A DNA stretch of 64,000 nt, taken from contig JAGIBL010000002.1 of assembly GCA_017744365.1 (NCBI GenBank), positions 248,001-312,000 on the forward strand, read 5' to 3'. Under the pieces are notes generated by a model that saw nothing but the letters and a program-made list of their open reading frames with translations, was not told the origin of the DNA and did no database searches. Positions 1 to 64,000 of the stretch are shown here, one piece after another. Numbering within the stretch: the stretch's first letter is position 1; each line of letters starts with the position of its first letter. The translations under genes were made by a program, and so were the position numbers. Source of the DNA: Nocardioidaceae bacterium. GTDB taxonomy: Bacteria > Actinomycetota > Actinomycetes > Propionibacteriales > Nocardioidaceae.

Positions 1-1
1 C

Positions 2-103
2 GAGGGCATCAGCGAGCGGGAGGCCAACCAGCTGGCCGCGCTGCTGCAGAAGCTCGAGGACTCCGTGGTCGCCGCGCAGCTGCGCGACCAGGAGACCGCC
101 TGA
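2..103 (+). CDS. MarR-family regulator, C-terminal end only (partial)
   Basis: Only the last 33 codons lie in the window, ending at TGA 101-103. The visible peptide contains GISEREANQLAALLQKLE, which resembles the last dimerisation helix of MarR-type winged-helix regulators. That family usually controls aromatic or drug-response genes by binding DNA as a dimer. The gene is convergent with the FAD monooxygenase, with 25 bases between their stops. The DNA-binding domain lies outside the window, so the family call rests on the tail alone and is moderate. Confidence 0.5.
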   Translation, partial: EGISEREANQLAALLQKLEDSVVAAQLRDQETA

Positions 104-128
104 TCGCTCCGCCGGCCGAGACATGGGC

Positions 129-1271
129 CTAGCCCGCCAGCTGCTCGGCCCAGATGTCGTGGCCGTAGACCCAGTTCGCGTCCGAGGGCTCGCGCAGCCA
201 CTGGTTGGAGTGCGAGGTGAGCTGCACCCGGCTCGCCCGCGGCATCCGGGTGCGGGCGTAGACCTCCAGGCCCGCGGCCAGGGTGTCCGGGCCACGGCCG
301 GCCAGCGACCGCCCCAGCACCACCGCGTCCTCGATCGCCATCGCCGCGCCCTGCGCCATGAACGGCGTCATCGGGTGGCAGGCATCGCCCAGCAGCGCCA
401 CCCGGCCGCTCGTCCAGGAGTCCAGCGGGTGCCGGTCGTAGAGCGCGGTGATGAGGGTCGAGTCGCACTGCGCGATCAGCTCCCGGGCGTCGTCGTGGTA
501 GTCGGCGAAGGCCGCGCGCAGCTCGTCCACGTCGCCCTCGCGGGTCCACGACTCCTCGTCCCAGCTGGAGGTCAGCGCGCTGGCGAAGACGAACAGCTCG
601 CGGCTGCGGTGGATCGGGAAGGTGACGATCTCGCTCTCCGGCACCGGCCCCCACCACTTGGTGAACGCGTCCACGTCGTACGACGGAACCCGGTCGACCG
701 GGATGGTCGCCCGGAACGCCACCGAGCCGGTGAAGACCGCCGGCGCCTCGTCGGCCCGCAGCCGCTGCCGGACCGTCGAGCGCACCCCGTCGGCGCCGAC
801 GACCGCGTCGACCCGGTGCTCGGTGCCGTCGTCGAAGCGGAGCAGCACGCCGTCGTCGTCCTGGTCGAGCCCGGCCAGCCGGGACCCGAACCGGACCGAG
901 CCCGGCGGGATCGACTCCTCCAGCGCGCCGAGCAGCTCGGAGCGGTGCATGGTGATGAGCGGCGCCCCGAAGTCGCGCTCGGCCTGCGCGGCCAGCGCCA
1001 GCTCGGAGAAGACCTCGCCGGTGTCGTAGGCACGGTTGACCCGCTTGGGCGGCCGGCAGCCCCACTCCCGGACCAGGGCGCCGACGCCGAGACCGTCCAG
1101 CGCCCGCAGCGCGTTGGGGCTGACCGTGATCGCCGCGCCGACGCGGCCGAAGGCGGGCGCCTGCTCGAAGATCTCCACGCGGTGTCCCTCGCGGGACAGC
1201 GCGATCGCCGCGGCCAGGCCGCCGATGCCGGCGCCGACGATCCCGATGCTGCTTCCGGTGCCGCCGCTCAT
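129..1271 (-). CDS. FAD-dependent aromatic-ring monooxygenase (NicC / salicylate hydroxylase class)
   Basis: A 380-residue class A flavoprotein monooxygenase. It has the N-terminal dinucleotide motif GAGIGG (13-18), the DG motif GADGVRSTVR (159-168) and the ribityl-binding GD motif GDACHPMTPFMAQGAAMAIED (split 295-304 and following). This family hydroxylates aromatic or N-heteroaromatic acids with NAD(P)H and O2; the GD region resembles 6-hydroxynicotinate 3-monooxygenase. The ATG start overlaps the stop of the upstream isomerase gene (ATGA), so the two are translationally coupled. It is the last gene of the minus-strand operon that begins at 10250. The exact substrate cannot be read from sequence; hydroxylation of an aromatic intermediate is an inference. 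Confidence 0.88.
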   Translation of the reverse strand: MSGGTGSSIGIVGAGIGGLAAAIALSREGHRVEIFEQAPAFGRVGAAITVSPNALRALDGLGVGALVREWGCRPPKRVNRAYDTGEVFSELALAAQAERDFGAPLITMHRSELLGALEESIPPGSVRFGSRLAGLDQDDDGVLLRFDDGTEHRVDAVVGADGVRSTVRQRLRADEAPAVFTGSVAFRATIPVDRVPSYDVDAFTKWWGPVPESEIVTFPIHRSRELFVFASALTSSWDEESWTREGDVDELRAAFADYHDDARELIAQCDSTLITALYDRHPLDSWTSGRVALLGDACHPMTPFMAQGAAMAIEDAVVLGRSLAGRGPDTLAAGLEVYARTRMPRASRVQLTSHSNQWLREPSDANWVYGHDIWAEQLAG

Positions 1272-2341
1272 GCCGCCACCCCGGACAGCTCGGCGAGCGT
1301 CGTACGGAGGAAGGCGACGCTCTCGGTGACGAACGCGGTGCGCTCCGCCAGGGTCGGCTTGGCCCGGTAGTGCTCCGGGCCCGGCCGCTCCCCGCGCGCC
1401 ACCCGCTGGCCGTGCTCGCGCACCAGCGCGGCGAACCGCTCCAGCTCGGACTCGTCGAGGTCGGGGTGGCCCGGCCCCCAGTCCGGGTCGAGGTACGGGA
1501 CCGGCATCTGCCAGCGGCCCCACATGATCCCCTCGATGGACAGCGTCAGCCGCTCCGAGCCGCCCTCGAGCAGCGCGCGCAGCAGCCCGGGCCAGTCGAT
1601 GACCCCCTCGCCGCAGGGCGCCAGGAACCGGTAGGCCCCGGTCTCGTCGGCGAACAGCGCGCCGTCGCGGACGTGGCTCTGCCGCGCGTACGGCGCCACA
1701 CGCCGTGCCGCCGCGACCGGGTCCTCGCCGCGGTTGAGCACGTTCGCGGTGTCGAAGGTGATCCCGAACGCGTGCGGCCCGGCGTCCTCGACCAGGCGCA
1801 CCAGCTCGAAGGAGGTGATCTCCTCGTGGGTCTCGATGTTGAGGTGGCAGCCGTTCGCGGCCAGGACCGGCTCCAGCTTGCACAGCAGCTTGGCGGTCGC
1901 GGCGAGCTGCTCGTCCCAGGAGACGTCGGTGCGGAACCGGTCGTAGCCGAGCAGGCCCGGGGTGCCGAACTTGTAGTTGGCGGTGGCCGCCCAGAGCTCG
2001 TGGATGCCTGCCTTCGCGGAGGCCTCGACGATCCTGGTGAACCCGGCGACGAAGTCTCCGCCGCCGAGCTCGCGCACGTCGGCGGCCTCCGGGACCGCGA
2101 ACGGGTTCACCTTCGTGGTGCCCGCCTCCAGGTACAGGCCCAGCTCGTCGGCCAGCTCCACCGCCGCGCGCAGCTCGCCGTGGTCCAGGCTCGGGCTGAT
2201 GTCGCGCGTGGACCGGAAGAACACCCCGTCCAGCCCGAGGGCGTGCACCCGCCGCAGCAGCCAGAGCGCATCGTGGTCCCCCGACTCCGGGAACTTGCTG
2301 CTGTCCGTGCCGACCCGGATCGTGGTCGCGTCAGCTGGCAT
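1268..2341 (-). CDS. Sugar phosphate isomerase/epimerase-like TIM-barrel protein, copy 1
   Basis: A 357-residue protein of the xylose isomerase-like TIM-barrel superfamily (AP endonuclease 2 fold). The expected metal ligands are visible: E170 in NIETHEE, D197 in FDTAN, H223 in SHVRD and E270 in SIEG. These sites bind a divalent cation and support isomerisation, epimerisation or dehydration of hydroxy-carbonyl compounds. The protein is clearly paralogous to the gene at 3824-4912, sharing KVNP, RELGGG, ETHEE, DTANV and PCGEGVIDW at matching positions. Its start overlaps the FAD oxidase stop by 11 bases, and its stop overlaps the monooxygenase start. The substrate is unknown; the position between two flavoenzymes suggests it processes their product. 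Confidence 0.85.
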   Translation of the reverse strand: MPADATTIRVGTDSSKFPESGDHDALWLLRRVHALGLDGVFFRSTRDISPSLDHGELRAAVELADELGLYLEAGTTKVNPFAVPEAADVRELGGGDFVAGFTRIVEASAKAGIHELWAATANYKFGTPGLLGYDRFRTDVSWDEQLAATAKLLCKLEPVLAANGCHLNIETHEEITSFELVRLVEDAGPHAFGITFDTANVLNRGEDPVAAARRVAPYARQSHVRDGALFADETGAYRFLAPCGEGVIDWPGLLRALLEGGSERLTLSIEGIMWGRWQMPVPYLDPDWGPGHPDLDESELERFAALVREHGQRVARGERPGPEHYRAKPTLAERTAFVTESVAFLRTTLAELSGVAA

Positions 2342-3797
2342 CGTCGTCCGCCCGGTCGCTGGTGCCGGACAGGTCGGCCAGGCCGCGGTGGAAGACGTTG
2401 TCCGGGTCGTACTCCTTCTTCACCGCGACCAGGCGCTCGTACTTGTCGCCGTACACGTAGCGGGCGGTGACCTCGTCGCCGACCACGCTGGTGAAGTTGA
2501 TGTAGGTGCCGTTGCGGTACGGGCTCATCGACTCGTCGAAGCCGCGCGACCAGTCGACCAGCTCGGCGGCCTCGGAGGGGAACTCCCAGCAGGAGGCCAC
2601 CGTCGACATCCACTTCGGGCCGACCCGGTCGCCGACCGCGCTGTCCCAGAAGTCGACCCGGGAGGCGGCGCCGCCACGGGGGTAGATCTGGAACGGGCAG
2701 TCGAAGTGCGGCGCCACCGTGGCCGAGGCCTGCAGCGGCCGCCCCGGGTAGCGGTCGGACCAGTCGAGCACCGTCGCGATGGCGTCGTCGGGGAACTCGT
2801 TGAGCATGCCGTTGCGCCAGTAGCGGCGCAGGCCGTAGCGGAAGTCGTCGTCCGAGGCGTGCTGCAGGTCCACGTGCCGGGTCGAGTAGGAGTGCTCCCA
2901 GACCGGCTTCGCGCCGGCGAAGGCGGGCGCGGACTCGCCCGGCTCGTCGGCCGGGTCGCCCCAGTGCACGGTGGCCATGTAGACCACGTCGGTGTCGCGG
3001 TGCTCGCTGGGCACCACGGTCCAGTACGGCGGCACCTTCACCGTGCGCGCGTAGGCGGTGATCGTGTCCGGCGCCTCGTAGGCCCAGTCCCGGAAGGCCT
3101 GCAGCACCGACATCCGGTCCGAGGTCCGGAAGACCGCCTGCCGGATGTTCGCGGTCATCGTGAACGGGATGAACGTGTAGGTGAACCGGGTGGCGATGCC
3201 GAAGTTGTGGCCGGCACCGCGCAGCGCCCAGAACAGCTCGGGGTGCTCCTCGGCGTTGGCGACCAGGATGCGGCCGTCGGCGACGACGATCTCGACCTCG
3301 ACGAGGTGGTCGACCGTGAGGCCGTACATCCGGGCCAGGTAGCCCGCGCCGCCCCCGAGGGTAAGCCCGGCAACGCCGGTGTGCGAGACCGTGCCCGCCG
3401 GGACGACGACGCCCTGGTCGGCGCAGGCCCGGTCCATGTCGCCGAGCCGGCAGCCGGCACCGACGTTCACCGTCCCGGCCGCGCGGTCGAAGGTGACCTC
3501 GTTGAGCGCGCCGGTGTCGATCATCACCGCGCCGTCCTGCACCGCCGTGCCGGCGATGTTGTGGCCGCCGCCGCGCACGGTGACCTCGTGGCCGTTGGAG
3601 ACGCACCAGGTCAGCGCCGCCGCGACGTCCTCGGCGTTGCGGCACCGCACGATCGCCAGCGGGTGCCGGTCGATGTCGGAGTTCCACACCGAGCGCAGCA
3701 GGTCGTACTCCTTGTCCGCGGCGGTGACGACGGGGCAGGAGAGGTGCGACCGCAGGCTGTCCACGGCGATGGTGGCGGCGGTGTTGGTGAGGGGCAC
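2331..3797 (-). CDS. FAD-linked oxidase (berberine-bridge / 6-hydroxynicotine oxidase class)
   Basis: A 488-residue protein with a PCMH-type FAD-binding N-terminal half and a BBE C-terminal segment (KEYDPDNVFHRG). The motif RGGGHNIAG places H79 where this family attaches FAD covalently (8-alpha-histidyl). The Cys used for a second FAD bond in bicovalent members is not evident. Such enzymes oxidise alcohols, amines or carbon-carbon bonds with O2. I chose the GTG at 3797 because GAAAGGA lies six to seven bases upstream and no in-frame ATG sits near the domain start. Two paralogous TIM-barrel isomerases flank it, suggesting an oxidation-isomerisation sequence. The substrate is not predictable. 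Confidence 0.87.
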   Translation of the reverse strand: MPLTNTAATIAVDSLRSHLSCPVVTAADKEYDLLRSVWNSDIDRHPLAIVRCRNAEDVAAALTWCVSNGHEVTVRGGGHNIAGTAVQDGAVMIDTGALNEVTFDRAAGTVNVGAGCRLGDMDRACADQGVVVPAGTVSHTGVAGLTLGGGAGYLARMYGLTVDHLVEVEIVVADGRILVANAEEHPELFWALRGAGHNFGIATRFTYTFIPFTMTANIRQAVFRTSDRMSVLQAFRDWAYEAPDTITAYARTVKVPPYWTVVPSEHRDTDVVYMATVHWGDPADEPGESAPAFAGAKPVWEHSYSTRHVDLQHASDDDFRYGLRRYWRNGMLNEFPDDAIATVLDWSDRYPGRPLQASATVAPHFDCPFQIYPRGGAASRVDFWDSAVGDRVGPKWMSTVASCWEFPSEAAELVDWSRGFDESMSPYRNGTYINFTSVVGDEVTARYVYGDKYERLVAVKKEYDPDNVFHRGLADLSGTSDRADDDAS

Positions 3798-3823
3798 AAC
3801 GGGTCCTTTCACGAAGGGTGAGG

Positions 3824-4912
3824 TCAGCGGGTGGTGGCCCAGCGGCTCGCGCGGGTCGCGAGGCTGGCGCGCAGGTGCTCTGCGCTGCGGGTGGTGAACT
3901 GGTCGCGGGGGTCGCGGATCCTCGCCTCGAAGGCGGCCAGGTCCGGCAGGCCCTCGGCCTGCGCCCGGACGGCGTACTGGTCGGCGCGCTCGCGCAGCAG
4001 CGCGATCTCGGCCTGGCCGACGTCGCGGTGCGAGGCCTGCCAGCGCGGGTCGCGCAGGTAGGCGTGCATCGGCGGCTGGAACCGGCCGGCGCCCTGCTCG
4101 ATGGTCAGGTTCGGCGTCGCGCCGGCCCACTCCAGCACCGAGAGCAGCTCGACCCAGTCGATGACGCCCTCGCCGCACGGCACCAGGTAGCGGGACAGGC
4201 CGTGCTCGGTGGCGAACAGCGCGACGTCGCGCAGGTGCGTCATCCGCACGTACGGCGCCACCCGGGCCGTGGCGGCCAGCGGGTCCTCGCCGTGCACGAC
4301 GACGTTGGCGGTGTCCAGGGTGACGCCGAGGACGTCGGGCCCGATGGTCTCGACGATCCGGACCAGCTCGAAGGTGGTGACCTCCTCGTGCGTCTCCAGG
4401 TTGAGGTGCACGCCGCAGTCGCGCAGGCAGGGCGCGAGCTTGGCCAGGAACCGGGTGGACGCGTCGAGCTGGTCGGCCCAGTCCACGTCGGTGCGGTACC
4501 GGTCGTTGCTGAACATGGTGCCGAGGTGACCCTTGTAGCCGGCCAGGGCGGACCACAGCTCGGTCCAGCCGAGCTCGGCCGCGGTCTCGACGAGCAGCTC
4601 CATCCCGCGCAGGTAGCTGCCGCCGCCGAGCTCGCGGATCTCCGGCAGCTCCAGGGTCATGTACGGGTTCACCTTGCCGACGCCGACCTCCAGGTAGACG
4701 TCGCGCTCGGCGGCCCGGGCGGCGAGCTCGCGCAGGTAGCCCCGGTCCAGGGTCGCGGAGAGCTCGGGCAGGGTGCGGAACAGGATGCCGTCCAGGCCGA
4801 GCTCCGCGGTCCGGTCGAGGCAGGTCAGCGGGTCGTCCTCGGTGGCGCCCTTCACCGAGCGCAGTGGCGAGGGGAGCTTGATGTCGTGGCCGACACGGGG
4901 TGTCTCGGTCAT
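3824..4912 (-). CDS. Sugar phosphate isomerase/epimerase-like TIM-barrel protein, copy 2
   Basis: A 362-residue xylose-isomerase-fold protein, paralogous to the gene at 1268-2341. Putative metal ligands are E173 (NLETHEE), D200 (TLDTAN), H226 (THLRD) and E272 (TIEQ), at the same spacing as in copy 1. The ATG at 4912 overlaps the stop of the ATPase gene upstream (ATGA). The two copies differ mostly at the N-terminus and in the last 80 residues, which may reflect different substrates. Retention of both in one operon suggests either two successive steps or a heteromer; neither can be shown here. Confidence 0.85.
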   Translation of the reverse strand: MTETPRVGHDIKLPSPLRSVKGATEDDPLTCLDRTAELGLDGILFRTLPELSATLDRGYLRELAARAAERDVYLEVGVGKVNPYMTLELPEIRELGGGSYLRGMELLVETAAELGWTELWSALAGYKGHLGTMFSNDRYRTDVDWADQLDASTRFLAKLAPCLRDCGVHLNLETHEEVTTFELVRIVETIGPDVLGVTLDTANVVVHGEDPLAATARVAPYVRMTHLRDVALFATEHGLSRYLVPCGEGVIDWVELLSVLEWAGATPNLTIEQGAGRFQPPMHAYLRDPRWQASHRDVGQAEIALLRERADQYAVRAQAEGLPDLAAFEARIRDPRDQFTTRSAEHLRASLATRASRWATTR

Positions 4913-5754
4913 GCGGGGGTCGTCTCCTCGGCGATGGTGGACGCGCGCCAGCGGGCGCGGCGGGCCCGGTCGCGGGCGGGGTCGGGAATGGGGATGGCGT
5001 CGAGCAGCGCGCGGGTGTAGCCGGCCTCGGGCTGGGCGTAGACGCTGCTGACCGGGCCGGTCTCCTCGACGCGGCCCTCGTGCATCACCAGCACGCTGTC
5101 GCACAGGTGCCGGACCACGGCCAGATCGTGGGCGATGAAGAGCATGGTCAGTCCGAGCTCGCGGTGCATCCGGCGGAGCAGGGTGATGACCTGGGCCTGC
5201 ACCGAGACGTCGAGCGCGGAGACCGGCTCGTCGCAGATCAGCATCCGCGGCTCCGGTGCCAGCGCGCGGGCGATGGCGATCCGCTGCCGCTGCCCGCCGG
5301 AGAACGAGCGCGGGAACCGGGGCAGCGCGCCGGCGTCGAGGCCGACGGTCTCGAGGACCTCGACGCAGCGGTCCCGGCGCTGGGCCCTGGACATCCGCGG
5401 CGCGTGCACGACGAGGCCCTCGCCGACGATCTCCTCGACGGAGAGCCGGGGGCTGAGGCTGGAGTACGGGTCCTGGAAGACCATCTGGACCTCGCGGCGA
5501 AACCGCTTGCGCTCGGCGCGGGAGGCCGAGGCCAGGTCGATGCCGTCGTAGGTGATGGTGCCGGAGTCGGGTTTCTCCAGGCCGACGATGCAGCGCACCG
5601 TGGTCGACTTGCCGGAGCCGGACTCGCCCACGATGCCGAGGCCCTGGCCCTCGGTGACCGCGACCGAGACGTGGTCGACCGCGGCGACCCGGCCGCCGTT
5701 GCCGTCGCCGTAGGTCTTGACGACGTCGCGCAGCTCGAGGATCGGGGCGCTCAT
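4909..5754 (-). CDS. dppF: Dipeptide/oligopeptide-type ABC transporter ATPase (DppF/OppF)
   Basis: A 281-residue ABC ATPase with Walker A GESGSGKS (43-50), Q-loop VFQDP (about 92-96), signature SFSGGQRQR (150-158), Walker B MLICDEP (171-177) and switch His in IAHD. FQDPYSSLSPR is typical of DppF/OppF. It would pair with the ATPase at 5751-6752 to power the importer whose permeases and binding protein are encoded upstream in the operon. It is somewhat short for DppF and lacks the long Cys-containing tail that its partner carries. Its start overlaps the partner's stop. Confidence 0.93.
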   Translation of the reverse strand: MSAPILELRDVVKTYGDGNGGRVAAVDHVSVAVTEGQGLGIVGESGSGKSTTVRCIVGLEKPDSGTITYDGIDLASASRAERKRFRREVQMVFQDPYSSLSPRLSVEEIVGEGLVVHAPRMSRAQRRDRCVEVLETVGLDAGALPRFPRSFSGGQRQRIAIARALAPEPRMLICDEPVSALDVSVQAQVITLLRRMHRELGLTMLFIAHDLAVVRHLCDSVLVMHEGRVEETGPVSSVYAQPEAGYTRALLDAIPIPDPARDRARRARWRASTIAEETTPA

Positions 5755-6752
5755 GCGGTCCTCCCGTGCACGATCTCGCCGGCGCGGTGGCAGGCGACCT
5801 GGCGGTCGTGGAACGGCATCGGCGAGGGCAGCACGGTCAGCAGCGGCTCCTCGTGCGCGCAGTGCTCGAGCGCGGCCGCGCAGCGCGGGTGGAACGGGCA
5901 GCCGCCCACCGGGTGGAACGGGCTCGCCGGCGTTCCCGGGATCGCGGTCAGGTCGCCCTCGTGCAGGTCGATGCGCGGCACCGAGTCGAGCAGCCCGCGG
6001 GTGTAGGGGTGCCGCGGGTCGGCGTACAGGTCGTCGACGCCGGCAACCTCGATCAGCCGGCCGGCGTACATCACCGCGACCCGGTGCGCGAAGCCGGCCA
6101 CCAGGCCGAGGTCGTGGGTGATGAGCAGTACCGCGGGCCCGCCGTCGGCGGAGATCTCCTCGATCAGCTGCATCACCTGCTCCTGCACCCGGACGTCGAG
6201 CGCGGTGGTCGGCTCGTCGGCGATGAGCACGGCCGGCTCGGCGACGATCGCCATCGCCAGGCAGACCCGCTGCCGCATCCCGCCGGAGAACTCGTGCGGG
6301 TAGGCGTCCATCCGGCGCGCGGCGTTCGGCACGCCGAGCCGGTCGAGCACGTCGCGGGCACGCTCGCGGGCCTCGCGCTTGGGCACCCCGCGGATCACCA
6401 GCGGCTCCATCACCTGGTCGCCGATCCGCTTGACCGGGTCGAGGGAGGAGAGCGGGTCCTGGAAGACCAGCCCGATGCCCTGGCCGCGCACCTCGCGCAG
6501 CCGCCGCTCGGACGCGGTGACCAGGTCGGCGCCGTCGAACTGGACGCTGCCGCCGACGGTCATCGCGTCGTCGAGCCGGATCAGCGACCGCGCGAAGACG
6601 GACTTGCCGGAGCCGGACTCGCCGACCAGCGCGACCCGCTCCCCGCGGCGCAGCTGCAGGCTGACGCCGTGCAGCAGCCGCACCGGTCCGTGCGCGGCGC
6701 GGACGTCGACGGTCAGGTCGCGGACGTCGAGCACAGGTGGAACCGTCGTCAT
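5751..6752 (-). CDS. dppD: Dipeptide/oligopeptide-type ABC transporter ATPase (DppD/OppD)
   Basis: A 333-residue ABC ATPase with Walker A GESGSGKS (44-51), FQDPLSSLDP after the Q-loop, signature EFSGGMRQR and Walker B VLIADEP. The C-terminal oligopeptide-transporter domain carries GGCPFHPRC and further Cys residues, characteristic of DppD/OppD. It is translationally coupled to both neighbours by ATGA overlaps. It supplies half of the nucleotide-binding pair of the importer encoded at 4909-10250. The substrate is more likely a small amide, ureide or glycoside-like compound of this catabolic operon than a general peptide, which is inference from context. Confidence 0.93.
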   Translation of the reverse strand: MTTVPPVLDVRDLTVDVRAAHGPVRLLHGVSLQLRRGERVALVGESGSGKSVFARSLIRLDDAMTVGGSVQFDGADLVTASERRLREVRGQGIGLVFQDPLSSLDPVKRIGDQVMEPLVIRGVPKREARERARDVLDRLGVPNAARRMDAYPHEFSGGMRQRVCLAMAIVAEPAVLIADEPTTALDVRVQEQVMQLIEEISADGGPAVLLITHDLGLVAGFAHRVAVMYAGRLIEVAGVDDLYADPRHPYTRGLLDSVPRIDLHEGDLTAIPGTPASPFHPVGGCPFHPRCAAALEHCAHEEPLLTVLPSPMPFHDRQVACHRAGEIVHGRTA

Positions 6753-7648
6753 CGAGGAGCCTCCCCCAGCGAGCTGCTGAGCATCGGGTCGAGGCGGGCA
6801 CGCAGCGCGTCCCCGGCCAGGCTGAACGCGGCGGAGGTGACCAGGATCGCCAGGCCCGGCGCCCCGGTGACCCACCACGCGTTGTTGAGGAACCGGCTGC
6901 CGGACTCGACCATCGCGCCCCACTCGGCACTGGGCGCCTGCGCGCCGGCGCCGATGAAGGAGAGGCTCGAGATGATGACGATCACGCCGCCGACGTCCAT
7001 CGCCGCCTTGACGTAGACGGTGTCGAGCGAGTTGGGCAGCACGTGCTTGGTGAGCAGCCGCCAGCGAGAGACGCCGAGCACCTGCGCGGCCTCCACGTGC
7101 GGGGAGACCATCACCCGGCGGATCTCCGAGCGCGCCAGCCGGGCGAAGCTCGGCCAGGACGCCAGGATCAGCGCGATCACCGCCGACTTCTGGCTCGGGC
7201 CGAGCGCCACCGCCAGGCCCAGTCCGGTCATCATCACCGGCAGCGACAGCACGACCTCGCAGATGCGCATGACGATCCCGTCCACCACCCGGCCGGCGGT
7301 GGCGGCGATCGCGGCCACGACCACGCCGATGGTGGCCGCCGCGAGCACCGTCACCACGGCCCCGATGATCGAGGGCCTGGCGCCGGCCAGCAGCCGGCTG
7401 AACAGGTCCCGGCCGGTGCCGTCGGTGCCGAGCCAGTGCTCGCCGCTGGGCGCCAGCAGGGTGTTGCGCTGGTCGACCAGGTACGGGTCGTGCGGGGCGA
7501 TCCAGGGCCCGACGACGGCCAGCACCAGCAGCACCAGCACGGCGCCGTAGGTGGCCAGCTCGGACCAGGTCATCCGCCGGCGCGCGGTGCGGCGGCGCAC
7601 CCGCGGCCGGATCCGGAGCCGCTCGGGACGTTGCAGCAGGTCGGTCAT
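6749..7648 (-). CDS. dppC: Dipeptide-type ABC transporter permease (DppC)
   Basis: A 299-residue inner-membrane permease. An Arg-rich cytoplasmic N-terminus (residues 1-26) precedes a first membrane helix (about 29-50), then the periplasmic segment HWLGTDGTGRDLFSRLL that is diagnostic of DppC. The cytoplasmic coupling loop is EAAQVLGVSRWRLL. About six membrane helices are visible. It pairs with DppB (7645-8685) to form the channel. Start and stop both overlap neighbours by four bases, so stoichiometric translation of the importer is expected. Confidence 0.92.
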   Translation of the reverse strand: MTDLLQRPERLRIRPRVRRRTARRRMTWSELATYGAVLVLLVLAVVGPWIAPHDPYLVDQRNTLLAPSGEHWLGTDGTGRDLFSRLLAGARPSIIGAVVTVLAAATIGVVVAAIAATAGRVVDGIVMRICEVVLSLPVMMTGLGLAVALGPSQKSAVIALILASWPSFARLARSEIRRVMVSPHVEAAQVLGVSRWRLLTKHVLPNSLDTVYVKAAMDVGGVIVIISSLSFIGAGAQAPSAEWGAMVESGSRFLNNAWWVTGAPGLAILVTSAAFSLAGDALRARLDPMLSSSLGEAPR

Positions 7649-8685
7649 GCCGGTGCTCCCACCTGGGCCGCGCGGATGCGCGGGTCGACGAGCAGCTGGA
7701 TCATGTCGGCCACCGCGCTCGCCACCGCGACCACGGTGCCGATGAACAGCACCAGGCCGAGCACCGCGAAGGTGTCCTTCTGGGTGACCGAGTCGGCCAG
7801 GTAGCTGCCCACCCCAGGCCGCCCGAAGATCGACTCCACCAGCACCGTGGCCGAGAACATCCAGCCGAACTGCAGAGCGGCGAAGGTGACGATCGGCCCG
7901 AGGCTGTTGGGCAGCGCGTGCCGCACGACGATCCGCGACTCCGAGGCCCCCTTGGCCCGGACCACGCTGGCGAAGTCGGACTGCAGGGTGCCGACGATCG
8001 AGGACCGGGTGATCCGGGAGACGAACCCGATGAACGGGATCGACAGCGTCACCGCCGGCAGCACCAGGTGCGCGACCGCGTCCCCGAAGCCGGACAGGTT
8101 GCCGGCCAGCAAGGCGTCCACCGTGGCCATCCCGGTCACCCGCGGGCTCTCCTTCCCGATGGTCTGGGAGCCGGAGAGCGGCAACAGGTCGAGCTTGAGG
8201 CCGACGAAGGACTGGAGCATCAGTCCCAGCCAGAACAGGGGCACCGCGCTGGCCAGGATCGCGACCCAGCGCACCACGTTGTCCGTCGTACGACGGAAGC
8301 GGGCCGCCGCGAGCATCCCGAGCGGGACCCCGACCAGGACGTCGAGCAGCATCGCCGAGCCGACCAGCTCGACCGAGGCCGGGATCCGCTCGGTGAGCTC
8401 CTCGCGCACCGGCCGGAAGGAGACGATCGAGGTGCCGAGGTCTCCGTGGGCGAGCCGGCCCAGGTAGTCGACGTACTGGACCGGGAGCGAGTGGTCCAGC
8501 CCGAGCCGGTGCCGTACCTGCTCGACCTGCGCCGGCGTCGCGGTGATGCCGGCCGCGCTCTGCGCCTCGTCGCCGGGAATCGCCTTGATCATCAGGAAGA
8601 CGAGGGTGGCGATGCCCCAGACGATGAAGGCGCAGGCGAGTGCGCGCTTCGCGGCGTACGTGGCTACACGCTGGTCCACGCTCAC
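7645..8685 (-). CDS. dppB: Dipeptide-type ABC transporter permease (DppB)
   Basis: A 346-residue membrane permease of the DppB/OppB type. One N-terminal helix (about 15-35) is followed by a long periplasmic loop containing LGLDHSLPVQY and HGDLGTSI, typical for the family. Five more helices carry the coupling loop VVRAKGASESRIVVRHALPN. The GTG start overlaps the stop of the binding-protein gene (GTGA). It forms the translocation pore with DppC. Confidence 0.92.
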   Translation of the reverse strand: MSVDQRVATYAAKRALACAFIVWGIATLVFLMIKAIPGDEAQSAAGITATPAQVEQVRHRLGLDHSLPVQYVDYLGRLAHGDLGTSIVSFRPVREELTERIPASVELVGSAMLLDVLVGVPLGMLAAARFRRTTDNVVRWVAILASAVPLFWLGLMLQSFVGLKLDLLPLSGSQTIGKESPRVTGMATVDALLAGNLSGFGDAVAHLVLPAVTLSIPFIGFVSRITRSSIVGTLQSDFASVVRAKGASESRIVVRHALPNSLGPIVTFAALQFGWMFSATVLVESIFGRPGVGSYLADSVTQKDTFAVLGLVLFIGTVVAVASAVADMIQLLVDPRIRAAQVGAPA

Positions 8686-10250
8686 CCCAGCCTGAGCGAC
8701 TGCGGCACCCAGCCGACGTGCGCCGGGAACTGCTTGAGACCGGTGAACTTGACCGTCGAGACCACCACGGTGGCGTGGTCGGCCATGTACATGACCACCG
8801 AGTCCTTGATGAGGATGTCCTGGGCCTGCTTGTACAGGTCGCAGGCCTGCTCCTGGTCACCGCTGGTGATCGCCTTCTCCACCAGCGCGTCGAACGCCGG
8901 GTTCTTGTACTGGGAGAAGTTGGTGCTGCTGCCGACGAACTGCGAGTCGTAGCGGGTGAACAGCATCGAGCCGGGGTCGGCGGTCGGCGGGTTGTCGAAG
9001 ATCAGCGCCATGTCCGGGGTGGAGTCGACCGACTTCAGGTCCTTGAGGTAGTCGGTGTACGTCGTGGCCTGGAGCTTGAGGTTGATGCCGATCTGCTTGA
9101 GGTTCGACTGCAGTGCGGTGGCCGCGTCCTGCTGCTCGCCGAAGATCGGCTGGAAGACCATCTTCAGCGACGAGCCGGAGACGCCGGCCTCGTCGACGAG
9201 CTGCTTGGCCTTGGCCAGGTCCATCGCCGGCGCGGACTCCGCGCGGCACGGCATGATCGAGGGCAGCGGGCCGGTGGCGATGTTGCCGTAGCCGCCGAGC
9301 AGGTGGTCCAGGTGCGCCTGGTAGTCGTAGGAGAGCCGGATCGCCTCGCGCACCTTCGGGTTCGCGGTGATCCCCTTCTGGGTGTTGAAGATGACGTAGG
9401 TGCCCGATGCCTTGGGCAGCTGGGTCAGCGTGAACTTCTTGTTGCCGGCGAACTGGGACAGGTCGGCCGGGTCGATGTTCTCGCTGGCCTGGGTGGTCCC
9501 GGCGAGCAGCTCGTCGCGCTGGGTGGAGGACTCGGCGATGGTGCGGTAGGTGATCTGCGCGATCGCGTCCTTGGTGGCCGGGTCCCAGTGGCCGTCGTAC
9601 CGCTTGAAGGCGATGGTCTGGGTGGGCACGTACTTGGCCAGCTCGTAGGGCCCGCTGCCCGCGTCGTTGTTCGCCAGCCAGGCCTGGCCCGCGTCGGCAC
9701 CGGCGTTCTTGGCGACGAGCTTGGAGTTGAGGATGTAGACGTGGCTCAGCGCGCCCACGAAGACGTTGGTCGGCTTGCTCAGGTTGATGGTCAGGGTGTG
9801 GTCGTCCTTGACCGTGGTCGAGTCGTACTCGGCGACCTGGGTGGCCACGCCGACGCCGAGCTGCTTGATCCGGTCCAGGGTGTACTTGACGTCCTCGGCG
9901 GTGACCTTGCTTCCGTCGTGGAAGGACGCGTCGCGCAGGGTGATGTCGATGGACTTGGCGTCCGGCGCGAGCTGGAAGCTCTGCGCGAGCCGGCCCTCGA
10001 GCTTGCCGTCGGCGGTGTAGTCGATGAGGTTGTCGTAGAGGGCGACGTCCACCTCGTCGATGACCGCGTCGGCCGCCAGCACCGGGTCGATGCTGCGCGG
10101 CGGCGCGGACGAGGAGATCGTGAGCGAGGCGCCGTTGGACGCGGTCGAGGTCGAGTCCGACCCGCACGCGGCCAGTGCCGGAGCCGCCACGAGGGCGAGG
10201 ACGACGGCCGCGATCCGGGCGGGTTGTGCACCTGCTTGCCAACGCGTCAT
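8682..10250 (-). CDS. ABC transporter substrate-binding lipoprotein (SBP_bac_5, DppA/OppA class)
   Basis: A 522-residue extracellular solute-binding protein and first gene of the minus-strand operon. The signal peptide ends in a lipobox APALAAC with the lipidated Cys at about 29, so it should be tethered outside the membrane. Family 5 features include SIDITLRDASFHDGSKVTAEDVKYTLDR (in two parts) and the usual length. I chose the ATG at 10250 because AGGAGG lies seven bases upstream; a longer in-frame start would place this ribosome site inside the gene. A GGTATACC palindrome at 10294-10301 sits just upstream, so repression by the GntR regulator at 17319 is likely. Confidence 0.93.
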   Translation of the reverse strand: MTRWQAGAQPARIAAVVLALVAAPALAACGSDSTSTASNGASLTISSSAPPRSIDPVLAADAVIDEVDVALYDNLIDYTADGKLEGRLAQSFQLAPDAKSIDITLRDASFHDGSKVTAEDVKYTLDRIKQLGVGVATQVAEYDSTTVKDDHTLTINLSKPTNVFVGALSHVYILNSKLVAKNAGADAGQAWLANNDAGSGPYELAKYVPTQTIAFKRYDGHWDPATKDAIAQITYRTIAESSTQRDELLAGTTQASENIDPADLSQFAGNKKFTLTQLPKASGTYVIFNTQKGITANPKVREAIRLSYDYQAHLDHLLGGYGNIATGPLPSIMPCRAESAPAMDLAKAKQLVDEAGVSGSSLKMVFQPIFGEQQDAATALQSNLKQIGINLKLQATTYTDYLKDLKSVDSTPDMALIFDNPPTADPGSMLFTRYDSQFVGSSTNFSQYKNPAFDALVEKAITSGDQEQACDLYKQAQDILIKDSVVMYMADHATVVVSTVKFTGLKQFPAHVGWVPQSLRLG

Positions 10251-10293
10251 TGCGAAGCCTCCTGAAGAAGTCGGGCCCATTTGTATGGCGTCT

Positions 10294-10301
10294 GGTATAC
10301 C
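10294..10301. promoter_or_regulatory. GGTATACC palindrome O1 (putative GntR/FCD operator)
   Basis: The site reads TGGTATACCG on the plus strand. It lies 44 bases upstream of the binding-protein start (10250, minus) and 77 bases from a second copy (10371). The core matches the inverted-repeat style of GntR-type operators such as the B. subtilis GntR site (centre TGTATACA). It is probably the control site of the dpp-type operon. Binding by the regulator at 17319-17990 is inferred, not shown. Confidence 0.6.
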
Positions 10302-10325
10302 GAACTGGACTGCTTTGGCGCTAGT

Positions 10326-10359
10326 GTTTCAGAGGAAAAAGTTTCAGTGGTTAGATAAT
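10326..10359 (+). promoter_or_regulatory. Probable sigma-70-type promoter for the M24-amidase operon, with a 15-bp-spaced direct repeat
   Basis: This is an AT-rich island in GC-rich DNA. TTTCAG (10327-10332) and TTAGAT (10351-10356) are separated by 18 bases, and GATAAT at 10354-10359 is an alternative -10. GTTTCAG occurs at 10326 and again at 10341, followed by AGG and TGG, so this is a near-perfect direct repeat with a 15-base period. The operator copy at 10371 would fall on the start site or just after it, the classic position for repression. Promoter assignment is by eye only. Confidence 0.4.
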
Positions 10360-10370
10360 TGCCGTCAGTT

Positions 10371-10378
10371 GGTATACC
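10371..10378. promoter_or_regulatory. GGTATACC palindrome O2 (putative GntR/FCD operator)
   Basis: The site reads TTGGTATACCGC. It lies 39 bases upstream of the M24 gene start and just downstream of the best -10 candidate. Together with O1 it brackets the divergent promoter region between 10250 and 10418, an arrangement that would allow coordinated or looped repression of both directions. The link to the GntR regulator is inference. Confidence 0.6.
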
Positions 10379-10417
10379 GCCACGCGGCCACGAAACAGCG
10401 ATGAAGGAGTGCGATCC

Positions 10418-11674
10418 ATGAGCGTTCAGACCGTCGAGGAGAACCGGGGCGCGGACTGGTTCCCGACCCTCACCCTCGCCGAGCGCGACCGCCGCTACGC
10501 GCGGCTGCGGGCCCTGATGGACGAGCAGGGGCTGGACGGTCTGCTGGTCTCCGGCGGCGGCCGCGACCAGCTCGACCGGTACGTCACCAACGAGGGCACC
10601 CGCGGCTACGCGCTGCTCCCCCGCGAAGGCGAGCCGGTCAGCATGATCCGCAGCGGCAACACCGCGCTCGGCCGCTACGACGTGGTCGGCGAGGGCTTCG
10701 AGCGCTGGGTCGCCGACGAGCGGCTGGTCACGCGGGAGGCGCCGCTCTCCTCGGTGCTCGCCGAGAAGGGACTGGCCACCGGCCGGGTCGGCGTGGTCGG
10801 GCTGAGCAGCCGGGCGCCGGCGAGCATGGCCGGCACCATCCCCTACAACACCTGGGCGCGCATCCTCGCCGACCTGCCCGGCGCCACCTTCCTCGACGTC
10901 GCCGGCGACTTCGAGAAGGTGATGGTGGTGCACAGCGCCGAGGAGCTGGACATGATCCGCAAGTCCGCGCAGATCGGCGAGCGCGCCTGCGCGGCGATGA
11001 TCGCGGCCGCCGGGGTCGGGGTCCGCGAGTCCGAGCTGGTCGCCACCGGGATGCGCGAGATCTTCGCCGGCGGCGGGATGACCTTCCCCGGCCCGGAGCG
11101 GTGCGGCCCCGAGCGGCTCGGCTGGTCCGGCGCCGACTGGCTCTGGATGGGCGGCGGCTCCCGGGTGATGGAGAAGGGCGACACCTTCGGTGCGGAGCTG
11201 TTCACCTTCTACGGCGGCTTCGAGTCCCAGCAGCAGATCGACATCGCCCTCGGCGAGCTGGACGAGGACCACCGCTTCCTCGACGAGGTCGCGGTGGCGT
11301 CGTACCGGGCAGGGCTGGCGGCGCTGCGACCCGGGCTCACCTTCGCCGAGCTGTGCGAGGTGATGGAGGCGCCGCTGCGCGAGGCGGACTGCTGGAACAT
11401 GGGCCCGGTGGTGCAGACCGTCTCGCCGGTGATCTTCAACAGCGCCACCCACGTCGGGCTGGACTCCCAGCCCGGCCTGGCCGGCATCCCGCACCCGCCG
11501 ACCACGCCGCGCGACGGCGACTTCGTCATCGAGCCCGGCGTCGCGTTCGCCTTCGAGCCGAACGCCTGCCGGGACAAGAAGCGGGTCTGCGTCGGCGGCA
11601 CCGTGATCGTCACCGAGGACGGCTGCGAGGAGCTGAACACGCTGAGCAACGCGATGAACGTCGTCCCGGCGTGA
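10418..11674 (+). CDS. M24-fold creatinase-like hydrolase with degenerate metal site
   Basis: A 418-residue protein with the creatinase N-terminal domain (about 20-160) and the pita-bread M24 domain (about 165-410). Aligned by eye to aminopeptidase P, the first Asp ligand is Glu (GAELFTFYGGF) and the second Asp is Gln (FESQQQ). The His region reads NSATHVGL, and the last Glu (RIEDTV) is Gly (VCVGGTVIV); only the Glu in FEPN remains. Creatinase likewise lacks metal and hydrolyses the amidino C-N bond of creatine, so a metal-free C-N hydrolase is a better guess than a peptidase. The ATG at 10418 has AAGGAG eight bases upstream. It is coupled to the amidase by a GTGA overlap. Confidence 0.85.
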   Translation: MSVQTVEENRGADWFPTLTLAERDRRYARLRALMDEQGLDGLLVSGGGRDQLDRYVTNEGTRGYALLPREGEPVSMIRSGNTALGRYDVVGEGFERWVADERLVTREAPLSSVLAEKGLATGRVGVVGLSSRAPASMAGTIPYNTWARILADLPGATFLDVAGDFEKVMVVHSAEELDMIRKSAQIGERACAAMIAAAGVGVRESELVATGMREIFAGGGMTFPGPERCGPERLGWSGADWLWMGGGSRVMEKGDTFGAELFTFYGGFESQQQIDIALGELDEDHRFLDEVAVASYRAGLAALRPGLTFAELCEVMEAPLREADCWNMGPVVQTVSPVIFNSATHVGLDSQPGLAGIPHPPTTPRDGDFVIEPGVAFAFEPNACRDKKRVCVGGTVIVTEDGCEELNTLSNAMNVVPA

Positions 11675-12978
11675 GCGACGTCCTCCTCGGGGTCGGCGCC
11701 GCCCGCGGTGCCGTCGCCCGCGGCGAGGCCTCGGCGCTCGAGCTGGCCGACGAGGCGCTCGCCCGGGTGGCCGCCCGCAACGACGAGCTGGCCGCGTTCG
11801 TCGAGGTCGACCCGGCCTTGACGCACCGGTGGGCACGCAGCGCCGGCGGGGGCGGCTTGCTGGCCGGGGTGCCGGTGGCGGTCAAGGACATGGTCGACGT
11901 GCGCGGCCTGCACACCCGGGCGGGCAGCTCGTTCCTCGGCGCACAGCCGGCGCTGCAGGACGCTGCGGTGGTGCGCCGGCTGCGCAAGGCCGGGGCGGTG
12001 GTGGTCGGCAAGACGGCCACCACCGAGTTCGCCTGCGGGCCGCACCTGACCGCGAACTCGCCGGTCCCCCGCAACCCGTACGACGCCGCCCGCACCCCGG
12101 GCGGGTCCAGCGGCGGCTCGGCCGTCGCGGTCGCCGCCGGGATGGTGCCGGTCGCGGTCGGCACCGACACCGCCGCCTCGATCCGGCAGCCGTCCGGATT
12201 CTGCGGGCTGGCCGGGCTGCGGCCGACCGCCGGGGTCGTCTCCGTCGACGGAGTGGTGCCGCTGGCCCCGGCCTTCGACACCGTCGGGCCGATCGCGCGG
12301 ACCGTCGGCGACGTCGCGATCCTCTTCGAGGTGATGTCGGGCCGCCGGATGCGCCCGCCGCTCGACGAGCGGCCCTGGACCGTCGGCGTGGTGGACGTGA
12401 CCTCGTGGGCCGCGCCCGAGGCCGAGGTGGTCACGCTCCACGCCCGGGCCCTGGACCGGTTGCGCCGCGACGGCTTGCGGCTGGTAACGGTCCGGCTGCC
12501 CGCCGGCGGCGAGTCGTTCGACGCGGCGATGCTGCTGCTGGCGCGGCAGGCCTGGCGCACGCACCGCGCCTGGTTCGCGCGGCACGGTGGCCGGTACGAC
12601 GCCCAGGTGCACCGGTTCCTCTCCTCCGGTCGCGATGCCGAGCGCGCCGACGTCAGGGCGGCCCGCACGGTCGCCGAGTCGTTCTGCCTCGGGGTGGCCC
12701 GGGCGCTGTCCCGGGTGGACGCGCTGGTGCTCCCGGTGGCGCCCACCCAGCCCTGGCCGCTGACGATGAAGCCGGTGCCCGGGCAGGAGCCACCCGGCCG
12801 GCACGGGCTGCGCTACACCGCCCCCTGGATGGTGACCCGGCGACCGGTGCTCGCGGTGCCGGCGGGCGTCTCGTCCGCGGGACTGCCGTTCGGGCTGCAG
12901 CTGGTCGGCGAGCTGAACCACGAGGAGACCCTGCTGGCGCTGGGCTCCTGGGTCGAGCAGCGGCTGGCGCCGTCATGA
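11671..12978 (+). CDS. Amidase signature family hydrolase
   Basis: A 435-residue amidase signature enzyme. The Lys-cisSer-Ser triad is visible as K72 (VAVKDMVD), S146 (TPGGSSGGSA) and S170 (TDTAASIRQPSGFCG). The usual GGS before the nucleophile is AAS here. Such enzymes hydrolyse amides, carbamates or ureido groups to an acid plus ammonia. The GTG start at 11671 overlaps the M24 stop and the stop overlaps the ATG of the next gene, so all three are co-translated from the promoter at about 10326-10359. It may act on the M24 product to free ammonia or a carbamoyl compound; this is inference. Confidence 0.9.
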   Translation: MSDVLLGVGAARGAVARGEASALELADEALARVAARNDELAAFVEVDPALTHRWARSAGGGGLLAGVPVAVKDMVDVRGLHTRAGSSFLGAQPALQDAAVVRRLRKAGAVVVGKTATTEFACGPHLTANSPVPRNPYDAARTPGGSSGGSAVAVAAGMVPVAVGTDTAASIRQPSGFCGLAGLRPTAGVVSVDGVVPLAPAFDTVGPIARTVGDVAILFEVMSGRRMRPPLDERPWTVGVVDVTSWAAPEAEVVTLHARALDRLRRDGLRLVTVRLPAGGESFDAAMLLLARQAWRTHRAWFARHGGRYDAQVHRFLSSGRDAERADVRAARTVAESFCLGVARALSRVDALVLPVAPTQPWPLTMKPVPGQEPPGRHGLRYTAPWMVTRRPVLAVPAGVSSAGLPFGLQLVGELNHEETLLALGSWVEQRLAPS

Positions 12979-13535
12979 CGGCCGCCGTCCTGCTGGTCGG
13001 CCTGCAGAACGACTACGCCCACCCCGCGGGTGCGAACAGCCGGGTCCGCGATCTCCGGGTGCCCGACCTCGAGGCGCTCGTCGCCGCGGTCAACCGGCTC
13101 ACCGCCCTGGCCCGCGCGAACGGCTGGCCGGTGTTCTGGTCGCAGGTGTCGTGGGCCGACGAGGACGCCTCCGGGCTGCTCGGCCGCCGCCGCCCGCACC
13201 TGCGCCAGGCCCTGCGCACGGGCACCTGGGGAGCCGCTCTCCTCGACGACCTGGTCGTCCTGGAGAGCGACCGGCGCATCCAGGCCACCCGCTTCAGCGC
13301 CTTCCACGGCACGTCTCTCGTCACCCAGCTGGCCGGCACCGAGCGCCTCTACGTCGGCGGCGTCGGCACCGACTACCTGGTCGAGTCCACCGTCCGCGAC
13401 GCCTTCCAGCACGACCTCGACGTGATCGTCGTCGCCGACGCCGTCCAGGGCTACAGCGACCGCGCCCACCACCGCGCCCTCGAAGCCATGTCCTCCGTCT
13501 TCGCCACGATCCTCAATTCCCCCGACCTGGCGTAG
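12975..13535 (+). CDS. Isochorismatase-fold protein lacking the catalytic triad (probable pseudoenzyme)
   Basis: A 186-residue protein with the cysteine-hydrolase fold: N-terminal strand VLLVGLQNDY, the segment TRFSAFHGT and the region YVGGVGTDYLVESTVRDAF followed by VIVVADAVQGY. The family uses Asp-Lys-Cys. Here the Asp position of DxQND is G9, the Lys position before RFSAF is A104, and the Cys in TD.CV is L135. I checked these codons in the nucleotide sequence. All three losses with an otherwise intact fold suggest a non-catalytic, ligand-binding or partner-binding role. The ATG overlaps the amidase stop (ATGA), so it is made with the amidase. Confidence 0.85.
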   Translation: MTAAVLLVGLQNDYAHPAGANSRVRDLRVPDLEALVAAVNRLTALARANGWPVFWSQVSWADEDASGLLGRRRPHLRQALRTGTWGAALLDDLVVLESDRRIQATRFSAFHGTSLVTQLAGTERLYVGGVGTDYLVESTVRDAFQHDLDVIVVADAVQGYSDRAHHRALEAMSSVFATILNSPDLA

Positions 13536-13540
13536 AAGGA

Positions 13541-13632
13541 CACGTGTTCACGCTGACCTGGCGCAAAGGTGCACGTGTTGACGCTGACCTGGCGCAAAGG
13601 CGCACGTGTTCACGCTGACCTGGCGCAAAAGT
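13541..13632 (+). repeat. 31-bp tandem repeat, three copies
   Basis: Copies start at 13541, 13572 and 13603, each opening CACGTGTT(C/G)ACGCTGACC and followed by TGGCGCAAA. The array begins five bases after the isochorismatase-fold stop. Copies differ by one or two bases, and the third merges into the hairpin below. There are no spacers, so it is not CRISPR. Each unit contains the CACGTG hexamer. Function unknown. Confidence 0.9.
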
Positions 13633-13668
13633 GCGTGTGACTACACGCACTTTTGCGCCAGGTCAGCG
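13613..13668. terminator. Perfect 26-bp inverted repeat, 4-base loop; probable bidirectional terminator or mobile repeat
   Basis: The left arm 13613-13638 and right arm 13643-13668 are exact reverse complements, with loop GACT. It lies between two converging genes (stops at 13535 plus and 13679 minus), where a bidirectional terminator would sit. The central AAAAG/CTTTT gives short A/T tracts but no long U tail. The arm continues the sequence of the 31-bp tandem repeats, so it more likely arose as an intergenic repeat family than as a plain terminator. Confidence 0.7.
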
Positions 13669-13678
13669 TTCAGGTGGG

Positions 13679-15103
13679 TCAGGTGAGGCGGGTGGCGAGG
13701 GCGGTCAGGGCGGAGGTGAAGGCTTCCATCGGGGGGTGGGTGATGCCGGCGCCGATCATCCCGACGCCCGGGTGCTTGTGGGCGATGGCGGTGTTGATGA
13801 CCGGGAGCACGCCCGTCTCCACCACCTTGCGCACGTCGATCCCGGTCGGCACGCCGCGGAAGTCCAGCCCCGGCACGGTCACGTTCGGGTTCTCCGCGAC
13901 CGTGATCGCGGCCATCTCCTCGGTGGAGGCACGCGCGTCCTCGACGGTGCCGCCGACCAGGGCGACGATGGCCGGTGCGGCCGCCATGGCGAACCCGCCG
14001 ACGCCGTAGGTCTCGGTGATCGCCGAGTCGCCGATGTCCAGGCCCGAGTCCTCCGGCTTGTAGCCGGCCAGCATCGGCCCGACCACCTTCTGGGCCGGCC
14101 CGGTGAACCAGGTGTTCCCGGGCAGCCCGGCGACCCGGATGCCGAACTCGACGCCGTTGCGGCACATCGTGGTCACCACGGTGGAGTCCTCGATGCCGTG
14201 GGCCGCGTCCAGGGCCGCCTTCGCCATCGCCATCCAGGTCGGCCCGGAGAAGTAGTCCGAGCTGGCCACGAAGTCGAAGATCTCCTTCTTCTCCGCGACC
14301 GAGAACCGGGTCTGCAGCAGGCCCGGCGCAAGCGCCTGGAACAGCAGCGTGGTCCCGGCGATGTTCCGGTTGTGCGCCTCGTCGCCCATGTGCAGCGCCT
14401 GGGAGAGCAGCAGCCGCAGGTCGACCGGCCCGCCGATCTCGACGGCCTCGGCCAGCGCCGGCCCGAGCACGTCGCGCATCCAGCGCAGCCTCTCGATCAC
14501 CGAGGCGTCGTTGGCCCCCATCCGCAGGTTCTTGGCGACCTGCTCGGACAGGTTCGTGTAGGCCCGGTTGCCGTAGGTCTGGTTCTCGACCACGTGCACG
14601 TACATCGAGGCCGAGGTGACTCCGGCCATCGACCCGACCGCGTCGTGCTCATGGCAGGGCGCGAACCGGATCGCCCCCGAGCGCGCCACCCGGTCGGCCT
14701 CCTCGACGTCGGCGGCGAGGCCCTCGAACACCAGCGCGCCGGTGACCGAGCCGCGCATCGTGCCGGACATCCGCTCGTAGGAGATCGGCGGCCCGGCGTG
14801 CAGGATCGTCTCCCTGGTCATCCCGGGAATCGCCTCGAGGGCCGGCGCGAAGCCGACCAGCACCGGGCGGCTGGACACGATCCGCTCGACGGCGAGGGCG
14901 TTGGCGCGCTCGATCCGCTCGCGCACGGCCGGCTCCTCCAGCGCGCTCAGCGCGGCGACCACCTCGAGCCGGCCACCGCCGGGCGGGGTCCAGTCCACCG
15001 AGGTCACGTCGACGCCCTGGGCAGCCAGGTCGTCGTGGAACATCCGCAGTCCCACGTTCAGCACCGACAGCTCGCCGGAGAAGAGCTCGCTCGTCTTGTT
15101 CAC
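13679..15103 (-). CDS. allG: DUF1116 protein, AllG (YlbE)-like subunit of oxamate carbamoyltransferase
   Basis: A 474-residue DUF1116 protein. In E. coli the homologue YlbE/AllG works with FdrA/AllF and YlbF/AllH as oxamate carbamoyltransferase, which phosphorolyses oxalurate (N-carbamoyl oxamate type chemistry) to oxamate and carbamoyl phosphate. Recognisable conserved stretches are VDWTPPGGG near the N-terminus, HMGDEAHNRN in the middle and AITVAENPNVTVPG near the C-terminus. The GTG start at 15103 overlaps the fdrA stop (GTGA) with GGAGG upstream. The call rests on family recognition plus the neighbours fdrA, carbamate kinase and DUF2877. The true carbamoyl donor here may not be oxalurate. 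Confidence 0.85.
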   Translation of the reverse strand: MNKTSELFSGELSVLNVGLRMFHDDLAAQGVDVTSVDWTPPGGGRLEVVAALSALEEPAVRERIERANALAVERIVSSRPVLVGFAPALEAIPGMTRETILHAGPPISYERMSGTMRGSVTGALVFEGLAADVEEADRVARSGAIRFAPCHEHDAVGSMAGVTSASMYVHVVENQTYGNRAYTNLSEQVAKNLRMGANDASVIERLRWMRDVLGPALAEAVEIGGPVDLRLLLSQALHMGDEAHNRNIAGTTLLFQALAPGLLQTRFSVAEKKEIFDFVASSDYFSGPTWMAMAKAALDAAHGIEDSTVVTTMCRNGVEFGIRVAGLPGNTWFTGPAQKVVGPMLAGYKPEDSGLDIGDSAITETYGVGGFAMAAAPAIVALVGGTVEDARASTEEMAAITVAENPNVTVPGLDFRGVPTGIDVRKVVETGVLPVINTAIAHKHPGVGMIGAGITHPPMEAFTSALTALATRLT

Positions 15104-16650
15104 CGGCCGGCCTCCTTCGCCACGAACTCGCGGGCCAGCAGGCCGGTGTTGGTGCTGCTGCTCGCGATGGTCACGCCGGCCGCCTCGAGCGCGCGCACCT
15201 GGTCGGCGTACGCCGGCTGGTCGAGGTCCGTGCCGAGCACGTAGCCGAGGATCTCCAGGTGCCGGCCGGCCTCGGCCGCGATCCGCTTCGCCTCGGTGAT
15301 CGCCGGCAGGGTGACACCGACCGGGTCCGGGTGCGCGCCGTACCCGAGGATGAAGTCGAGCGCGATCACGCCCACCTCCGGGTCGGCGGCCTCGGCGACG
15401 ATCCGGGCGTTGCGCAGCGTCGGGTCGATCATCGGGTGCGGCCGGCCGTCGGTGAGCTCGTCGTCGCCGAAGTCGAGGAAGGTGTGCCCGCGGCTGGGCT
15501 CGAGCGCGCCGATCCGCCGGCGCGGGTCCTGGCCGACGTTCGACCAGACGTCGTCGTACGTCGCCAGCGCCGCGTACATCGCCTCGTCGCAGAGGGTGCC
15601 GCCGCAGAACAGCCCGCGCACGTAGCGCTGCTCGTCGCCGAGCTTGCCGCGCACCTTCTCGATGAGCGGCCAGTTCAGGGCATGGAGGTCGAGGGCGGAC
15701 TCGTCGGCGCCCGCGAGCAGCACCGCCTGCAGGGCCGCCGGCTTGGTGCCGGACGCGAACACCGCGCCGGCCTTCTCGACGGCCGCCTCGGACCCGCCGA
15801 GGAAGCAGACCACCACCGGCTTGCCCGCCCGGGCGACCTCCGCGAGCACGGCCTCCTCGACCTCGGGGGCGGGCGGCTTGGAGACCAGCACGATCACCTC
15901 GGTGGCCGGGTCAGCGGCCAGCGCGCGCAGCCCGTCGATCATCATCACGCCGCCGACCTCGGCGGACAGGTCACGGCCGCCGGTACCGATCAGCTGGGAG
16001 ACGCCGCCGCCGAAGTCGTGGATCCGGACGCTGACCTCCTGGGCGCCGGTGCCGGAGGCGGCGACGATGCCGATGGCTCCCCGTCGTACGGCGTTGCCGA
16101 AGCAGAGCGCGACCCCGTTGATGATCGCGGTGCCGCAGTCCGGCCCCATCATCAGCAGGCCGCGCTCGTGGGCGAGCCGCTTGAGCGCGACCTCCTCGGC
16201 GACCGGGACGTTGTCGCTGAACAGCAGCACGTGCAGGTCCCGCTCCAGGGCCTTGCGGGCCTCGCGCGCGGCGTAGGCGCCGTTGACCGCGACCACCGCC
16301 AGGTTGGCCTCCGGGACCGCAGCGACGGCCGCGTCCAGGGTCCGCGGCGCCCGCGCCTGCTCGTCGCGCTCGGGGCGGCGCCGCTCCAGCAGCGCCTCGA
16401 CGGCCGCCAGGGTGGCGTCGGCGTCGGTGCCGTCCGCGACGGTGACCACGAGCATCAGGTCGCCGGGCCCGGCGGCCTCGAGCGCGGGTGCACCCAGGCC
16501 GAGGTCGGCCAGCACCCGCTTGTTCATCTCGGTGGCCATCGCGACGAACGCCTCGGTGACGCCGTCGAGCTCGTTGGCCCGGGTGGAGACGGCCATCAGC
16601 GTCACCGAGTCGACGTAGGTGTTGGCCCGGACCGCGACCCGGGTGGTCAT
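15100..16650 (-). CDS. fdrA: FdrA (AllF)-like acyl-CoA synthetase-fold carbamoyltransferase subunit
   Basis: A 516-residue protein of the FdrA family, built like a fused succinyl-CoA synthetase. An N-terminal CoA-binding-like part contains LMMGPDCGTAIINGVALCFG and IGIVAASGTGAQE, and a ligase-CoA part contains LFCGGTLCDE and LDFILGYGAHPDP. FdrA is the largest subunit of the oxamate carbamoyltransferase of E. coli anaerobic allantoin degradation. The ATG at 16650 overlaps the ankyrin-gene stop, and its own stop overlaps the DUF1116 start, so the three are one translational unit. The substrate is inferred from family and context. Confidence 0.88.
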   Translation of the reverse strand: MTTRVAVRANTYVDSVTLMAVSTRANELDGVTEAFVAMATEMNKRVLADLGLGAPALEAAGPGDLMLVVTVADGTDADATLAAVEALLERRRPERDEQARAPRTLDAAVAAVPEANLAVVAVNGAYAAREARKALERDLHVLLFSDNVPVAEEVALKRLAHERGLLMMGPDCGTAIINGVALCFGNAVRRGAIGIVAASGTGAQEVSVRIHDFGGGVSQLIGTGGRDLSAEVGGVMMIDGLRALAADPATEVIVLVSKPPAPEVEEAVLAEVARAGKPVVVCFLGGSEAAVEKAGAVFASGTKPAALQAVLLAGADESALDLHALNWPLIEKVRGKLGDEQRYVRGLFCGGTLCDEAMYAALATYDDVWSNVGQDPRRRIGALEPSRGHTFLDFGDDELTDGRPHPMIDPTLRNARIVAEAADPEVGVIALDFILGYGAHPDPVGVTLPAITEAKRIAAEAGRHLEILGYVLGTDLDQPAYADQVRALEAAGVTIASSSTNTGLLAREFVAKEAGR

Positions 16651-17240
16651 CGCAGCAGCTCGGCGATCTCGTGGAAGCCCTTCTCCAGGGCCAGGTCCAG
16701 CGGCTTCGTGCCCCACTTGTCGGTCATCCCCGGGTCGGCGCCGTGCTCCAGCAGCAGCCGTACGACGCGCTGCCGGACCGGGCCTCCGTCGCCGAGGATG
16801 ATCGCCTCGATCAGCGCGGTCCAGCCGACCGCGTTGGTGTGGTTGACGTTGATGTCGGTGGCGGTGAGCAGGTACTCGACCACGTCGGCGAAGCCCTTCT
16901 CCGCGGCCGGGGTGAGCCCGTTGCCGCCGAACCGGGTCAGCCGGGTCAGGTCGGCCCCGGACTCGACCATCAGCCGCACCAGCGAGAGGTCGCCGGTGAG
17001 GCAGCCGTGCAGGAACGGGTTCAGGCTGGTCTCGTCCTGGAGGTCGAGATCGGCGCCCGCCTCGGCCAGGTGCCGGACCACGTCCAGGTGCCCGTTCATC
17101 GCGGCCAGCAGCACCGCCGTCCGGCCCTGCCTGGTGACGCTGTCGATGGGCACGCCCGCGGCCAGCTCGGCGGTCACGGCGTCGAGATCGCCGCTCTCCG
17201 CTGCCTTGAGGTACACGGCCGGATCACAGACTCCGCCCAC
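16647..17240 (-). CDS. Ankyrin-repeat protein
   Basis: About 197 residues made almost wholly of ankyrin repeats. Five units are visible, with signatures GRTAVLLAAMNGHLDVVRHL, LNPFLHGCLTGDLSLVRLM, GLTPAAEKGFADVVEYLL, GWTALIEAI and PLDLALEKGFHEIAELL. Ankyrin repeats bind protein partners. The position as first gene of the ankyrin-fdrA-DUF1116 unit suggests it scaffolds or regulates that complex, which is inference. AGGAGG lies five bases before the GTG at 17240, and I prefer this start to the TTG at 17243. The GGTATACC operator at 17299 is in its promoter. Confidence 0.85.
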   Translation of the reverse strand: MGGVCDPAVYLKAAESGDLDAVTAELAAGVPIDSVTRQGRTAVLLAAMNGHLDVVRHLAEAGADLDLQDETSLNPFLHGCLTGDLSLVRLMVESGADLTRLTRFGGNGLTPAAEKGFADVVEYLLTATDINVNHTNAVGWTALIEAIILGDGGPVRQRVVRLLLEHGADPGMTDKWGTKPLDLALEKGFHEIAELLR

Positions 17241-17298
17241 CAATGCCTCCTCGACGAGGATGAGGGTTCGCTTCGGACGAGCCGCACCCTAGCACATT

Positions 17299-17306
17299 GG
17301 TATACC
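17299..17306. promoter_or_regulatory. GGTATACC palindrome O3 (putative GntR/FCD operator) in the ankyrin-fdrA promoter
   Basis: The site reads TTGGTATACCAC. On the minus strand it falls within the 18-base spacer between a weak -35 (CTGGTT, complement 17310-17315) and -10 (TAGGGT, complement 17286-17291). A bound repressor would block polymerase. The gap between the GntR stop (17319) and the ankyrin start (17240) therefore holds its own promoter, so the fdrA unit need not depend on read-through from gntR. Confidence 0.55.
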
Positions 17307-17318
17307 ACCAACCAGGAG

Positions 17319-17990
17319 CTACAGAGCGTCCTCGTCGGCGTAGAGCAGGTCCAGGCAGATCCGGCGGCTGGTGCGCACGTGCGCGAGCGCGAGTGACTCG
17401 GCCTTCTCCGCGTCGCCGCTGGCGATCGCCCGGTACAGCGCGACGTGCTCGCGGTGCAGCAGCTCGGGCTGGTCGTTCTGCCGCAGCAGCCAGTGCAGCC
17501 GCCCCTCGAGCGGCTCGAGCATGGAGGCGAGCAGGTCGTTGTGCGCGATCGCGGTGATCCGGTCGTGGAAGGCCTGGTTGCAGCGGCCCAGCGCGGAGAC
17601 GTCCTCGGCGCGCAGCGCGGTGGCCGCCTCGGCCATCACCTCACCGAGCTCGTCGAGCTCCTCCCGGGTGGCGCGGGCGGTCGCCAGCCGGACCGCGAGC
17701 ACCTCCAGGGCCTCCCGTACGTCGAACAGCTCCACGGCATCGTGGCGGGACAGCTCGGTGACCACGACGCCCTTGCGGGGCACCTCGGTGACGAACCCCT
17801 CGCCCTTGAGCAGGTTGAGGGCGTCACGCACCGGGACCCGGGAGACGCCGAGCTGGTCGGCGAGGGTGCGCTCGACGAGACGCGCCCCCGGGTTCAGCTC
17901 GCCGCTGATGATCCGCTCCCGGAGCACGTCGGCGACCTGCTCGCGCAGCGGCCGGTGCGCGCTGCCCAGATCGACGTTCTCGGTGGTCAC
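17319..17990 (-). CDS. GntR-family transcriptional regulator, FCD (FadR) subfamily
   Basis: A 223-residue regulator with an N-terminal winged helix (about 13-75; LADQLGVSRVPVRDALNLL is the recognition region) and a C-terminal all-helical FCD ligand domain (about 85-210). His residues in NQAFHD, HREHV and LAHV match the metal-binding positions seen in many FCD domains, which bind small carboxylic acids. The start is GTG at 17990. It lies between carbamate kinase (37-base gap) and the ankyrin gene. Four GGTATACC palindromes in nearby promoters are its likely operators, and derepression by a pathway carboxylate is expected from the family. Confidence 0.92.
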   Translation of the reverse strand: MTTENVDLGSAHRPLREQVADVLRERIISGELNPGARLVERTLADQLGVSRVPVRDALNLLKGEGFVTEVPRKGVVVTELSRHDAVELFDVREALEVLAVRLATARATREELDELGEVMAEAATALRAEDVSALGRCNQAFHDRITAIAHNDLLASMLEPLEGRLHWLLRQNDQPELLHREHVALYRAIASGDAEKAESLALAHVRTSRRICLDLLYADEDAL

Positions 17991-18027
17991 GCGGCAAAGA
18001 CTAGTGCTGCGCCACCCCGAAGCGACT

Positions 18028-18957
18028 TCACGCGAAGACGATTCCGCCCGGCACGTCCGCGGTGACCTCGGTGCCGACGCGGCGCGCGAGCAGGTCGTCG
18101 AGGCGGTCCAGGGGGCCGATCAGCGCCCGTCCGCCGGCCTTCGCCACCCGCACCGCGGCGTCCACCTTGGGCTGCATCGAGCCTTCTGCGAAAGGGATCT
18201 CGGCGATCGCCTCGGGGGTCGCGGTGAGGATGTCGCGCTGCAGCGGGGTGCCCCAGTCCTGGCTGACGTAGTCGCCGTCGGTGAGCATCACCAGCAGGTC
18301 GGCGCCGAGGTCGGCGGTCAGGGCGGCACTGGCCAGGTCCTTGTCCACCACCGCCTGCATCCCGGTCTGCACGCCGCCCGCGGAGACGCGGACCGGGACG
18401 CCGCCGCCGCCCACGCAGACGACCAGCCGGCCGTGGTCGAGCAGCAGCCGGACCAGGTCGGCCTGGACCACCCGGATCGGCGCCGGCGAGGGCACCACCC
18501 GGCGGAACGCCTGCCCGTCACGGGCGATGGTCCAGCGGTACTCGGCCGCCGCCTCGGCCGCGTCCTGGGCCGAGTACGTCGGCCCGATCAGCTTGGTCGG
18601 CCGGTCGAAGGCGGGGTCGCGCTCGTCGACCTCGGTCGTGGTCAGCACCGCCGCGACCTCGCGCTCGCCGGCGAGCGCGTTGGTCAGCTCCTGCTGCACG
18701 ACGTAGCCGATCATCCCCTGGGTCTCGGCGCCGAGGATGTCGAGCGGATAGGCCGCCACGTCGGAGTAGGCCAGGTTCTGCAGGGCGAGCAACCCGACCT
18801 GGGGACCGTTGCCGTGGGTGATGACGAGCTCGTGCTCGCGGGCCAGGCCGGCCAGGGCCACGCAGGTGGCGCGGACGTTGGCGCGCAGGTGGTCGGCCGT
18901 CATCGGCTCACCCCGCCGGGCCAGTGCGTTGCCCCCCAGTGCCACCACGATGCGCAT
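18028..18957 (-). CDS. arcC: Carbamate kinase (catabolic, ArcC/AllK type)
   Basis: A 309-residue amino-acid-kinase-fold enzyme with VVALGGNAL at the N-terminus, HGNGPQVGLLALQ (about 48-60) and VCVGGGGVPV. It converts carbamoyl phosphate plus ADP to ATP, CO2 and ammonia, the energy-yielding last step after carbamoyl-phosphate release by FdrA/DUF1116/DUF2877. The ATG at 18957 has GGAGGGG about eight bases upstream. It is divergent from the DUF2877 gene across a 72-base gap with one operator, and is followed by gntR, so the regulator may be autoregulated. Confidence 0.95.
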   Translation of the reverse strand: MRIVVALGGNALARRGEPMTADHLRANVRATCVALAGLAREHELVITHGNGPQVGLLALQNLAYSDVAAYPLDILGAETQGMIGYVVQQELTNALAGEREVAAVLTTTEVDERDPAFDRPTKLIGPTYSAQDAAEAAAEYRWTIARDGQAFRRVVPSPAPIRVVQADLVRLLLDHGRLVVCVGGGGVPVRVSAGGVQTGMQAVVDKDLASAALTADLGADLLVMLTDGDYVSQDWGTPLQRDILTATPEAIAEIPFAEGSMQPKVDAAVRVAKAGGRALIGPLDRLDDLLARRVGTEVTADVPGGIVFA

Positions 18958-18995
18958 CCGCCAGCCCCTCCCGGAGTGATTCTCGACAGCGGAAT

Positions 18996-19003
18996 GGTAT
19001 ACC
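18996..19003. promoter_or_regulatory. GGTATACC palindrome O4 (putative GntR/FCD operator), the most symmetric copy
   Basis: The site is a perfect 12-bp palindrome ATGGTATACCAT (18994-19005). It is centred in the 72-base gap between the carbamate kinase gene (minus, start 18957) and the DUF2877 gene (plus, start 19030). A single site here could control both divergent transcripts, which together with fdrA and DUF1116 make the complete putative enzyme set. Confidence 0.65.
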
Positions 19004-19029
19004 ATCACCCATTGCGGGAGGAGGCGATC

Positions 19030-19815
19030 GTGCTCGACGCTCTCAGCGCCGACGCCCGGCTGCTCGACGCGCCGCCCGGGCCGTTGCGGGTGCACAGCGC
19101 CTTCGAGCGCAGCGCCAACCTGCTCACCGGCGACGGACGGCTCGTCGCGGTCACCGCACGGACCTTCGACGACGCGCCCTGGAGCATCCGGGCCGACCTG
19201 GAACGGTTCCCCACCCTCACGGCCGGCGCGACCGGCTGCCTCGACGCCGACCGGCTCCGGCTCCCCGGGCTGACCCTGCGCGTCTCCGGCGCCCGCCCCT
19301 GGCGACCCGCGCCGCTCGCGCCGTTCACCGGGGCCGGCCGGCTGGGCGCGCTGGTCGAGGAGCTCGGCCGGCGCGGCGGCGCGTTGCCGTCGCCCGGGGA
19401 GAAAGGCCCTGTCGAACAGGCCGTTGCGGACCGGCTCGCGGAGGGGATCGCCGCGCTCCGGCAGGACCTCGACCTGGCGGTGCGCCTGCTCGCCGGCACC
19501 GGCACCGGCCTGACTCCCGCCGGCGACGACGTGCTGGCCGGGTTCGGTCTCGCCGCGGCGATCCCCGCGAGCCCGGTCCACCCGATGCGCGACCGGCTCG
19601 CCGCCGCCTACCGCGACCTGCGCGGTCGCACCGCCCTGCTCTCCCTGGTCACGATGAACGAGGCCGTCCAGGGCCGGGCCCGGCAGCGGATCCTCGACGT
19701 GGCCGACGCGCTGCCGTTCCCGGGTCGGCTGGAGGCGGCGGTCGCCCGGGCCGTCGAGATCGGGCACACCTCGGGGACCGACCTGCTCTGCGGCCTGGTC
19801 GCCGGGCTCGGGTAG
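19030..19815 (+). CDS. allH: DUF2877 protein, AllH (YlbF)-like subunit of oxamate carbamoyltransferase
   Basis: A 261-residue DUF2877 protein. The family hallmark is seen as GTGLTPAGDDVLAGFGL, close to the usual LTPSGDD, followed by a C-terminal GHTSGTDLLCGLVAGL. In E. coli the homologue is the third oxamate carbamoyltransferase subunit. Here it is split off on the opposite strand but shares the divergent operator with carbamate kinase. I chose the GTG at 19030 because GGAGGAGG lies five bases upstream; a longer reading frame would run through the operator. Confidence 0.85.
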   Translation: MLDALSADARLLDAPPGPLRVHSAFERSANLLTGDGRLVAVTARTFDDAPWSIRADLERFPTLTAGATGCLDADRLRLPGLTLRVSGARPWRPAPLAPFTGAGRLGALVEELGRRGGALPSPGEKGPVEQAVADRLAEGIAALRQDLDLAVRLLAGTGTGLTPAGDDVLAGFGLAAAIPASPVHPMRDRLAAAYRDLRGRTALLSLVTMNEAVQGRARQRILDVADALPFPGRLEAAVARAVEIGHTSGTDLLCGLVAGLG

Positions 19816-19823
19816 GGCTCCCG

Positions 19824-20510
19824 TCAGCCGACCGGTACGGGCTCGCGCGTCCGCGCCCGGACCAGCACCACCGCGAGCACGACCACCAGCGGCACCAGCT
19901 GGACCAGCGGAACCAGCACCGCCGCGTGGTGCACCGCGAAGGCACCGAGGCAGGCGCCCAGGACCAGGCCGCCGAGCAGGCCGAGCGAGTGGCTCACCGC
20001 ACGCAGCCCGTGGCCGTGCACCAGGCGGATCACCACGGTGGTCAGCGTGCCGGTCAGGTAGGTGGTGGAGAGCCCGGAGACACCGAAGCGCTGGATCGCG
20101 CTGGACTGCAGGCCGAGCGCCATCGCGTTGACGAAGAGCATCGGGGTCACCAGGAACGCGGCGTGGTCGCCGTGTCCGGTCGCCCACCAGACCACGGCGT
20201 AGAGCGCCAGCAGCGCGGCCTCCAGCAGCATCGCCCGGGTGACCGCGACCGGCCAGATCCCGTCGCCGGTCTGCGGGGTGCGGGCCACGAACGAGCCGAC
20301 CGCGGCACCGAGCACGAAGCCGACGATCGCGCCGGCGGTGTGCAGCGCGAGGCTGCCGTCGCCCTCGGCGCCGGCCACGCCCATGAGCACCAGGTTGCCG
20401 GTCATCACGCTGGTGAACGAGCCGCCCAGGGCGAGCAGGCCGATGGCGTCGGTGGCACCGCTGGTCAGCGCCAGCAGCAGCACCAGGCCGGACCGGGTTC
20501 GCGCGGTCAC
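19824..20510 (-). CDS. DUF1275 (YoaK) family membrane protein
   Basis: A 228-residue integral membrane protein with about six hydrophobic helices. It has the DUF1275 features TSGATDAIGLLALGGSFTSVMTGNL at the N-terminus (in two parts) and AMALGLQSSAIQRFGVSGLSTTYLTGTL centrally. The molecular role of the family is unsettled; transport has been suggested. The GTG at 20510 overlaps the stop of the cyclotransferase gene (GTGA), so it is the last gene of the run transcribed from about 29162. It converges with the DUF2877 gene, eight bases apart. Confidence 0.85.
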   Translation of the reverse strand: MTARTRSGLVLLLALTSGATDAIGLLALGGSFTSVMTGNLVLMGVAGAEGDGSLALHTAGAIVGFVLGAAVGSFVARTPQTGDGIWPVAVTRAMLLEAALLALYAVVWWATGHGDHAAFLVTPMLFVNAMALGLQSSAIQRFGVSGLSTTYLTGTLTTVVIRLVHGHGLRAVSHSLGLLGGLVLGACLGAFAVHHAAVLVPLVQLVPLVVVLAVVLVRARTREPVPVG

Positions 20511-20896
20511 GCGCCGGTCCCCGCGAGGTAGGCCCGCCACCCGCCGTACGACGAGATCTCGCGCTGTCCCGCGGCCAGGTCCGGGGTGCAGAGCACGCCG
20601 GGCACGACGCTGCCGTCCTCGAGGGTCACCTCGCCGACGTACAGGCCGTCGGGCTCGTTCGCGACGACGTGGTCGAGGGTGTCCTGGTCCAGCTCGTAGA
20701 GCTCACCGGCGACGGCGACGCCCGCGGACGCGTCCTCGTACATGCCGGGGTGCACGTCGCCGATCGAGAAGACCCGGTACCGCGGCGCCGTCCGGGTCTC
20801 GCGCACCAGCGGCGCACCGCGCAGGTTCGGGTGCAGCTCCAGGCCACGCATCAGCGTGCCGTTGACGAACAACAGCATGGGTTCGGTTCTCCTCAT
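20507..20896 (-). CDS. Gamma-glutamylcyclotransferase-like protein similar to the AtzF (allophanate hydrolase) C-terminal domain
   Basis: A 129-residue protein starting MRRTEPMLLFVNGTLMRG, then YRVFSIGDVHPGM, GELYELD and ending SSYGGWRAYLAG. The NGTLMRG and HPGM pattern is that of the C-terminal domain of allophanate hydrolase (AtzF), a GGCT-like barrel, here free-standing. In allophanate hydrolase that domain decarboxylates the intermediate N-carboxycarbamate. The ATG at 20896 overlaps the GGT stop; Met7 (20878) is an alternative with GAGGAG about ten bases upstream. Its place after gamma-glutamyltransferase would also fit a true glutamyl cyclotransferase. Confidence 0.75.
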   Translation of the reverse strand: MRRTEPMLLFVNGTLMRGLELHPNLRGAPLVRETRTAPRYRVFSIGDVHPGMYEDASAGVAVAGELYELDQDTLDHVVANEPDGLYVGEVTLEDGSVVPGVLCTPDLAAGQREISSYGGWRAYLAGTGA

Positions 20897-22668
20897 CGGG
20901 TGATGGCGTACGCCGAACGGCGGGGGTCGGCGCCGGCGGTGAGCACCCGGCCGGTGCCGTCGGGCGCGGGCTCCGAGCGGACCACCTGCACCGAGCCGGC
21001 GTCGAACTCGAAGCCGGGCCAGACCTGCACCTCGTGACCGGCCGCGGCCAGGGCGGACCGGACGCTCGCGTCGATCCGGTCCTCGACGAGCAGCAGGCCC
21101 TCGGCGCTGGGGTGCGGGTGGAAGCCGCTGGGGAAGTTGAAGGCGGCGAACCGGGCGGCCTCGACGGCCTCCTGCGGCCGCATCCCGAAGACCTCGAGGT
21201 TCACGAAGACCTGGGCGAGCGCCTGCACGATCACGTCCCCGCCGGGGCAGGCCAGCGCGAGCAGCTCACCGTCCGAGCCGTTCGAGCCGTCGGGCCCGCC
21301 GCGCTCGGCGATCACCGCCGCCGGCGTGACGCAGGGCCGCTTGCCCGGGGCGACCACGTTGGGGTGACCGGCGACGAGCCGGCTCTGCACCCCGCGCGGC
21401 GAGCACAGGATGCCGAGCCCGTCGATGATCGGGCCGCCGTCGAGGGTGTCGCTCGGTGAGGTGCTGAACAGGTTGCCGTCGGCATCGGCGACCACGACCG
21501 CGGTGGTGCTGCCCAGCCGCGGACCGGCCAGCCCGGCGCTCGGCGCGTACGGCAGCGCGCTGTCGCCGAGCAGCGCCCGCAGCTGCTCGATCCGCTCCGC
21601 GCCGGTCAGCCAGTCGAACGACGCCCCGCCGGCGTCCGGGTCGCCGAGGTAGAGCTCGCGGTCGGAGAAGGCCAGCTTGAGCGCCTCGACGAGCGGGTGC
21701 AGGTGCGCGAACGAGCCGTACCCGTCGCGGGCCAGGTCGGCACCGTCGAGGATCGCGAGCGCCTGCGCGACCACGGTCCCCTGGCTCCAGCCCGAGGTCA
21801 CCGCCACGTCCCAGCCGGCGAAGCGTACCGACGGGGCAGGTGCGACCTCGGCCTGGTAGCGGGCCAGGTCCTGGGCGTCCAGGAAGCCACCGTGCTCGGT
21901 GACGAAGGAGGCGATCCGCTCGGCCACCGGGCCGCGGTAGAAGGCCTCGTAGGCGGCAGCCAGGCCGGCATCGCGTCCGCCCGCGGCAGCCGACTCGGCG
22001 TCGCCCAGCAGCCGCAGCAGCGCGGCCAGGTCGGGCTGGCGCAGCCGCTCGCCCGGCAGCGGCGGCCGGCCCTGCGGCCAGTACACCGAGCGCGAGGACG
22101 CCCACTGGCTGAAGCCGGCGCCCATCACCCGGAGGTTGTCCGCGGTCCGGTGGTCGAGGGGGAAGCCGGACTCGGCCAGCTCGATCGCCGGCGCGGCGGC
22201 GTCGGCGAACGACCAGGTGCCGAAGTTGCGCAGGGCCGCGATCCAGGCGGCCGGCGCGCCCGGGACGATGCAGGGCGCACCCCCGAGGGGCAGGCTGTCG
22301 CCGTACCGGTCCCGGACCGCCTCGAGCGTCGCGGAGGCACCCCAGCGCCCGACGCCGGCGACGCTGTGCACCCGGCCGTCGCGGGCCGAGCGGACCAGGA
22401 TCGGCGCGATCCCGCCGAAGCTCGCCATGTCCACCTGGACGACGTTCGAGGCCAGCCCGGCGGCGACGCCCGCGTCGACCGCGTTGCCCCCGGCGGCGAG
22501 CACCTCGGCCGCGACCTGGCTGACCAGCGGGTGGCCGCCGACGACGGCCCACCGGTCCCCCATCAGGGTGGGCCGCATCGACTCGGGCGCCGGGAACAGC
22601 CCGGGCACCAGGCCGCCGCCCATGCCGCCGCGGTCGGCGTCGGGCTCCTGGCCCTGTGCGATGGTCAC
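20893..22668 (-). CDS. Gamma-glutamyltransferase-family Ntn hydrolase
   Basis: A 591-residue precursor of the GGT family. The region GSTTAVVVADADGNLFSTSPSD (in parts) holds the self-cleavage threonine, T388, at the start of the small subunit; the canonical TTH is TTA here. N-terminal GGNAVDAGVAA and LGGAPCIVPGAPAAW are typical large-subunit motifs. No convincing signal peptide precedes it, so the enzyme may be cytoplasmic, like GGT-like acylases. The start is GTG at 22668. In this catabolic run it probably cleaves a gamma-glutamyl or acyl amide intermediate, not glutathione; this is inference. Confidence 0.85.
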   Translation of the reverse strand: MTIAQGQEPDADRGGMGGGLVPGLFPAPESMRPTLMGDRWAVVGGHPLVSQVAAEVLAAGGNAVDAGVAAGLASNVVQVDMASFGGIAPILVRSARDGRVHSVAGVGRWGASATLEAVRDRYGDSLPLGGAPCIVPGAPAAWIAALRNFGTWSFADAAAPAIELAESGFPLDHRTADNLRVMGAGFSQWASSRSVYWPQGRPPLPGERLRQPDLAALLRLLGDAESAAAGGRDAGLAAAYEAFYRGPVAERIASFVTEHGGFLDAQDLARYQAEVAPAPSVRFAGWDVAVTSGWSQGTVVAQALAILDGADLARDGYGSFAHLHPLVEALKLAFSDRELYLGDPDAGGASFDWLTGAERIEQLRALLGDSALPYAPSAGLAGPRLGSTTAVVVADADGNLFSTSPSDTLDGGPIIDGLGILCSPRGVQSRLVAGHPNVVAPGKRPCVTPAAVIAERGGPDGSNGSDGELLALACPGGDVIVQALAQVFVNLEVFGMRPQEAVEAARFAAFNFPSGFHPHPSAEGLLLVEDRIDASVRSALAAAGHEVQVWPGFEFDAGSVQVVRSEPAPDGTGRVLTAGADPRRSAYAITR

Positions 22669-22681
22669 GAGATCGTCCCCC

Positions 22682-23563
22682 TCAGATCGTGAGCAGCGGC
22701 TGGGCCAGCCCGCGCTGCTCGGTCCGCACCTGGAACAGCCCGCCGGCGAGCGGCTCGGCCCGCCGCTCGGGCTCGCTCATCTCGACGGTGGCGGTGGTGA
22801 TGAACAGGGTGCCGAGGTCCTCGCCACCGAACGCGCAGCTGGTCACCTGCCGCACCGGCAGCGGCACCACCGCGGACAGCTCGCCGTCGGCGTCGTACCG
22901 GCGCACCTGGCCGCCGCGCCACAGCGCCACCCAGACACCGCCCTCCTCGTCGACCGCGAGGCCGTCCGGCACCCCGTCGGCGTCGCCGAACACGACCCAC
23001 GGACGACGTCCGCTCGCGGTCCCGGTGGCGGGGTCGAAGTCGAGCACGTCGACGCGCTGGGTGGCGCTGTCGACGAAGTAGAGCAGCCGGCCGTCCGGGC
23101 TCCAGCCCAGCCCGTTGGAGATGCTCGTCCCGGCCAGCACGGTGACCGGCTGGCCGTCCTCGCCCAGCCGGTACAGCGCGCCGCGCCCGTGCAGCAGGTC
23201 GGCGTCGAGGGTCCCGAACCAGAGCCGGCCGAGCGGGTCGACCGCGGCGTCGGAGAGCCGGTTGCCGGGCAGGTCCTCCTCGACCGGGAGCACCCGCTCG
23301 ACCTCGCCGGCGGGGTCGAGCAGCAGCACGCCCTCCTGGGCGGCGACCCCCAGCCCGCCACCCGTACGACGGACCACCGCACTGACCGGCTGGCCCAGCT
23401 TGGTGCTCGTCACCGCGCCGGTGTCGAGCCGGCAGCGGTGGAAGGTCTCGCCGAGGATGTCGACCCAGCCGACCTCGCCGGTCTCCGGCAGCCAGACCGG
23501 CCCCTCGCCGAGCTCGTCGGCCCCGTCGTGCAGCACCTCGGCGCACGGGTAGAACCGGGTCAT
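22682..23563 (-). CDS. SMP-30/gluconolactonase-type lactonase
   Basis: A 293-residue six-bladed beta-propeller of the SMP-30/Gnl family. It has the N-terminal metal Glu in LGEGPVWLP, the Asn/Asp sites in SISNGLGWSPD and the Asp in VPDGLAVDEEGGVWVA. These enzymes hydrolyse lactones with a divalent metal. The ATG at 23563 overlaps the amidohydrolase stop (ATGA). The neighbouring amidohydrolase and GGT suggest it opens a cyclic ester or similar ring in the same pathway. The substrate is not known. Confidence 0.88.
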   Translation of the reverse strand: MTRFYPCAEVLHDGADELGEGPVWLPETGEVGWVDILGETFHRCRLDTGAVTSTKLGQPVSAVVRRTGGGLGVAAQEGVLLLDPAGEVERVLPVEEDLPGNRLSDAAVDPLGRLWFGTLDADLLHGRGALYRLGEDGQPVTVLAGTSISNGLGWSPDGRLLYFVDSATQRVDVLDFDPATGTASGRRPWVVFGDADGVPDGLAVDEEGGVWVALWRGGQVRRYDADGELSAVVPLPVRQVTSCAFGGEDLGTLFITTATVEMSEPERRAEPLAGGLFQVRTEQRGLAQPLLTI

Positions 23564-24969
23564 CGGCGTGCCCCCGGCCCGCCCGCCAGTGCTCCGAGCG
23601 CCTCGCCCACCTCGGCCTCGGCCGCCGCCAGCGACGCCAGCCGGAACCGGCGCGCGACCTCGTCCTCGTCCACCGTGCCGAGCAGGCCGGCGCGCAGGTC
23701 GTCGACCTCGGGGCAGCCGGCCGGCACACCGTCGTCGAGCCGCAGCTCACCGTCGACGAGCACCCGGCGGACGTCGTGCCGAGAGGCCGACTCCACCAGC
23801 GACTCCACGTCGGGGGCGTCCGCGGGCGGGCCGTCGAGCAGCACCAGGTCCGCGTCGTAGCCGCGCGCGACCGCTCCGAGGCGGCGCCGGCCCAGCGCGC
23901 GGGCGCCGCCCGTGGTCGCCATCGCCAGCACCTCACGGTGCAGCCCGGGACGCTCGTGCAGCTCGGCGTTGCGGACCGCGGCGCGCAGCTCGGCGAACAT
24001 GTCCGGACCGTCCTCCTCGGTCGCGCTGTCCATCCCGAGCGCGACCGGGAGACCGGCGGCCAGCCAGGCCGGGACGGGCGCGGAACCCGAGCGCAGCCGC
24101 AGGTTCGAGGTCGGGCAGTGCACCGCGGTCGCCCCGGCCGCGGCGAGCTCGGCCTGCTCGGACCGGCTCAGCCAGACGCCGTGCGCGACGCTGAGCGCGT
24201 CGGAGAGCAGCCCGGTCCGGGCCAGCCGCTCGACGGGCGTCCCATCCGGCACCCAGTCGCGCTGGTGCACGGTCTCCATCAGGTGCGTGTGCACCCGCAG
24301 GCCGTGCTCGGCCGCCAGCGCGGCGATGCCGGCCAGGGTCGCGTCGGTGCACCACTGCGGCCCCACCGGGCCGGTCGCCCAGCGCACGTCGCCGGTGCGA
24401 TCGCCCAGGCCGAGCCCGGCCAGCGCGTGCAGCAGCGCCGGCGCGTCCACCGGCGGGGGCGCGGCCGAGACCACCGCGCCGGCCGGGGCCAGCTCGTGGG
24501 CGTCGGTCACGCCGAGCACGACGTCGCCGCGCAGGCCGGCGGTCAGCAGCGCGCCGCGCATCGCCCGGGCGCTCGCCAGGTACTCCTCCGGCCCGGCGAA
24601 CGAGTGGTGCACGGCGAGCACGCCGGTGACCCCGGTGCGCAGCAGGTCGCAGGCCGCGACCAGCGCGTCGGCCCGGCCGTCGAGCGCGGTCAGCGCCCCA
24701 AGCCGGACCACCCAGCGCTCCAGCTCGGCGTCCTCGACGCCCTGGCGCCGGGTGGAGATCCCGCGCAGGTGGCTGTGCGCGTCGACGAGCCCGGGCATCA
24801 CCAGGCCGTCCCACTCGACCACCTCGGCGCCGACGCCGCGGAGGTCGTCGTACGGGGCCACGTCGATGATCGCGCCGCCGTACAGGAGCACGCCCATGTC
24901 CTGCTCCACCGGGGACATCGCGTCCCGGAGCAGCCGGCGCGCCCGCAGCAGGGTGCGGTGCTGGCTCAC
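23560..24969 (-). CDS. Atz/Trz-type amidohydrolase (chlorohydrolase / guanine-deaminase class)
   Basis: A 469-residue metal-dependent hydrolase with HxH as H65-S-H67 (VDAHSHL). The later His residues are in RVHTHLMETV and SVAHGV, the segment AVHCPTSNLRLRSG follows, and the Asp is in LGMDSATEEDG. This is the subfamily that removes amino or chloro groups from purines, pyrimidines and triazines. The GTG start overlaps the permease stop. Together with the PucR regulator upstream it hints at purine- or heterocycle-nitrogen salvage, though the substrate is unproven. Confidence 0.9.
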   Translation of the reverse strand: MSQHRTLLRARRLLRDAMSPVEQDMGVLLYGGAIIDVAPYDDLRGVGAEVVEWDGLVMPGLVDAHSHLRGISTRRQGVEDAELERWVVRLGALTALDGRADALVAACDLLRTGVTGVLAVHHSFAGPEEYLASARAMRGALLTAGLRGDVVLGVTDAHELAPAGAVVSAAPPPVDAPALLHALAGLGLGDRTGDVRWATGPVGPQWCTDATLAGIAALAAEHGLRVHTHLMETVHQRDWVPDGTPVERLARTGLLSDALSVAHGVWLSRSEQAELAAAGATAVHCPTSNLRLRSGSAPVPAWLAAGLPVALGMDSATEEDGPDMFAELRAAVRNAELHERPGLHREVLAMATTGGARALGRRRLGAVARGYDADLVLLDGPPADAPDVESLVESASRHDVRRVLVDGELRLDDGVPAGCPEVDDLRAGLLGTVDEDEVARRFRLASLAAAEAEVGEALGALAGGPGARR

Positions 24970-25742
24970 TGGTCACCGGCCCACGGGATCAGCAGCCGCT
25001 CGGCGAGGCTGACCAGGGTGAAGGCCAGTCCGGCGATCACCGCGGAGGCCACGATGCCGCCCCACATAGTCTCGCCGTTGAGCGCCAGCGACTCGGTCAG
25101 GATGAGCTGGCCCAGGCCGTGCCCGCCGATCACCCACTCCGCCGTCATCACGCCCAGCACCGAGGTCGGCGCGGCGATCTTGAGGGCGTCGAAGAAGAGC
25201 GGCAGCGCGGCCGGCAGCTGCACCCGCACGAACACGTCGCGCTTGCTCGCGTTCAGCACCCGCATCAGCTCCAGGGCCTCGCGCTCCACCGAGCGGAACC
25301 CGGCGAGCACGTTGACCAGCGTCGGGAAGAACACGATCAGCCCAGCCACGGTGGTCGTCGCGGAGACGCCGCGGCCGACGGCGAGGGTGATGAACGGCGC
25401 CAGCGCGATGATCGGCACCGACCGCAGGCTCAGCCCGATCGGGTAGAGCACGCTCGCGGCCGCAGCCGACCAGGCGATCAAGCCGGCCAGCACGAAGCCG
25501 AGCAGGTTGCCCGCCACGAAGCCGAGCACGACGCCGACCGAGGTCGACCCGGAGGCCGAGACGATCGCGGACCAGTCGGCGTGGGCGAGGATCGCCGTCG
25601 GGCTGGGCAGCACGTAGACGGGGATGTCGAGCAGCGGGACCGCCACCTGCCAGCAGGCCAGCACGACCAGCAGGGTCAGGGCGGTCGGCACCGCGGCGCC
25701 GCGGAGGCGGACCTCGGGGGCGGTCGTCGTGGTCGCGGACAT
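24966..25742 (-). CDS. SsuC/TauC-type ABC transporter permease
   Basis: A 258-residue permease with about six membrane helices. The coupling loop EREALELMRVLNASKRDVF and the motif AEWVIGGHGLGQLI are those of the nitrate/sulfonate/taurine/pyrimidine-precursor (NitT/TauT) permeases. The start overlaps the stop of the second permease by one base (TGATG). The two permeases, the ATPase at 26503 and the binding protein at 28110 form one importer. Confidence 0.92.
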   Translation of the reverse strand: MSATTTTAPEVRLRGAAVPTALTLLVVLACWQVAVPLLDIPVYVLPSPTAILAHADWSAIVSASGSTSVGVVLGFVAGNLLGFVLAGLIAWSAAAASVLYPIGLSLRSVPIIALAPFITLAVGRGVSATTTVAGLIVFFPTLVNVLAGFRSVEREALELMRVLNASKRDVFVRVQLPAALPLFFDALKIAAPTSVLGVMTAEWVIGGHGLGQLILTESLALNGETMWGGIVASAVIAGLAFTLVSLAERLLIPWAGDQ

Positions 25743-26506
25743 CAGCGCTCCCCTCGCTGGGCGCTGGCGTGCCAGGGCGTCGCCACCCGGCCGAGCACCT
25801 CGAAGACGGCGAAGGCGAACCCGGTCATCAGCGTGGAGAGCAGCAGGATCGCCCACAGGTTGGGCAGCTGGAAGCCGAACATCGCGTACAGCAGGGCCAG
25901 CCCGAGCCCGCGCTCGGCGCCCACCCACTCGGCGATCATCGCGGCGATGACCGCGGCCGGGCCGGCGATCTTCAGCGCGGCGAACAGCGCCGGCAGCGCG
26001 TACGGCATCCGCATGAAGCGCAGCGTGCGCCAGCGGCCGACCGAGAGCAGCCGGCCGAGCTCGAGCACCCGGCGGTCCACCGAGCGCAGTGCGGTGGTCA
26101 CGTTGACGACCACCGGGAAGAACGCGGCCAGCGCGGCGATCGCGACCTTCGAGCGCAGCCCGATGCCGAGCGCGCTGACCAGCGCCGGGGCGAGCGCGAT
26201 CAGCGGCACGCTGTAGAGCACCAGGGCGAGCCGGTAGATGCCCTCGCCCATCCGGGCGAAGCGGTCCACCAGCAGCGCGATGCCCAGGCCGAGCACCACG
26301 CCGACGAGCAGGCCGAGGCCGGCCTCCTGCACGGTCACCCAGGCGTCGCGCAGGTAGGCGTCGCGCATCTCCCACAGGGTGCGCAGGATCGTGGTCGGCG
26401 GCGGCAGCAGCTTGCCGGGCTCGTAGGCGAGCCGGCCGTAGACCTCCCACGCACCGAGGAGCAGCACGTAGAAGGAGGCCACCGCCAGCCGGGCGCGGCG
26501 GCTCAC
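25742..26506 (-). CDS. SsuC/TauC-type ABC transporter permease, second subunit
   Basis: A 254-residue membrane permease paralogous to its neighbour, with RRVLELGRLLSVGRWRTL as the coupling loop and IAEWVGAERGLGLALL near the C-terminus. NitT/TauT systems usually have one permease gene; two different ones imply a heterodimeric channel, as in ThiX/YtlD-like or hydroxymethylpyrimidine-type importers. The GTG start overlaps the ATPase stop (GTGA). Confidence 0.9.
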   Translation of the reverse strand: MSRRARLAVASFYVLLLGAWEVYGRLAYEPGKLLPPPTTILRTLWEMRDAYLRDAWVTVQEAGLGLLVGVVLGLGIALLVDRFARMGEGIYRLALVLYSVPLIALAPALVSALGIGLRSKVAIAALAAFFPVVVNVTTALRSVDRRVLELGRLLSVGRWRTLRFMRMPYALPALFAALKIAGPAAVIAAMIAEWVGAERGLGLALLYAMFGFQLPNLWAILLLSTLMTGFAFAVFEVLGRVATPWHASAQRGER

Positions 26507-27291
26507 GGCTCGGCGTCCTCGTAGGCGGTGCGGAGCAGCGCGGTCAGCTCACGGTCGTACTCGACGAACTCCGGGCTGGTCATCGTCTCGATGGTCCGCG
26601 GCCGGGGCAGGTCGATCTCCAGCTGCGCCATGATCCGGCCCGGGTTGCGGCCCATCACGAAGACGCGGTCGGAGAGGAAGACGGCCTCGCTGACGTTGTG
26701 CGTGACCAGCACGGTGGTGGTCCGGGTCTCCAGCCAGATCCGCTGCAGCTCGGCGTTCATGTTCTGCCGGCGGATCTCGTCGAGCCCGTTGAACGGCTCG
26801 TCCAGGAAGAGCACCCGCGGCCCGAGCGTCAGCGCCCGGGCGATCGCGACCCGGCGGGCCATGCCGCCGGACAGCTTGGCCGGCAGCGCCTTCTCGAAGC
26901 CCTGGAGCCCGACCAGGTCGAGCAGCTCGAGTGCCCGGGCCCGGCGCTCGGCCTTGTCGATGCCGTTGAGCTGCATCGGCAGCTCGACGTTGGCCAGCGC
27001 CGAGCGCCACGGCAGCAGCACCGGGTCCTGGAAGACGAAGCCGAAGTCGCGCTCCTCGCGGGCCTGGGCGGCCGAGCGCCCGAAGACGCTCACCTCGCCC
27101 GAGGTCGGCGCGATCACGTCGGCGAGGATCCGCAGCAGCGTGGACTTGCCGCAGCCGGACGGCCCGATGAAGGTGGCGAAGGTGCGCTCGGGGATCTCCA
27201 GCGAGACCTCGCCGAGCGCCTGGAACGACTCCTTGCCGATCGTGAACGTCTTCGAGACGGCGTCCGCGCGGATCGCGTCGGTCCCGGCCAT
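26503..27291 (-). CDS. SsuB/TauB-type ABC transporter ATPase
   Basis: A 262-residue ATPase with Walker A GPSGCGKS, Q-loop FVFQDPVLLPWR, signature KLSGGMARR and Walker B VLFLDEPF. FQDPVLLPW is the usual pattern for NitT/TauT-type ATPases. I placed the start at ATG 27291, where GAGGAG lies about eight bases upstream. A longer form from ATG 27342 would overlap the previous stop by one base but adds only a low-complexity leader and has no ribosome site. It powers the importer with the two permeases downstream. Confidence 0.92.
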   Translation of the reverse strand: MAGTDAIRADAVSKTFTIGKESFQALGEVSLEIPERTFATFIGPSGCGKSTLLRILADVIAPTSGEVSVFGRSAAQAREERDFGFVFQDPVLLPWRSALANVELPMQLNGIDKAERRARALELLDLVGLQGFEKALPAKLSGGMARRVAIARALTLGPRVLFLDEPFNGLDEIRRQNMNAELQRIWLETRTTTVLVTHNVSEAVFLSDRVFVMGRNPGRIMAQLEIDLPRPRTIETMTSPEFVEYDRELTALLRTAYEDAEP

Positions 27292-27341
27292 CGCGGTGCT
27301 CCTCTCCCCCGGTTCCGGCCGGGTGGTGGTCCCGGCGGACA

Positions 27342-28073
27342 TCAGCCCAGGCCCAGCAGCCGGGCGAGGTTCCCGCCCTCGACCAGGGCCCGCTCGGCCG
27401 GGTCGGGGACCGCCTTCGCGATCTTGGCGCGTTCCAGGTCGAAGTCGCTACCCGGCCAGTCGGTGCCCATCACCAGGCGCTCGGCACCGACCCGGCGGTG
27501 CGCCATCCGTACCTCGATGAGCTGGGTGCCCGAGGTCTCCAGGTAGATGTGCTCGTTGCGCTCGGCCACCAGGATCGCCTCGTTGACGTTCCAGATGGTG
27601 CCCATGTGCGCGATCAGCACCGGCACCTGCGGGAACCCCTGGGAGATCTCCTCGATCGACAGCGGTGCGCAGAACGGGTCGTCGAGCGCGTTGACCAGGA
27701 CCACCAGCCCGGCCTCGCGGCAGGCCGCGAAGACCGGGTCCAGCAGTCCGTGGTCGGCGAAGTGGTAGCCGTGCATGGTCGGGTGCAGCTTGAGCCCGCG
27801 CAGGCCGAGCTTCGCGCACCGCTCGATCTCGGCGACGGCGTCCGGCCGGCGCGGGTCGACCTGCCCGAACCCGATGATCCGCCCCGGGTGCTCGGCGACG
27901 GTCTTGGCGATGAACTCGTTGTCGATCATCTGGCCGAGCGAGCAGCCGACCGCGACGTCCACGCCGGCCGCGTCCATCGACGCGATCATCGAGGCGGGCG
28001 TGTAGGACTCGGCCGTCAGGTAGTCGGAGGTGCCTCCGGCTTCCCAGACGTTGTTGTAGGCATCGATGATCAT
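27342..28073 (-). CDS. Amidohydrolase-2 family TIM-barrel protein lacking the HxH motif
   Basis: A 243-residue protein of the Amidohydro_2 (ACMSD-like) family. The C-terminal features are present: LKLHPTMHGYHF, LIAHMGTIW and the terminal Asp in MGTDWPGSDF. The N-terminal metal motif, normally DxHxH, reads IDAYNNVWE, so both His are replaced by Tyr and Asn. I checked these codons. It may use a single metal bound by the remaining residues or be catalytically altered. It lies between the binding-protein and ATPase genes of the importer, so it may act on the imported compound. GAGGGAG precedes the ATG. Confidence 0.85.
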   Translation of the reverse strand: MIIDAYNNVWEAGGTSDYLTAESYTPASMIASMDAAGVDVAVGCSLGQMIDNEFIAKTVAEHPGRIIGFGQVDPRRPDAVAEIERCAKLGLRGLKLHPTMHGYHFADHGLLDPVFAACREAGLVVLVNALDDPFCAPLSIEEISQGFPQVPVLIAHMGTIWNVNEAILVAERNEHIYLETSGTQLIEVRMAHRRVGAERLVMGTDWPGSDFDLERAKIAKAVPDPAERALVEGGNLARLLGLG

Positions 28074-28109
28074 CGTCGCTCCCTCGGGGTTTCGGGCTGG
28101 AGTAGTGGG

Positions 28110-29162
28110 TCAGCTCAGCAGCGTGGTCTTGCCGCCGTACGCCGCATCGAGGATCTCGGTGGTGACCACGTCGGCGGCGTCCAGCTGCTTCGGCAGGGTG
28201 CCCACCTTGACGAGTCCGTCGATGATGGTCTGCATCTTGGCCGGGTCGACCTGGAGCACGCCCTTGGGCGACTCGATGAGGTTCTTCTGGAACTTGGCGG
28301 TGGCGATCTCGGTGCTGCTCTTCAGGCCGGACGGGCCGTACTTGGTGGCGACCAGCTTGCCGATCTCGTCGGGGTTCGCGTTCATGTACTCGTAGCCCTT
28401 GATGGTCGCGCGCAGGAACTTGGTGAGCCGCTCGCTCTGCGAGTCCAGGTTCTTCTTGGTGGTCACCAGCACGTTGCCGTAGCTGAGGATGCCGAGCTGC
28501 TCGAGGTAGGTGGTGTGCACGTCGACGCCCTGCTCCTGGAGCGCGACCGCCTGGCTGGTGGCGTAGCCGGAGAAGCCGTCGCACTGGCCGGTGACCAGCT
28601 GCGTCGGGTCCGGGCCGGCCGGGATGAACTTGACGTCGCTCGCCTTGAGACCGGCGTCCTTGACCAGCGCCTGGAACTGCTGCTTGGAGGCGTCCGAGAC
28701 CGCGATGGTCTTGCCGGCGAAGTCCTCGACGCTGTTGATCGGCTTGTCCGGCTTGCTGAGGATCGCGAACGGCGAGGTCTGGAAGATGGCGCCGTAGATG
28801 ACCAGGGGCTCGCCCTTGGCCATCGCCACCAGCACGTTGGTGTTGTCGTCGTCGCCGACGGTGGCGCGGCCGGTGGCCACCGACTGCCAGGCCAGGATGT
28901 TCGGGCCGCCGGCGGTGAACGCGGTGCTGATGCCCTCGTCCTTGTAGTAGCCCTTGTTGTCGGCGGCGAAGAAGCCACCGAACTGGGTCAGCTTGAGCCA
29001 GCCGAGCTGGTGGCTGACCCGGGCGCCGCCACCGGCGCTGCCGCCGCCGTCGCCACAGGCGCTGAGCAGCGTGGGCCCGGCCACCATCAGGCCGAGTCCG
29101 GCGCCGGCTGCCTTGAGGAAGCCGCGGCGGCTGGGCTGGGTCAGATCGGTTCGAGGTGCCAT
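28110..29162 (-). CDS. Tat-exported NMT1/TauA-like substrate-binding lipoprotein
   Basis: A 350-residue periplasmic binding protein of the NMT1/ThiY/TauA class. The leader has the twin-arginine motif SRRGFLK followed by a hydrophobic stretch and a lipobox LLSAC, so it is probably Tat-exported and lipid-anchored. The early LGWLKLTQFGGFFAADNKGYY is typical of thiamine-pyrimidine and nitrate/taurine binders. The ATG at 29162 has GGAGG eight bases upstream. It is the first gene after the PucR regulator and delivers substrate to the two-permease importer downstream. Confidence 0.92.
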   Translation of the reverse strand: MAPRTDLTQPSRRGFLKAAGAGLGLMVAGPTLLSACGDGGGSAGGGARVSHQLGWLKLTQFGGFFAADNKGYYKDEGISTAFTAGGPNILAWQSVATGRATVGDDDNTNVLVAMAKGEPLVIYGAIFQTSPFAILSKPDKPINSVEDFAGKTIAVSDASKQQFQALVKDAGLKASDVKFIPAGPDPTQLVTGQCDGFSGYATSQAVALQEQGVDVHTTYLEQLGILSYGNVLVTTKKNLDSQSERLTKFLRATIKGYEYMNANPDEIGKLVATKYGPSGLKSSTEIATAKFQKNLIESPKGVLQVDPAKMQTIIDGLVKVGTLPKQLDAADVVTTEILDAAYGGKTTLLS

Positions 29163-29261
29163 GAACGATTCCTCCACACGGTGTGCTGGTCCGACTGGGC
29201 CCGTACTCAGTCGAGCGGCTGGTTGTGACCTGAATCATGGAAAGTTCGGGCAGGGCCCGAC

Positions 29262-29281
29262 AACCGCCGGTTCGTCAACCG
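29262..29281. promoter_or_regulatory. Overlapping short inverted repeats upstream of the binding-protein gene
   Basis: AACCG-C-CGGTT (29262-29272) and CGGTT-CGTC-AACCG (29268-29281) overlap in the 134-base gap between pucR (stop 29297) and the binding-protein start (29162). Such paired repeats could be an operator for the PucR-type regulator next door. Arms are only five bases, so chance is possible. I see no strong promoter hexamers in the rest of the gap. Confidence 0.3.
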
Positions 29282-29296
29282 AGGCGGGGATGTTGT

Positions 29297-31000
29297 TTAC
29301 GGTCTGTCGGCGCGGCCGCGGATCGCCGTACGGCCCATCAGGGCCACCTGCAGCGAGACGCAGTCCTCCTCCGAGGACAGGTCCACGCCGAGGATCCGCT
29401 CGATCTTCGCCAGGCACTCGTACATCCACGGCCGGGACACGTGCGCCCGCTGCGCGGCCACGGTCTTGTTGCGGCTGGCCATCAGGAACTCGCTGAGCAT
29501 GTCGACGTACGCCGTGCCGTGCCGCAGGTCGTACTCCAGCAGCGGGGCGAGCTCGCGCTCGACGAACGCCTGCAGCCGGACGTCGTTGCGCAGCCACTGC
29601 AGCAGGCCGCGCAGCCGCAGGTCCGGCATCCGGTAGACGAGCCTGTCCTCGAGCAGCGAGATGGCCGCCTCGGCGACCTGCATCGCCTCGGTGAGGGTGT
29701 CCCGGGCCTCCGTGGCGTCCTCCACCGGGTCGCCCACGGCCACCACCAGGCCCTGCTCGGACAGGGCGTTCTTGAGCCGCTTGGCCAGCTTGTCGACGGC
29801 CGCCGGCGCATCCGCGCGCAGCGGCGAGGAGAGCAGCACGCCCACGACCGAGTCGTCCAGCGGGCCGACCAGCGCCTCCAGCCCCTGGGTCTTGACCGCC
29901 TCGGCGGCCAGCTCGGCGAGCGCCTTGACCGCGGCCTGCCGGTCCAGCAGCGTCTCGGACTGGGTGCGGGTGCGCAGCACGATGCCCGTCAGCCGGCGCT
30001 TCGCGAGGGTGACCCCGAGCGCCTGCGCCTCGGTGACCAGCTCGCGCACCGGCCGGTTCGGCTTGAGCAGGTGCGCCAGCAGGGTGCGGTGCGTCTGCCG
30101 CTCGATGGCCTCGTGGTCGCGGGTCACCAGCCGGCTCAGCGCCAGCGCCTGGGCGCCGCGCTCGAGCATCACCCGGTGCCGGGGCAGCGGCTCGGCGCTG
30201 CACACCATCACCAGCCGGCCCCAGTGCTCGCCGCGGGCGCCGACCGGGGCGACCAGCAGGCCGGCGGCGTGGTCGTAGACGGTGCGGTGCGCGGACGCCA
30301 CCTTGCGCGAGCGGGCCTCCCACTCCTCCAGCACGTACGGCGAGCTGGACCCGGCGTCGCTGTAGGTGAGCACCTGGTGCGACAGGTTCTCCAGGGCCAC
30401 CGGCTGGCCGGCCATCCGGGCCAGCTGGGTGACGATCTCGGCCGGGGCCGCGCCGTCGATGGCCATCTCGGTGAACGTCGAGTGGATCGCCTCGGTGGCG
30501 CGCAGCTCGTCGAGCTGGGCGTCGACGATGCGGGCGTGCACGTCCTCGGTGATGTCGACGAACCGCATGGTGCGGCGCAGCACCATCACCGGCAGGCCGA
30601 GCCGCTCGGCGGTCATCACGATCTCCGGCGGCAGGTCGCCGGTGTAGCGCGGCCCGAGGCCGAAGACCAGTCCGGCGGCGCCCACGGCGTGCAGCGAGGT
30701 GACGTACTGGATCAGGCCGGTGCGCTCGGAGGGCAGCGCGATGCCGGTGGTCAGGATCAGCTCGTTGCCGCGCAGCAGCTCGGAGATCCCGGGCAGCTCG
30801 GAGACGTGCACCCAGCGGACGGTGGCGTCCAGGCCGGCGCGGCCGGCGACCACCTCGGCGCGGCCGCGCTGGAGCGTGTCGAACTCCAGCACCTCCCGGA
30901 CCGTCGGCAGGGTCCGTCGCTCGAACGCCGGCGCGGACGAGGTGTCCCGGCCGGCTTCCTCCCCGCTCTCGGTCCCTACCACGCCTCTAGCATCGACCAC
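29297..31000 (-). CDS. PucR-family transcriptional regulator
   Basis: A 567-residue regulator with the N-terminal PucR ligand domain (about 30-150; GNELILTTGIALP), a central GGDEF-like region (about 290-440) and the C-terminal PucR helix-turn-helix (about 495-555; FLMASRNKTVAAQRAHVSRPWMYECL in parts). B. subtilis PucR controls purine catabolism; the family often governs purine, amino-acid or quinone-related catabolic operons. The GTG at 31000 overlaps the M20 stop by 25 bases; a second in-frame GTG at 30982 is possible. It probably controls the importer and hydrolase run downstream, and perhaps its own operon. Confidence 0.9.
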   Translation of the reverse strand: MVDARGVVGTESGEEAGRDTSSAPAFERRTLPTVREVLEFDTLQRGRAEVVAGRAGLDATVRWVHVSELPGISELLRGNELILTTGIALPSERTGLIQYVTSLHAVGAAGLVFGLGPRYTGDLPPEIVMTAERLGLPVMVLRRTMRFVDITEDVHARIVDAQLDELRATEAIHSTFTEMAIDGAAPAEIVTQLARMAGQPVALENLSHQVLTYSDAGSSSPYVLEEWEARSRKVASAHRTVYDHAAGLLVAPVGARGEHWGRLVMVCSAEPLPRHRVMLERGAQALALSRLVTRDHEAIERQTHRTLLAHLLKPNRPVRELVTEAQALGVTLAKRRLTGIVLRTRTQSETLLDRQAAVKALAELAAEAVKTQGLEALVGPLDDSVVGVLLSSPLRADAPAAVDKLAKRLKNALSEQGLVVAVGDPVEDATEARDTLTEAMQVAEAAISLLEDRLVYRMPDLRLRGLLQWLRNDVRLQAFVERELAPLLEYDLRHGTAYVDMLSEFLMASRNKTVAAQRAHVSRPWMYECLAKIERILGVDLSSEEDCVSLQVALMGRTAIRGRADRP

Positions 31001-32136
31001 AGCACCTGCGTGCCCAACACCAGGTCGGCCAGCGGCACGAACTCGTCCGCGGTGTGCGCCTGGTCGGTGGCGCCGGGCCCGAAGACGGTGCAGCTGCTGC
31101 TCCCGGTCAGGGTGGCGACCATGGACGCGTCGGTGTAGGCCTCGTGCCCGTCGGCGCCGCCCGAGGGCAGCTCGGTCCCGGTGTGCGCCTGGTAGCTGGA
31201 GCGCAGCAGCCGGACGATCTTGGCGTCCTCGGCGGCCCGGACCGGCGGCCGCGCGGCGCCGAGCATCTCGATGTCCGCGGTGGCGCCCGGGTGCTCGGCC
31301 AGGACCGCGTCGACGTGCTCGCGGACCAGCAGCTCCAGGTCGTCGATGGTCATCGGCGGCACGATCCGCAGGTCCAGGTTGGCCTCGGCCGTCGGCGGCA
31401 CCACGTTGGTCGCGACCCCGCCGGTGAAGGTGCCGCAGGTGAACCGGGGCTTGCCCAGCAGCGGGTCCTCGACGTCCATCCCGGCGAAGGTGACCTTGAG
31501 CCGGGAGACGATCTCGGCGAGCAGGTGGTTGGCGTCGATGCCGAGGTGCGCGCGGCCCGCGTGCGCCATCCGGCCGTGGATCCGCACGGTGATCCAGCGC
31601 AGGCCCATCTGCGCGATCCGCAGCCGCATCCCGGTCGGCTCGGGCGCGAGCACCTGGTCGTCGGGACGCAGGAACCCGCTGGCCACCAGGGCGTGCGCGC
31701 CGAGCATCCCGGGCGCCTCCTCGTCGACGGTGGCGACCAGGACCACGTCGCCGACGTTCGGCAGCGGGTTCTTGCTCAGCGTCTCCAGGACGTTGATCGC
31801 CAGCGCGAGCCCACCCTTCATGTCGCAGGTGCCACGGCCGTAGATCCGGCCGTCGGCGATCTCGCCGCCGAACGGGTCGCGGGTCCAGCCGGCCCCGACC
31901 GGCACCGTGTCCAGGTGCGCGAGCAGCACCAGCCGCGGCGCGTCCGGGTTCCCCGGTACGACGGCCACCAGGTTGTCCCGGCCCTCGGCGACCGGCTGGC
32001 GCTGGACCTTGATGTCCGCGGCCAGCAGCCGCTGCTCGACCCAGTCGGCGCAGGCGGCCTCGAGCGGGCCGGGGTTCTGGCTGTCGATGCGCACCAGGCT
32101 CTGGGTGTCGCGGATGACGTTGTCGCTGGAGATCAC
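30976..32136 (-). CDS. M20-family metallopeptidase/deacylase (ArgE/DapE class)
   Basis: A 386-residue di-zinc amidohydrolase. Metal and catalytic residues: H74 and D76 (LLAHLDTVP), D105 (GRGTCDMKGG), the E139-E140 pair (VDEEAPG) and a C-terminal His in DQAHTADEFV. This family removes acyl or carbamoyl groups from amino acids, as in N-acetylornithine deacetylase or N-carbamoyl amino-acid hydrolase relatives. The GTG at 32136 is supported by AGGAAG seven bases upstream. Its 3' end overlaps the pucR start, so regulator and enzyme are co-translated. Confidence 0.9.
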   Translation of the reverse strand: MISSDNVIRDTQSLVRIDSQNPGPLEAACADWVEQRLLAADIKVQRQPVAEGRDNLVAVVPGNPDAPRLVLLAHLDTVPVGAGWTRDPFGGEIADGRIYGRGTCDMKGGLALAINVLETLSKNPLPNVGDVVLVATVDEEAPGMLGAHALVASGFLRPDDQVLAPEPTGMRLRIAQMGLRWITVRIHGRMAHAGRAHLGIDANHLLAEIVSRLKVTFAGMDVEDPLLGKPRFTCGTFTGGVATNVVPPTAEANLDLRIVPPMTIDDLELLVREHVDAVLAEHPGATADIEMLGAARPPVRAAEDAKIVRLLRSSYQAHTGTELPSGGADGHEAYTDASMVATLTGSSSCTVFGPGATDQAHTADEFVPLADLVLGTQVLWSMLEAW

Positions 32137-32155
32137 GAGAAGGCTTCCTGGGTTT

Positions 32156-32890
32156 CTAGATGGCGGGAGGACCGTCGACGACGAGGGACTGGCCACTGAC
32201 GCCGGAGGCGAGCGGGGAGACCAGGAACGTGCACACCCGGGCCACCTCGGCCGGCTCGATGAGCCGGTCGAAGGCGCTCGCGCCGGCCAGCTCGGCGAGC
32301 ACGGTCGCGGCGGGCACGCCGCGCTCGGCGGCGACGGCCTCGGCGAGCTCGCGCAGCATCGGGCTGTCCACGTTGCCGGGGCAGACCGCGTTCGCGCGCA
32401 CCCCGGACGGGGCGAGCTCGGCGGCCAGGCTCTGCACGAACCCGACCAGGCCGAACTTGCTGGCGCAGTAGATGGAGCCGCCCGCCTCCCCGGTGAGGCC
32501 GGCGACCGAGGCGAGGAAGACCAAGGAGAGGTCGTGACGCCCCTGGCGGACCTGGCCGGCGACGGCCTTGCCGACCCGGAAGGCGCCGCGAAGGTTGACC
32601 TCCATCAGCGCCTCGTAGCGGCCCCAGTCGAGGTCGGCGACAGGACCGGTGGTGACCAGGCCGGCGGTGTACACGACCCCCGCCGGCGGGCCGGCCTCCC
32701 AGAGCTCCTCGACCAGCGCGGAGACGGCCGCGTCGTCGGTGACGTCGAGGGCGTGCGCGACCTGCCCTATCCCGTCGGGGGCGACCAGGTCGGCCGCGTG
32801 CACGACGTACCCGTTCTCGGCGAGGTCGGCGCAGACGGCCGCCCCGATGGCTCCGGCGGCGCCGATCACCAGCACCGGACGGCTCGCCAT
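32156..32890 (-). CDS. Short-chain dehydrogenase/reductase (SDR)
   Basis: A 244-residue classical SDR. The cofactor motif is GAAGAIG (10-16), Asp39-like acidic residues suggest NAD preference, the catalytic residues are S128, Y141 and K145 (YCASK), and the C-terminus is SGQSLVVDG. It would interconvert a hydroxyl and a carbonyl group. Its start overlaps the E1-beta stop by one base (TGATG). Next to E1 alpha/beta it resembles acetoin/diacetyl reductase arrangements, but the substrate is not defined. Confidence 0.9.
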   Translation of the reverse strand: MASRPVLVIGAAGAIGAAVCADLAENGYVVHAADLVAPDGIGQVAHALDVTDDAAVSALVEELWEAGPPAGVVYTAGLVTTGPVADLDWGRYEALMEVNLRGAFRVGKAVAGQVRQGRHDLSLVFLASVAGLTGEAGGSIYCASKFGLVGFVQSLAAELAPSGVRANAVCPGNVDSPMLRELAEAVAAERGVPAATVLAELAGASAFDRLIEPAEVARVCTFLVSPLASGVSGQSLVVDGPPAI

Positions 32891-33906
32891 CAGCGGGTGA
32901 CCTCGTCGATCGCGCGCCGGATCGCGTCGCGGCCGGGCAGCACCGCCTCCTCCAGCGACTTCGCCGCCGGGATGGGCGTGTCCGCGACGCCGATCCGCTT
33001 GACCGCGCGCAGCGCCTGCGGGCCGAGCCGCTCGACGACGCCGCTGATGACCTCGCCGCTGAGCCCGAAGCCGACGTAGTCCTCGTCGACCACGAGCAGC
33101 CGGCCGGTGCGGGCCACCGACGCGCAGATCGTGTCCAGGTCCAGCGGCACCACGGTGCGCAGGTCGATCACCTCGACCGAGGGACCGGTGCCGTCGAGCT
33201 CCTGGGCGACCGCGAGGGCGTCGGAGACCGAGGCGCTCAGGGTCACCAGGGTGACGTCGGAGCCCGCGTGGACCACGTTCGCCTGGCCGAGCGGGACCAC
33301 GTACCGCTCCTTGGGCACGTCGGCGCCGTGCTCGAAGGTCGCCGCCTTCTGCAGCAGCAGGCCCTTGTGCTCGATGAAGACCACCGGGTCGTCGCTCTCG
33401 ACGGCGGCGGCCATCAGGCCCTTGCTGTCGTGCGGCGAGGACGGCGCCACCACCTTGAGGCCGGGCAGGTGCGCGAAGGTGCCCCACAGGCACTGCGAGT
33501 GCTGGGCCGCCGAGCCGATGCAGCCGCCGGCGGTCTTGATCACGACCGGCATCTCCACCCGGCCGCCGCTCATGTACGGGATCTTCCCGATGGCGTTGAA
33601 GACCTGCTCCAGGCAGACACCGATGAAGTCGACGAACATGATCTCCACGACGGGCCGGTAGCCCTCGATCGCCAGGCCCACCGCCATCCCGGTGAAGGCC
33701 ATCTCCGCGATCGGGGTGTCCCGCACGCGCATCGCGCCGAACTCGCGCTGCAGGCCGCGGGTGCTGCCGAAGACGCCGCCCTGCAGGCCGACGTCCTCGC
33801 CGAGCACGACGACCTTCTCGTCGCGGGCCATCTCCAGTCGCAGGCTCTCGGCGATCGCCTGGGAGACGTTGATGTTGCGCACGGCTGCTGAGGTCTCGAC
33901 GGTCAT
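32890..33906 (-). CDS. 2-oxoacid (acetoin-type) dehydrogenase E1 beta subunit
   Basis: A 338-residue transketolase-fold beta subunit with LGEDVGLQGGVFGSTRGL, RVRDTPIAEMAFTGMAVGLA and IEVIDLRT-like EVIDLRTVVPLD. It completes the thiamine-diphosphate active site with the alpha subunit encoded just upstream (five-base gap). The sequence style is that of AcoB/PdhB. No E2 or E3 gene is present in this operon, so the E1 either borrows another complex's E2 or acts on its own as a decarboxylase/ligase. AGGTGA precedes the ATG. Confidence 0.92.
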   Translation of the reverse strand: MTVETSAAVRNINVSQAIAESLRLEMARDEKVVVLGEDVGLQGGVFGSTRGLQREFGAMRVRDTPIAEMAFTGMAVGLAIEGYRPVVEIMFVDFIGVCLEQVFNAIGKIPYMSGGRVEMPVVIKTAGGCIGSAAQHSQCLWGTFAHLPGLKVVAPSSPHDSKGLMAAAVESDDPVVFIEHKGLLLQKAATFEHGADVPKERYVVPLGQANVVHAGSDVTLVTLSASVSDALAVAQELDGTGPSVEVIDLRTVVPLDLDTICASVARTGRLLVVDEDYVGFGLSGEVISGVVERLGPQALRAVKRIGVADTPIPAAKSLEEAVLPGRDAIRRAIDEVTR

Positions 33907-33911
33907 TGAAG

Positions 33912-34874
33912 TCACCTTCCGCTCACGAAGACGTGGTCGTGCGCCGTCGCCGGGGCGGGCGACGGATCGCGTCGTACGCTCTCGAGGAGCTCGGCGGTGC
34001 GCGCGCTCGCGGCCGCCGCCATCGCGTCCAGCTCGGCCTCGCCGGCCACGCCCCGGTCCAGCAGGGTCTGCCGGGTCAGTGCCAGCGGGTCGCGCTCGGC
34101 CAGCCGCTGCGCCTTCTCGTCGGCCTTGCGGTAGAGGTCGAGGTCGCCCTCGTAGTGGCCGCGGAACCGGTAGCAGGTGGCCTCCAGGATCGCCGGGCCG
34201 TGTCCGGCGCGGGCGTGTGCGACCGCCTCGGCGAACGCCTCGGTCACCGCTTCGACGTCGAGGCCGTCGACCCGCTTGCCCCAGGCGCCGTACGCCGGTG
34301 CGCGCTCGGCCAGGGTCGGGGTCGCGGTGGACTCGCTGAACGGCACCGAGATCGCCCACTCGTTGTTCTCGATGAGCACCACCAGCGGGAGCTTCCAGGC
34401 CCCGGCGATGTTGAGGCACTCGTGGAAGGAGCCGATGTTGGCGCCGCCGTCGCCGGTGACGCCGACCGCGACCGCGCCGGTGCCGCCGAGGACCGCGGCG
34501 TAGGCGTGTCCCAGCGCGACCGGCAGGCTGGCGCCGACGATGCCGGTGGTGGAGAACCGCAGCCGCTTGTCGAACAGGTGCATGTGGCCGCCGAAGCCGC
34601 CGCACAGGCCGGTGGACTTCTCGAAGATCTCGGCCATCATCGCCCGCGGGTCGACGCCCTTGGCCAGCGCGTGCAGGTGGTTGCGGTGGGTGCTGACCAC
34701 GGCGTCGTCCTCGCGAAGCGACCCGAGCATGCCGGCGGCGATGGCCTCCTGGCCGATCGCGCTGTGCAGCTCGCCGTGCACCTCGCGGGTCGGAACGCCC
34801 TGCTGGCAGGCCTCCTCGAAGGAGCGCATCTCCAGCATCGCCCGGTAGCGCTCCAGCAGCGTGGGTGTGCTCAT
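33912..34874 (-). CDS. 2-oxoacid (acetoin-type) dehydrogenase E1 alpha subunit
   Basis: A 320-residue thiamine-diphosphate enzyme subunit. The cofactor motif runs from GDGGANIGSFHE to LIENNEWA (GDG followed by NN after about 26 residues), with THRNHLHALAKG and GGFGGHMHLF upstream, as in AcoA and PdhA. It decarboxylates a 2-oxo acid or cleaves acetoin. The ATG at 34874 overlaps the VOC gene stop (ATGA). It is co-expressed with E1 beta, the SDR and the M20 enzyme. Confidence 0.92.
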   Translation of the reverse strand: MSTPTLLERYRAMLEMRSFEEACQQGVPTREVHGELHSAIGQEAIAAGMLGSLREDDAVVSTHRNHLHALAKGVDPRAMMAEIFEKSTGLCGGFGGHMHLFDKRLRFSTTGIVGASLPVALGHAYAAVLGGTGAVAVGVTGDGGANIGSFHECLNIAGAWKLPLVVLIENNEWAISVPFSESTATPTLAERAPAYGAWGKRVDGLDVEAVTEAFAEAVAHARAGHGPAILEATCYRFRGHYEGDLDLYRKADEKAQRLAERDPLALTRQTLLDRGVAGEAELDAMAAAASARTAELLESVRRDPSPAPATAHDHVFVSGR

Positions 34875-35311
34875 GCGGTCTCCTCCTCGAGCTCGACGAC
34901 GGTGCCGACGGGGGTCTGCACGTAGGCCGCGCGGCACTCCGGGAACGCCACGACCTCGCCGAGCACCCGGCCACCCGCGGCCTCGGCCTCGGCGATCGCC
35001 CGGCCCAGGTCCGGTACGACGTACGCCGTGTGCGCGACCCCGGGCCAGACCGGCAGCCGCCGGTCGGCGTCCGCCGGCACGTTGCCGAACTGCAGCAGCT
35101 CCAGCCGGACCCCGGCCACCGGCGAGGCCAGCTGGGCCAGCTCGCAGTCGATGCCGGGCATCCCGAGGGTGCGCTGGATCAGGTCGGTCATCCGGGGCGG
35201 CCGGAAGACCACCTCGTAGCCGAGCGTGCGGGAGTAGTAGGCGAGGGCGGCGTCGAGGTCCTCGACCACGATCCCGCTGTGGTGCCACGCACCCACCTGT
35301 GCCTGCGTCAC
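34871..35311 (-). CDS. VOC-family protein (glyoxalase / methylmalonyl-CoA epimerase-like)
   Basis: A 146-residue vicinal-oxygen-chelate protein with two beta-alpha-beta-beta-beta modules. Potential metal ligands are the His in AWHHSGIVVEDL, the Glu in VRLELLQFG, the His in VAHTAYVV and the Glu in GTVVELEEE. These suit an epimerase, lyase or small dioxygenase. It is the first gene of the VOC-E1-SDR-M20-pucR operon. The GTG at 35311 is preceded by GGAGGAG. Confidence 0.85.
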   Translation of the reverse strand: MTQAQVGAWHHSGIVVEDLDAALAYYSRTLGYEVVFRPPRMTDLIQRTLGMPGIDCELAQLASPVAGVRLELLQFGNVPADADRRLPVWPGVAHTAYVVPDLGRAIAEAEAAGGRVLGEVVAFPECRAAYVQTPVGTVVELEEETA

Positions 35312-35425
35312 GACATCTCCTCCGTCTCAGGGCAGCAATGTCACCAGGACCGCGCCCGTGGGGGTGATGGTCAGACTGTCAGGTCTTCCGCCGGGGGGTT
35401 GACGATGTGTCGTCGAGGGTGCGCC
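35312..35425 (-). promoter_or_regulatory. Intergenic promoter region of the VOC-E1-SDR-M20-pucR operon
   Basis: A 114-base gap between the DadA-like gene stop and the VOC start. It holds the GGAGGAG ribosome site of the VOC gene at its VOC end. I see no confident -35/-10 pair and no GGTATACC site, so this operon appears outside the GntR regulon. A promoter must lie here or upstream of the DadA-like gene. Confidence 0.3.
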
Positions 35426-36685
35426 TCAGCGCAGCGGGTCGAGCAGCCGGCCGAGGTCCGAGGTCCTCCGGTGCACGATCTGCTCGGCCAGCAGCCGGCC
35501 GGTGAGCGGCCCGAGGGTGACGCCCCACATCCCGTGGCCGCCGGCGACGTACACCTGCGGGGAGCGGGTGCGCCCGACGAGCGGCAGGCCGTCCACCGTG
35601 CACGGCCGCGGCCCCACCCACTCCTCCCTACGTCGCTCCCAAGACACGCCCCGGAGCAGCGGGCGTGCGGCCGCGACCATCGCTTCGATCCGGCGTGGGT
35701 CGAGCGGCGCGTCCGCGGGCCGGAACTCCATCATCCCGGCCACGCGCAGGGCACCGGCCGTGCTCAGCGGGGTGCAGGCCAGCCGCTGCTGGGGGAAGTA
35801 GACCGGTCCGGCGGGCAGGCGCTCGGGGTCGACGGCGAAGCTGTAGCCGCGGCCCGCCTGCACCAGGCGCCGGACGCCGTGAGGCCGGGCCAGGTCGCCG
35901 AGCCAGCTGCCGTTCGCGAGCACGACCAGGTCCGCCGGCAGCCGGTGGCCGTCGTCGAGCAGGACCTCGGCCCCGGCCCCGGCCCGGACGACCTCGACGA
36001 CCTCGGACCCGGTGTCCAGCTTCACCCCGGCGGCCACCACGTCGTCGGCCAGCGCGGCCAGGTAGCGGCCCGGGTCGAGGTAGCGCTGGCCGTGCAACCG
36101 CAGCCCGTGCGTCACGCCGGGCCCGAGCGACGGCTCGAGGGCGACGAGCTCGTCGCGCTCGAGGCTCTGGACCTGCGCAGGGTCGACGCCCACCGCAACC
36201 AGCTCCCCGCGCAGGTGCTCGCGCGCGCGGCTCGAGGTGAACCCGGCGAGGAACTGGTCGGCCTTCCGCGCACCTGCCGGCGCCGGCACCGTCCTTGCGA
36301 GGTCCAGCTCGTCGAACGCGTCGAGCGCGGACGCGTTGAGCAGCTCGAACACCGCGAGCGCCCGGCGCCAGCGCTCCGGCGTGCAGTGCCGGGTGAACTC
36401 GGCCAGGAAGCGCCACAGCCGCGGATCGGGCACGGGTGGCACGTACAGCGGCGAGTCCGGCCGGAGCATCGCGCGCAGCCCGGTGCGCAGGACCGCGGGC
36501 TCCGGCAGCGGCAGGGTGAGCGCCGGCGCCAGCCACCCGGCGTTGCCCCACGAGGCGCCGGCGCCGACCCCGCGGCGGTCGAGGACGGTCACGCCGATCC
36601 CCTCGCGGCGCAGGAACCAGGCCACGCAGAGGCCCACCATGCCGGCCCCCACCACGACGACGTTCTGGTCCGGACGGTCCTTCAC
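35426..36685 (-). CDS. DadA-like FAD-dependent amino-acid dehydrogenase/oxidase (DAO family)
   Basis: A 419-residue flavoprotein with the dinucleotide motif VVGAGMVG (11-18), an Arg-rich GVGAGASWGNAGW segment and the C-terminal FAD motif VYVAGGHGMWGVTLGP. The layout matches D-amino acid dehydrogenase (DadA), which oxidises D-amino acids or secondary amines to imino or keto acids. The GTG at 36685 has AGGAGG six to seven bases upstream. It is divergent from the histidine kinase with only 29 bases between. The substrate is inferred from family only. Confidence 0.9.
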   Translation of the reverse strand: MKDRPDQNVVVVGAGMVGLCVAWFLRREGIGVTVLDRRGVGAGASWGNAGWLAPALTLPLPEPAVLRTGLRAMLRPDSPLYVPPVPDPRLWRFLAEFTRHCTPERWRRALAVFELLNASALDAFDELDLARTVPAPAGARKADQFLAGFTSSRAREHLRGELVAVGVDPAQVQSLERDELVALEPSLGPGVTHGLRLHGQRYLDPGRYLAALADDVVAAGVKLDTGSEVVEVVRAGAGAEVLLDDGHRLPADLVVLANGSWLGDLARPHGVRRLVQAGRGYSFAVDPERLPAGPVYFPQQRLACTPLSTAGALRVAGMMEFRPADAPLDPRRIEAMVAAARPLLRGVSWERRREEWVGPRPCTVDGLPLVGRTRSPQVYVAGGHGMWGVTLGPLTGRLLAEQIVHRRTSDLGRLLDPLR

Positions 36686-36714
36686 GGACGTCCTCCTCTC
36701 AGTAGAGTGAGCGC

Positions 36715-38250
36715 ATGCGTCAGCCCGAGAACGGGCGCCACGTCGCAGCCCTCAGCCGCGTGGCGACGGCGCTCAACAGCGCACTCAGCCTGGACGAGGT
36801 CCTCGACATCTCGATCCGGTCGGGCCTCGACCTGACCGGCCTCGACAGCGGCGTCATCTACGTCGCCGAGGAGGACACCAGCCGGCTGGTCGGGCGCAGC
36901 CACCACGGGTTCGAGAACGGGCTCACCCGCGGCATCGACGTGCACCGGCTGCGCACCTCGCAGACGCTGGCGGTGCGGGCCTTCCGGTCGGCCGAGCCGC
37001 TCACCTTCGACGCCGACGACCCGAAGACCGGCTACGCGAGCCTGTCCGCCCGGGAGAGCACCGCGGTGCGCCGTGCCGGGATCCGGAGCGCGGTCGCCGT
37101 GCAGCTGCGCTCGGCTACCCGGGTGCACGGGTGCCTGGTGCTGTGCAGCAACGACGAGACCTCGCGGGTGACCGCCGAGGAGATCGCCCTGACGCAGGTG
37201 ATCGCCGGTCAGGTGGCGGTGGCGATCGAGCGGGCCCGGCTCTTCGAGGCCACCCGCAACCACGCCGCCGAGACCGAGGCGCTCTACGACTTCGGCCAGC
37301 GCTTCGGGACCCGGGTACCGATCGAGGACTCGCTGCAGTACGTCGTGGACCGGGTGGCCGAGCATTTCGACGGACCGGTCTGCGCCATCGAGCTGCGCCA
37401 CCACGTCGACTCCCCGGTGCTGATCCGGCCCTGGCGTGCCACCGGCGACGACGACGTACGCGGCAAGGCGCTGCCCCTGACCAGGGCCGGCCTGGAGCTC
37501 GGCAGCCTGCACGTGTCCCGCACGGCGCTGACCCGGTCGACGCCGTTCTTCCGCTCGCTGGCCGACCTGGTCTCGATGGCGCTGCACCAGCGGATGCTCG
37601 GCGAGGCCAACGAGCGGCTCAGCCTGCTGGCCGAGCGCACCCGGCTCGCCCGCGACATCCACGACGGCCTGATCCAGCGGTTCTACGCCCTCGACCTCTC
37701 CCTGACCGCGGCCGGCCGCGCCCTCGAGGTCTCCGGCGACGTGGGCCGGACGGCGTCCCTGATCGGCGAGGCCCGGCAGCAGGCCCGGGCCGGGGTCAAC
37801 GAGGCCCGCGCGGCGATCACCGAGCTGCGCCGGGACGCCCCGGCCGGTGGGCTGCTGCCCGGGACCCGGCTGCTCGCCGACGACTTCAGCAACCGGACCG
37901 GCGTCTCCTGCACGGTGGTCTGCGCGACCGAGGAGCCGGAGCTCGCGACGCTGCTGGGCAGCACCCTGCTGCGCTGCCTGCGCGAGCTGCTGCTGAACGT
38001 GGAGAAGCACGCGAACGCCTCCCGGGTCGAGATCGCGGTCGAGGTCTCCGACGCTCGCCTGACCGTGTCGGTCACCGACGACGGGGTCGGCATCGGCCGC
38101 GACGCCCGAGCACCCGGTCACTTCGGGCTGGCCGGGGTCGCCGAGCAGATGGACGAGGTGGGCGGCGCGATGCGCGTCCTCGAGCCCGCCCGCGGCACCT
38201 GCGTCGAGCTGGCCTGCGCGACCGGCGCGTCCTGGGCGGACGAGCGCTAG
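36715..38250 (+). CDS. GAF-domain sensor histidine kinase, NarX/DesK (HisKA_3) type
   Basis: A 511-residue soluble kinase. Two GAF-like domains (about 25-160 and 185-300) are followed by a dimerisation helix with phospho-acceptor H316 (ARDIHDGLIQRF) and an HATPase with N-box LLLNVEKHANAS and G-box TDDGVGIG. There is no membrane segment, so it should sense a cytoplasmic ligand. Kinases of this class phosphorylate NarL/LuxR-type regulators; the only one in the window is at 45475-46137, on the facing strand. Its stop overlaps the amidase stop by three bases. Confidence 0.9.
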   Translation: MRQPENGRHVAALSRVATALNSALSLDEVLDISIRSGLDLTGLDSGVIYVAEEDTSRLVGRSHHGFENGLTRGIDVHRLRTSQTLAVRAFRSAEPLTFDADDPKTGYASLSARESTAVRRAGIRSAVAVQLRSATRVHGCLVLCSNDETSRVTAEEIALTQVIAGQVAVAIERARLFEATRNHAAETEALYDFGQRFGTRVPIEDSLQYVVDRVAEHFDGPVCAIELRHHVDSPVLIRPWRATGDDDVRGKALPLTRAGLELGSLHVSRTALTRSTPFFRSLADLVSMALHQRMLGEANERLSLLAERTRLARDIHDGLIQRFYALDLSLTAAGRALEVSGDVGRTASLIGEARQQARAGVNEARAAITELRRDAPAGGLLPGTRLLADDFSNRTGVSCTVVCATEEPELATLLGSTLLRCLRELLLNVEKHANASRVEIAVEVSDARLTVSVTDDGVGIGRDARAPGHFGLAGVAEQMDEVGGAMRVLEPARGTCVELACATGASWADER

Positions 38251-39689
38251 CACGGCAGGCCGGCGGCCTCGCGGTCGAGGACCCGGTACCGCGCGGCCCA
38301 CGGCGCGACCTGCTCGAAGGCGTGGCAGGCCCGCAGCACCAGGCCGTCCTCGAAGCGGCGGCCGGCCACCTGGAGACCCACGGGCAGCCCACCGTCGGTC
38401 CAGCCGGCCGGCACCGTCGCCGCCGGCTGGCCGGTCAGGTTCATCGGCAGCGCGAACGGTGTCCAGTCCTGCGGCCCGTCGGGCGGCCCCATCAGCCCGG
38501 CACCGAACGGCAGCACCGCGGCGGCGGGACTGAGCAGCAGGTCGTGCTCGGAGAGCAGCGCGTGCATCGACTCGGTCACCTCCTGGCGCACCCGGCAGGC
38601 GGTGGTGAAGTCGCTGAGCCGCCACTCGGTCCGGACCATCTCCAGCAGGTGCGGCGAGACCGCGGACGCGTGCGGCTCCAGCAGCTCGCGCATGCCGGCG
38701 AGATCGCTGACGCCGGCCACCAGCGGCCACAGCTGCGGCCCGGGATCCGGCCAGGTGGGGACCACCTCCTCGACCACGCAGCCGAGCTCGGTCTCGAACC
38801 GGGCCACCGCGGCGTCGAAGACGCGGAGCACCGCGGGGTCCACCTCGGCGTAGCCGTAGTCGCGGGTGACCGCGACCCGCAGGCCGGCGACGGGGGCGTC
38901 CAGGTCCAGCAGCGAGCCTGGGTCGGCCGGGAGCGAGAACCGGTCGCGCGGGTCCGGGCCGGCGATCACCGAGAGCAGCAGTGCCGCGTCGGCCACGGTG
39001 CGGGCGATCGGGCCCACGTGCTCGAGCGGCTCGAAGCTGGACAGCCCGGGGTGCCGGGCGCTGCGGCAGCCGGGGTAGAGCGGAACCAGGCCCATGGTCG
39101 GCTTGACCCCCACCACGCCGCAGAAAGCCGCCGGCAGCCGGATCGAGCCCGCCGCGTCGCTGCCCAGGCTGACCGGGACCAGGCCGGCCGCGACCGCGGC
39201 GGCCGAGCCGGCCGAGGAGCCGCCCGAGTCCAGCTGCCGGTCCCACGGGTTCCGGGTCGGCCCGAACAGCGGGTTGTCGCTGGTCCCGGAGTAGCCGAGC
39301 TCCGGCACGTTGGTCTTGCCGACCACGAGCGCGCCGGCGGCGCGGGCCCGGGCCACGGCGACGTCGTCGACGTCCGGGACGAAGTCCGCGTAGGCCGGGC
39401 TGCCCGCCGCGGTCCGCAGGCCGGCGGTGAAGAGCAGGTCCTTGACCCCGATCGGCACCCCGGCCAGCGCGCCGAGCGGCCCCCCGGCACGCCGACGGCG
39501 ATCCAGGTCCGCGGCAGCGGCCCGGAGACCGGGGGCGTCGACCGTGCAGAACGCGTTGAGGCCGGGGTCGACCCGCTCGACGGCGGCCAGGGTGGCCTCG
39601 GCCACGTCGGCGGCGGAGAGCTCGCCGCCGCGCACCCGGGCCGCGATCTCGGCGGCGCCCAGGCCGGCGATGCCGGTGTCCTCAGCCAT
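38247..39689 (-). CDS. Amidase signature family hydrolase (GatA/AtzE-like)
   Basis: A 480-residue amidase with the triad K83 (IGVKDLLF), S158 (DSGGSSAGSA) and S182 (SDAAGSIRLPAAFCG). This is a full canonical set, unlike the variant amidase at 11671. It would hydrolyse a small amide or carboxamide. It is the final gene of the long minus-strand array, and its start overlaps the formamidase stop by eight bases, so two amide hydrolases are made together. Its substrate could be the compound brought in by the adjacent Liv-type importer. Confidence 0.92.
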   Translation of the reverse strand: MAEDTGIAGLGAAEIAARVRGGELSAADVAEATLAAVERVDPGLNAFCTVDAPGLRAAAADLDRRRRAGGPLGALAGVPIGVKDLLFTAGLRTAAGSPAYADFVPDVDDVAVARARAAGALVVGKTNVPELGYSGTSDNPLFGPTRNPWDRQLDSGGSSAGSAAAVAAGLVPVSLGSDAAGSIRLPAAFCGVVGVKPTMGLVPLYPGCRSARHPGLSSFEPLEHVGPIARTVADAALLLSVIAGPDPRDRFSLPADPGSLLDLDAPVAGLRVAVTRDYGYAEVDPAVLRVFDAAVARFETELGCVVEEVVPTWPDPGPQLWPLVAGVSDLAGMRELLEPHASAVSPHLLEMVRTEWRLSDFTTACRVRQEVTESMHALLSEHDLLLSPAAAVLPFGAGLMGPPDGPQDWTPFALPMNLTGQPAATVPAGWTDGGLPVGLQVAGRRFEDGLVLRACHAFEQVAPWAARYRVLDREAAGLPC

Positions 39690-40647
39690 CGGTGCTCCTC
39701 CCGGGAACGACGTGAGCGAGCCCGAGAACGTCCCGGGCGAGCATCGCGTGCACGCCCACGGTGGCGTTCACGGTCTGCGTGACCGCGAGGTCGACGGTCA
39801 TCGAGCACAGCGCGTACGCCTCCTCCGGGGAGACCCGCAGCCCGGCGGCGATCACCGCGACCATGTCGCGGGTCGCGTTCCGGGCCGCCTCGTCGAGGGT
39901 GTCCCCGAGGCCGATCGTGACCAGGTGCGACGGCGTCTCGGCGCGAGGTCCGTCCAGCCGCCCGGGGACCAGGGTGAGCCGCAGCCGCAGCGACGAGGCG
40001 CTGGCCTCCAGCGCGGTCAGGTTGACCTCGCCGTTGCCCTGGAGGGCGTGCACGTCACCCGCGTACAGCAGGGCGCCGTCGACCTGGACCGGGAGGTAGA
40101 GCGTGCTGCCGGCCACCAGCTCCTTGAGGTCCAGGTTGCCCCCGTGCCGGCCGGGGGGCACCGAGCTGTGCTCCCCCGGCTCGGCCGGCGCCACCCCCAG
40201 GAACCCGGGGAACGGGGCCAGCGGGACGGTCACGCCGTCACGCAGCGTCGCCGTCGGCCCGGCCAGGTCCAGCCGGTAGTGGGTCAGGCGCCCCTCGGCG
40301 AAGTCGGCCGGCAGCAGGCCGTAGCCGAGGTGACCCGGCAGCGACAGGTTGAAGGCGTGCTCGCGCAGGGTGAGGCCGAGCACCTCCACCGCGAGCACGT
40401 CCCCGGGCCGGGCGCCCCGCACGGCGATCGGCCCGGTGAGGTCGTGCGGACCCGCGGGCGCCCAGGCCGCGGCCTCCCGGGCCACGTCCGCCATCGTCAT
40501 CTCCGCGGTGACCATGTCGCCCCAGCAGGTCCCGGTGGCCAGGTCGACGACGTCGCCGGAGTCGACCTCGAGGACCGGCGGGTGCGCCCGGTCCACGACG
40601 CCGGTGCGAATCGTGCGCCGGTCGGCCGGCAGGACGTGCGTGGTCAC
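39682..40647 (-). CDS. Acetamidase/formamidase family hydrolase (FmdA/AmdA)
   Basis: A 321-residue protein of the FmdA_AmdA family. It has GTCWGDMVTAEM near the N-terminus, GPIAVRGARPGDVLAVEVL, RHGGNLDLKEL, GDVHALQGNGEV and a C-terminal CSMTVDLAVTQTVN. These zinc enzymes hydrolyse formamide, acetamide or similar short amides to ammonia and the acid. The GTG at 40647 has AAGGAG about seven bases upstream. Its placement right after a branched-chain-type importer recalls fmdDEF-linked amide uptake. Formamide or acetamide as substrate is inference. Confidence 0.9.
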   Translation of the reverse strand: MTTHVLPADRRTIRTGVVDRAHPPVLEVDSGDVVDLATGTCWGDMVTAEMTMADVAREAAAWAPAGPHDLTGPIAVRGARPGDVLAVEVLGLTLREHAFNLSLPGHLGYGLLPADFAEGRLTHYRLDLAGPTATLRDGVTVPLAPFPGFLGVAPAEPGEHSSVPPGRHGGNLDLKELVAGSTLYLPVQVDGALLYAGDVHALQGNGEVNLTALEASASSLRLRLTLVPGRLDGPRAETPSHLVTIGLGDTLDEAARNATRDMVAVIAAGLRVSPEEAYALCSMTVDLAVTQTVNATVGVHAMLARDVLGLAHVVPGRSTDG

Positions 40648-40667
40648 CAGGTGCTCCTTCGCCGGGC

Positions 40668-41885
40668 TCAGTTGGTGTACGGCACCAGCGCGGCCGGGTC
40701 CTTCGGGCTCAGTAGCTTGAAGAACCCGAACTTGCCGTCGGTCGCCCGGATCACCCGGACCTGGCGGTCGAAGATCGCGTGGTACGTCGGGTCGATGGTC
40801 ACCTTGCCGGAGAGCACGTCGACCGTGCCAAGACCCTCGAGCGCCGCGTTCAGCGCGTCGCCCTTGGCGCCCCCGGCCTTGGCCAGCGCTGCCCGCAGGA
40901 TCGAGGCCGAGTCGGCGCCGTAGACGAAGGCGCCGGTCGCCGGGGCCTGGCCGGTCTCCTTCGCGTACGCCGCGGCGAGGTCGTTCACCGCGGGCACCGG
41001 GTCGTCGCCGTACGCGGAGGCGGGCGAGAGCGCGTAGAAGTCGCTCAGGTGCGGGATCCCACCGGCCCAGAAGGCGCCGTCCATCCCGTAGTGGCTGACG
41101 ATCGGCGTGCTGATCCCGGCCTGGCGCAGCTGCAGCACCGCCTTGCCGCCGCCAGGCGGGTAGGAGCAGAGCACGACCGCGTCGAAGTCGCCCTTGTGCG
41201 CGCGGATCTTCGAGGCCTGCGAGGTGATCGACTGGTCGTCGTTCTTGAACGTCTCCTGGCCGGCCACCGTACCGCCGAGCTCGGCGAACCGGTGCTTGAA
41301 GCCGGAGCAGACCCGGCCCGGGTAGTCCAGCGCGGTGTCCTCGAGGAGGTAGACGCGCTTCCAGCCCTGGTCGGCGGTGAACTCCGCCATCGCGGCCGCC
41401 TCGGACTGGATGGAGAGCCCGAAGCCGTAGACCAGGGAGCCCAGGCCCTTGGGCCCGAAGCGCTGGTCGGAGGTGCACGGCGTGAAGGCGACGATGTTGC
41501 GCGCCTGGCTGATCGCGGTGCTCGCCGCCGCGATCGGGTAGCTGCAGCTGATCATCAGCAGGTCGGCGCCACCGTCGGTGAGCGAGGTGGCCACGTTGGC
41601 GGCAGTGGTCGCGTCGCTCTTGTTGTCGGCGATCTTCACCTCGAGCTCGGGTCCCTCGGCGCTCGGGTCCTGCGCCGCCGAGGCCAGGGTCTGGTAGCCG
41701 GGAAGGTCGAAGGCCGAGATGTAGCCGGTGCGGGCGATGTCGGCGCCGATGACCGTGCTCCCGCCGCCCTTGCCCGGGGAGCCGCCGGACGGGGAGTCGT
41801 CGCCACCGCAGGCCGCGGTCAGGGCGGCACAGACGGCGATGACGCCGACGAGGAGGCTGGTCGCGCGGGTCGGTCTCGTCTTCAT
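40668..41885 (-). CDS. Branched-chain-amino-acid-type ABC substrate-binding lipoprotein, set A
   Basis: A 405-residue Peripla_BP_6 protein. Its signal peptide ends in a lipobox (LTAAC), followed by a Gly/Ser-rich linker. The domain starts STVIGADIARTGYISAFD, and SCSYPIAAAS and LCSYPPGGG mark the binding cleft. The fold is that of LivK/UrtA/FmdD, which bind amino acids, urea or amides. It is paralogous to the protein at 50390-51571 (shared DLPG/DMPV, CSYPPGG and DGxFW/DGDYW segments). The stop lies 20 bases before the formamidase start. Confidence 0.9.
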   Translation of the reverse strand: MKTRPTRATSLLVGVIAVCAALTAACGGDDSPSGGSPGKGGGSTVIGADIARTGYISAFDLPGYQTLASAAQDPSAEGPELEVKIADNKSDATTAANVATSLTDGGADLLMISCSYPIAAASTAISQARNIVAFTPCTSDQRFGPKGLGSLVYGFGLSIQSEAAAMAEFTADQGWKRVYLLEDTALDYPGRVCSGFKHRFAELGGTVAGQETFKNDDQSITSQASKIRAHKGDFDAVVLCSYPPGGGKAVLQLRQAGISTPIVSHYGMDGAFWAGGIPHLSDFYALSPASAYGDDPVPAVNDLAAAYAKETGQAPATGAFVYGADSASILRAALAKAGGAKGDALNAALEGLGTVDVLSGKVTIDPTYHAIFDRQVRVIRATDGKFGFFKLLSPKDPAALVPYTN

Positions 41886-42937
41886 GGGTTCTTCCTTTGC
41901 TGGGTGTGCTTGCCGAACGGAAGTGCGATCTCGTGTCCCCCGGTCAGGCCGCTGGGCCGCCACAGGACGATGACGAGGAAGGCCAGGCCGAGCCCGACGT
42001 CGCTGAGCCCGACCGGTCCCTTGACGTGGGCGCCGAGCAGCGTCGTGCCGTTCTCGACCCGCAGCAGCGTCTCGGTGAGCACCGAGACCACGACCGTGCC
42101 GACCACGGCTCCGGCCAGGCTCTGCAGCCCGCCGACGACGAGCATGGTCAGCACGACGACGGTCATCCGCAGACCGAAGCCGTCCGGGGAGATGGTGCCG
42201 AGCGTCGAGGAGAGCAGGGCGCCGCCGAGGGCGGCGAAGGCGGCGCTGAGCACGAAGGCCCGGCGGCGGTCGGCGACCACGTGGATGCCCGACCCGGTGG
42301 CCGCCACCTCGTCGTCACGGCCGGCCCGCAGCCGCAGCCCGAGCGGGGACTGCCGCAGCACCGAGGCGGCCAGGATCGTCACCAGCGCGACCGCGACCGC
42401 GATCGTGGTGGTGGCGTGGATCGGGATCCCGACCAGCGGACTGGGCCCCGCGGTCACGCTGTGCCAGTTGCCGACGACGCTGTCCACGAGCAGCAGCAGG
42501 CTGAAGGTGGCGACCGCCGACTGCAGCCCGCCCAGGCGCATCAGGAAGGCGCCGGCCACCGCGGCGACGACACCGGTGACGGCCATCGCGACCAGGGCCG
42601 CCAGCGGGAACGGCAGCGCGACCGTGCGCAGCACCGCGGGCATGTCCGGCATCACCTGCCGCTTGAAGGCGACCGGCATGGTGAGCAGCGCCGTCAGGTA
42701 GGCGCCCAGCTCGACGAAGCCGACGTGCGCGACCGAGATGACGCCGGTGGTGCCGCTGAACATCGAGAGCGCGACCACGATGGTCACGTAGATGACCGCG
42801 TTCAGGCCCGCGCGCTCCGTCGCGCCGCCGGCCCAGGCGGTGAGCACCCCGCCGGCCGCCACCAGCAGCGCCGGCACCAGCGCGGGCACCACCGCCGGCG
42901 GCAGCACCGCGGCCCAGCCCACTCCGCGCCGCGGCAT
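41882..42937 (-). CDS. livM: LivM-type ABC transporter permease, set A
   Basis: A 351-residue membrane protein with about nine to ten hydrophobic helices. The motifs GTTGVISVAHVGFVELGAY and GDDEVAATGSGI-like RDDEVAATGSGI are those of LivM permeases. The ATG at 42937 overlaps the livH stop by one base (TGATG), and the stop overlaps the binding-protein start. It forms a heterodimeric channel with the LivH-type protein at 42937-43821. Confidence 0.92.
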   Translation of the reverse strand: MPRRGVGWAAVLPPAVVPALVPALLVAAGGVLTAWAGGATERAGLNAVIYVTIVVALSMFSGTTGVISVAHVGFVELGAYLTALLTMPVAFKRQVMPDMPAVLRTVALPFPLAALVAMAVTGVVAAVAGAFLMRLGGLQSAVATFSLLLLVDSVVGNWHSVTAGPSPLVGIPIHATTTIAVAVALVTILAASVLRQSPLGLRLRAGRDDEVAATGSGIHVVADRRRAFVLSAAFAALGGALLSSTLGTISPDGFGLRMTVVVLTMLVVGGLQSLAGAVVGTVVVSVLTETLLRVENGTTLLGAHVKGPVGLSDVGLGLAFLVIVLWRPSGLTGGHEIALPFGKHTQQRKNP

Positions 42938-43821
42938 CAGACCCGCTCCTTCATGGTGCCGGCGCGCACCAGGCCGCCGGGCCGGAGCAGGAGCAGGGCG
43001 ATCACGACCGCGACCAGGAAGCTGACGTCGAAACCGGCCAGCCGGTCCGGGAGCCAGGAGCTGAGCAGGGACAGGGTGGCGCCGACCACGAACCCGCCCG
43101 TGGCCGCGCCGCCGAGCCGGTCCAGGCCGCCGACCACCGCGCCGAGCAGCGCGAAGACGATGACGTTGGTGCCGAGCGAGGGCGTCACGCCGCCCACCTG
43201 CGCGGAGAGGACCAGGGCGACGACGACCGACATCACCCCGGTGATCGCGAACGCGCCCGCGGTGACCGCGTTCGCCCGGACGCCGACGAGCCGGGCCATC
43301 GCGAAGTCGTCGGAGGCCGCGCGCATCCGGATGCCGAACGAGGTGCCGCGCAGCAGCCCCACCAGCGCGGCCAGCAGGACGCCGACCAGGACGATGGTGA
43401 GCAGGCTGAGCCGGGTGACGTAGTAGCCGCCGACGCTCACCACGCCCGAGGGCATCCGGTCGAAGACGAACGAGCGCTGGTCCGGCCCGAAGGCGAGCAG
43501 CAGCGTCTTCTCCAGGGTGAACGCCACCGCGAAGCTGGCGATGAAGAGGGTGGCCACGGGCGCGGTGCGCAGCGGCCGGAACACCAGCCGCTCCATCGCC
43601 AGGCAGAGCACCACCGCGACCACGAGGGCGAGGCCGACGGCGCCGGCCAGACCCGCGTCCCGGCCGGCGTACAGGGCGTAGGCGCTGGTGGTCACCACCG
43701 TGCCGAGGGCGAAGTTGGCCACCCGCACGACCCCGAAGAGCAGACCGACCGCGAGCGCTTCGAGGCCGTAGAGGGCCCCCAGGCTGCAGGCGTCGATCAG
43801 CGACTGGACGAAGGCGCTCAT
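42937..43821 (-). CDS. livH: LivH-type ABC transporter permease, set A
   Basis: A 294-residue membrane permease. N-terminal LGALYGLEALAVGLLFGVVR, then VANFALGTVV and the coupling-loop region IRMRAASDDFAMARLVGV identify LivH. It has exactly the same length as its set B paralogue at 48051-48935. Coupled on both sides by four-base or one-base overlaps. Confidence 0.92.
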   Translation of the reverse strand: MSAFVQSLIDACSLGALYGLEALAVGLLFGVVRVANFALGTVVTTSAYALYAGRDAGLAGAVGLALVVAVVLCLAMERLVFRPLRTAPVATLFIASFAVAFTLEKTLLLAFGPDQRSFVFDRMPSGVVSVGGYYVTRLSLLTIVLVGVLLAALVGLLRGTSFGIRMRAASDDFAMARLVGVRANAVTAGAFAITGVMSVVVALVLSAQVGGVTPSLGTNVIVFALLGAVVGGLDRLGGAATGGFVVGATLSLLSSWLPDRLAGFDVSFLVAVVIALLLLRPGGLVRAGTMKERV

Positions 43822-44567
43822 CGGGCCGTCCCCGGGACCGCGGGGGCCGGACCGAAGTAGGCGGCGAGCAGCTCCGCCTCGGCGCCGTCCGCGCGCGCGT
43901 CCACCTCGCGGGCGACCTCGCCGTGCACGAGGGCGTAGGCGCGGTCGGCGAACTGCAGCACGTCGTGCAGCCGCTGCTCGGCGACCAGCACCGAGGTCCC
44001 GCGCGCGGCCAGCTCGGGCAGTAGCGCGAAGAGCTCCTCGACGATCCGCGGGGACAGCCCGAGCGAGGGCTCGTCGAGGAGCAGCAGCCACGGTTGCGAG
44101 ACCAGCGCGCGGGCCAGCGCGAGCTGCTGGCGCTGACCGCCGGAGAGGGTCTCGGCCGGCTGACGTCGTACGGCGTGCAGCGCGGGGAAGATCTCGTACG
44201 CCTGCGCCATCCGGCGCCGCAGCTCGGCGCGCCCGGGTACCACCACCGCGCGCAGGTTCTCCTCGACGGTGAGCCGGGAGAAGGGCCGGCCGCGCTCGGG
44301 CACCAGGCAGAGGCCGTGCGCGAAGACCCGCTCCGGGTCGAGCCCGTCGAGCCGGCGGCCACGGGCCTCGATCTCCCCGGCGGCCGGCCGGACCAGCCCG
44401 GCCACGGCGGCCAGGAGCGAGGACTTGCCGGCGCCGTTGGCCCCGACCACGCCGACCACCTCGCCCTCGGCGAGCTCGAGATCGACGCCGCGGAGCGCCC
44501 GCACCGTGCCGTAGGTGACCACGAGCCCGCGTACCGACAGGCCCGCCCCGGCGGTCGCGGCCGTCAT
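43818..44567 (-). CDS. livF: LivF-type ABC transporter ATPase, set A
   Basis: A 249-residue ATPase with Walker A GANGAGKSS, signature TLSGGQRQQ, Walker B LLLLDEPSLGLSP and switch region VAEQR. LDEPSLGLSP followed by VAEQ is the LivF hallmark. It pairs with the LivG ATPase encoded upstream. ATG at 44567 overlaps the livG stop. Confidence 0.93.
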   Translation of the reverse strand: MTAATAGAGLSVRGLVVTYGTVRALRGVDLELAEGEVVGVVGANGAGKSSLLAAVAGLVRPAAGEIEARGRRLDGLDPERVFAHGLCLVPERGRPFSRLTVEENLRAVVVPGRAELRRRMAQAYEIFPALHAVRRQPAETLSGGQRQQLALARALVSQPWLLLLDEPSLGLSPRIVEELFALLPELAARGTSVLVAEQRLHDVLQFADRAYALVHGEVAREVDARADGAEAELLAAYFGPAPAVPGTAR

Positions 44568-45301
44568 GCGCCGACCCGGTCGGCGGAGCCGAGGTAGGCC
44601 CGCAGCACCTGGGGGTCGTGCTCGACCCGGGCGCGGTCACCGGTGGTGAGGACGGCGCCCTGGTCGAGCACCACGATCCGCGGGCAGAGCCGGAAGACCA
44701 GCTCCATGTTGTGCTCGACCAGCAGCAGCCCGAGACCGGTCGCCGCGCGCACCTGGCCGACCAGCCCGCACAGCCGCTCGATGTCGCCGGGGTCGAGCCC
44801 GGCCGCCGGCTCGTCGAGGAGCAGGAACCGCGGTCCGGAGGCCAGTGCCCGGACGACGCCGAGCAGGCAGCGGTCGCCGTGCGTGAGGCGGCCCGCGATC
44901 CTGTCCCCGTGCTCGTGCAGGCCGGCCAGCTCGAGGAGCGTGTCGGCCGGCAGCGGCTCCCGCTCGCCGGGGACCACGGTGCGCAGGTGCTCGCGCACGG
45001 TGAGCGCCGGGAAGATTCGGGTCGCCTGGTAGGTCCGGCCGATCAGCCCGCGGGCCCGGCGCCACGCCGGCACCCGGGTCAGGTCGGCGTCGTCGATGCG
45101 CACCCGCCCGCTGGTGGGGCGCACCAGTCCGGCGACCACGTTGATGAGGGTGGTCTTGCCGGCGCCGTTCGGGCCGATCACCCCGACGGTCTCGCCTTGC
45201 TGCACGTCGAGCCGTACGTCGCGCAGCGCGGCGACCCCACCGAAGAAGAGGCTGACGTCCTCGACGTGGAGAGTCGCCCGATCTGACGTGGCAGGGGACA
45301 A
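44564..45301 (-). CDS. livG: LivG-type ABC transporter ATPase, set A
   Basis: A 245-residue ATPase with Walker A GPNGAGKTT, ARTYQ-type RTYQATRIFP, Walker B FLLLDEPAAGLDPG and VEHNMELVF. The signature reads LTHGDRCLL instead of LSYGQQR, a divergence also seen in this family. The start is TTG at 45301, supported by AGGAG seven bases upstream; no ATG or GTG lies at a suitable place. It is the first gene after a 173-base gap and may have its own promoter. Confidence 0.9.
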   Translation of the reverse strand: MSPATSDRATLHVEDVSLFFGGVAALRDVRLDVQQGETVGVIGPNGAGKTTLINVVAGLVRPTSGRVRIDDADLTRVPAWRRARGLIGRTYQATRIFPALTVREHLRTVVPGEREPLPADTLLELAGLHEHGDRIAGRLTHGDRCLLGVVRALASGPRFLLLDEPAAGLDPGDIERLCGLVGQVRAATGLGLLLVEHNMELVFRLCPRIVVLDQGAVLTTGDRARVEHDPQVLRAYLGSADRVGA

Positions 45302-45474
45302 CGCCGTGCTCCTGACCTGGGTGGACCTGGTGCCGTGGAGACGCCCGCCCGGACGGTCGTCAGTGTGGACGCTATGAGCGCCGCACCGGCCCGGCTACGT
45401 CCGCGAAGGCGGTGTGCCGGTGCCTCAAGGGGCAGCCCACCTGCCTGATCGGGCATCGGCGCCCGGCAGCGTCG
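45302..45474 (-). promoter_or_regulatory. Intergenic region between the response regulator and importer set A
   Basis: A 173-base gap, the longest within the minus-strand array. It carries the AGGAG ribosome site of the TTG-started livG. I see no clear -10/-35 pair, no GGTATACC site and no strong hairpin. It is the most likely place for a response-regulator-controlled promoter of importer set A and the two amide hydrolases, on position alone. Confidence 0.3.
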
Positions 45475-46137
45475 TCAGGCGTCGAGATCGACCACGTGCA
45501 GCCGGATCGCGGCGGCGACCGCGCCGGTCCGGTCGCGGACGTCGAGCTTGCCGAAGACCGAGGTCAGGTGGGCCTTGACGGTGCGCTCCGAGACCGAGAG
45601 CGCGCGGGCGATCTGCCGGTTGCTGGCCCCGTGGACCAGGTGCTGCAGGACGGCCAGCTCGCGCTCGGTGAAGGTCGGGTCGGTGGCCCGTGCGCGCGAG
45701 GGGCGGCTCAGCTCGAGCAGGGCGCCGGAGAGCTCGGCGGAGACGAAGGTGCCGCCGTCGTGCACCCGGCGGATCGCGGCCGCGATCTGGCCGGGGTCGT
45801 CGCCCTTGAGCACGAACCCACGGACACCGGTCTCGGTGGCCCACTCCAGGTCGCGGGCGGTGATCTCGGTGGAGAGGATCACCACCGCGGTCCGCGGGGA
45901 CACCTCGGCAAGGGTCTTGACCACGGCGGGGCCGGCCGGGCCGGGGATGCGCAGGTCGAGCACCAGGATGTCGGGACGGAGCCGGGTGCAGGCCGCGACC
46001 GCCTCGGCGCCCGTGGCGGCCGTGCCCACGACCTCGATCCCGTCGAACTCGCCGAGCAGGAAGGACAACCCCGAGAGCACCACCGGGTGGTCGTCGACCA
46101 GCACCACCGTGACGGCCTGGGCATCGGCTTGGTCCAC
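45475..46137 (-). CDS. NarL/LuxR-family response regulator
   Basis: A 220-residue regulator with a receiver domain (acidic VDDHP at the start, phospho-Asp in DILVLDLRIPG, Lys in GFVLKGDD) and a C-terminal LuxR helix-turn-helix (FTERELAVLQHLVHGASNRQ, then ARALSVSERTVKAHL). I chose the GTG at 46137, with AGGA upstream. The probable partner is the histidine kinase at 36715, which belongs to the kinase class that serves NarL-type regulators. The gene follows the epimerase gene by ten bases. Confidence 0.92.
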   Translation of the reverse strand: MDQADAQAVTVVLVDDHPVVLSGLSFLLGEFDGIEVVGTAATGAEAVAACTRLRPDILVLDLRIPGPAGPAVVKTLAEVSPRTAVVILSTEITARDLEWATETGVRGFVLKGDDPGQIAAAIRRVHDGGTFVSAELSGALLELSRPSRARATDPTFTERELAVLQHLVHGASNRQIARALSVSERTVKAHLTSVFGKLDVRDRTGAVAAAIRLHVVDLDA

Positions 46138-46147
46138 CTCAGTGATC

Positions 46148-47044
46148 CTAGGCGGTCCGGGACCCGCCATGGCCGTCACGCAGCCAGTCGAGCACCCCGG
46201 GGCTCCGCGGCTCCCAGCCGAGCTCGTCGCGGGCCTTGGCGCCGGAGACCACCTGGTTCTCGGCCAGCGCGTCGGCCAGCGCGCCCAGCTCGGCACGGGC
46301 GTCGTCGAGGTCGCGCTGCCGCACCCGGCCGGGAACCCCCAGCGCGTCGGCCAGGGCCAGCGCGATCTCCCGGACGGGCACGCCCGGCTCGTCGACCGCG
46401 TGCCAGATGCTCCCCGACGGCGCGTCCCGCAGGGCCCGCTCGTAGAGCACGCCGAGGTCGTCGCGGTGGACCATCGGCCAGCAGGTGCCGCCGTCACCGA
46501 CGTAGACGACGGTGCCGTCCTCGTCGCGGCCGTCGCGGAGCAGCTGGATCAGGCCGCAGGCACCGCCGTAGACCACCCCCGGGCGCACGATCGTGGACCG
46601 GATCCCGAAGTTCACCGCCTCCAGCACCAGGTCCTCGGCGCGGGTGCGGAACGCGACCAGGGGCGTCGGTCGGTAGGGCGCGGACTCGGTCAGCGGCTCG
46701 GCACCGCTCGGTCCCAGCACCCAGAGGCCGGAGGTGTAGACGAACGGCTTGCCGGTCCCGGAGAGCGCGGCGATCGCGGTCCGGATCAGGTCGATCTCGG
46801 CACCGCCGTCGTGGTCGCCGACCACGAACGCGGTGTGCACGAAGGCGTCGCACTCGCGGATCAGCCGGAGCAGCCGGTGCCGGTCGGCCAGGTCGCCGAG
46901 GTGGGCCTCGGCGCCGAGCGCGCGCATCGCCTGCACGCCCTCGGGCGTACGCACCAGCGCGGCGACCTGGTGACCGCCCGAGACCAGCGCCTCGGCCACG
47001 CCGCCGCCGACGCACCCGGTTCCCCCGGTGAGCAGCACCCTCAC
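46148..47044 (-). CDS. NAD-dependent epimerase/dehydratase (extended SDR)
   Basis: A 298-residue extended SDR. The N-terminal cofactor motif is LTGGTGCVGGGV and the aromatic-acid-pathway-like segment is VYTSGLWVLG. The YxxxK tyrosine is not obvious at its usual place (YRPTPLVAFRTRAED), so catalysis may differ. The GTG at 47044 has GGAGG eight bases upstream and overlaps the livM stop (GTGA). It may reduce or epimerise an intermediate of the aromatic pathway; the substrate is unknown. Confidence 0.85.
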   Translation of the reverse strand: MRVLLTGGTGCVGGGVAEALVSGGHQVAALVRTPEGVQAMRALGAEAHLGDLADRHRLLRLIRECDAFVHTAFVVGDHDGGAEIDLIRTAIAALSGTGKPFVYTSGLWVLGPSGAEPLTESAPYRPTPLVAFRTRAEDLVLEAVNFGIRSTIVRPGVVYGGACGLIQLLRDGRDEDGTVVYVGDGGTCWPMVHRDDLGVLYERALRDAPSGSIWHAVDEPGVPVREIALALADALGVPGRVRQRDLDDARAELGALADALAENQVVSGAKARDELGWEPRSPGVLDWLRDGHGGSRTA

Positions 47045-48048
47045 TCCCGCACCCTCCCACCGACCAGGCCCGCCGGTCGCACCAGCAGGATCACGACGAG
47101 CAGCGCGGCGAGCCCGAGCTCGCGCAGTCCGGGCGGGCCCTGGAGGCCGACCGGGCCCCACCGCACGCCGTTCTCGACCGCGAGCAGTGCCTGGCCCAGG
47201 GCGGTGACGACCACGCACCCGACCACCGCGCCGGTGAGGCTGCGCAGGCCGCCGACGATCAGCATCGCCAGCAGGAAGAACGTGAGCCGGAGCCCGAAGT
47301 CGTCCGGGTTCAGGGTGCCGAGCCGGTGCCCGTAGAGCGCCCCGGCGGCTCCGGCCAGGGCGGCGCTGACGACGAACGCGAGCAGCCGCAGCCGCTCCAC
47401 GTCGATGCCCGCGGCGCGGGCGGCCACCTCGTCCTCCCGGGTCGCCCGCAGCCGCAGCCCGTACCGGCTCCGGGCGAAGGCGTGCGTGACCAGGACGGCG
47501 ACGACCACCAGGCCGCCGGCCAGCACCGGGGTGGTGGAGGTGCCGACACCGATGAGCGCACCGGGCCCGCCGGTGACCGCCGACCAGTTCTCGATCACGG
47601 TCTGGGTCGCCAGCAGCAGCGCGAAGGTCGCGATCGCGGACTGCAGCCCGGACAGCCGCATCAGCAGCGGCCCGGCGACCAGCGCGAGCACCGCGGCCGC
47701 GAGGGCGGCGAGCAGGTAGGACCAGAACAGGCCGACGCGCACGTGGGCCAGACCGCTCGGCAGGTCCGGGAGCATCACCTCGCGGCGCTGCTCGGGCATC
47801 GCGCTCAGCGCGGAGACGTAGGCGCCCAGCTGGACGAAGGCCACGTGGCAGACCGAGATCACCCCCGAGCTGCCGCTGAACAGCTGCAGCGCGACCACCA
47901 CGCTCATCAGCACCAGGCAGTCGACCACGGTGCGCTCGACGTCGGGCCGGGCGACCAGGCCGGCCAGCACCAGCAGCACCGGCGTCGCCAGCGGGACCGC
48001 GAGCGCCGGATCGAGCGCGGCCGCGAGCCAGGGTTCGGTTCTCCGCAT
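47041..48048 (-). CDS. livM: LivM-type ABC transporter permease, set B
   Basis: A 335-residue multi-helix permease with GSSGVISVCHVAFVQLGAY and REDEVAARAAGIDVERLR, the same landmarks as the set A LivM at 41882. I chose ATG 48048, with GGAGAGG about eight bases upstream; GTG 48054 overlaps the livH stop (GTGA) and is an alternative. Part of the complete importer 47041-51571. Confidence 0.92.
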   Translation of the reverse strand: MRRTEPWLAAALDPALAVPLATPVLLVLAGLVARPDVERTVVDCLVLMSVVVALQLFSGSSGVISVCHVAFVQLGAYVSALSAMPEQRREVMLPDLPSGLAHVRVGLFWSYLLAALAAAVLALVAGPLLMRLSGLQSAIATFALLLATQTVIENWSAVTGGPGALIGVGTSTTPVLAGGLVVVAVLVTHAFARSRYGLRLRATREDEVAARAAGIDVERLRLLAFVVSAALAGAAGALYGHRLGTLNPDDFGLRLTFFLLAMLIVGGLRSLTGAVVGCVVVTALGQALLAVENGVRWGPVGLQGPPGLRELGLAALLVVILLVRPAGLVGGRVRE

Positions 48049-48050
48049 CG

Positions 48051-48935
48051 TCACACCCTCTCCGTCAAGGTGCCGCCGGGCAGCAGCCCCTGCGGCCGGA
48101 ACACCAGCACGCCGACGACCACCGCGACGGTGACCGCGTCCCGGAACGGCCGGACCTCCAGCGGCAGCACGCTGTCCAGCAGCGACAGCACGAAGCCGAC
48201 GCAGAAGCCGCCCACCGCGGCGCCGGAGAGCCGGTCCATCCCGCCGATGACCGCGCCGAGCAGGGCGATCACGACCACGTTGGACCCCAGGCCGGGCGAG
48301 ACGCCGCCCAGCTGCCCGACGACCACCACGGCGACGGCGGCGCAGAGCACGCCGCTGAGCGCGAAGGCCAGCGCGATCAGCCGGTGCGCCCGCACCCCGA
48401 GCAGCGCGGTCATCTCGAAGTCGTCGGCGGCGGCCCGGAGCCGGATGCCCACCTCGGTCCGGCGCAGGAACACGCTGAACAGGAGCAGCAGCGTCCCGGC
48501 CGCGACGAGGGTGACGATGCTCAGGTGCGAGATCCGCAGGCCCAGGACGTCGGAGCTGCGCGCGAGCCACGGCGAGAGCGAGAAGCTGCGGGTGTTCGCG
48601 CCGAAGACCACCAGCGCCAGGTTCTCCAGGCCGAAGGCGATGGCGAAGGAGGCGATGAACAGCGCGGCCTCGCTCGCCGACCTCATCCGGCGGAAGACCG
48701 CGGCCTCGAGCAGCAGCGAGAGCAGCACCGCGACCCCGACCGCGAGCAGCACCGCCACGCCCAGGGGCAGGTCGCGGGCGACGTACAGGGCATAGGCCGC
48801 CGCCATGGTGACCGCGCCCAGCGCGAAGTTCGCCAGCCGCATGATGCCGAAGAGCAACCCGATGCCGAGGGACTCGAGGGCGTAGAGGCCACCGACGCCG
48901 ATCCCGTCGACGAGGCTCTGCAGCAGCGTCGTCAT
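48051..48935 (-). CDS. livH: LivH-type ABC transporter permease, set B
   Basis: A 294-residue permease with GVGGLYALESLGIGLLFGIM, LANFALGAVTM and RLRAAADDFEMTALLGV, matching the set A LivH throughout and equal in length. ATG 48935 overlaps the livF stop (ATGA). Confidence 0.92.
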   Translation of the reverse strand: MTTLLQSLVDGIGVGGLYALESLGIGLLFGIMRLANFALGAVTMAAAYALYVARDLPLGVAVLLAVGVAVLLSLLLEAAVFRRMRSASEAALFIASFAIAFGLENLALVVFGANTRSFSLSPWLARSSDVLGLRISHLSIVTLVAAGTLLLLFSVFLRRTEVGIRLRAAADDFEMTALLGVRAHRLIALAFALSGVLCAAVAVVVVGQLGGVSPGLGSNVVVIALLGAVIGGMDRLSGAAVGGFCVGFVLSLLDSVLPLEVRPFRDAVTVAVVVGVLVFRPQGLLPGGTLTERV

Positions 48936-49666
48936 CCGCCAGCACCCGCCGGGTGGGCCTCGCCGAAGTAGGCGGCCTCGATCGCGCGGTCGGCATCCGG
49001 CCCGCCGGCCGTGGTCTCCAGCCTGATGGTGCCGGCGCTGAGCACGTAGGCCCGGTCGGCGATGGCCAGGGTCTGGTGCACCCGCTGCTCCACGACGACC
49101 ACGGTGACGCCGGCCTCGCGCAGCCGCCCGATCGTCTCGAAGACGGCCTCGACCGCCGCCGGGGCCAGGCCCAGCGACGGCTCGTCGAGGAGGAGCAGCC
49201 GCGGCGCCGCCATCAACGCCCGCCCGATCGCCAGCTGCTGCTGCTGGCCGCCGGAGAGATAACGGCCGAGCTGCCGCGAGCGCTCGGCGAGAGCGGGGAA
49301 CAGCGCGTAGACCACCTCGCGCTGCTCGTGACGGCGGCGCCGCGACCCGACCGGGCAGACCCGCAGGTTCTCCTCGACGCTGAGCCGCCCGAAGATCCGG
49401 CGGCCCTCGGGCACCACCCCGACGCCCCGGCGCGCCACCTGGTCGGGACTGCGCCCGGTCAGCACCTCGCCGTCGAGCCGGACCTCGCCGGCCCGCGGCG
49501 TGACCAGGCCGACGACCGCGTTGAGCAGGGTCGACTTCCCGGCCCCGTTGGGACCGAGCACCGCGACCACCTCGCGCTCGCCGGCGTGGAGGCTGACGCC
49601 CCGCAGCGCGGCGACGGCCTGGTACGAGACCGCCAGCTGCCGCACCTCCAGGAACGGCCCGCTCAT
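48932..49666 (-). CDS. livF: LivF-type ABC transporter ATPase, set B
   Basis: A 244-residue ATPase with Walker A GPNGAGKST, VPEGRRIFGRLSVEENL, signature YLSGGQQQQ, Walker B LLLLDEPSLGLAP and VVEQR. The VPEGRR(I/L)F segment is diagnostic for LivF. It is coupled by ATGA to the livG gene upstream. Confidence 0.93.
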   Translation of the reverse strand: MSGPFLEVRQLAVSYQAVAALRGVSLHAGEREVVAVLGPNGAGKSTLLNAVVGLVTPRAGEVRLDGEVLTGRSPDQVARRGVGVVPEGRRIFGRLSVEENLRVCPVGSRRRRHEQREVVYALFPALAERSRQLGRYLSGGQQQQLAIGRALMAAPRLLLLDEPSLGLAPAAVEAVFETIGRLREAGVTVVVVEQRVHQTLAIADRAYVLSAGTIRLETTAGGPDADRAIEAAYFGEAHPAGAGG

Positions 49667-50406
49667 CGCGCACCCCCGACACCCAGGTACGCCGCGTGCA
49701 CCTGCGCGTCTCGTCGTACGTCGGCGGGGGCACCGTGCGCGATGACCGCGCCGTGGTCGAGCACGATGACCTCCTCGGCGAGGTCGAAGACCAGGTCGAC
49801 GTTGTGCTCGATGAGGAGCACCCCGCACCCGCTGTCCTGCTGGATCCGGCGCAGCAGCGCGGTGAACCCGGCCAGCTCCAGGTCGTCGACCCCCGCGGCC
49901 GGCTCGTCGAGGAGCAGGAAGCGCGGGGCGAGGCCGAGGGCGCGGGCCATCCCGGCGGCGCGCTGCTCGGCGTACGGGAGCGCCGCGGCACGGACCTCGG
50001 CCACCCGGCGCAGGCCGGTGAGCCCGAGGATCCGCTGCATCTCGACGACCGCCGCCCGGCGGGAGCCGTCCCGTGAGAGCACCGCCGCCTCGACGTTCTC
50101 CCGGACCGAGAGCTCCGGGAAGAGCCGGGCGCTCTGGAACGTCCGGGCCAGGCCGGCCCGCGCCCGCCGCTGCGGTGACCAGCCGGTGATGTCCTCGCCG
50201 TCCAGGAACACCCGGCCCGAGGTGAGCGCGGCGAACCCGGTCAGCGCGTTGACCAGGGTGGTCTTTCCGGCGCCGTTGGGCCCGATCAGGCCGGTCCAGC
50301 GGCCGGGCTCGCAGCGCACCGAGACGTCGTCGAGGGCGTGGATGCCGGCGTAGTGCAGCGTCGCCGCCTCGGTCCACAGCCCGGCGCCGTCAGTCCACGA
50401 GGGCAC
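49663..50406 (-). CDS. livG: LivG-type ABC transporter ATPase, set B
   Basis: A 247-residue ATPase with Walker A GPNGAGKTT, RTFQSARLFPELSVREN, Walker B FLLLDEPAAGVDD and IEHNVDLVF. The signature LPYAEQRAAGMARAL is LivG-like and degenerate. The GTG at 50406 lies 17 bases inside the 3' end of the binding-protein gene, so the two are coupled. Confidence 0.92.
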   Translation of the reverse strand: MPSWTDGAGLWTEAATLHYAGIHALDDVSVRCEPGRWTGLIGPNGAGKTTLVNALTGFAALTSGRVFLDGEDITGWSPQRRARAGLARTFQSARLFPELSVRENVEAAVLSRDGSRRAAVVEMQRILGLTGLRRVAEVRAAALPYAEQRAAGMARALGLAPRFLLLDEPAAGVDDLELAGFTALLRRIQQDSGCGVLLIEHNVDLVFDLAEEVIVLDHGAVIAHGAPADVRRDAQVHAAYLGVGGAR

Positions 50407-51571
50407 GGGCGTTCTCGGTGGCGACGTTGGCGACGTGGTGGAAGGTCCCGCCCTCGGCCTCGAGCACGCGCACGTCCCAGTCGAAGTCCACGTGGTAGTC
50501 GGTGCCGAAGCTCATCGGCCCGACGATCGAGTCCTGGGTGCCGCGCTGCAGCGCCTTCGCCAGCTTCTTGCCGTCGGTCGTGCCGGCCGACTCCAGCGCC
50601 TTCGCGATCAGGTCGAAGGTCGACTGCCCGTAGACGAACGCGCCCGTCGGCGGCGCCTCGCCCACCTCCTTCTGGTACGTCGCCAGCAGCTCGTTGACCG
50701 CGGCGCTCGGGTCGTCGCCGTACCGCGAGGCCGGTGAGATCACGTAGAAGTCGGAGAGGTCCGGGAGCGCCTTGGTCCAGTAGTCGCCGTCCATCCCGAA
50801 GTTGGCCAGGACCGGCTGCTTCAGGCCGCCCTGGCGCGCCTGCAGCACCGCCATCGCGCCCCCGGGCGGGTAGGAGCAGAGCACCAGCGCGTCGAACGTC
50901 TTGCCCGCCGCCCGCGACACCTGCGACGGGATCGCCTGGTCGGAGTTCTGGAAGACGTCCGCGCCGGCGATGCTGCCGCCCAGCTCCCCGAACCGCTGCT
51001 TGAACGCGGCGCAGGTGTTCTTCGAGTAGTCCAGCGAGGTGTCGGTCAGGGTGTAGACGTTCTTCCAGCCGCGGGAGATGGCGTACTGGGCCAGCGCGGC
51101 GCCCTCGGTGGGGATGGACATGCCGAGGTTGAAGACCAGGTCACCGAGCCCGTTCGGGCCGAACCGTACGTCGGAGGCGCACGGCGCGAAGGAGACGACG
51201 CCGGCGTCCTGGGCGACGGTCGCCGCCGGGCCGCCGGTGGAGAAGTTGCAGGTGACGATGAGCAGGTCCGCCCCGGCCGCGATCAGCTTGGTCGCCGCGT
51301 TCGCGGACTCGGTGCTGTCGCTCTTGTCGTCGATGACCTTGAGCTCCACCTTCCGGCCGCCGATGCCGCCGTGCTCGTTCGCGCGGTCCACCGCGATCTC
51401 GAGGCTGTGGTAGACGGGCATGTCGAAGGAGGACATGAAGCCGGTCTTCGCGATGGCCGCGCCGATGACGATGGTGCCGTCGCCGGACGACGACCCGGTG
51501 TCGTCGCTCCCGCAGCCCGCCAGGGTGACCGCGAGGGTCACGGCGAGTCCCAGCCGGATTGCTCTGCTCAT
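50390..51571 (-). CDS. Branched-chain-amino-acid-type ABC substrate-binding lipoprotein, set B
   Basis: A 393-residue Peripla_BP_6 protein with the lipobox LAGC at the end of the leader. The domain opens TIVIGAAIAKTGFMSSFDMP, and TCNFSTGGPAAT and LCSYPPGGAM mark the ligand cleft. Paralogous to the set A protein (40668-41885). It lies directly downstream of the ring-cleavage enzymes, nine bases after the hydrolase gene, so it probably captures the aromatic substrate or a related carboxylate; that is inference. Confidence 0.9.
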   Translation of the reverse strand: MSRAIRLGLAVTLAVTLAGCGSDDTGSSSGDGTIVIGAAIAKTGFMSSFDMPVYHSLEIAVDRANEHGGIGGRKVELKVIDDKSDSTESANAATKLIAAGADLLIVTCNFSTGGPAATVAQDAGVVSFAPCASDVRFGPNGLGDLVFNLGMSIPTEGAALAQYAISRGWKNVYTLTDTSLDYSKNTCAAFKQRFGELGGSIAGADVFQNSDQAIPSQVSRAAGKTFDALVLCSYPPGGAMAVLQARQGGLKQPVLANFGMDGDYWTKALPDLSDFYVISPASRYGDDPSAAVNELLATYQKEVGEAPPTGAFVYGQSTFDLIAKALESAGTTDGKKLAKALQRGTQDSIVGPMSFGTDYHVDFDWDVRVLEAEGGTFHHVANVATENARALVD

Positions 51572-51580
51572 GACTGCTCC

Positions 51581-52459
51581 TCAGGAAGGGTGAGTGTCGT
51601 TCGAGGGGACTCGGTCGGCGTCGAGGAACTCCACGACGGCGCGGTTGAAGCGGTCGGGCAGCTCCCACATCACCCAGTGGCCGGCCTTCGGCAGCACCAG
51701 GAGCTCGCAGTCGGGCAGCGTCTTCGCGAACAGCAGGCACGAGTCGAACGGCGTCACCCGGTCGTCGAGGCCGAAGACGACGAGCGTCGGCTGGGTGAGC
51801 TCGTGCATGAAGCTGGTGACGTCGGTCAGCCGCTGCTTGCGCTGGGTGCTGAACAGGGCCAGCGTCTCGGGCTCGATGCTGGCCTCGAACCGCTCGTCGA
51901 CCACGTCCTCGGTGAGCTGGTCCGGGTCGTGCAGCAGGCTCTGCAGGATCTCCTTCATCACCGCGCGCGAGGGCGGTCCGGGGTTGTAGTAGGTGAACAT
52001 CCGCTTGAGCGCGTCCATCGGCACCGGGGTCATCACCGACCGCTGGATCCCGCCCGGCCCCATCAGGATCATCCGCCGCACCAGGTCCGGGTTGCGGTGC
52101 GCCATCAGGCAGGCGGCGCCGGCGCCGAGCGAGTTGCCGACCACGTCGACCCGCTCGATGCCGAGCGCGGTGACCGCCTCGGTCACGGCCTCGACGTACG
52201 TCGACGGGAAGACCTCGTCCTCGGGCAGCTCCACCTTCGAGCTCTCGCCGAACTGCGGGAAGTCGAAGGTGAGCACCCGGCGGCCGGCCGAGAGCGGGCC
52301 GATGTTGCGGCAGTAGTTCGACCAGCCGCTGGCACCCGGGCCACCGCCGTGGAGCAGCACCAGCACCGGCCGGTCGCCCTGCTCACCGGTGTCGTGGAAG
52401 TGCAGCTCGATGTCGCCGCAGACGGTGAGGCGGCGGCTGGAGGCGGCGCGGTCGGTCAT
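51581..52459 (-). CDS. Meta-cleavage product hydrolase (BphD/HsaD-like, alpha/beta-hydrolase)
   Basis: A 292-residue alpha/beta-hydrolase. The oxyanion segment is LHGGGPGASGWSNY, the nucleophile is S110 in VGNSLGAG, the acid is D233 in FGLDDRVTPFD and the base is H261 in KAGHWVMWE. LHGGGPGASGWSNY is diagnostic of C-C hydrolases that cleave ring-fission products into a dienoate and an acid. It acts directly after the extradiol dioxygenase encoded 39 bases upstream. Confidence 0.93.
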   Translation of the reverse strand: MTDRAASSRRLTVCGDIELHFHDTGEQGDRPVLVLLHGGGPGASGWSNYCRNIGPLSAGRRVLTFDFPQFGESSKVELPEDEVFPSTYVEAVTEAVTALGIERVDVVGNSLGAGAACLMAHRNPDLVRRMILMGPGGIQRSVMTPVPMDALKRMFTYYNPGPPSRAVMKEILQSLLHDPDQLTEDVVDERFEASIEPETLALFSTQRKQRLTDVTSFMHELTQPTLVVFGLDDRVTPFDSCLLFAKTLPDCELLVLPKAGHWVMWELPDRFNRAVVEFLDADRVPSNDTHPS

Positions 52460-52498
52460 GGTTCTCCTTCGTGGTCCGTACGTCGGGCGGGCGATCGC

Positions 52499-53404
52499 TC
52501 AGCTGATCTGGAAGCCGTCCTCGGAGCGGTGGCCCCACAGCGACGGCACGTCGTGGGTGGCCACCTCCCAGGTGTCGTCGTCGACGACGCGGCCGTCGGT
52601 GCCGTACTCGATCTGCACGCCGCCCGGCCCGGCGACGTAGAACGACGTCATCAGGTCGTTGCTGTGCTTGCCGACCGACTGCGGGATCGGCAGCCCGGCG
52701 TCGAGGCAGCGGTCGAGCGCGCGGCCGACGTCGTTGAGCTGGGCGGCCTCGAGGAGGAAGTGGTGCAGCCGGCGCTGCGGGACCTCGGCGCCGCCGTCGA
52801 CCAGGGCCAGGCTGTGGTGCCGCGGGTTGCAGCGCAGGAAGGTCGCGTGCAGGCCCTCGGTGGTGACGATCCGGTCGGTCACGCGCATCCCGAGCAGCTC
52901 GACGTAGAAGTCGATCGTCTCCCGGTAGTGCTGGGTGACCAGCACCGCGTGGCCGAGCCCGAGGTCGCCGGTGACGAAGGACGCCGACCACGGCGACCGG
53001 AACGGCTCGCCCGTCGAGGCACCGCAGTACAGCTCGAGGCGGACGCCCTCCGGGTCGAGGATCCAGGCCAGCTGCCGGACCCCGCGAGCCGCCAGCTCCG
53101 CCGCCGTGGCCGGCTGCGCCCGGACTCCGCGCTCGGCCAGGCGCGCGACCAGGGCGGCCAGGGCGGTCTCGTCCTCGACCTCCCAGCCGAGGTAGGCGAC
53201 GTCGTCGTCCTCGGACCGGGTCACCGCGATGCGCCAGGCCCGGTCGTCGACCCGGGCCAGCAGCCGCTCCTGGTCGTGCTGGACGACGTCGCACCCGACG
53301 AGGCCGAGCAGGTACGCCCAGGACGGGAGGTCGGTGCTGCCCAGGCCGAGGTAGCCGAGCTGCCGGATCCCGGGCACGAGCCCGGGTGAGCGGGGGGCTG
53401 TCAT
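52499..53404 (-). CDS. Extradiol ring-cleavage dioxygenase (BphC/HsaC-like type I)
   Basis: A 301-residue two-domain VOC-fold dioxygenase. The iron ligands in the C-terminal domain are H152 (GLGHAVL), H214 or H215 (RRLHHFLLEA) and E266 (VQIEYGTDG). Active-site residues H247 (GKHSND) and Y256 (TSFYVAG) are at BphC-like spacing. It opens a catechol-type ring next to the hydroxyls. The N-terminal domain has lost metal ligands, as is normal. Fourteen bases separate it from the reductase gene. Confidence 0.93.
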   Translation of the reverse strand: MTAPRSPGLVPGIRQLGYLGLGSTDLPSWAYLLGLVGCDVVQHDQERLLARVDDRAWRIAVTRSEDDDVAYLGWEVEDETALAALVARLAERGVRAQPATAAELAARGVRQLAWILDPEGVRLELYCGASTGEPFRSPWSASFVTGDLGLGHAVLVTQHYRETIDFYVELLGMRVTDRIVTTEGLHATFLRCNPRHHSLALVDGGAEVPQRRLHHFLLEAAQLNDVGRALDRCLDAGLPIPQSVGKHSNDLMTSFYVAGPGGVQIEYGTDGRVVDDDTWEVATHDVPSLWGHRSEDGFQIS

Positions 53405-53418
53405 GGCGACGTCTCCTC

Positions 53419-54459
53419 TCAGGTGTCGGTGGGCACGAACTTCTCGGCGTGGACCCGGTGCGCCGCCATGCCCAGCGCCGTCAGCCGATCCGCCGCCGCC
53501 GCGACCATCCCGGGCGGTCCGCAGACGTAGGCCTCGGCGTCCGGCGCCAGCGGCTCCTCACCGAGCAGGGAGACCGGTGTGCCCCGGGTGGTCTCCTCGT
53601 CCGGCGGATCGCCCTCGGTGACCCCGATGCGCAGGGTCAGGCCGGGCATCCAGAACGCGCGCATCCGCAGCTCCGCGGCACCGAAGAGGTCCTCGCCGCT
53701 CTGGCAGGCGAAGCAGACCAGCACCGGCGGCTTCGGTCCGCGTCGCTCGCGCAGCTCGTCGACCATCGCCAGCACCGGCGCCAGCCCGGTCCCGCCGGCC
53801 ACGAAGACGTGCTGGCCGGTGCCGCCGCGCAGCGAGAACCCGCCGAGCGGGTACTCGACCTCCAGCTCGTCGCCGGGCACGGCCCGCTCCAGGTAGGCCG
53901 ACATCGCCCCGCCGGGAATGAGCTTCACGCAGAAGACCAGCTCGGGCAGCGCCCGCGCGGTGCCGGCCATCGAGTAGGACCGCCACTGGTCGGTGCCCGG
54001 GACCCGGAGCCGGGCGTACTGCCCGGCCGCGTGCACGACCGGCGGGATCTCGTCGGCGAGCTCGAGCCGCAGCTCGACGACCGTGCCCGAGACCTGCTGC
54101 ACGCCGGTCACGACGGCGCGCAGCAGCGCGGGACGCTGGGAGGCGAGCCCCGAGTCGTAGCCGAGCTCGAAGGTCGCGTCGCCGTCGACCTCCGTGGAGC
54201 AGAGCAGCCGGGCACCGGCCTCCTGCTCGCTCGGCAGCAGCGAGAGCGTCCGTCCGGCGACGGTGCGGGTCGACCCGGAGAGCAGCGAGGCCAGGCAGGT
54301 GCCGCAGCTGCCGACCCGGCACTGCGAGGCCAGGAACACCTCGGCGGCCTCCGCGGCCTCGAGCACGGTCTGCCCGGGCTCGACCGGGAACTCGACGGCG
54401 TGGTCGTCCTCGAAGCGGAGCTTGACGGTGCGCGCGCCCTCAGGTCCTGCTCCGGTCAC
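53419..54459 (-). CDS. Oxygenase reductase component: [2Fe-2S] ferredoxin plus FAD/NAD(P) domains (BenC-like order)
   Basis: A 346-residue electron-transfer protein. The N-terminal plant-type [2Fe-2S] domain has Cys47, Cys52, Cys55 and Cys87 (SQCRVGSCGTC and RLLC). The FAD domain has RSYSMAG and the NAD(P) domain has VAGGTGLAPVLAM and YVCGPPGMV. The ferredoxin-first order matches BenC-type reductases. It would transfer electrons from NAD(P)H to the Rieske oxygenase encoded nine bases upstream. No separate ferredoxin gene is present, so a two-component system is implied. Confidence 0.92.
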   Translation of the reverse strand: MTGAGPEGARTVKLRFEDDHAVEFPVEPGQTVLEAAEAAEVFLASQCRVGSCGTCLASLLSGSTRTVAGRTLSLLPSEQEAGARLLCSTEVDGDATFELGYDSGLASQRPALLRAVVTGVQQVSGTVVELRLELADEIPPVVHAAGQYARLRVPGTDQWRSYSMAGTARALPELVFCVKLIPGGAMSAYLERAVPGDELEVEYPLGGFSLRGGTGQHVFVAGGTGLAPVLAMVDELRERRGPKPPVLVCFACQSGEDLFGAAELRMRAFWMPGLTLRIGVTEGDPPDEETTRGTPVSLLGEEPLAPDAEAYVCGPPGMVAAAADRLTALGMAAHRVHAEKFVPTDT

Positions 54460-54468
54460 GGCGCCTGC

Positions 54469-55674
54469 CTACGCGTTCTTCGGCGTCGGATGGGCCTGCG
54501 GCGTCTGGTACCCGCGGGCGTAGCGCGAGACGATCTTGCGCCAGCCGACGATGACCGCGTCCATGCCGCACAGCTGCTCGTCGTCCCAGCCGGTACCGCC
54601 CTCGGCGTAGAAGTTCTCCATCGCCTCGCGGGCGAACAGGTCGTCGTCGTTGAAGGCACCGAGCGCGGCGTCGCGCCAGAGCTTGTCGTAGGCGTACTCG
54701 AAGTCGGTCCGCTCCGCGGGCGTGGGGCACGACTTGGCGACCACCGCCCAGTACTCGTGGTGCTCGTCGTCGATCGGGACGTACCACTCGTACTGCGCCA
54801 GCCCGTACGCCGGCCAGTGCTCGACCATCAGCACGCCGGGCAGGAAGATCGAGGTGCGCAGGCCCGGGATCTTGTTGGCGCCGCGGGCCTGGAGACCGAG
54901 CTTCTCCGAGCTCATCACCACGTCGTAGTCGCCGGAGTCCCACTCGTTGCGGATGCCCTTGGGGCCGTCGCCCTCGAAGGTGGTCAGCGCGTTCGGCCCG
55001 CGCGGCACCAGTCCCAGCGGCAGCGCGGTGTCCAGGGCGACCACGATCGGGCTGTCCCGGTGCAGCCAGTTGTGCCCGGGGTCGAAGCCGTTCTCCACGC
55101 CGAGCCGCCAGTTGGAGGCGACCGTCCGGCGGATGCCGAGCACCACCGCGTCGTCGTCGAGCAGGTGCGGCACCTGGTGGGGGTAGTCGGCGGGCAGCTT
55201 GGGTGGCAGGTCCTCGGCCAGGTCGGGCACCGGCTCGTACCCGTCGTCGCCGACGAAGACGTAGATGATCCCGTTCTTCTCCCGGACCGGGAAGGTCTGG
55301 AGCTTGACGTCACCGACGATCGGGTCGTCCGGCGCGGCCACGATGGTGACCAGCTTGCCGGTCTCCAGGTCGTAGGTGAAGCCGTGGTACCAGCAGGTCA
55401 GCGTGTCCTTGGTGAAGCAGGCCGGCCGGATCGACATCCGCACGCCGCGGTGCGCGCACTGGTCGCGCAGCGCGAAGACCTCGCCGTTCGCGCGGCGCAG
55501 GATGACCGGGATGCCGCAGACCTTGATGCCCTTGGCCTCGTCCTCGCCGAGCTCGCTGGAGAAGAACGCCGGGTACCAGTGGTTCATCAGCCCCCAGACC
55601 GCCTTGGTGTAGGGGTCGAACTGGCGGCGGGCGGCGCTCACCGGCTCGCTTCTTCTGGTCGCCGTCTCGCTCAT
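54469..55674 (-). CDS. Rieske non-haem iron oxygenase, large subunit (CarAa-like, alpha-only)
   Basis: A 401-residue oxygenase. The Rieske ligands are C73, H75 (CAHRGVRM) and C94, H97 (CWYHGFTYD). The catalytic iron site is D198, H201 and H205 in ENGFDPGHNWLH, with the D-x2-H-x3-H spacing of carbazole 1,9a-dioxygenase CarAa. No beta-subunit gene is present, as in CarAa-type homotrimers. It would hydroxylate an aromatic or heteroaromatic ring, perhaps at an angular position. The ATG at 55674 has GGAGGAG five bases upstream, and it is the first gene of the array. Confidence 0.93.
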   Translation of the reverse strand: MSETATRRSEPVSAARRQFDPYTKAVWGLMNHWYPAFFSSELGEDEAKGIKVCGIPVILRRANGEVFALRDQCAHRGVRMSIRPACFTKDTLTCWYHGFTYDLETGKLVTIVAAPDDPIVGDVKLQTFPVREKNGIIYVFVGDDGYEPVPDLAEDLPPKLPADYPHQVPHLLDDDAVVLGIRRTVASNWRLGVENGFDPGHNWLHRDSPIVVALDTALPLGLVPRGPNALTTFEGDGPKGIRNEWDSGDYDVVMSSEKLGLQARGANKIPGLRTSIFLPGVLMVEHWPAYGLAQYEWYVPIDDEHHEYWAVVAKSCPTPAERTDFEYAYDKLWRDAALGAFNDDDLFAREAMENFYAEGGTGWDDEQLCGMDAVIVGWRKIVSRYARGYQTPQAHPTPKNA

Positions 55675-55909
55675 GAGGGCTCCTCCGGATCGTCGCTCTG
55701 AGGTGTCCCGGCGGGTGTTCCTGGCCGGACGTGCCGATGCTAGGAAGCGCCCGGCGCGGGTCGCATTGGTCTGCGAGGCAGGGGCGGTTGCCCAATGGGG
55801 CGAGGCCGCTGCCCCTCCGGGTACCGCGGGCGCCGAAGGCCCCGGACCCGTGCCAGGGTCGGTCCGGAGGCGGGCGCGACGGCCCGCCGACGCGGGACGA
55901 GGAGGCGGG
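55675..55909. promoter_or_regulatory. Divergent promoter region between the Rieske operon and the TSUP permease gene
   Basis: A 235-base gap between divergent genes. It contains the GGAGGAG site of the Rieske gene at its left edge and GAGGAGG of the TSUP gene at its right edge. Promoters for both directions should lie here. By eye I cannot assign -35/-10 elements with confidence, and there is no GGTATACC site. Confidence 0.35.
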
Positions 55910-56641
55910 GTGGATCCGGTGCTGACGCTGGCGGCCGGCTTCGCGGCGGGCGCGGTCAACACCGCCGTCGGCTCCGGCAGCCTGGTCTCGTTCCCGCTGC
56001 TGATGGCCGGCGGGCTGAGCCCGGTCCACGCCAACATCGCCAACACGGTCGGGCTGGTGCCCGGCTCGCTGCTCGGCGCCTACGCCTACCGCGCCGAGGT
56101 GCCCCGCGGCGGTCACCGGTCGTTCGTGCCGCTCGCCGTCGCCGGCGGCCTGGCCGGCGCGTGCCTGCTCACCCGGCTGCCGGCGGCGGTCTTCGAGGCC
56201 GCAGTGCCGGTGATCGTGCTGGTCGCCTCGGTGCTGGTGCTCACCCAGCGGCAGGTCGCCGGGGCGCTCGACCGCGCACTCTCACCCCGGTCGCGGCGAG
56301 TCGGGGGCCGCGCCGGGGTGCTGGCGACGAGCGTGTACGGCGGCTACTTCAGCGCCGCGCAGGGCGTGCTGTTCACCGCGGTCCTGGGCCTGGTCGACGA
56401 CGCCGGCGCGCAGGCCACCAACGCCCGCAAGAACCTGCTGCAGGCCCTGGTCAACACCGCCGCCGCGTCCGTCTTCGTGGTCAGCGCGCACGTCTCCTGG
56501 GCACCGGTGGCCCTGGTCGCGGCGGGCGGGCTGGCGGGAGCCCCGGTCGGCGCCGCCGCCGGCCGGCGGCTGTCGGCGCGGGCGCTGCGCACGCTGGTCG
56601 CCTTGGTCGGCCTGGCCACGGTGGTGCGGCTTGTCGTCTAG
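55910..56641 (+). CDS. TSUP (TauE/SafE) family membrane transporter
   Basis: A 243-residue membrane protein with about seven to eight helices. The N-terminal repeat is AGFAAGAVNTAVGSGSLVSF and the second repeat contains SVYGGYFSAAQGVLFTAVLG, the two signature regions of the TSUP/DUF81 family. Members move sulfite, sulfoacetate or related organic anions. I chose the GTG at 55910, four bases after a GGAGG, because upstream sequence is GC-rich and non-hydrophobic. It may export or import an anion linked to the divergent aromatic pathway. Confidence 0.87.
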   Translation: MDPVLTLAAGFAAGAVNTAVGSGSLVSFPLLMAGGLSPVHANIANTVGLVPGSLLGAYAYRAEVPRGGHRSFVPLAVAGGLAGACLLTRLPAAVFEAAVPVIVLVASVLVLTQRQVAGALDRALSPRSRRVGGRAGVLATSVYGGYFSAAQGVLFTAVLGLVDDAGAQATNARKNLLQALVNTAAASVFVVSAHVSWAPVALVAAGGLAGAPVGAAAGRRLSARALRTLVALVGLATVVRLVV

Positions 56642-56669
56642 GTGCGGCCTGTCGAGGAAAGGAGCTGCG

Positions 56670-57626
56670 ATGAGAGAGACACCCTGGGTCGCCACGGAGC
56701 TGGGCACCTTCGCCGGAGTCCCGCGCGCGACCGCGGAGAACCGGTGGCACGCCCGCGCGGCGATCGTCGGGCTGCCCTTCGACATGGGTACGAACCCGGC
56801 GCGGATCGGCTGCCGGCAGGGACCGGACCACATCCGGCGCAGCAGCAGCCCGGACCGGCGCTTCCTGGACCACTCCCCGCGGGACCTGCTGCGCGAGCTC
56901 GCCGTCGTCGACTTCGGCAACGTCGCGGTGGTGCCGAGCCGGGTGGAGGAGTCCTTCGCGCGGATCGAGGCCGCGGTCGGCGAGGTGCTGGCGACCGGCG
57001 CCGTCCCGGTCACCCTCGGCGGCGACGGGTCGGTGAGCCTGCCGGTGCTGCGCGCGGCGCACGCCCGGCTCGGTCCGCTCGCGGTCCTGCACGTGGACGC
57101 GCACACCGACGCCTTCGACGTGCCGGGCACCGGGCGGTACACGACCGCGACGACCTTCCTGCGCGCCGAGGAGGAGGGACTGCTCGCCACCGTCGTCCAC
57201 GTCGGCGCCCGCGGCCTGGGGCTGGCGCCACGGGCCGAGGTGCTCGGCACCCGCGGCCTGCACCAGGTCATCACCACCGACGAGCTCTGCGCCGCCGGTC
57301 CCGCCGAGGTCGCGGCCCGGGTGCGGGAGGCCCTGGGCGACCGGCCGGCCTACCTGTGCTGGGACATGGACTTCTTCGACCCGGCCAGCGCGCCCGGGGT
57401 CGCGGCGCCCGAGTGGGGCGGCCCGGACACCCGGACCTGCCTGGACTTCCTGCGCGCCCTCGCGCCGCTGAGCCCGGTGGTCGCGGACATCAACACGGTG
57501 AGCCCGCCGCACGACAGCAGCGGCCTGACCGGCAACCTCGCGGCGCGCGTGGTGTTCGAGTGCCTGAACCTGATCGGCCCGCCGGTCAGGGCGGCGGAGC
57601 CAGCGGGACGTTCGTCCGGCGCCTGA
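56670..57626 (+). CDS. Arginase/agmatinase (ureohydrolase) family protein with altered metal site
   Basis: A 318-residue ureohydrolase-fold protein. The second and third metal motifs are intact: D143-A-H145-T-D147 (HVDAHTDAFD) and D232-M-D234 (CWDMDFFDP). The first motif, normally GGDHS, reads GGDGS with Gly120 at the His position; I checked the codons. Loss of this MnA ligand is unusual for a working arginase or agmatinase and suggests a mono-metal or altered enzyme. AAAGGAG precedes the ATG by five bases. The last 13 codons overlap an antisense relic. Confidence 0.88.
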   Translation: MRETPWVATELGTFAGVPRATAENRWHARAAIVGLPFDMGTNPARIGCRQGPDHIRRSSSPDRRFLDHSPRDLLRELAVVDFGNVAVVPSRVEESFARIEAAVGEVLATGAVPVTLGGDGSVSLPVLRAAHARLGPLAVLHVDAHTDAFDVPGTGRYTTATTFLRAEEEGLLATVVHVGARGLGLAPRAEVLGTRGLHQVITTDELCAAGPAEVAARVREALGDRPAYLCWDMDFFDPASAPGVAAPEWGGPDTRTCLDFLRALAPLSPVVADINTVSPPHDSSGLTGNLAARVVFECLNLIGPPVRAAEPAGRSSGA

Positions 57627-57734
57627 CCCGCCAGCGGCCGTCGGCGGCCTTGACGAAGACGTCGACGTAGGTGCTGGCAACCCGCCGACAAACATCGGGA
57701 TCCTGCAAACAAACGCAGTGGGAACGCCCGTCAA
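57586..57734 (-). pseudogene. C-terminal relic of an NTF2/SnoaL-like gene, antisense to the ureohydrolase 3' end
   Basis: In the minus strand, about 47 codons between an in-frame TAG (near 57735) and TGA (57586-57588) read RVASTYVDVFVKAADGRW and then RVRRRTNV. That is the typical C-terminus of SnoaL-like/NTF2-fold proteins, a fold also used by ring-hydroxylating-dioxygenase beta subunits. No start or N-terminal part is present. It probably remains from a gene deleted by recombination. Recognition is by eye. Confidence 0.45.
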
Positions 57735-57739
57735 ACCCC

Positions 57740-57753
57740 TAGTCTCCGGACTA
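57740..57753. promoter_or_regulatory. Short inverted repeat upstream of the XRE regulator
   Basis: TAGTC-TCCG-GACTA lies 31 bases before the XRE gene start. It could be an autoregulatory operator. Five-base arms are weak evidence. No clear promoter hexamers are seen in 57627-57784; the rest of this gap holds the antisense relic. Confidence 0.25.
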
Positions 57754-57784
57754 CCTGGCTCGTGCGGCGCCAGAAGGGGGCAAG

Positions 57785-58657
57785 GTGCATCAGTTCGGCG
57801 AGATCCTCAGGCAGAAGAGGTCCGCTCGCGCATGGCGCCAGCGCGACCTGGTCGAGGCACTCGGAGGCGAGTTCGCCCGCTCGACGATCGCCAACGTGGA
57901 GGCCGGGCGCGAGCCGCCGACGGAGCGCCTCTGGCTCGCGATCGGCACCTGGCTCCCGGACTGGGTCGACGAGCTCGCGCCGGCGTACGCGGTCTCGCGC
58001 AGCGCCCCGCGGCGACGGACGCGGACCGGCACTGCCAACGGCGCGACACGCTCCGCCGCCGGCACCGTCGACCTGGAGAGCCACCCCGTCGGCGGGCCCT
58101 TCCGGATCGAGTCGCTGCAGTTCGTCTACACCTTCCGGCACAGCCACTCGCCCGAGGAGATCATCGAGATCCGCCGGGTGCGGGCGCTGCAGTCCGGTGC
58201 GGACGCGTACGGGCTGCGGTTCACCGCGACCAGCACCGACGACTTCAGCGTCGAGGAGGAGGCGCTCTGGGGCGGCTCGCTGTCGGCCTCGCTCTACCGC
58301 ACCGTGGAGAACCGGGTGCACTACGTGCGCCGCTTCGAGTTCGGACGCAGCCTGCGCCGCGGCCAGACCCACGACTTCGCGGTGCGCTCGTGGGTCGAGC
58401 GCGACCCGAACCCGAGCACCGAGGTGCTCTTCTCGGTGACGCTGCCGACCGACCTGGCAGTGATCCACCTCAACTTCGCCGGCCCCGAGAAGCCGCGCGC
58501 CGTGTGGAGCTACGGCCCGCTGTTCACCGACGACCTGACACCGAAGACGCAGCAGAGCGCGGGCACCACGCTGCCGATGAGCGAGCTCGGCAACGTCACC
58601 CTCCGGGTCGACAAGCCCAACTCGGGCGCGCACTACGGCATCGGCTGGAGCTGGTGA
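57785..58657 (+). CDS. XRE-type helix-turn-helix protein with unassigned C-terminal domain
   Basis: A 290-residue protein. The N-terminal HTH (about 1-65) reads FGEILRQKRSARAWRQRDLV and STIANVEAGREPPTERL. After a basic linker (about 75-95), residues 100-290 form a domain rich in beta strands, with LQFVYTFRHSHSPEEIIEIR and ending GAHYGIGWSW, which I do not recognise. The domain resembles a ligand-sensing or protein-binding module more than a membrane one. The start is GTG at 57785 behind AGGGGG. It is the last plus-strand gene and converges on the large surface protein with 12 bases between stops. Confidence 0.8.
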   Translation: MHQFGEILRQKRSARAWRQRDLVEALGGEFARSTIANVEAGREPPTERLWLAIGTWLPDWVDELAPAYAVSRSAPRRRTRTGTANGATRSAAGTVDLESHPVGGPFRIESLQFVYTFRHSHSPEEIIEIRRVRALQSGADAYGLRFTATSTDDFSVEEEALWGGSLSASLYRTVENRVHYVRRFEFGRSLRRGQTHDFAVRSWVERDPNPSTEVLFSVTLPTDLAVIHLNFAGPEKPRAVWSYGPLFTDDLTPKTQQSAGTTLPMSELGNVTLRVDKPNSGAHYGIGWSW

Positions 58658-58669
58658 CGCTCATCGTCC

Positions 58670-61600
58670 TCAGCGGACGGTGAGCGGCACCGTCCGGCTG
58701 ACGGAGCGGACGTAGCCACCGCTCGCGGCCACCACGACGCGCAGCGACAGCGGGCCTCGCGACGAGCCGCGCACCAGCGTCGAGAAGCGTCCGGTGGCGT
58801 CGATGCGCTTGGTCGTGATCGTCCGCCAGCCGAAGCCCGTCCAGTACTGGATGACCGCCCGGCGGCCGGAGGCGACCGGGCGCACCGTGCCGGAGAGCCG
58901 GACCGAGCGGCCGACCGCGACCGTGCGCGAGGAGAGCGCGACCGTCACCGCGCGCTGGCAGGCGATGCGGCGCGCCGCCGAGACCGAGCCGAGCAGGCCG
59001 TTGCCACCGGCCACGGCCAGGCGCACCTCGACCGCGGTGCGCGGCCGGAACCCGGTCACGCTCACGACGCCGGTCGGCAGCGTGCGCGCGCTCGCGCCGG
59101 TCCGGAACGGCGCGGTGGAGCCGGCCTTCCGGTACTGCAGCGCGACCAGCACCCCGCCGAGCGAAGCCCCCGTGTCCGCCCGGGTCAGCCGCCCGGCGAC
59201 GGTGATCGGCTTCCCGAACGTCGCCACCGACGGGGCCTGGGTGAGCAGCAGCCGGGTCGGTGCCACCACCACGACCGTGCCGGTGAGAGCCTCGGTGCCG
59301 ACGCCCTGGGCGTTGCGGGCCGCCACCGCGAACCGGTAGCCCGCGCCGGCGACCAGGCCGGGGAACGCCTGCCGGCGTGCGTCCGGTCCGGTCTCGACCG
59401 GCTGCTGCCGGACGCCCGCGAGGATCGGCACCACCACGTAGCCGGTGATCGCGGCACCGCCGTCGGAGACCGGCGGCGCCCAGGTGACGGCCGCACCGCC
59501 GGACGTCCCGCCGGCCGCGACCTGGGTGGGCGTTCCGGGCGGCGTCGCCGGGTCGGAGGGGCCGTCGCCGGACGTCACGGTGAGCACGAACGGACCGGCC
59601 GTCGCCGTCCCGGCCGGGTTGGTCGCGGTGACGTAGTAGGAGAAGGTGCCCGCCGCGGTCGGGGTGCCGGCGAGCAGCCCGGCCTCGGTGAGCGTCACGC
59701 CATCGGGCAGTGCCCCGACCAGCCCGAAGACGGGTGCCGGCGAGCCCGTCGAGGTGAAGGTGGTCGGCGCCAGCGCAGTGCCGACCTTCCCGGTGGCCGG
59801 TGGTGTTCCCGCCGGGACGGTGGGCCGGGACCGCACCACGACCGTGATCGCGTCGCCGGTGGCCGACCCGTTGTCGTCGGTAACCTTCACGTGGAAGGTG
59901 AACGACCCGGGTGCGGTCGGCGCGCCGGTCAGATGACCGGCCTCGCCCAGGACCAGGCCCGGCGGCAGCGCACCGGAGGCCACCGCGAACCGAGCCGTGC
60001 CGGTCGCGGTCGCGGTGAAGGTGAAGTCCACCGCGTCGCCGACGACGAGCGTGCCCGGCGGCACCCCCACTCCGAGGGTCGGCGGCGCGCCGAGAGTGAC
60101 CGCCGCGGTACCGCTCTCCGCGTCGCCGGGCACCGGGGTCACCGGCGGGGTCTCCGGCTCGCCGGCGAACCGGTCGGCGACGTCGACGAACCGCACCACG
60201 TACGACGTCCCCGGCGCCACCACGAAGGTGACCTGGCCCAGCGCATCGGTGGCCGCGCTCCCGACCAGGGCACCGGACTCGTCGTACAGGCCGGCGAGGG
60301 CGTTCGGCACCGGGTCCCCGGCGGCGTCCGCGAGCGTGGCCGACACCCGGGCGATCGGCGCGAGGTGCAGCACGACCTCGTCACCGCCCGCGGTGAACGG
60401 GACCGACGGCGACGCCGTCGCGTCCTTGGCCGCGACCACGTCGAACGCGCCCGCACCGGTGTCGACCACGACAGAGCCGTCGTCGCCGGTGCGGACGACA
60501 GCCACCTGGTGACCGGCGGCATCGGTGACCACGACCCCGCTGCCGGCGACCGCGGCACCGCCGGCGTCGACGACCCGGATCGAGGTGTGCCGTGCCACGC
60601 CGGGACTCAGGTCGCCGAGGTCGGTGTCGGCGCCGACGTCGAAGACCTGGGCACTGTCACGGTCGGCTCCTCCGACCCAGGCGTCGCGCAGGCCGTCCTG
60701 CTGCGGTGTCAGGTGGACCCGGTAGGAGCCCGGCGGCACGGCCGGGACGGTGAAGGTGCCGTCGGCACCGGTGTTCGTCTCGAGCTGCACGTCCCCGGAG
60801 AGCACCACGTGGGTGCCTGCGAGCGGGTCGCCGGTGCCGGGGTCCACGACCCGGCCGGTCACCGTCGGGTCTGCCTCTGCGCTGCCCGTGGTGAGCAGGC
60901 CGACCACGCGCATCGCGGCCCGGAAGCCCTGGATCGCGCGCGGCACGCCGCCGCCCCGGTGACCGTTCAGGGCCCAGTCGACGGTGCCGGTGACCGGGTA
61001 GCCCGGCGCATCGACCGGAGACTTGTGCGAGGTGAGCAGCGCGGAGTGACCGTCCTCGCCCTTCCAGCCGGGTGCGTCGACGTTGTACACCGTGTGGATC
61101 TCGGCGTGGTCGCTGACGGTGCCGTCGGCGAACAGGCACTCGTCCGCGAGGTTCGTCACCGTCGCGACGCGGGCGCCCGTTTTCTCGAGCTCGTCGATCT
61201 CGTGACCCACCCGCTCCTTCTCGTTGAAGATCGCGTCGTAGCCCAGCGCCACGTTGATCGACGTCGGGAAGACACCCACTTGCAGCACCTTCCCCGCGGC
61301 GTCACCGAGGCCCGCCCAGATCGGATGGTCGTCGCCGTCGACCTTGCAGTGCCCACCCATCAGCTCGCTCCAGACGATCGAGGGGTGGATCGCGCCGTCG
61401 ATGGTGGTGACGCTGGCGACCTTGATGGAACCGGTGCGCTTGCGGGCCCCGTTGGCCATCGCGAGCACCTCGTAGCCGCCGAGCGAGTGCCCGAAGAAGT
61501 TGAAGTACAGCTGCTCGCCGCGCTCCTGCTTCCAGCACGCGGCGTAATCCTCGAGCGCGTCGAGGAACCGGTCCGCGGTGTCGGTGTCCTTGCGCGAGAC

Positions 61601-64000
61601 GTGCGTGATGATCTCTGTCCAGGTGCGCCCGCCCGAGTAGCTGCGTGGCGTGATCGCCGGTCCGCCGGACGCATAGCAGTTGACGTCGGCCCCCTCGTAG
61701 GAGAACTCGATGAGGTCCTTGCCGCCGGCACTCCGGCTGGCTCCCTGGTAGTAGCCCTTCGCGTTGAGGTAGGCGATCACGTTGCCCTGCGTGTCGGTCG
61801 GGTCGCCGTAGTACTTCTCGACGCAGGCGTTGGTGGCGGCCTGGTTCGAGAAGGCGTCCCGTCCAGCAACCGGGCAGCTGCTCGGCGCCGGGTCCGAGGC
61901 CAGGGCCTGGGAGGTGTCGAGCGAGGAGTTCAGGCCCATCGCGACCACGGCGACGTCGCGCCGCGGGCACTCGGTGTCGACGGTGAGCGTCCAGGGCTGG
62001 CTCTCGTTGCCGTCGCCGGCCAGGTTGTAGGCCCAGTAGCGCACGGTCATGCTGGACTGGCCCGCCGGGATCCGCAGCACCAGCGGCACCGCTAGCGTGG
62101 TCCGGGCGCCGGCCTCGCCGAACATCACCCGTGCGTAGTCACTGTCGGCGGGCACCTGGCCGACCACGTCCCGGGCGACCTCGCCGTCGCCGTCGGGGTC
62201 GACCGTCCAGGACTGAAGCCCGAAGTCGTCGCCGAAGTCGAAGGTGACGTCGATGGTGCGGGCCCCGCAGGTGTGCGGGCCTCCGTTCGAGGTGTGGTAG
62301 ACGGGCGTGGCGGCCGGCTTGTTCTCCGTCTCGGGCAGCGGAGCGAGCCGGTGCACCATCGTCGGCTTGCCACCGATCACCGAGCTGATGACGAAATAGC
62401 GGTCGACCTCGGGGTCGATGCCTTGGAGCACCACCCGCTTCGGCCCCGGCGTCGAGGGCCCGGTGCCCGCGACGTAGTACTGGTGCACGTCGTCGGCGGG
62501 CACCTCGCGGTAGTCGCCCTCCAGCCCGGACCTGGTGAAGAACCGGTACGCCGTCGCGCCGGGAACCTCGTCGAAGGTGAGCAGGGCCTTGCCGTGGGCG
62601 CCCTTGAGCGCCTCGAACTGGGGCACCTCGCTGGTCGGCACCGCGCGGGGGTGCGCCGTGACCGTGGCACCGGGCGCGTCCTCGCCGGCGGACCGGGAGA
62701 CGAAGGAGGAGCTCAGGTCGAGCGCACCGCTGACCTTCGGCACCAGGATGAAGTCGCGCGAGATCGTCTGGCCGGGATCGAGCCGGTCGGTGCCCAGCGA
62801 CTCGGGCGAGAGCGGCTGCAGCACGAAGTTCTCGCGGCCCTGTGCCGTCAGGGCGACGTCGAGGTTGTAGACCGGCACGTCCGCGACGTTCTTCACGGTG
62901 ATGGTGGCGTGGTACGGGTAGGCACCGACCCACTCCTGGAACGGGTTGTCGCGCTGGTCCCACATGCCGTACGCGGTGTCGTCGACGTCGACCGACAGCG
63001 TGATCGCCGAGGCACCCCAGACCTTGAGCGGCTTGGCGAGCTTGGCGGTCACCGAGACCGGGGTCCCGGTCGGCTCGAGCGTTCCGGCGTACGACGCGGT
63101 CAGGTCGTAGGAGCCCGCGGTGTCGCCGCGCACGATCCAGGAGACCGCGCTGCTCCCCCCGGCCGGGACGTCCGCGACCGGCATGGTCAGGCTCTGGTGG
63201 CTGGCCGTGGCGGGCAACGACATGCCGGCGGGCACGTTCAGGGTCGCCTGGCCGTGGCTGAACCGGAACGCGGCGTCGCCGGCCAGGTTCGTGACCTGCA
63301 TGGTGACCTGGAAGTACTCCTTGAGCCAGGTCGCCGTCGCCGGGACGATCATCCACGCGAGGCCGGGTTGCCCGTCCGCCGCGATCGGCCGCGCACAGGC
63401 CTGGTACCCGTTGTCCAGGGTGGTGCAGGCGACGTCCTCGTGCTGCGGGCAGTCCGGCGTCACGCCGTCGAACGACGGGCACATCGCGAACGTGGACCCG
63501 CCCGACCCGGTCGCGTGGTAGCCGGACATCGTGGTGCTGGTCCCGTTGACCAGCAGCCGGACAGAGAACTGGACCACCTGCTGGTTCGCGGGGTCGTCGG
63601 TGTCGATGCCGGCGGCCTCGACCTGGTCCGGCGTGAGCCGCTCCGAGGTCAGCACGGCCGAGGCGACGTTGCCGCTCTCCAGCACCACCACCGCCTCGCC
63701 GGCCCCGGCCGAGACGTTGGCCGACACCTTCCGCGGCAGGTAACCCGGCTTGGCGACGTACACGGTCTGGAACCCGTCGGGCAGGCCGAACAGCCGCCCG
63801 ACCCCGTCGGCTCCGGAGACCGCGGAGGCGCGCTGCCCGTCGGGCAGCTGCACGAACAGGTCGGCGCCCGGGATCACCGCGCCGCTGCCGGTGCGCACCT
63901 CGACCGCGAGCCCGCCGTCGGCCGGCTGCGGGTCGAGGACGGTGACGACGACCTCGTCGGACTCGGTGGCCGCGCCGGCGTACACGGTGAGCCGGGCGTG
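58670..64000 (-). CDS. Very large secreted multidomain protein with embedded alpha/beta-hydrolase motif (5' end outside window)
   Basis: At least 1776 residues; the frame is open to the right edge, and upstream codons (HARLTVYAGAATESDE) continue a PKD/Ig-like strand. Counting from 63985: carboxypeptidase-regulatory-like domain (about 10-90), CARDB-like beta domains (about 110-460), a fibronectin-like segment (470-560), then a hydrolase region with GHSLGGYEVLAMANG (Ser about 834). After it come three carboxypeptidase-regulatory-like repeats (about 1080-1320), two putative-Ig He_PIG repeats (about 1330-1500), one Fn3 (about 1510-1600) and two C-terminal beta domains. There is no sortase motif, so it is likely released or held by its C-terminal domains. 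The hydrolase may be an esterase or protease. Confidence 0.85.
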   Translation of the reverse strand, partial: HARLTVYAGAATESDEVVVTVLDPQPADGGLAVEVRTGSGAVIPGADLFVQLPDGQRASAVSGADGVGRLFGLPDGFQTVYVAKPGYLPRKVSANVSAGAGEAVVVLESGNVASAVLTSERLTPDQVEAAGIDTDDPANQQVVQFSVRLLVNGTSTTMSGYHATGSGGSTFAMCPSFDGVTPDCPQHEDVACTTLDNGYQACARPIAADGQPGLAWMIVPATATWLKEYFQVTMQVTNLAGDAAFRFSHGQATLNVPAGMSLPATASHQSLTMPVADVPAGGSSAVSWIVRGDTAGSYDLTASYAGTLEPTGTPVSVTAKLAKPLKVWGASAITLSVDVDDTAYGMWDQRDNPFQEWVGAYPYHATITVKNVADVPVYNLDVALTAQGRENFVLQPLSPESLGTDRLDPGQTISRDFILVPKVSGALDLSSSFVSRSAGEDAPGATVTAHPRAVPTSEVPQFEALKGAHGKALLTFDEVPGATAYRFFTRSGLEGDYREVPADDVHQYYVAGTGPSTPGPKRVVLQGIDPEVDRYFVISSVIGGKPTMVHRLAPLPETENKPAATPVYHTSNGGPHTCGARTIDVTFDFGDDFGLQSWTVDPDGDGEVARDVVGQVPADSDYARVMFGEAGARTTLAVPLVLRIPAGQSSMTVRYWAYNLAGDGNESQPWTLTVDTECPRRDVAVVAMGLNSSLDTSQALASDPAPSSCPVAGRDAFSNQAATNACVEKYYGDPTDTQGNVIAYLNAKGYYQGASRSAGGKDLIEFSYEGADVNCYASGGPAITPRSYSGGRTWTEIITHVSRKDTDTADRFLDALEDYAACWKQERGEQLYFNFFGHSLGGYEVLAMANGARKRTGSIKVASVTTIDGAIHPSIVWSELMGGHCKVDGDDHPIWAGLGDAAGKVLQVGVFPTSINVALGYDAIFNEKERVGHEIDELEKTGARVATVTNLADECLFADGTVSDHAEIHTVYNVDAPGWKGEDGHSALLTSHKSPVDAPGYPVTGTVDWALNGHRGGGVPRAIQGFRAAMRVVGLLTTGSAEADPTVTGRVVDPGTGDPLAGTHVVLSGDVQLETNTGADGTFTVPAVPPGSYRVHLTPQQDGLRDAWVGGADRDSAQVFDVGADTDLGDLSPGVARHTSIRVVDAGGAAVAGSGVVVTDAAGHQVAVVRTGDDGSVVVDTGAGAFDVVAAKDATASPSVPFTAGGDEVVLHLAPIARVSATLADAAGDPVPNALAGLYDESGALVGSAATDALGQVTFVVAPGTSYVVRFVDVADRFAGEPETPPVTPVPGDAESGTAAVTLGAPPTLGVGVPPGTLVVGDAVDFTFTATATGTARFAVASGALPPGLVLGEAGHLTGAPTAPGSFTFHVKVTDDNGSATGDAITVVVRSRPTVPAGTPPATGKVGTALAPTTFTSTGSPAPVFGLVGALPDGVTLTEAGLLAGTPTAAGTFSYYVTATNPAGTATAGPFVLTVTSGDGPSDPATPPGTPTQVAAGGTSGGAAVTWAPPVSDGGAAITGYVVVPILAGVRQQPVETGPDARRQAFPGLVAGAGYRFAVAARNAQGVGTEALTGTVVVVAPTRLLLTQAPSVATFGKPITVAGRLTRADTGASLGGVLVALQYRKAGSTAPFRTGASARTLPTGVVSVTGFRPRTAVEVRLAVAGGNGLLGSVSAARRIACQRAVTVALSSRTVAVGRSVRLSGTVRPVASGRRAVIQYWTGFGWRTITTKRIDATGRFSTLVRGSSRGPLSLRVVVAASGGYVRSVSRTVPLTVR

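Follow-up and report, generated by a model that had tools for sequence, protein, structure and literature searches.

Four copies of one palindrome as likely operators of a GntR/FCD regulon for import, cleavage and YahDEFG-like carbamoyl genes in a Nocardioidaceae bacterium

Do the four copies of the palindromic 8-mer GGTATACC in one stretch of a Nocardioidaceae genome mark the promoters of a single regulon, and which protein would read them? Within the window (the whole 64-kb stretch of DNA that was analysed) exactly four copies occur, at 10294, 10371, 17299 and 18996, and the inner hexamer GTATAC is found at only these positions. Dinucleotide shuffles give 0.02 expected copies per window and none of 100 shuffles reached four. 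Among the 256 palindromic 8-mers, GGTATACC is the sole one with at least two copies and more than eight times the Markov expectation in the window. An earlier note on this DNA had the positions, the absence of other window copies and the rarity right, as well as the 12-bp palindrome ATGGTATACCAT that encloses the core at 18996; its description of the 8-mer as AT-rich does not hold, since half of the bases are A/T. Distances to gene starts, counted on the sequence, place all four cores between genes.

The palindromes, to which no strand is assigned, stand before four gene blocks. Predicted operator 1 (10294-10301, core in TGGTATACCG) lies 43 nt from the start of SBP5, a family-5 solute-binding protein of a dipeptide-type importer (8682-10250, minus strand; Pfam SBP_bac_5), for which ATG 10250 was chosen, with AGGAGG in front. 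The Dpp-type permeases and ATPases form a block of four genes on the minus strand (4909-8685): DppB (7645-8685), DppC (6749-7648), DppD (5751-6923) and DppF (4909-5754). Three more minus-strand genes (1268-5104) are probably the distal part of this operon, and encode a xylose-isomerase-like protein (3824-5104), an FAD/BBE oxidase (about 2331-3800) and a second xylose-isomerase-like protein (1268-2341); relatives of these isomerase-like and oxidase genes stand together in Microbacterium. Predicted operator 2 (10371-10378, core also in TGGTATACCG) lies 39 nt before the start (10418) of a plus-strand operon of three hydrolases assigned by Pfam. The first is an M24-family, creatinase/prolidase-like hydrolase (10418-11674), whose best solved relative is creatine amidinohydrolase (E 3.6e-9). 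An amidase-signature enzyme (11671-12978, longer frame) does not reach the cut-off of any of the 25 NCBIfam families among the matches listed, and an isochorismatase-fold hydrolase (12975-13535, longer frame) is nearest to RutB.

Predicted operator 3 (17299-17306, TGGTATACCA) lies 12 nt past the stop of a GntR gene and about 55 nt from the start of a minus-strand block of ankyrin, AllF and AllG genes. Here the YahD-like ankyrin-repeat protein (16647-17243; Pfam ankyrin), whose true start may be GTG 17240, is followed by a YahF-like member of the FdrA/AllF family (15100-16716; NCBIfam PRK06091, over cut-off) and a YahG-like member of the AllG/DUF1116 family (13679-15103; Pfam AllG). Predicted operator 4 (18996-19003, ATGGTATACCAT) occupies the gap between two divergent genes, 38 nt from a carbamate kinase (18028-18957, minus strand, 309 aa; NCBIfam PRK12354, over cut-off) and 26 nt from a YahE-like member of the AllH/DUF2877 family (19030-19815, plus strand; Pfam AllH). 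A scan for sigma-70 sites found no consensus promoter, and a terminator scan found nothing.

The candidate reader of these sites is encoded among them, as the earlier note had proposed. The 223-aa protein at 17319-17990 (minus strand) matches Pfam GntR (1.6e-19) and FCD (2.1e-26), both over cut-off; its gene follows that of carbamate kinase on the same strand with a 37-nt gap, both behind operator 4, and the two are probably cotranscribed. We consider it likely that a GntR/FCD repressor, most probably this one, uses the four palindromes as its operators, and that they govern import, cleavage and carbamoyl genes as one regulon, a reading that is well supported by sequence comparison.

The whole genome (4.76 Mb) holds six copies of GGTATACC. 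This number by itself is not extraordinary; the packing of four of the six into 8.7 kb is. Of three control palindromes, GGATATCC has five genomic copies, each on a contig of its own, while single copies exist of CCTATAGG and CCATATGG. Exact TGGTATACCA occurs three times. With at most one mismatch it occurs in 12 places, compared with nine for the pattern read backwards, and the scan suggested by the earlier note bears out its expectation in that GGTATACC is retained at just five places, namely at the four window sites and at one beside a second GntR/FCD gene. The remaining seven read TGGTCTACCA or TGGTAGACCA, with the centre broken; five are inside open frames with coding signal and two have no frame called by the filter. 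The sixth GGTATACC of the genome (C14:25381), with an MFS gene on one side and recA on the other, lacks the outer T and A and is therefore treated as chance. Copy counting alone was rejected as proof, given the five copies of GGATATCC and a backward pattern as frequent at one mismatch, so the argument rests on clustering and conserved position.

The fifth perfect site qualifies the word "compact" in the earlier note: four sites do lie within 8.7 kb, but this one is some 220 kb distant, with a paralogous GntR/FCD gene (C8:37620-38234) on one side and a divergent amidohydrolase gene on the other. The paralog is 41% identical to the window regulator and has the same recognition-helix type, with its own perfect TGGTATACCA about 118 nt from the gene; either regulator, or both, could thus bind. 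The operators may be real while their main binder is the paralog, or while the two proteins share them, and relatives of the amidohydrolase (solved relative AtzC) or of YahJ do occur in 20 of 80 AllG loci. We judge this unlikely, as the window regulator sits among the four sites and a degenerate site stands on either side of its closest homologue, which belongs to a related cluster of Microbacterium; the Microbacterium stretches showed no relative of the amidohydrolase.

Association of the site with a helix type is consistent with binding by regulators of the window's kind. Presence was scored by one fixed rule, a site within 400 bp of the regulator gene, which supersedes the labelling of loci L034 and L116 as site-less in the regulator tree. 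Regulators with Arg after the helix-2 Glu and V, L or I after SR (the window type) have a site in 26 of 32 cases, window regulator and paralog counted, versus 0 of 8 for those with non-Arg and SRN. This contrast rests on few lineages and is overstated by its Fisher value, because seven of the eight SRN-type rows belong to one clade of the regulator tree and two of the eight have a bare GTATAC nearby. Six window-type regulators lack a site within 400 bp; one of them is the nearest relative, L113, which is 58% identical and has degenerate sites (TGGTATACAG). For the SRN-type regulators, a search brought out no shared A/T-containing palindrome.

Identity of the carbamoyl genes bears on what the regulon would do. 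Comparison with E. coli gives 67% identity of the AllG subunit to YahG versus 46% to YlbE/AllG, 60% of the AllF subunit to YahF versus 37% to FdrA/AllF, and 55% of the ankyrin protein to YahD. The AllH protein scores higher with YahE (28% over 98% of the query, 83 bits) than with YlbF (32% over 52%, 51 bits). The AllG and AllF subunits are therefore closer to Yah than to All proteins, with a YahD-like ankyrin gene adjoining (such a gene lies near AllG in 46 of 72 loci of this clade), and AllFGH/allantoin was rejected as the main label. The carbamate kinase is not of YahI type, being nearer to YbcF (49%) than to YahI (39%). The Pfam names AllG and AllH with "oxamate carbamoyltransferase" are, judging by these similarities, likely misannotations on this clade. 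The "carbamoyl salvage" of the earlier note would then be a putative role, since the genes resemble yahDEFG rather than the proven oxamate transcarbamylase.

The carbamoyl part could still be an ordinary allantoin/oxamate (AllFGH) system whose neighbours are unrelated and came to share a regulator by drift. Those Pfam names, the NCBIfam name FdrA and the YbcF-like kinase agree with this, and so does the distribution of the hydrolases: conservation of the cluster elsewhere does not extend to the amidase and isochorismatase genes. Across the 80 AllG loci, L113 alone matches the M24 hydrolase, L083 and L130 alone match the amidase, and no locus matches the isochorismatase, so these three are not general partners. 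In the class, the M24 gene is found at E up to 1e-60 in 3 of 394 genomes, the window's own included; the other two (39% and 37% identical) hold no other window genes and no GTATAC-centred site in 19 kb. Set against this are the Yah-type subunits with their ankyrin neighbour, an additional AllG, from the other clade, that the same genome carries on contig C7, and a Microbacterium cluster that holds importer, M24, isomerase-like and oxidase genes together, which makes an ordinary AllFGH system quite improbable. The earlier idea of one regulator for one system is partly supported, by the sites, their rarity and their conserved placement; its carbamoyl part would be Yah-like, and the amidase and isochorismatase do not travel with the cluster.

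Conservation of position speaks against accident. Operator 4 is the site conserved in other actinobacteria: TGGTATACCA, with at most one mismatch, stands before the divergent carbamate kinase in all 12 of the other actinobacterial loci of this clade with the gap in view (ten carbamate kinase/AllH gaps and two carbamate kinase/ankyrin gaps). Six genomes (2.9 to 10.8 Mb) have 9 to 40 such hits each, so that very roughly 0.001 would be expected per 200-bp gap. The backward pattern is, at one mismatch, at least as frequent as the forward one in each of the six (for example 18 vs 16 and 84 vs 40); the pattern has no general enrichment there, and only its position distinguishes it. Alignment of the 13 rows, window included, gives 1.92 bits per position in the core versus 0.47 and 0.28 in the flanks, the core value being high by construction as the rows were aligned on the site. 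A Microbacterium cluster that retains importer, regulator, ankyrin, M24, isomerase-like and FAD-oxidase genes has degenerate sites in its promoter gaps. The 17 kb of Microbacterium locus L157 have just three copies of GTATAC: one between importer and regulator, one ahead of the ankyrin gene and one ahead of the isomerase-oxidase-M24 block. The promoters of orthologous clusters, which the earlier note had wanted compared, thus speak for the site. Sinomonas (L091) has the site, with no GntR hit in the stretch examined. No site lies beside the corresponding genes in the 17 loci of the other AllFG clade (the upstream side of L148 is cut off), and any GGTATACC occurs in only 10 of 65 loci outside Actinomycetota, so the link between site and cluster is lineage-bound. 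That a rare 8-mer fell by accident into AT-richer promoter gaps (49-62% GC vs 73% for the window) is hardly credible even with a control at five copies, close to six, and the frequent backward pattern, in view of four copies in 8.7 kb versus 0.02 expected per window, the same promoter kept in 12 of 12 loci and controls that are scattered or single.

Under the preferred reading, that of GntR/FCD operators, a dimer of the window regulator would bind the 10-bp palindrome TGGTATACC(A/G) and repress the four promoter regions, its own included. A metabolite of the pathway, probably a small carboxylate that sits in the FCD domain, would release it. The regulon would comprise the Dpp-type importer with two xylose-isomerase-like proteins and the FAD/BBE oxidase; the M24 hydrolase, amidase and isochorismatase-fold hydrolase; the ankyrin protein with the YahF-like and YahG-like subunits; and carbamate kinase, together with GntR and the divergently oriented AllH/DUF2877 gene. 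The imported compound would contain an amide or ureido group and be trimmed to an N-carbamoyl intermediate, from which a YahEFG-like enzyme would move the carbamoyl group onto phosphate, and carbamate kinase would recover ATP. Chemistry on ureido or amide groups is suggested by the solved relatives (creatinase, RutB and AtzC), which disagree in detail. Tentatively, and with less confidence than in the operators, we suggest that the ankyrin-linked YahDEFG-type carbamoyl enzyme could be the core of an undescribed catabolic route for such a compound, with the ankyrin protein as its dedicated partner. The GntR regulon might then define all the genes of this route: importer, FAD/BBE oxidase, two isomerase-like proteins, M24 hydrolase, amidase, isochorismatase-fold hydrolase, carbamate kinase and the distant AtzC- or cytosine-deaminase-like amidohydrolase. 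If so, the orphan yah genes that E. coli carries would be explained along the same lines.

As local regulons of the GntR/FCD kind are common, the regulatory mechanism is ordinary. The value is in the targets, as a Yah-type carbamoyl-enzyme family would be linked with a specific group of enzymes for import and cleavage, and the short operator offers a means of seeking further pathway members. Because the same mark stands in the same place in related actinobacterial clusters, the palindromes may serve as a regulatory handle on the yahDEFG-like gene set.

Known systems provide partial parallels. In the accessible text of PMC7797058, Atu1419 of Agrobacterium fabrum (an FCD regulator, VanR group of FCD/GntR) binds ATGTATACAT, and the operator signature is given as (N)yGT(N)xAC(N)y, a form present here as TGGTATACC(A/G) in the gaps before the four gene blocks. 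On that text, both systems have an FCD/GntR protein (with binding predicted here), a 10-bp palindrome with a GTATAC core and several operator copies in a neighbouring promoter and (for the window regulator, presumably) in the regulator's own; they differ in the outer two bases (AT...AT in Atu1419, TG...CA here) and in target genes. Literature searches for GGTATACC with GntR gave no match and for TTGGTATACCAA with regulator only unrelated ones (such searches cover motifs spelt as unbroken text in the main articles); a broader motif search gave no GntR topic, by title, among the matches listed. E. coli AllFGH with YbcF comprises the same protein families, and the model in the accessible part of PMC11326118 takes a carbamoyl group to carbamoyl phosphate; the window AllF and AllG are only 37-46% identical to their counterparts, and the E. 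coli system is regulated by AllS and ArcA, according to the accessible part of PMC12535856. E. coli yahDEFG-yahI-yahJ likewise groups ankyrin, DUF2877, FdrA-like, DUF1116 and carbamate-kinase-like genes. It differs in the LysR gene (yahB) nearby, in the YahI kinase, from which the window enzyme is more distant than from YbcF, and in a 14-kb stretch without an annotated GntR, M24, amidase-signature, isochorismatase or Dpp gene. Papers naming two or more yah genes do not have the function of these genes as their topic, by the titles and abstract starts listed. By record titles, the carbamoyl-enzyme family occurs in Bacillota, Actinomycetota and Proteobacteria.

The palindrome GGTATACC occurs in the window at 10294, 10371, 17299 and 18996, as had been claimed, and no further copy is present there; shuffles give an expectation of 0.02 copies. 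No other of the 256 palindromic 8-mers both occurs at least twice in the window and exceeds its Markov expectation more than eightfold, and the four occurrences of the inner hexamer of GGTATACC, GTATAC, all fall inside it. The gaps bearing the palindrome have a GC content of 49–62%, versus 73% for the window. When counted on the sequence, with starts read with their ribosome-binding sites, putative operator 1 (10294) lies 43 nt upstream of the solute-binding-protein start and operator 2 (10371) lies 39 nt upstream of the M24 start, so these divergent operons own one site apiece. Operator 3 (17299) is found, also by counting, about 55 nt upstream of ankyrin-AllF-AllG, and operator 4 (18996) in the gap between carbamate kinase (18028–18957, minus strand; 38 nt) and AllH (19030–19815, plus strand; 26 nt).

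The earlier note had proposed a genome scan and a comparison of promoters across orthologous clusters, and both bear it out. The source genome holds six copies of GGTATACC and three of exact TGGTATACCA. Four of the six are packed into 8.7 kb, a fifth adjoins a second GntR/FCD gene, and the sixth is in the gap between an MFS gene and recA. Of the control palindromes, CCTATAGG and CCATATGG occur once each and GGATATCC five times over five contigs; because the last also reaches five copies, copy number by itself is weak proof. One-mismatch matches with a broken centre number seven in the genome, five inside coding frames and two without a call. The one-mismatch pattern is not enriched genome-wide, as the backward-read pattern is equally or more frequent in each of the six genomes searched, and the case therefore stands on position.

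The loci compared came from a scan for AllG relatives, which gave 80 named loci, 15 of which have actinobacterial titles. L125 was left out, since its AllG, at only 51% identity, falls outside the clade; among the remaining 14, L099 and L115 end before the gap, and L117 presents a differing layout without the site, with carbamate kinase between two AllFG pairs and one strand throughout. The other 11, together with L135, from a genome of the same taxonomic order, carry TGGTATACCA, exact or with one mismatch, in the gap that precedes the divergent carbamate kinase (12 of 12 loci). The carbamate kinase of the window is 82–84% identical to those of Streptomyces and kin, which together with the kinship of its relatives points to an actinobacterial source. 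In the alignment of the 12 sites and the window, information averages 1.92 bits over the ten core positions, a value raised by site-anchoring, and 0.47 and 0.28 in the flanks. Seventeen loci fetched from 88 AllG-bearing genomes, the source genome's own second copy included, turned out to belong to a second AllG clade (AllG 45–50%); the site stands beside these genes in none of the 17, L148 missing its upstream side, and L147 has one site, but 4 kb off. That second copy, an AllF-AllG-AllH set (C7:596474–597118, L134; AllG 49% identical), is without the palindrome. Beyond Actinomycetota any GGTATACC is seen in only 10 of 65 loci, and thus the link between palindrome and cluster is not universal.

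The fifth genomic GGTATACC is located between the second GntR/FCD gene, whose protein is 41% identical to the window's regulator (17319–17990, minus strand), and a divergent amidohydrolase. At C8:37620–38403 (L049, 7585–9614) this paralogous gene has its own ATGGTATACCAT, and the amidohydrolase is AtzC/cytosine-deaminase-like, with N-isopropylammelide isopropylaminohydrolase nearest in the PDB and 33% identity to YahJ. ABC transporter genes (family-3 binding protein and permease) follow at a greater distance. Relatives of this amidohydrolase or of YahJ (E up to 1e-15) are present in 20 of 80 AllG loci, and none was found at the Microbacterium locus.

The surroundings of the recognition helix split 41 GntR/FCD proteins, from the loci and from relatives, into two types, with one protein fitting neither; the motif of the window's regulator is LVER...SRVP. 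In the type to which the window's regulator belongs, the helix-2 Glu is followed by Arg, and SR by V, L or I; of its 32 members, window and paralog counted, 26 have a site no more than 400 bp away. We take this Arg, from our reading of the alignment, to be the counterpart of FadR Arg35. In the other type, the Glu is followed by N, T, D or E and then by SRN; 0 of its 8 members have a site within that distance, and two have a bare GTATAC nearby. Seven of these eight form one clade in the regulator tree, so the relation is a correlation across a handful of lineages. PMC7797058 describes an FCD regulator whose Arg45 contacts bases and whose target is the 10-bp palindrome ATGTATACAT; it also gives GT...AC as a general operator signature.

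A second cluster layout is provided by Microbacterium sp. SYP-A9085 (contig NZ_WJII01000002.1; L113 and L157). Its site, TGGTATACTA, lies between carbamate kinase and AllH-AllF-AllG, after which come a Dpp-type importer, the regulator, an ankyrin gene, an AllF-like C-terminal piece and an isomerase-oxidase-M24 block (xylose-isomerase-like, FAD/BBE, xylose-isomerase-like, M24). This regulator is the closest homologue of the window's (58%), and the ankyrin gene matches at 64%; no counterpart of the window's amidase or isochorismatase was seen in either stretch. Within the 17 kb of L157, GTATAC occurs three times, in the importer/regulator gap, upstream of the ankyrin gene and immediately upstream of the block, and all three retain one good half-site (TGGTATACAG and mirror). 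Since relatives of the block, isomerase-like and FAD/BBE genes, stand downstream of Dpp on the window's minus strand, the putative regulon is drawn out to 1268. The ankyrin-adjoining AllF-like gene of L157 (5411–6442) corresponds to the C-terminal portion of AllF alone (query 211–538), and a complete AllHFG set is about 8 kb from it.

The family names AllG, AllH and FdrA are from Pfam and NCBIfam. Comparison with E. coli K-12 indicates likeness to the Yah set: the AllG-family protein is 67% identical to YahG versus 46% to YlbE, the FdrA-family protein 60% to YahF versus 37% to FdrA, and the ankyrin protein 55% to YahD, while AllH reaches 83 bits against YahE (28% identity, whole length) but 51 bits against YlbF (32%, half the length). 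Carbamate kinase alone is nearer YbcF (49%) than YahI (39%). By term search, the yah genes go unmentioned in the main texts of the oxamate enzyme paper (PMC11326118) and of the ybcF paper (PMC9843812). Of 72 clade loci, 46 have an ankyrin gene close to AllG; in L136 (7982–10070) and L144 (7715–9521), ankyrin genes adjoin related GntR/FCD regulators, with no AllG relative seen in the stretch examined. The cleavage enzymes vary among clusters, as the M24 gene of the window is matched in one of the 80 AllG loci (L113), the amidase in two (L083 and L130) and the isochorismatase in none.

FCD regulators commonly block their targets from sites close to the starts. From the observed placement, conservation and gene identities we infer a working in which the regulator, produced from the carbamate kinase operon, would occupy the four sites near the target starts and block them; some metabolite would release it, and import, hydrolysis, carbamoyl transfer and ATP recovery would be switched on jointly. 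The earlier note's observation of four gap-placed palindromes is confirmed, and a GntR regulon over the palindrome-marked genes, acting as one system, is well supported as a prediction from sequence. The regulation is of a known kind, to which this system adds another member; its interest is the orphan Yah-type enzyme seemingly under its control.

The stretch 13524–13669, on which the isochorismatase-fold and AllG genes converge from either side, contains three direct repeats spaced 31 nt apart, along with a perfect inverted repeat of 27 nt whose loop is 4 nt long. The repeat unit, CGCTGACCTGGCGCAAA, has 98 genomic matches with at most one mismatch (50 forward, 48 reverse) versus none for the reversed control, and the copies frequently form inverted pairs; this is a REP-like element. 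Outside the palindrome-marked region, an allophanate hydrolase C-terminal domain match adjoins gamma-glutamyltranspeptidase at 20507–22668.
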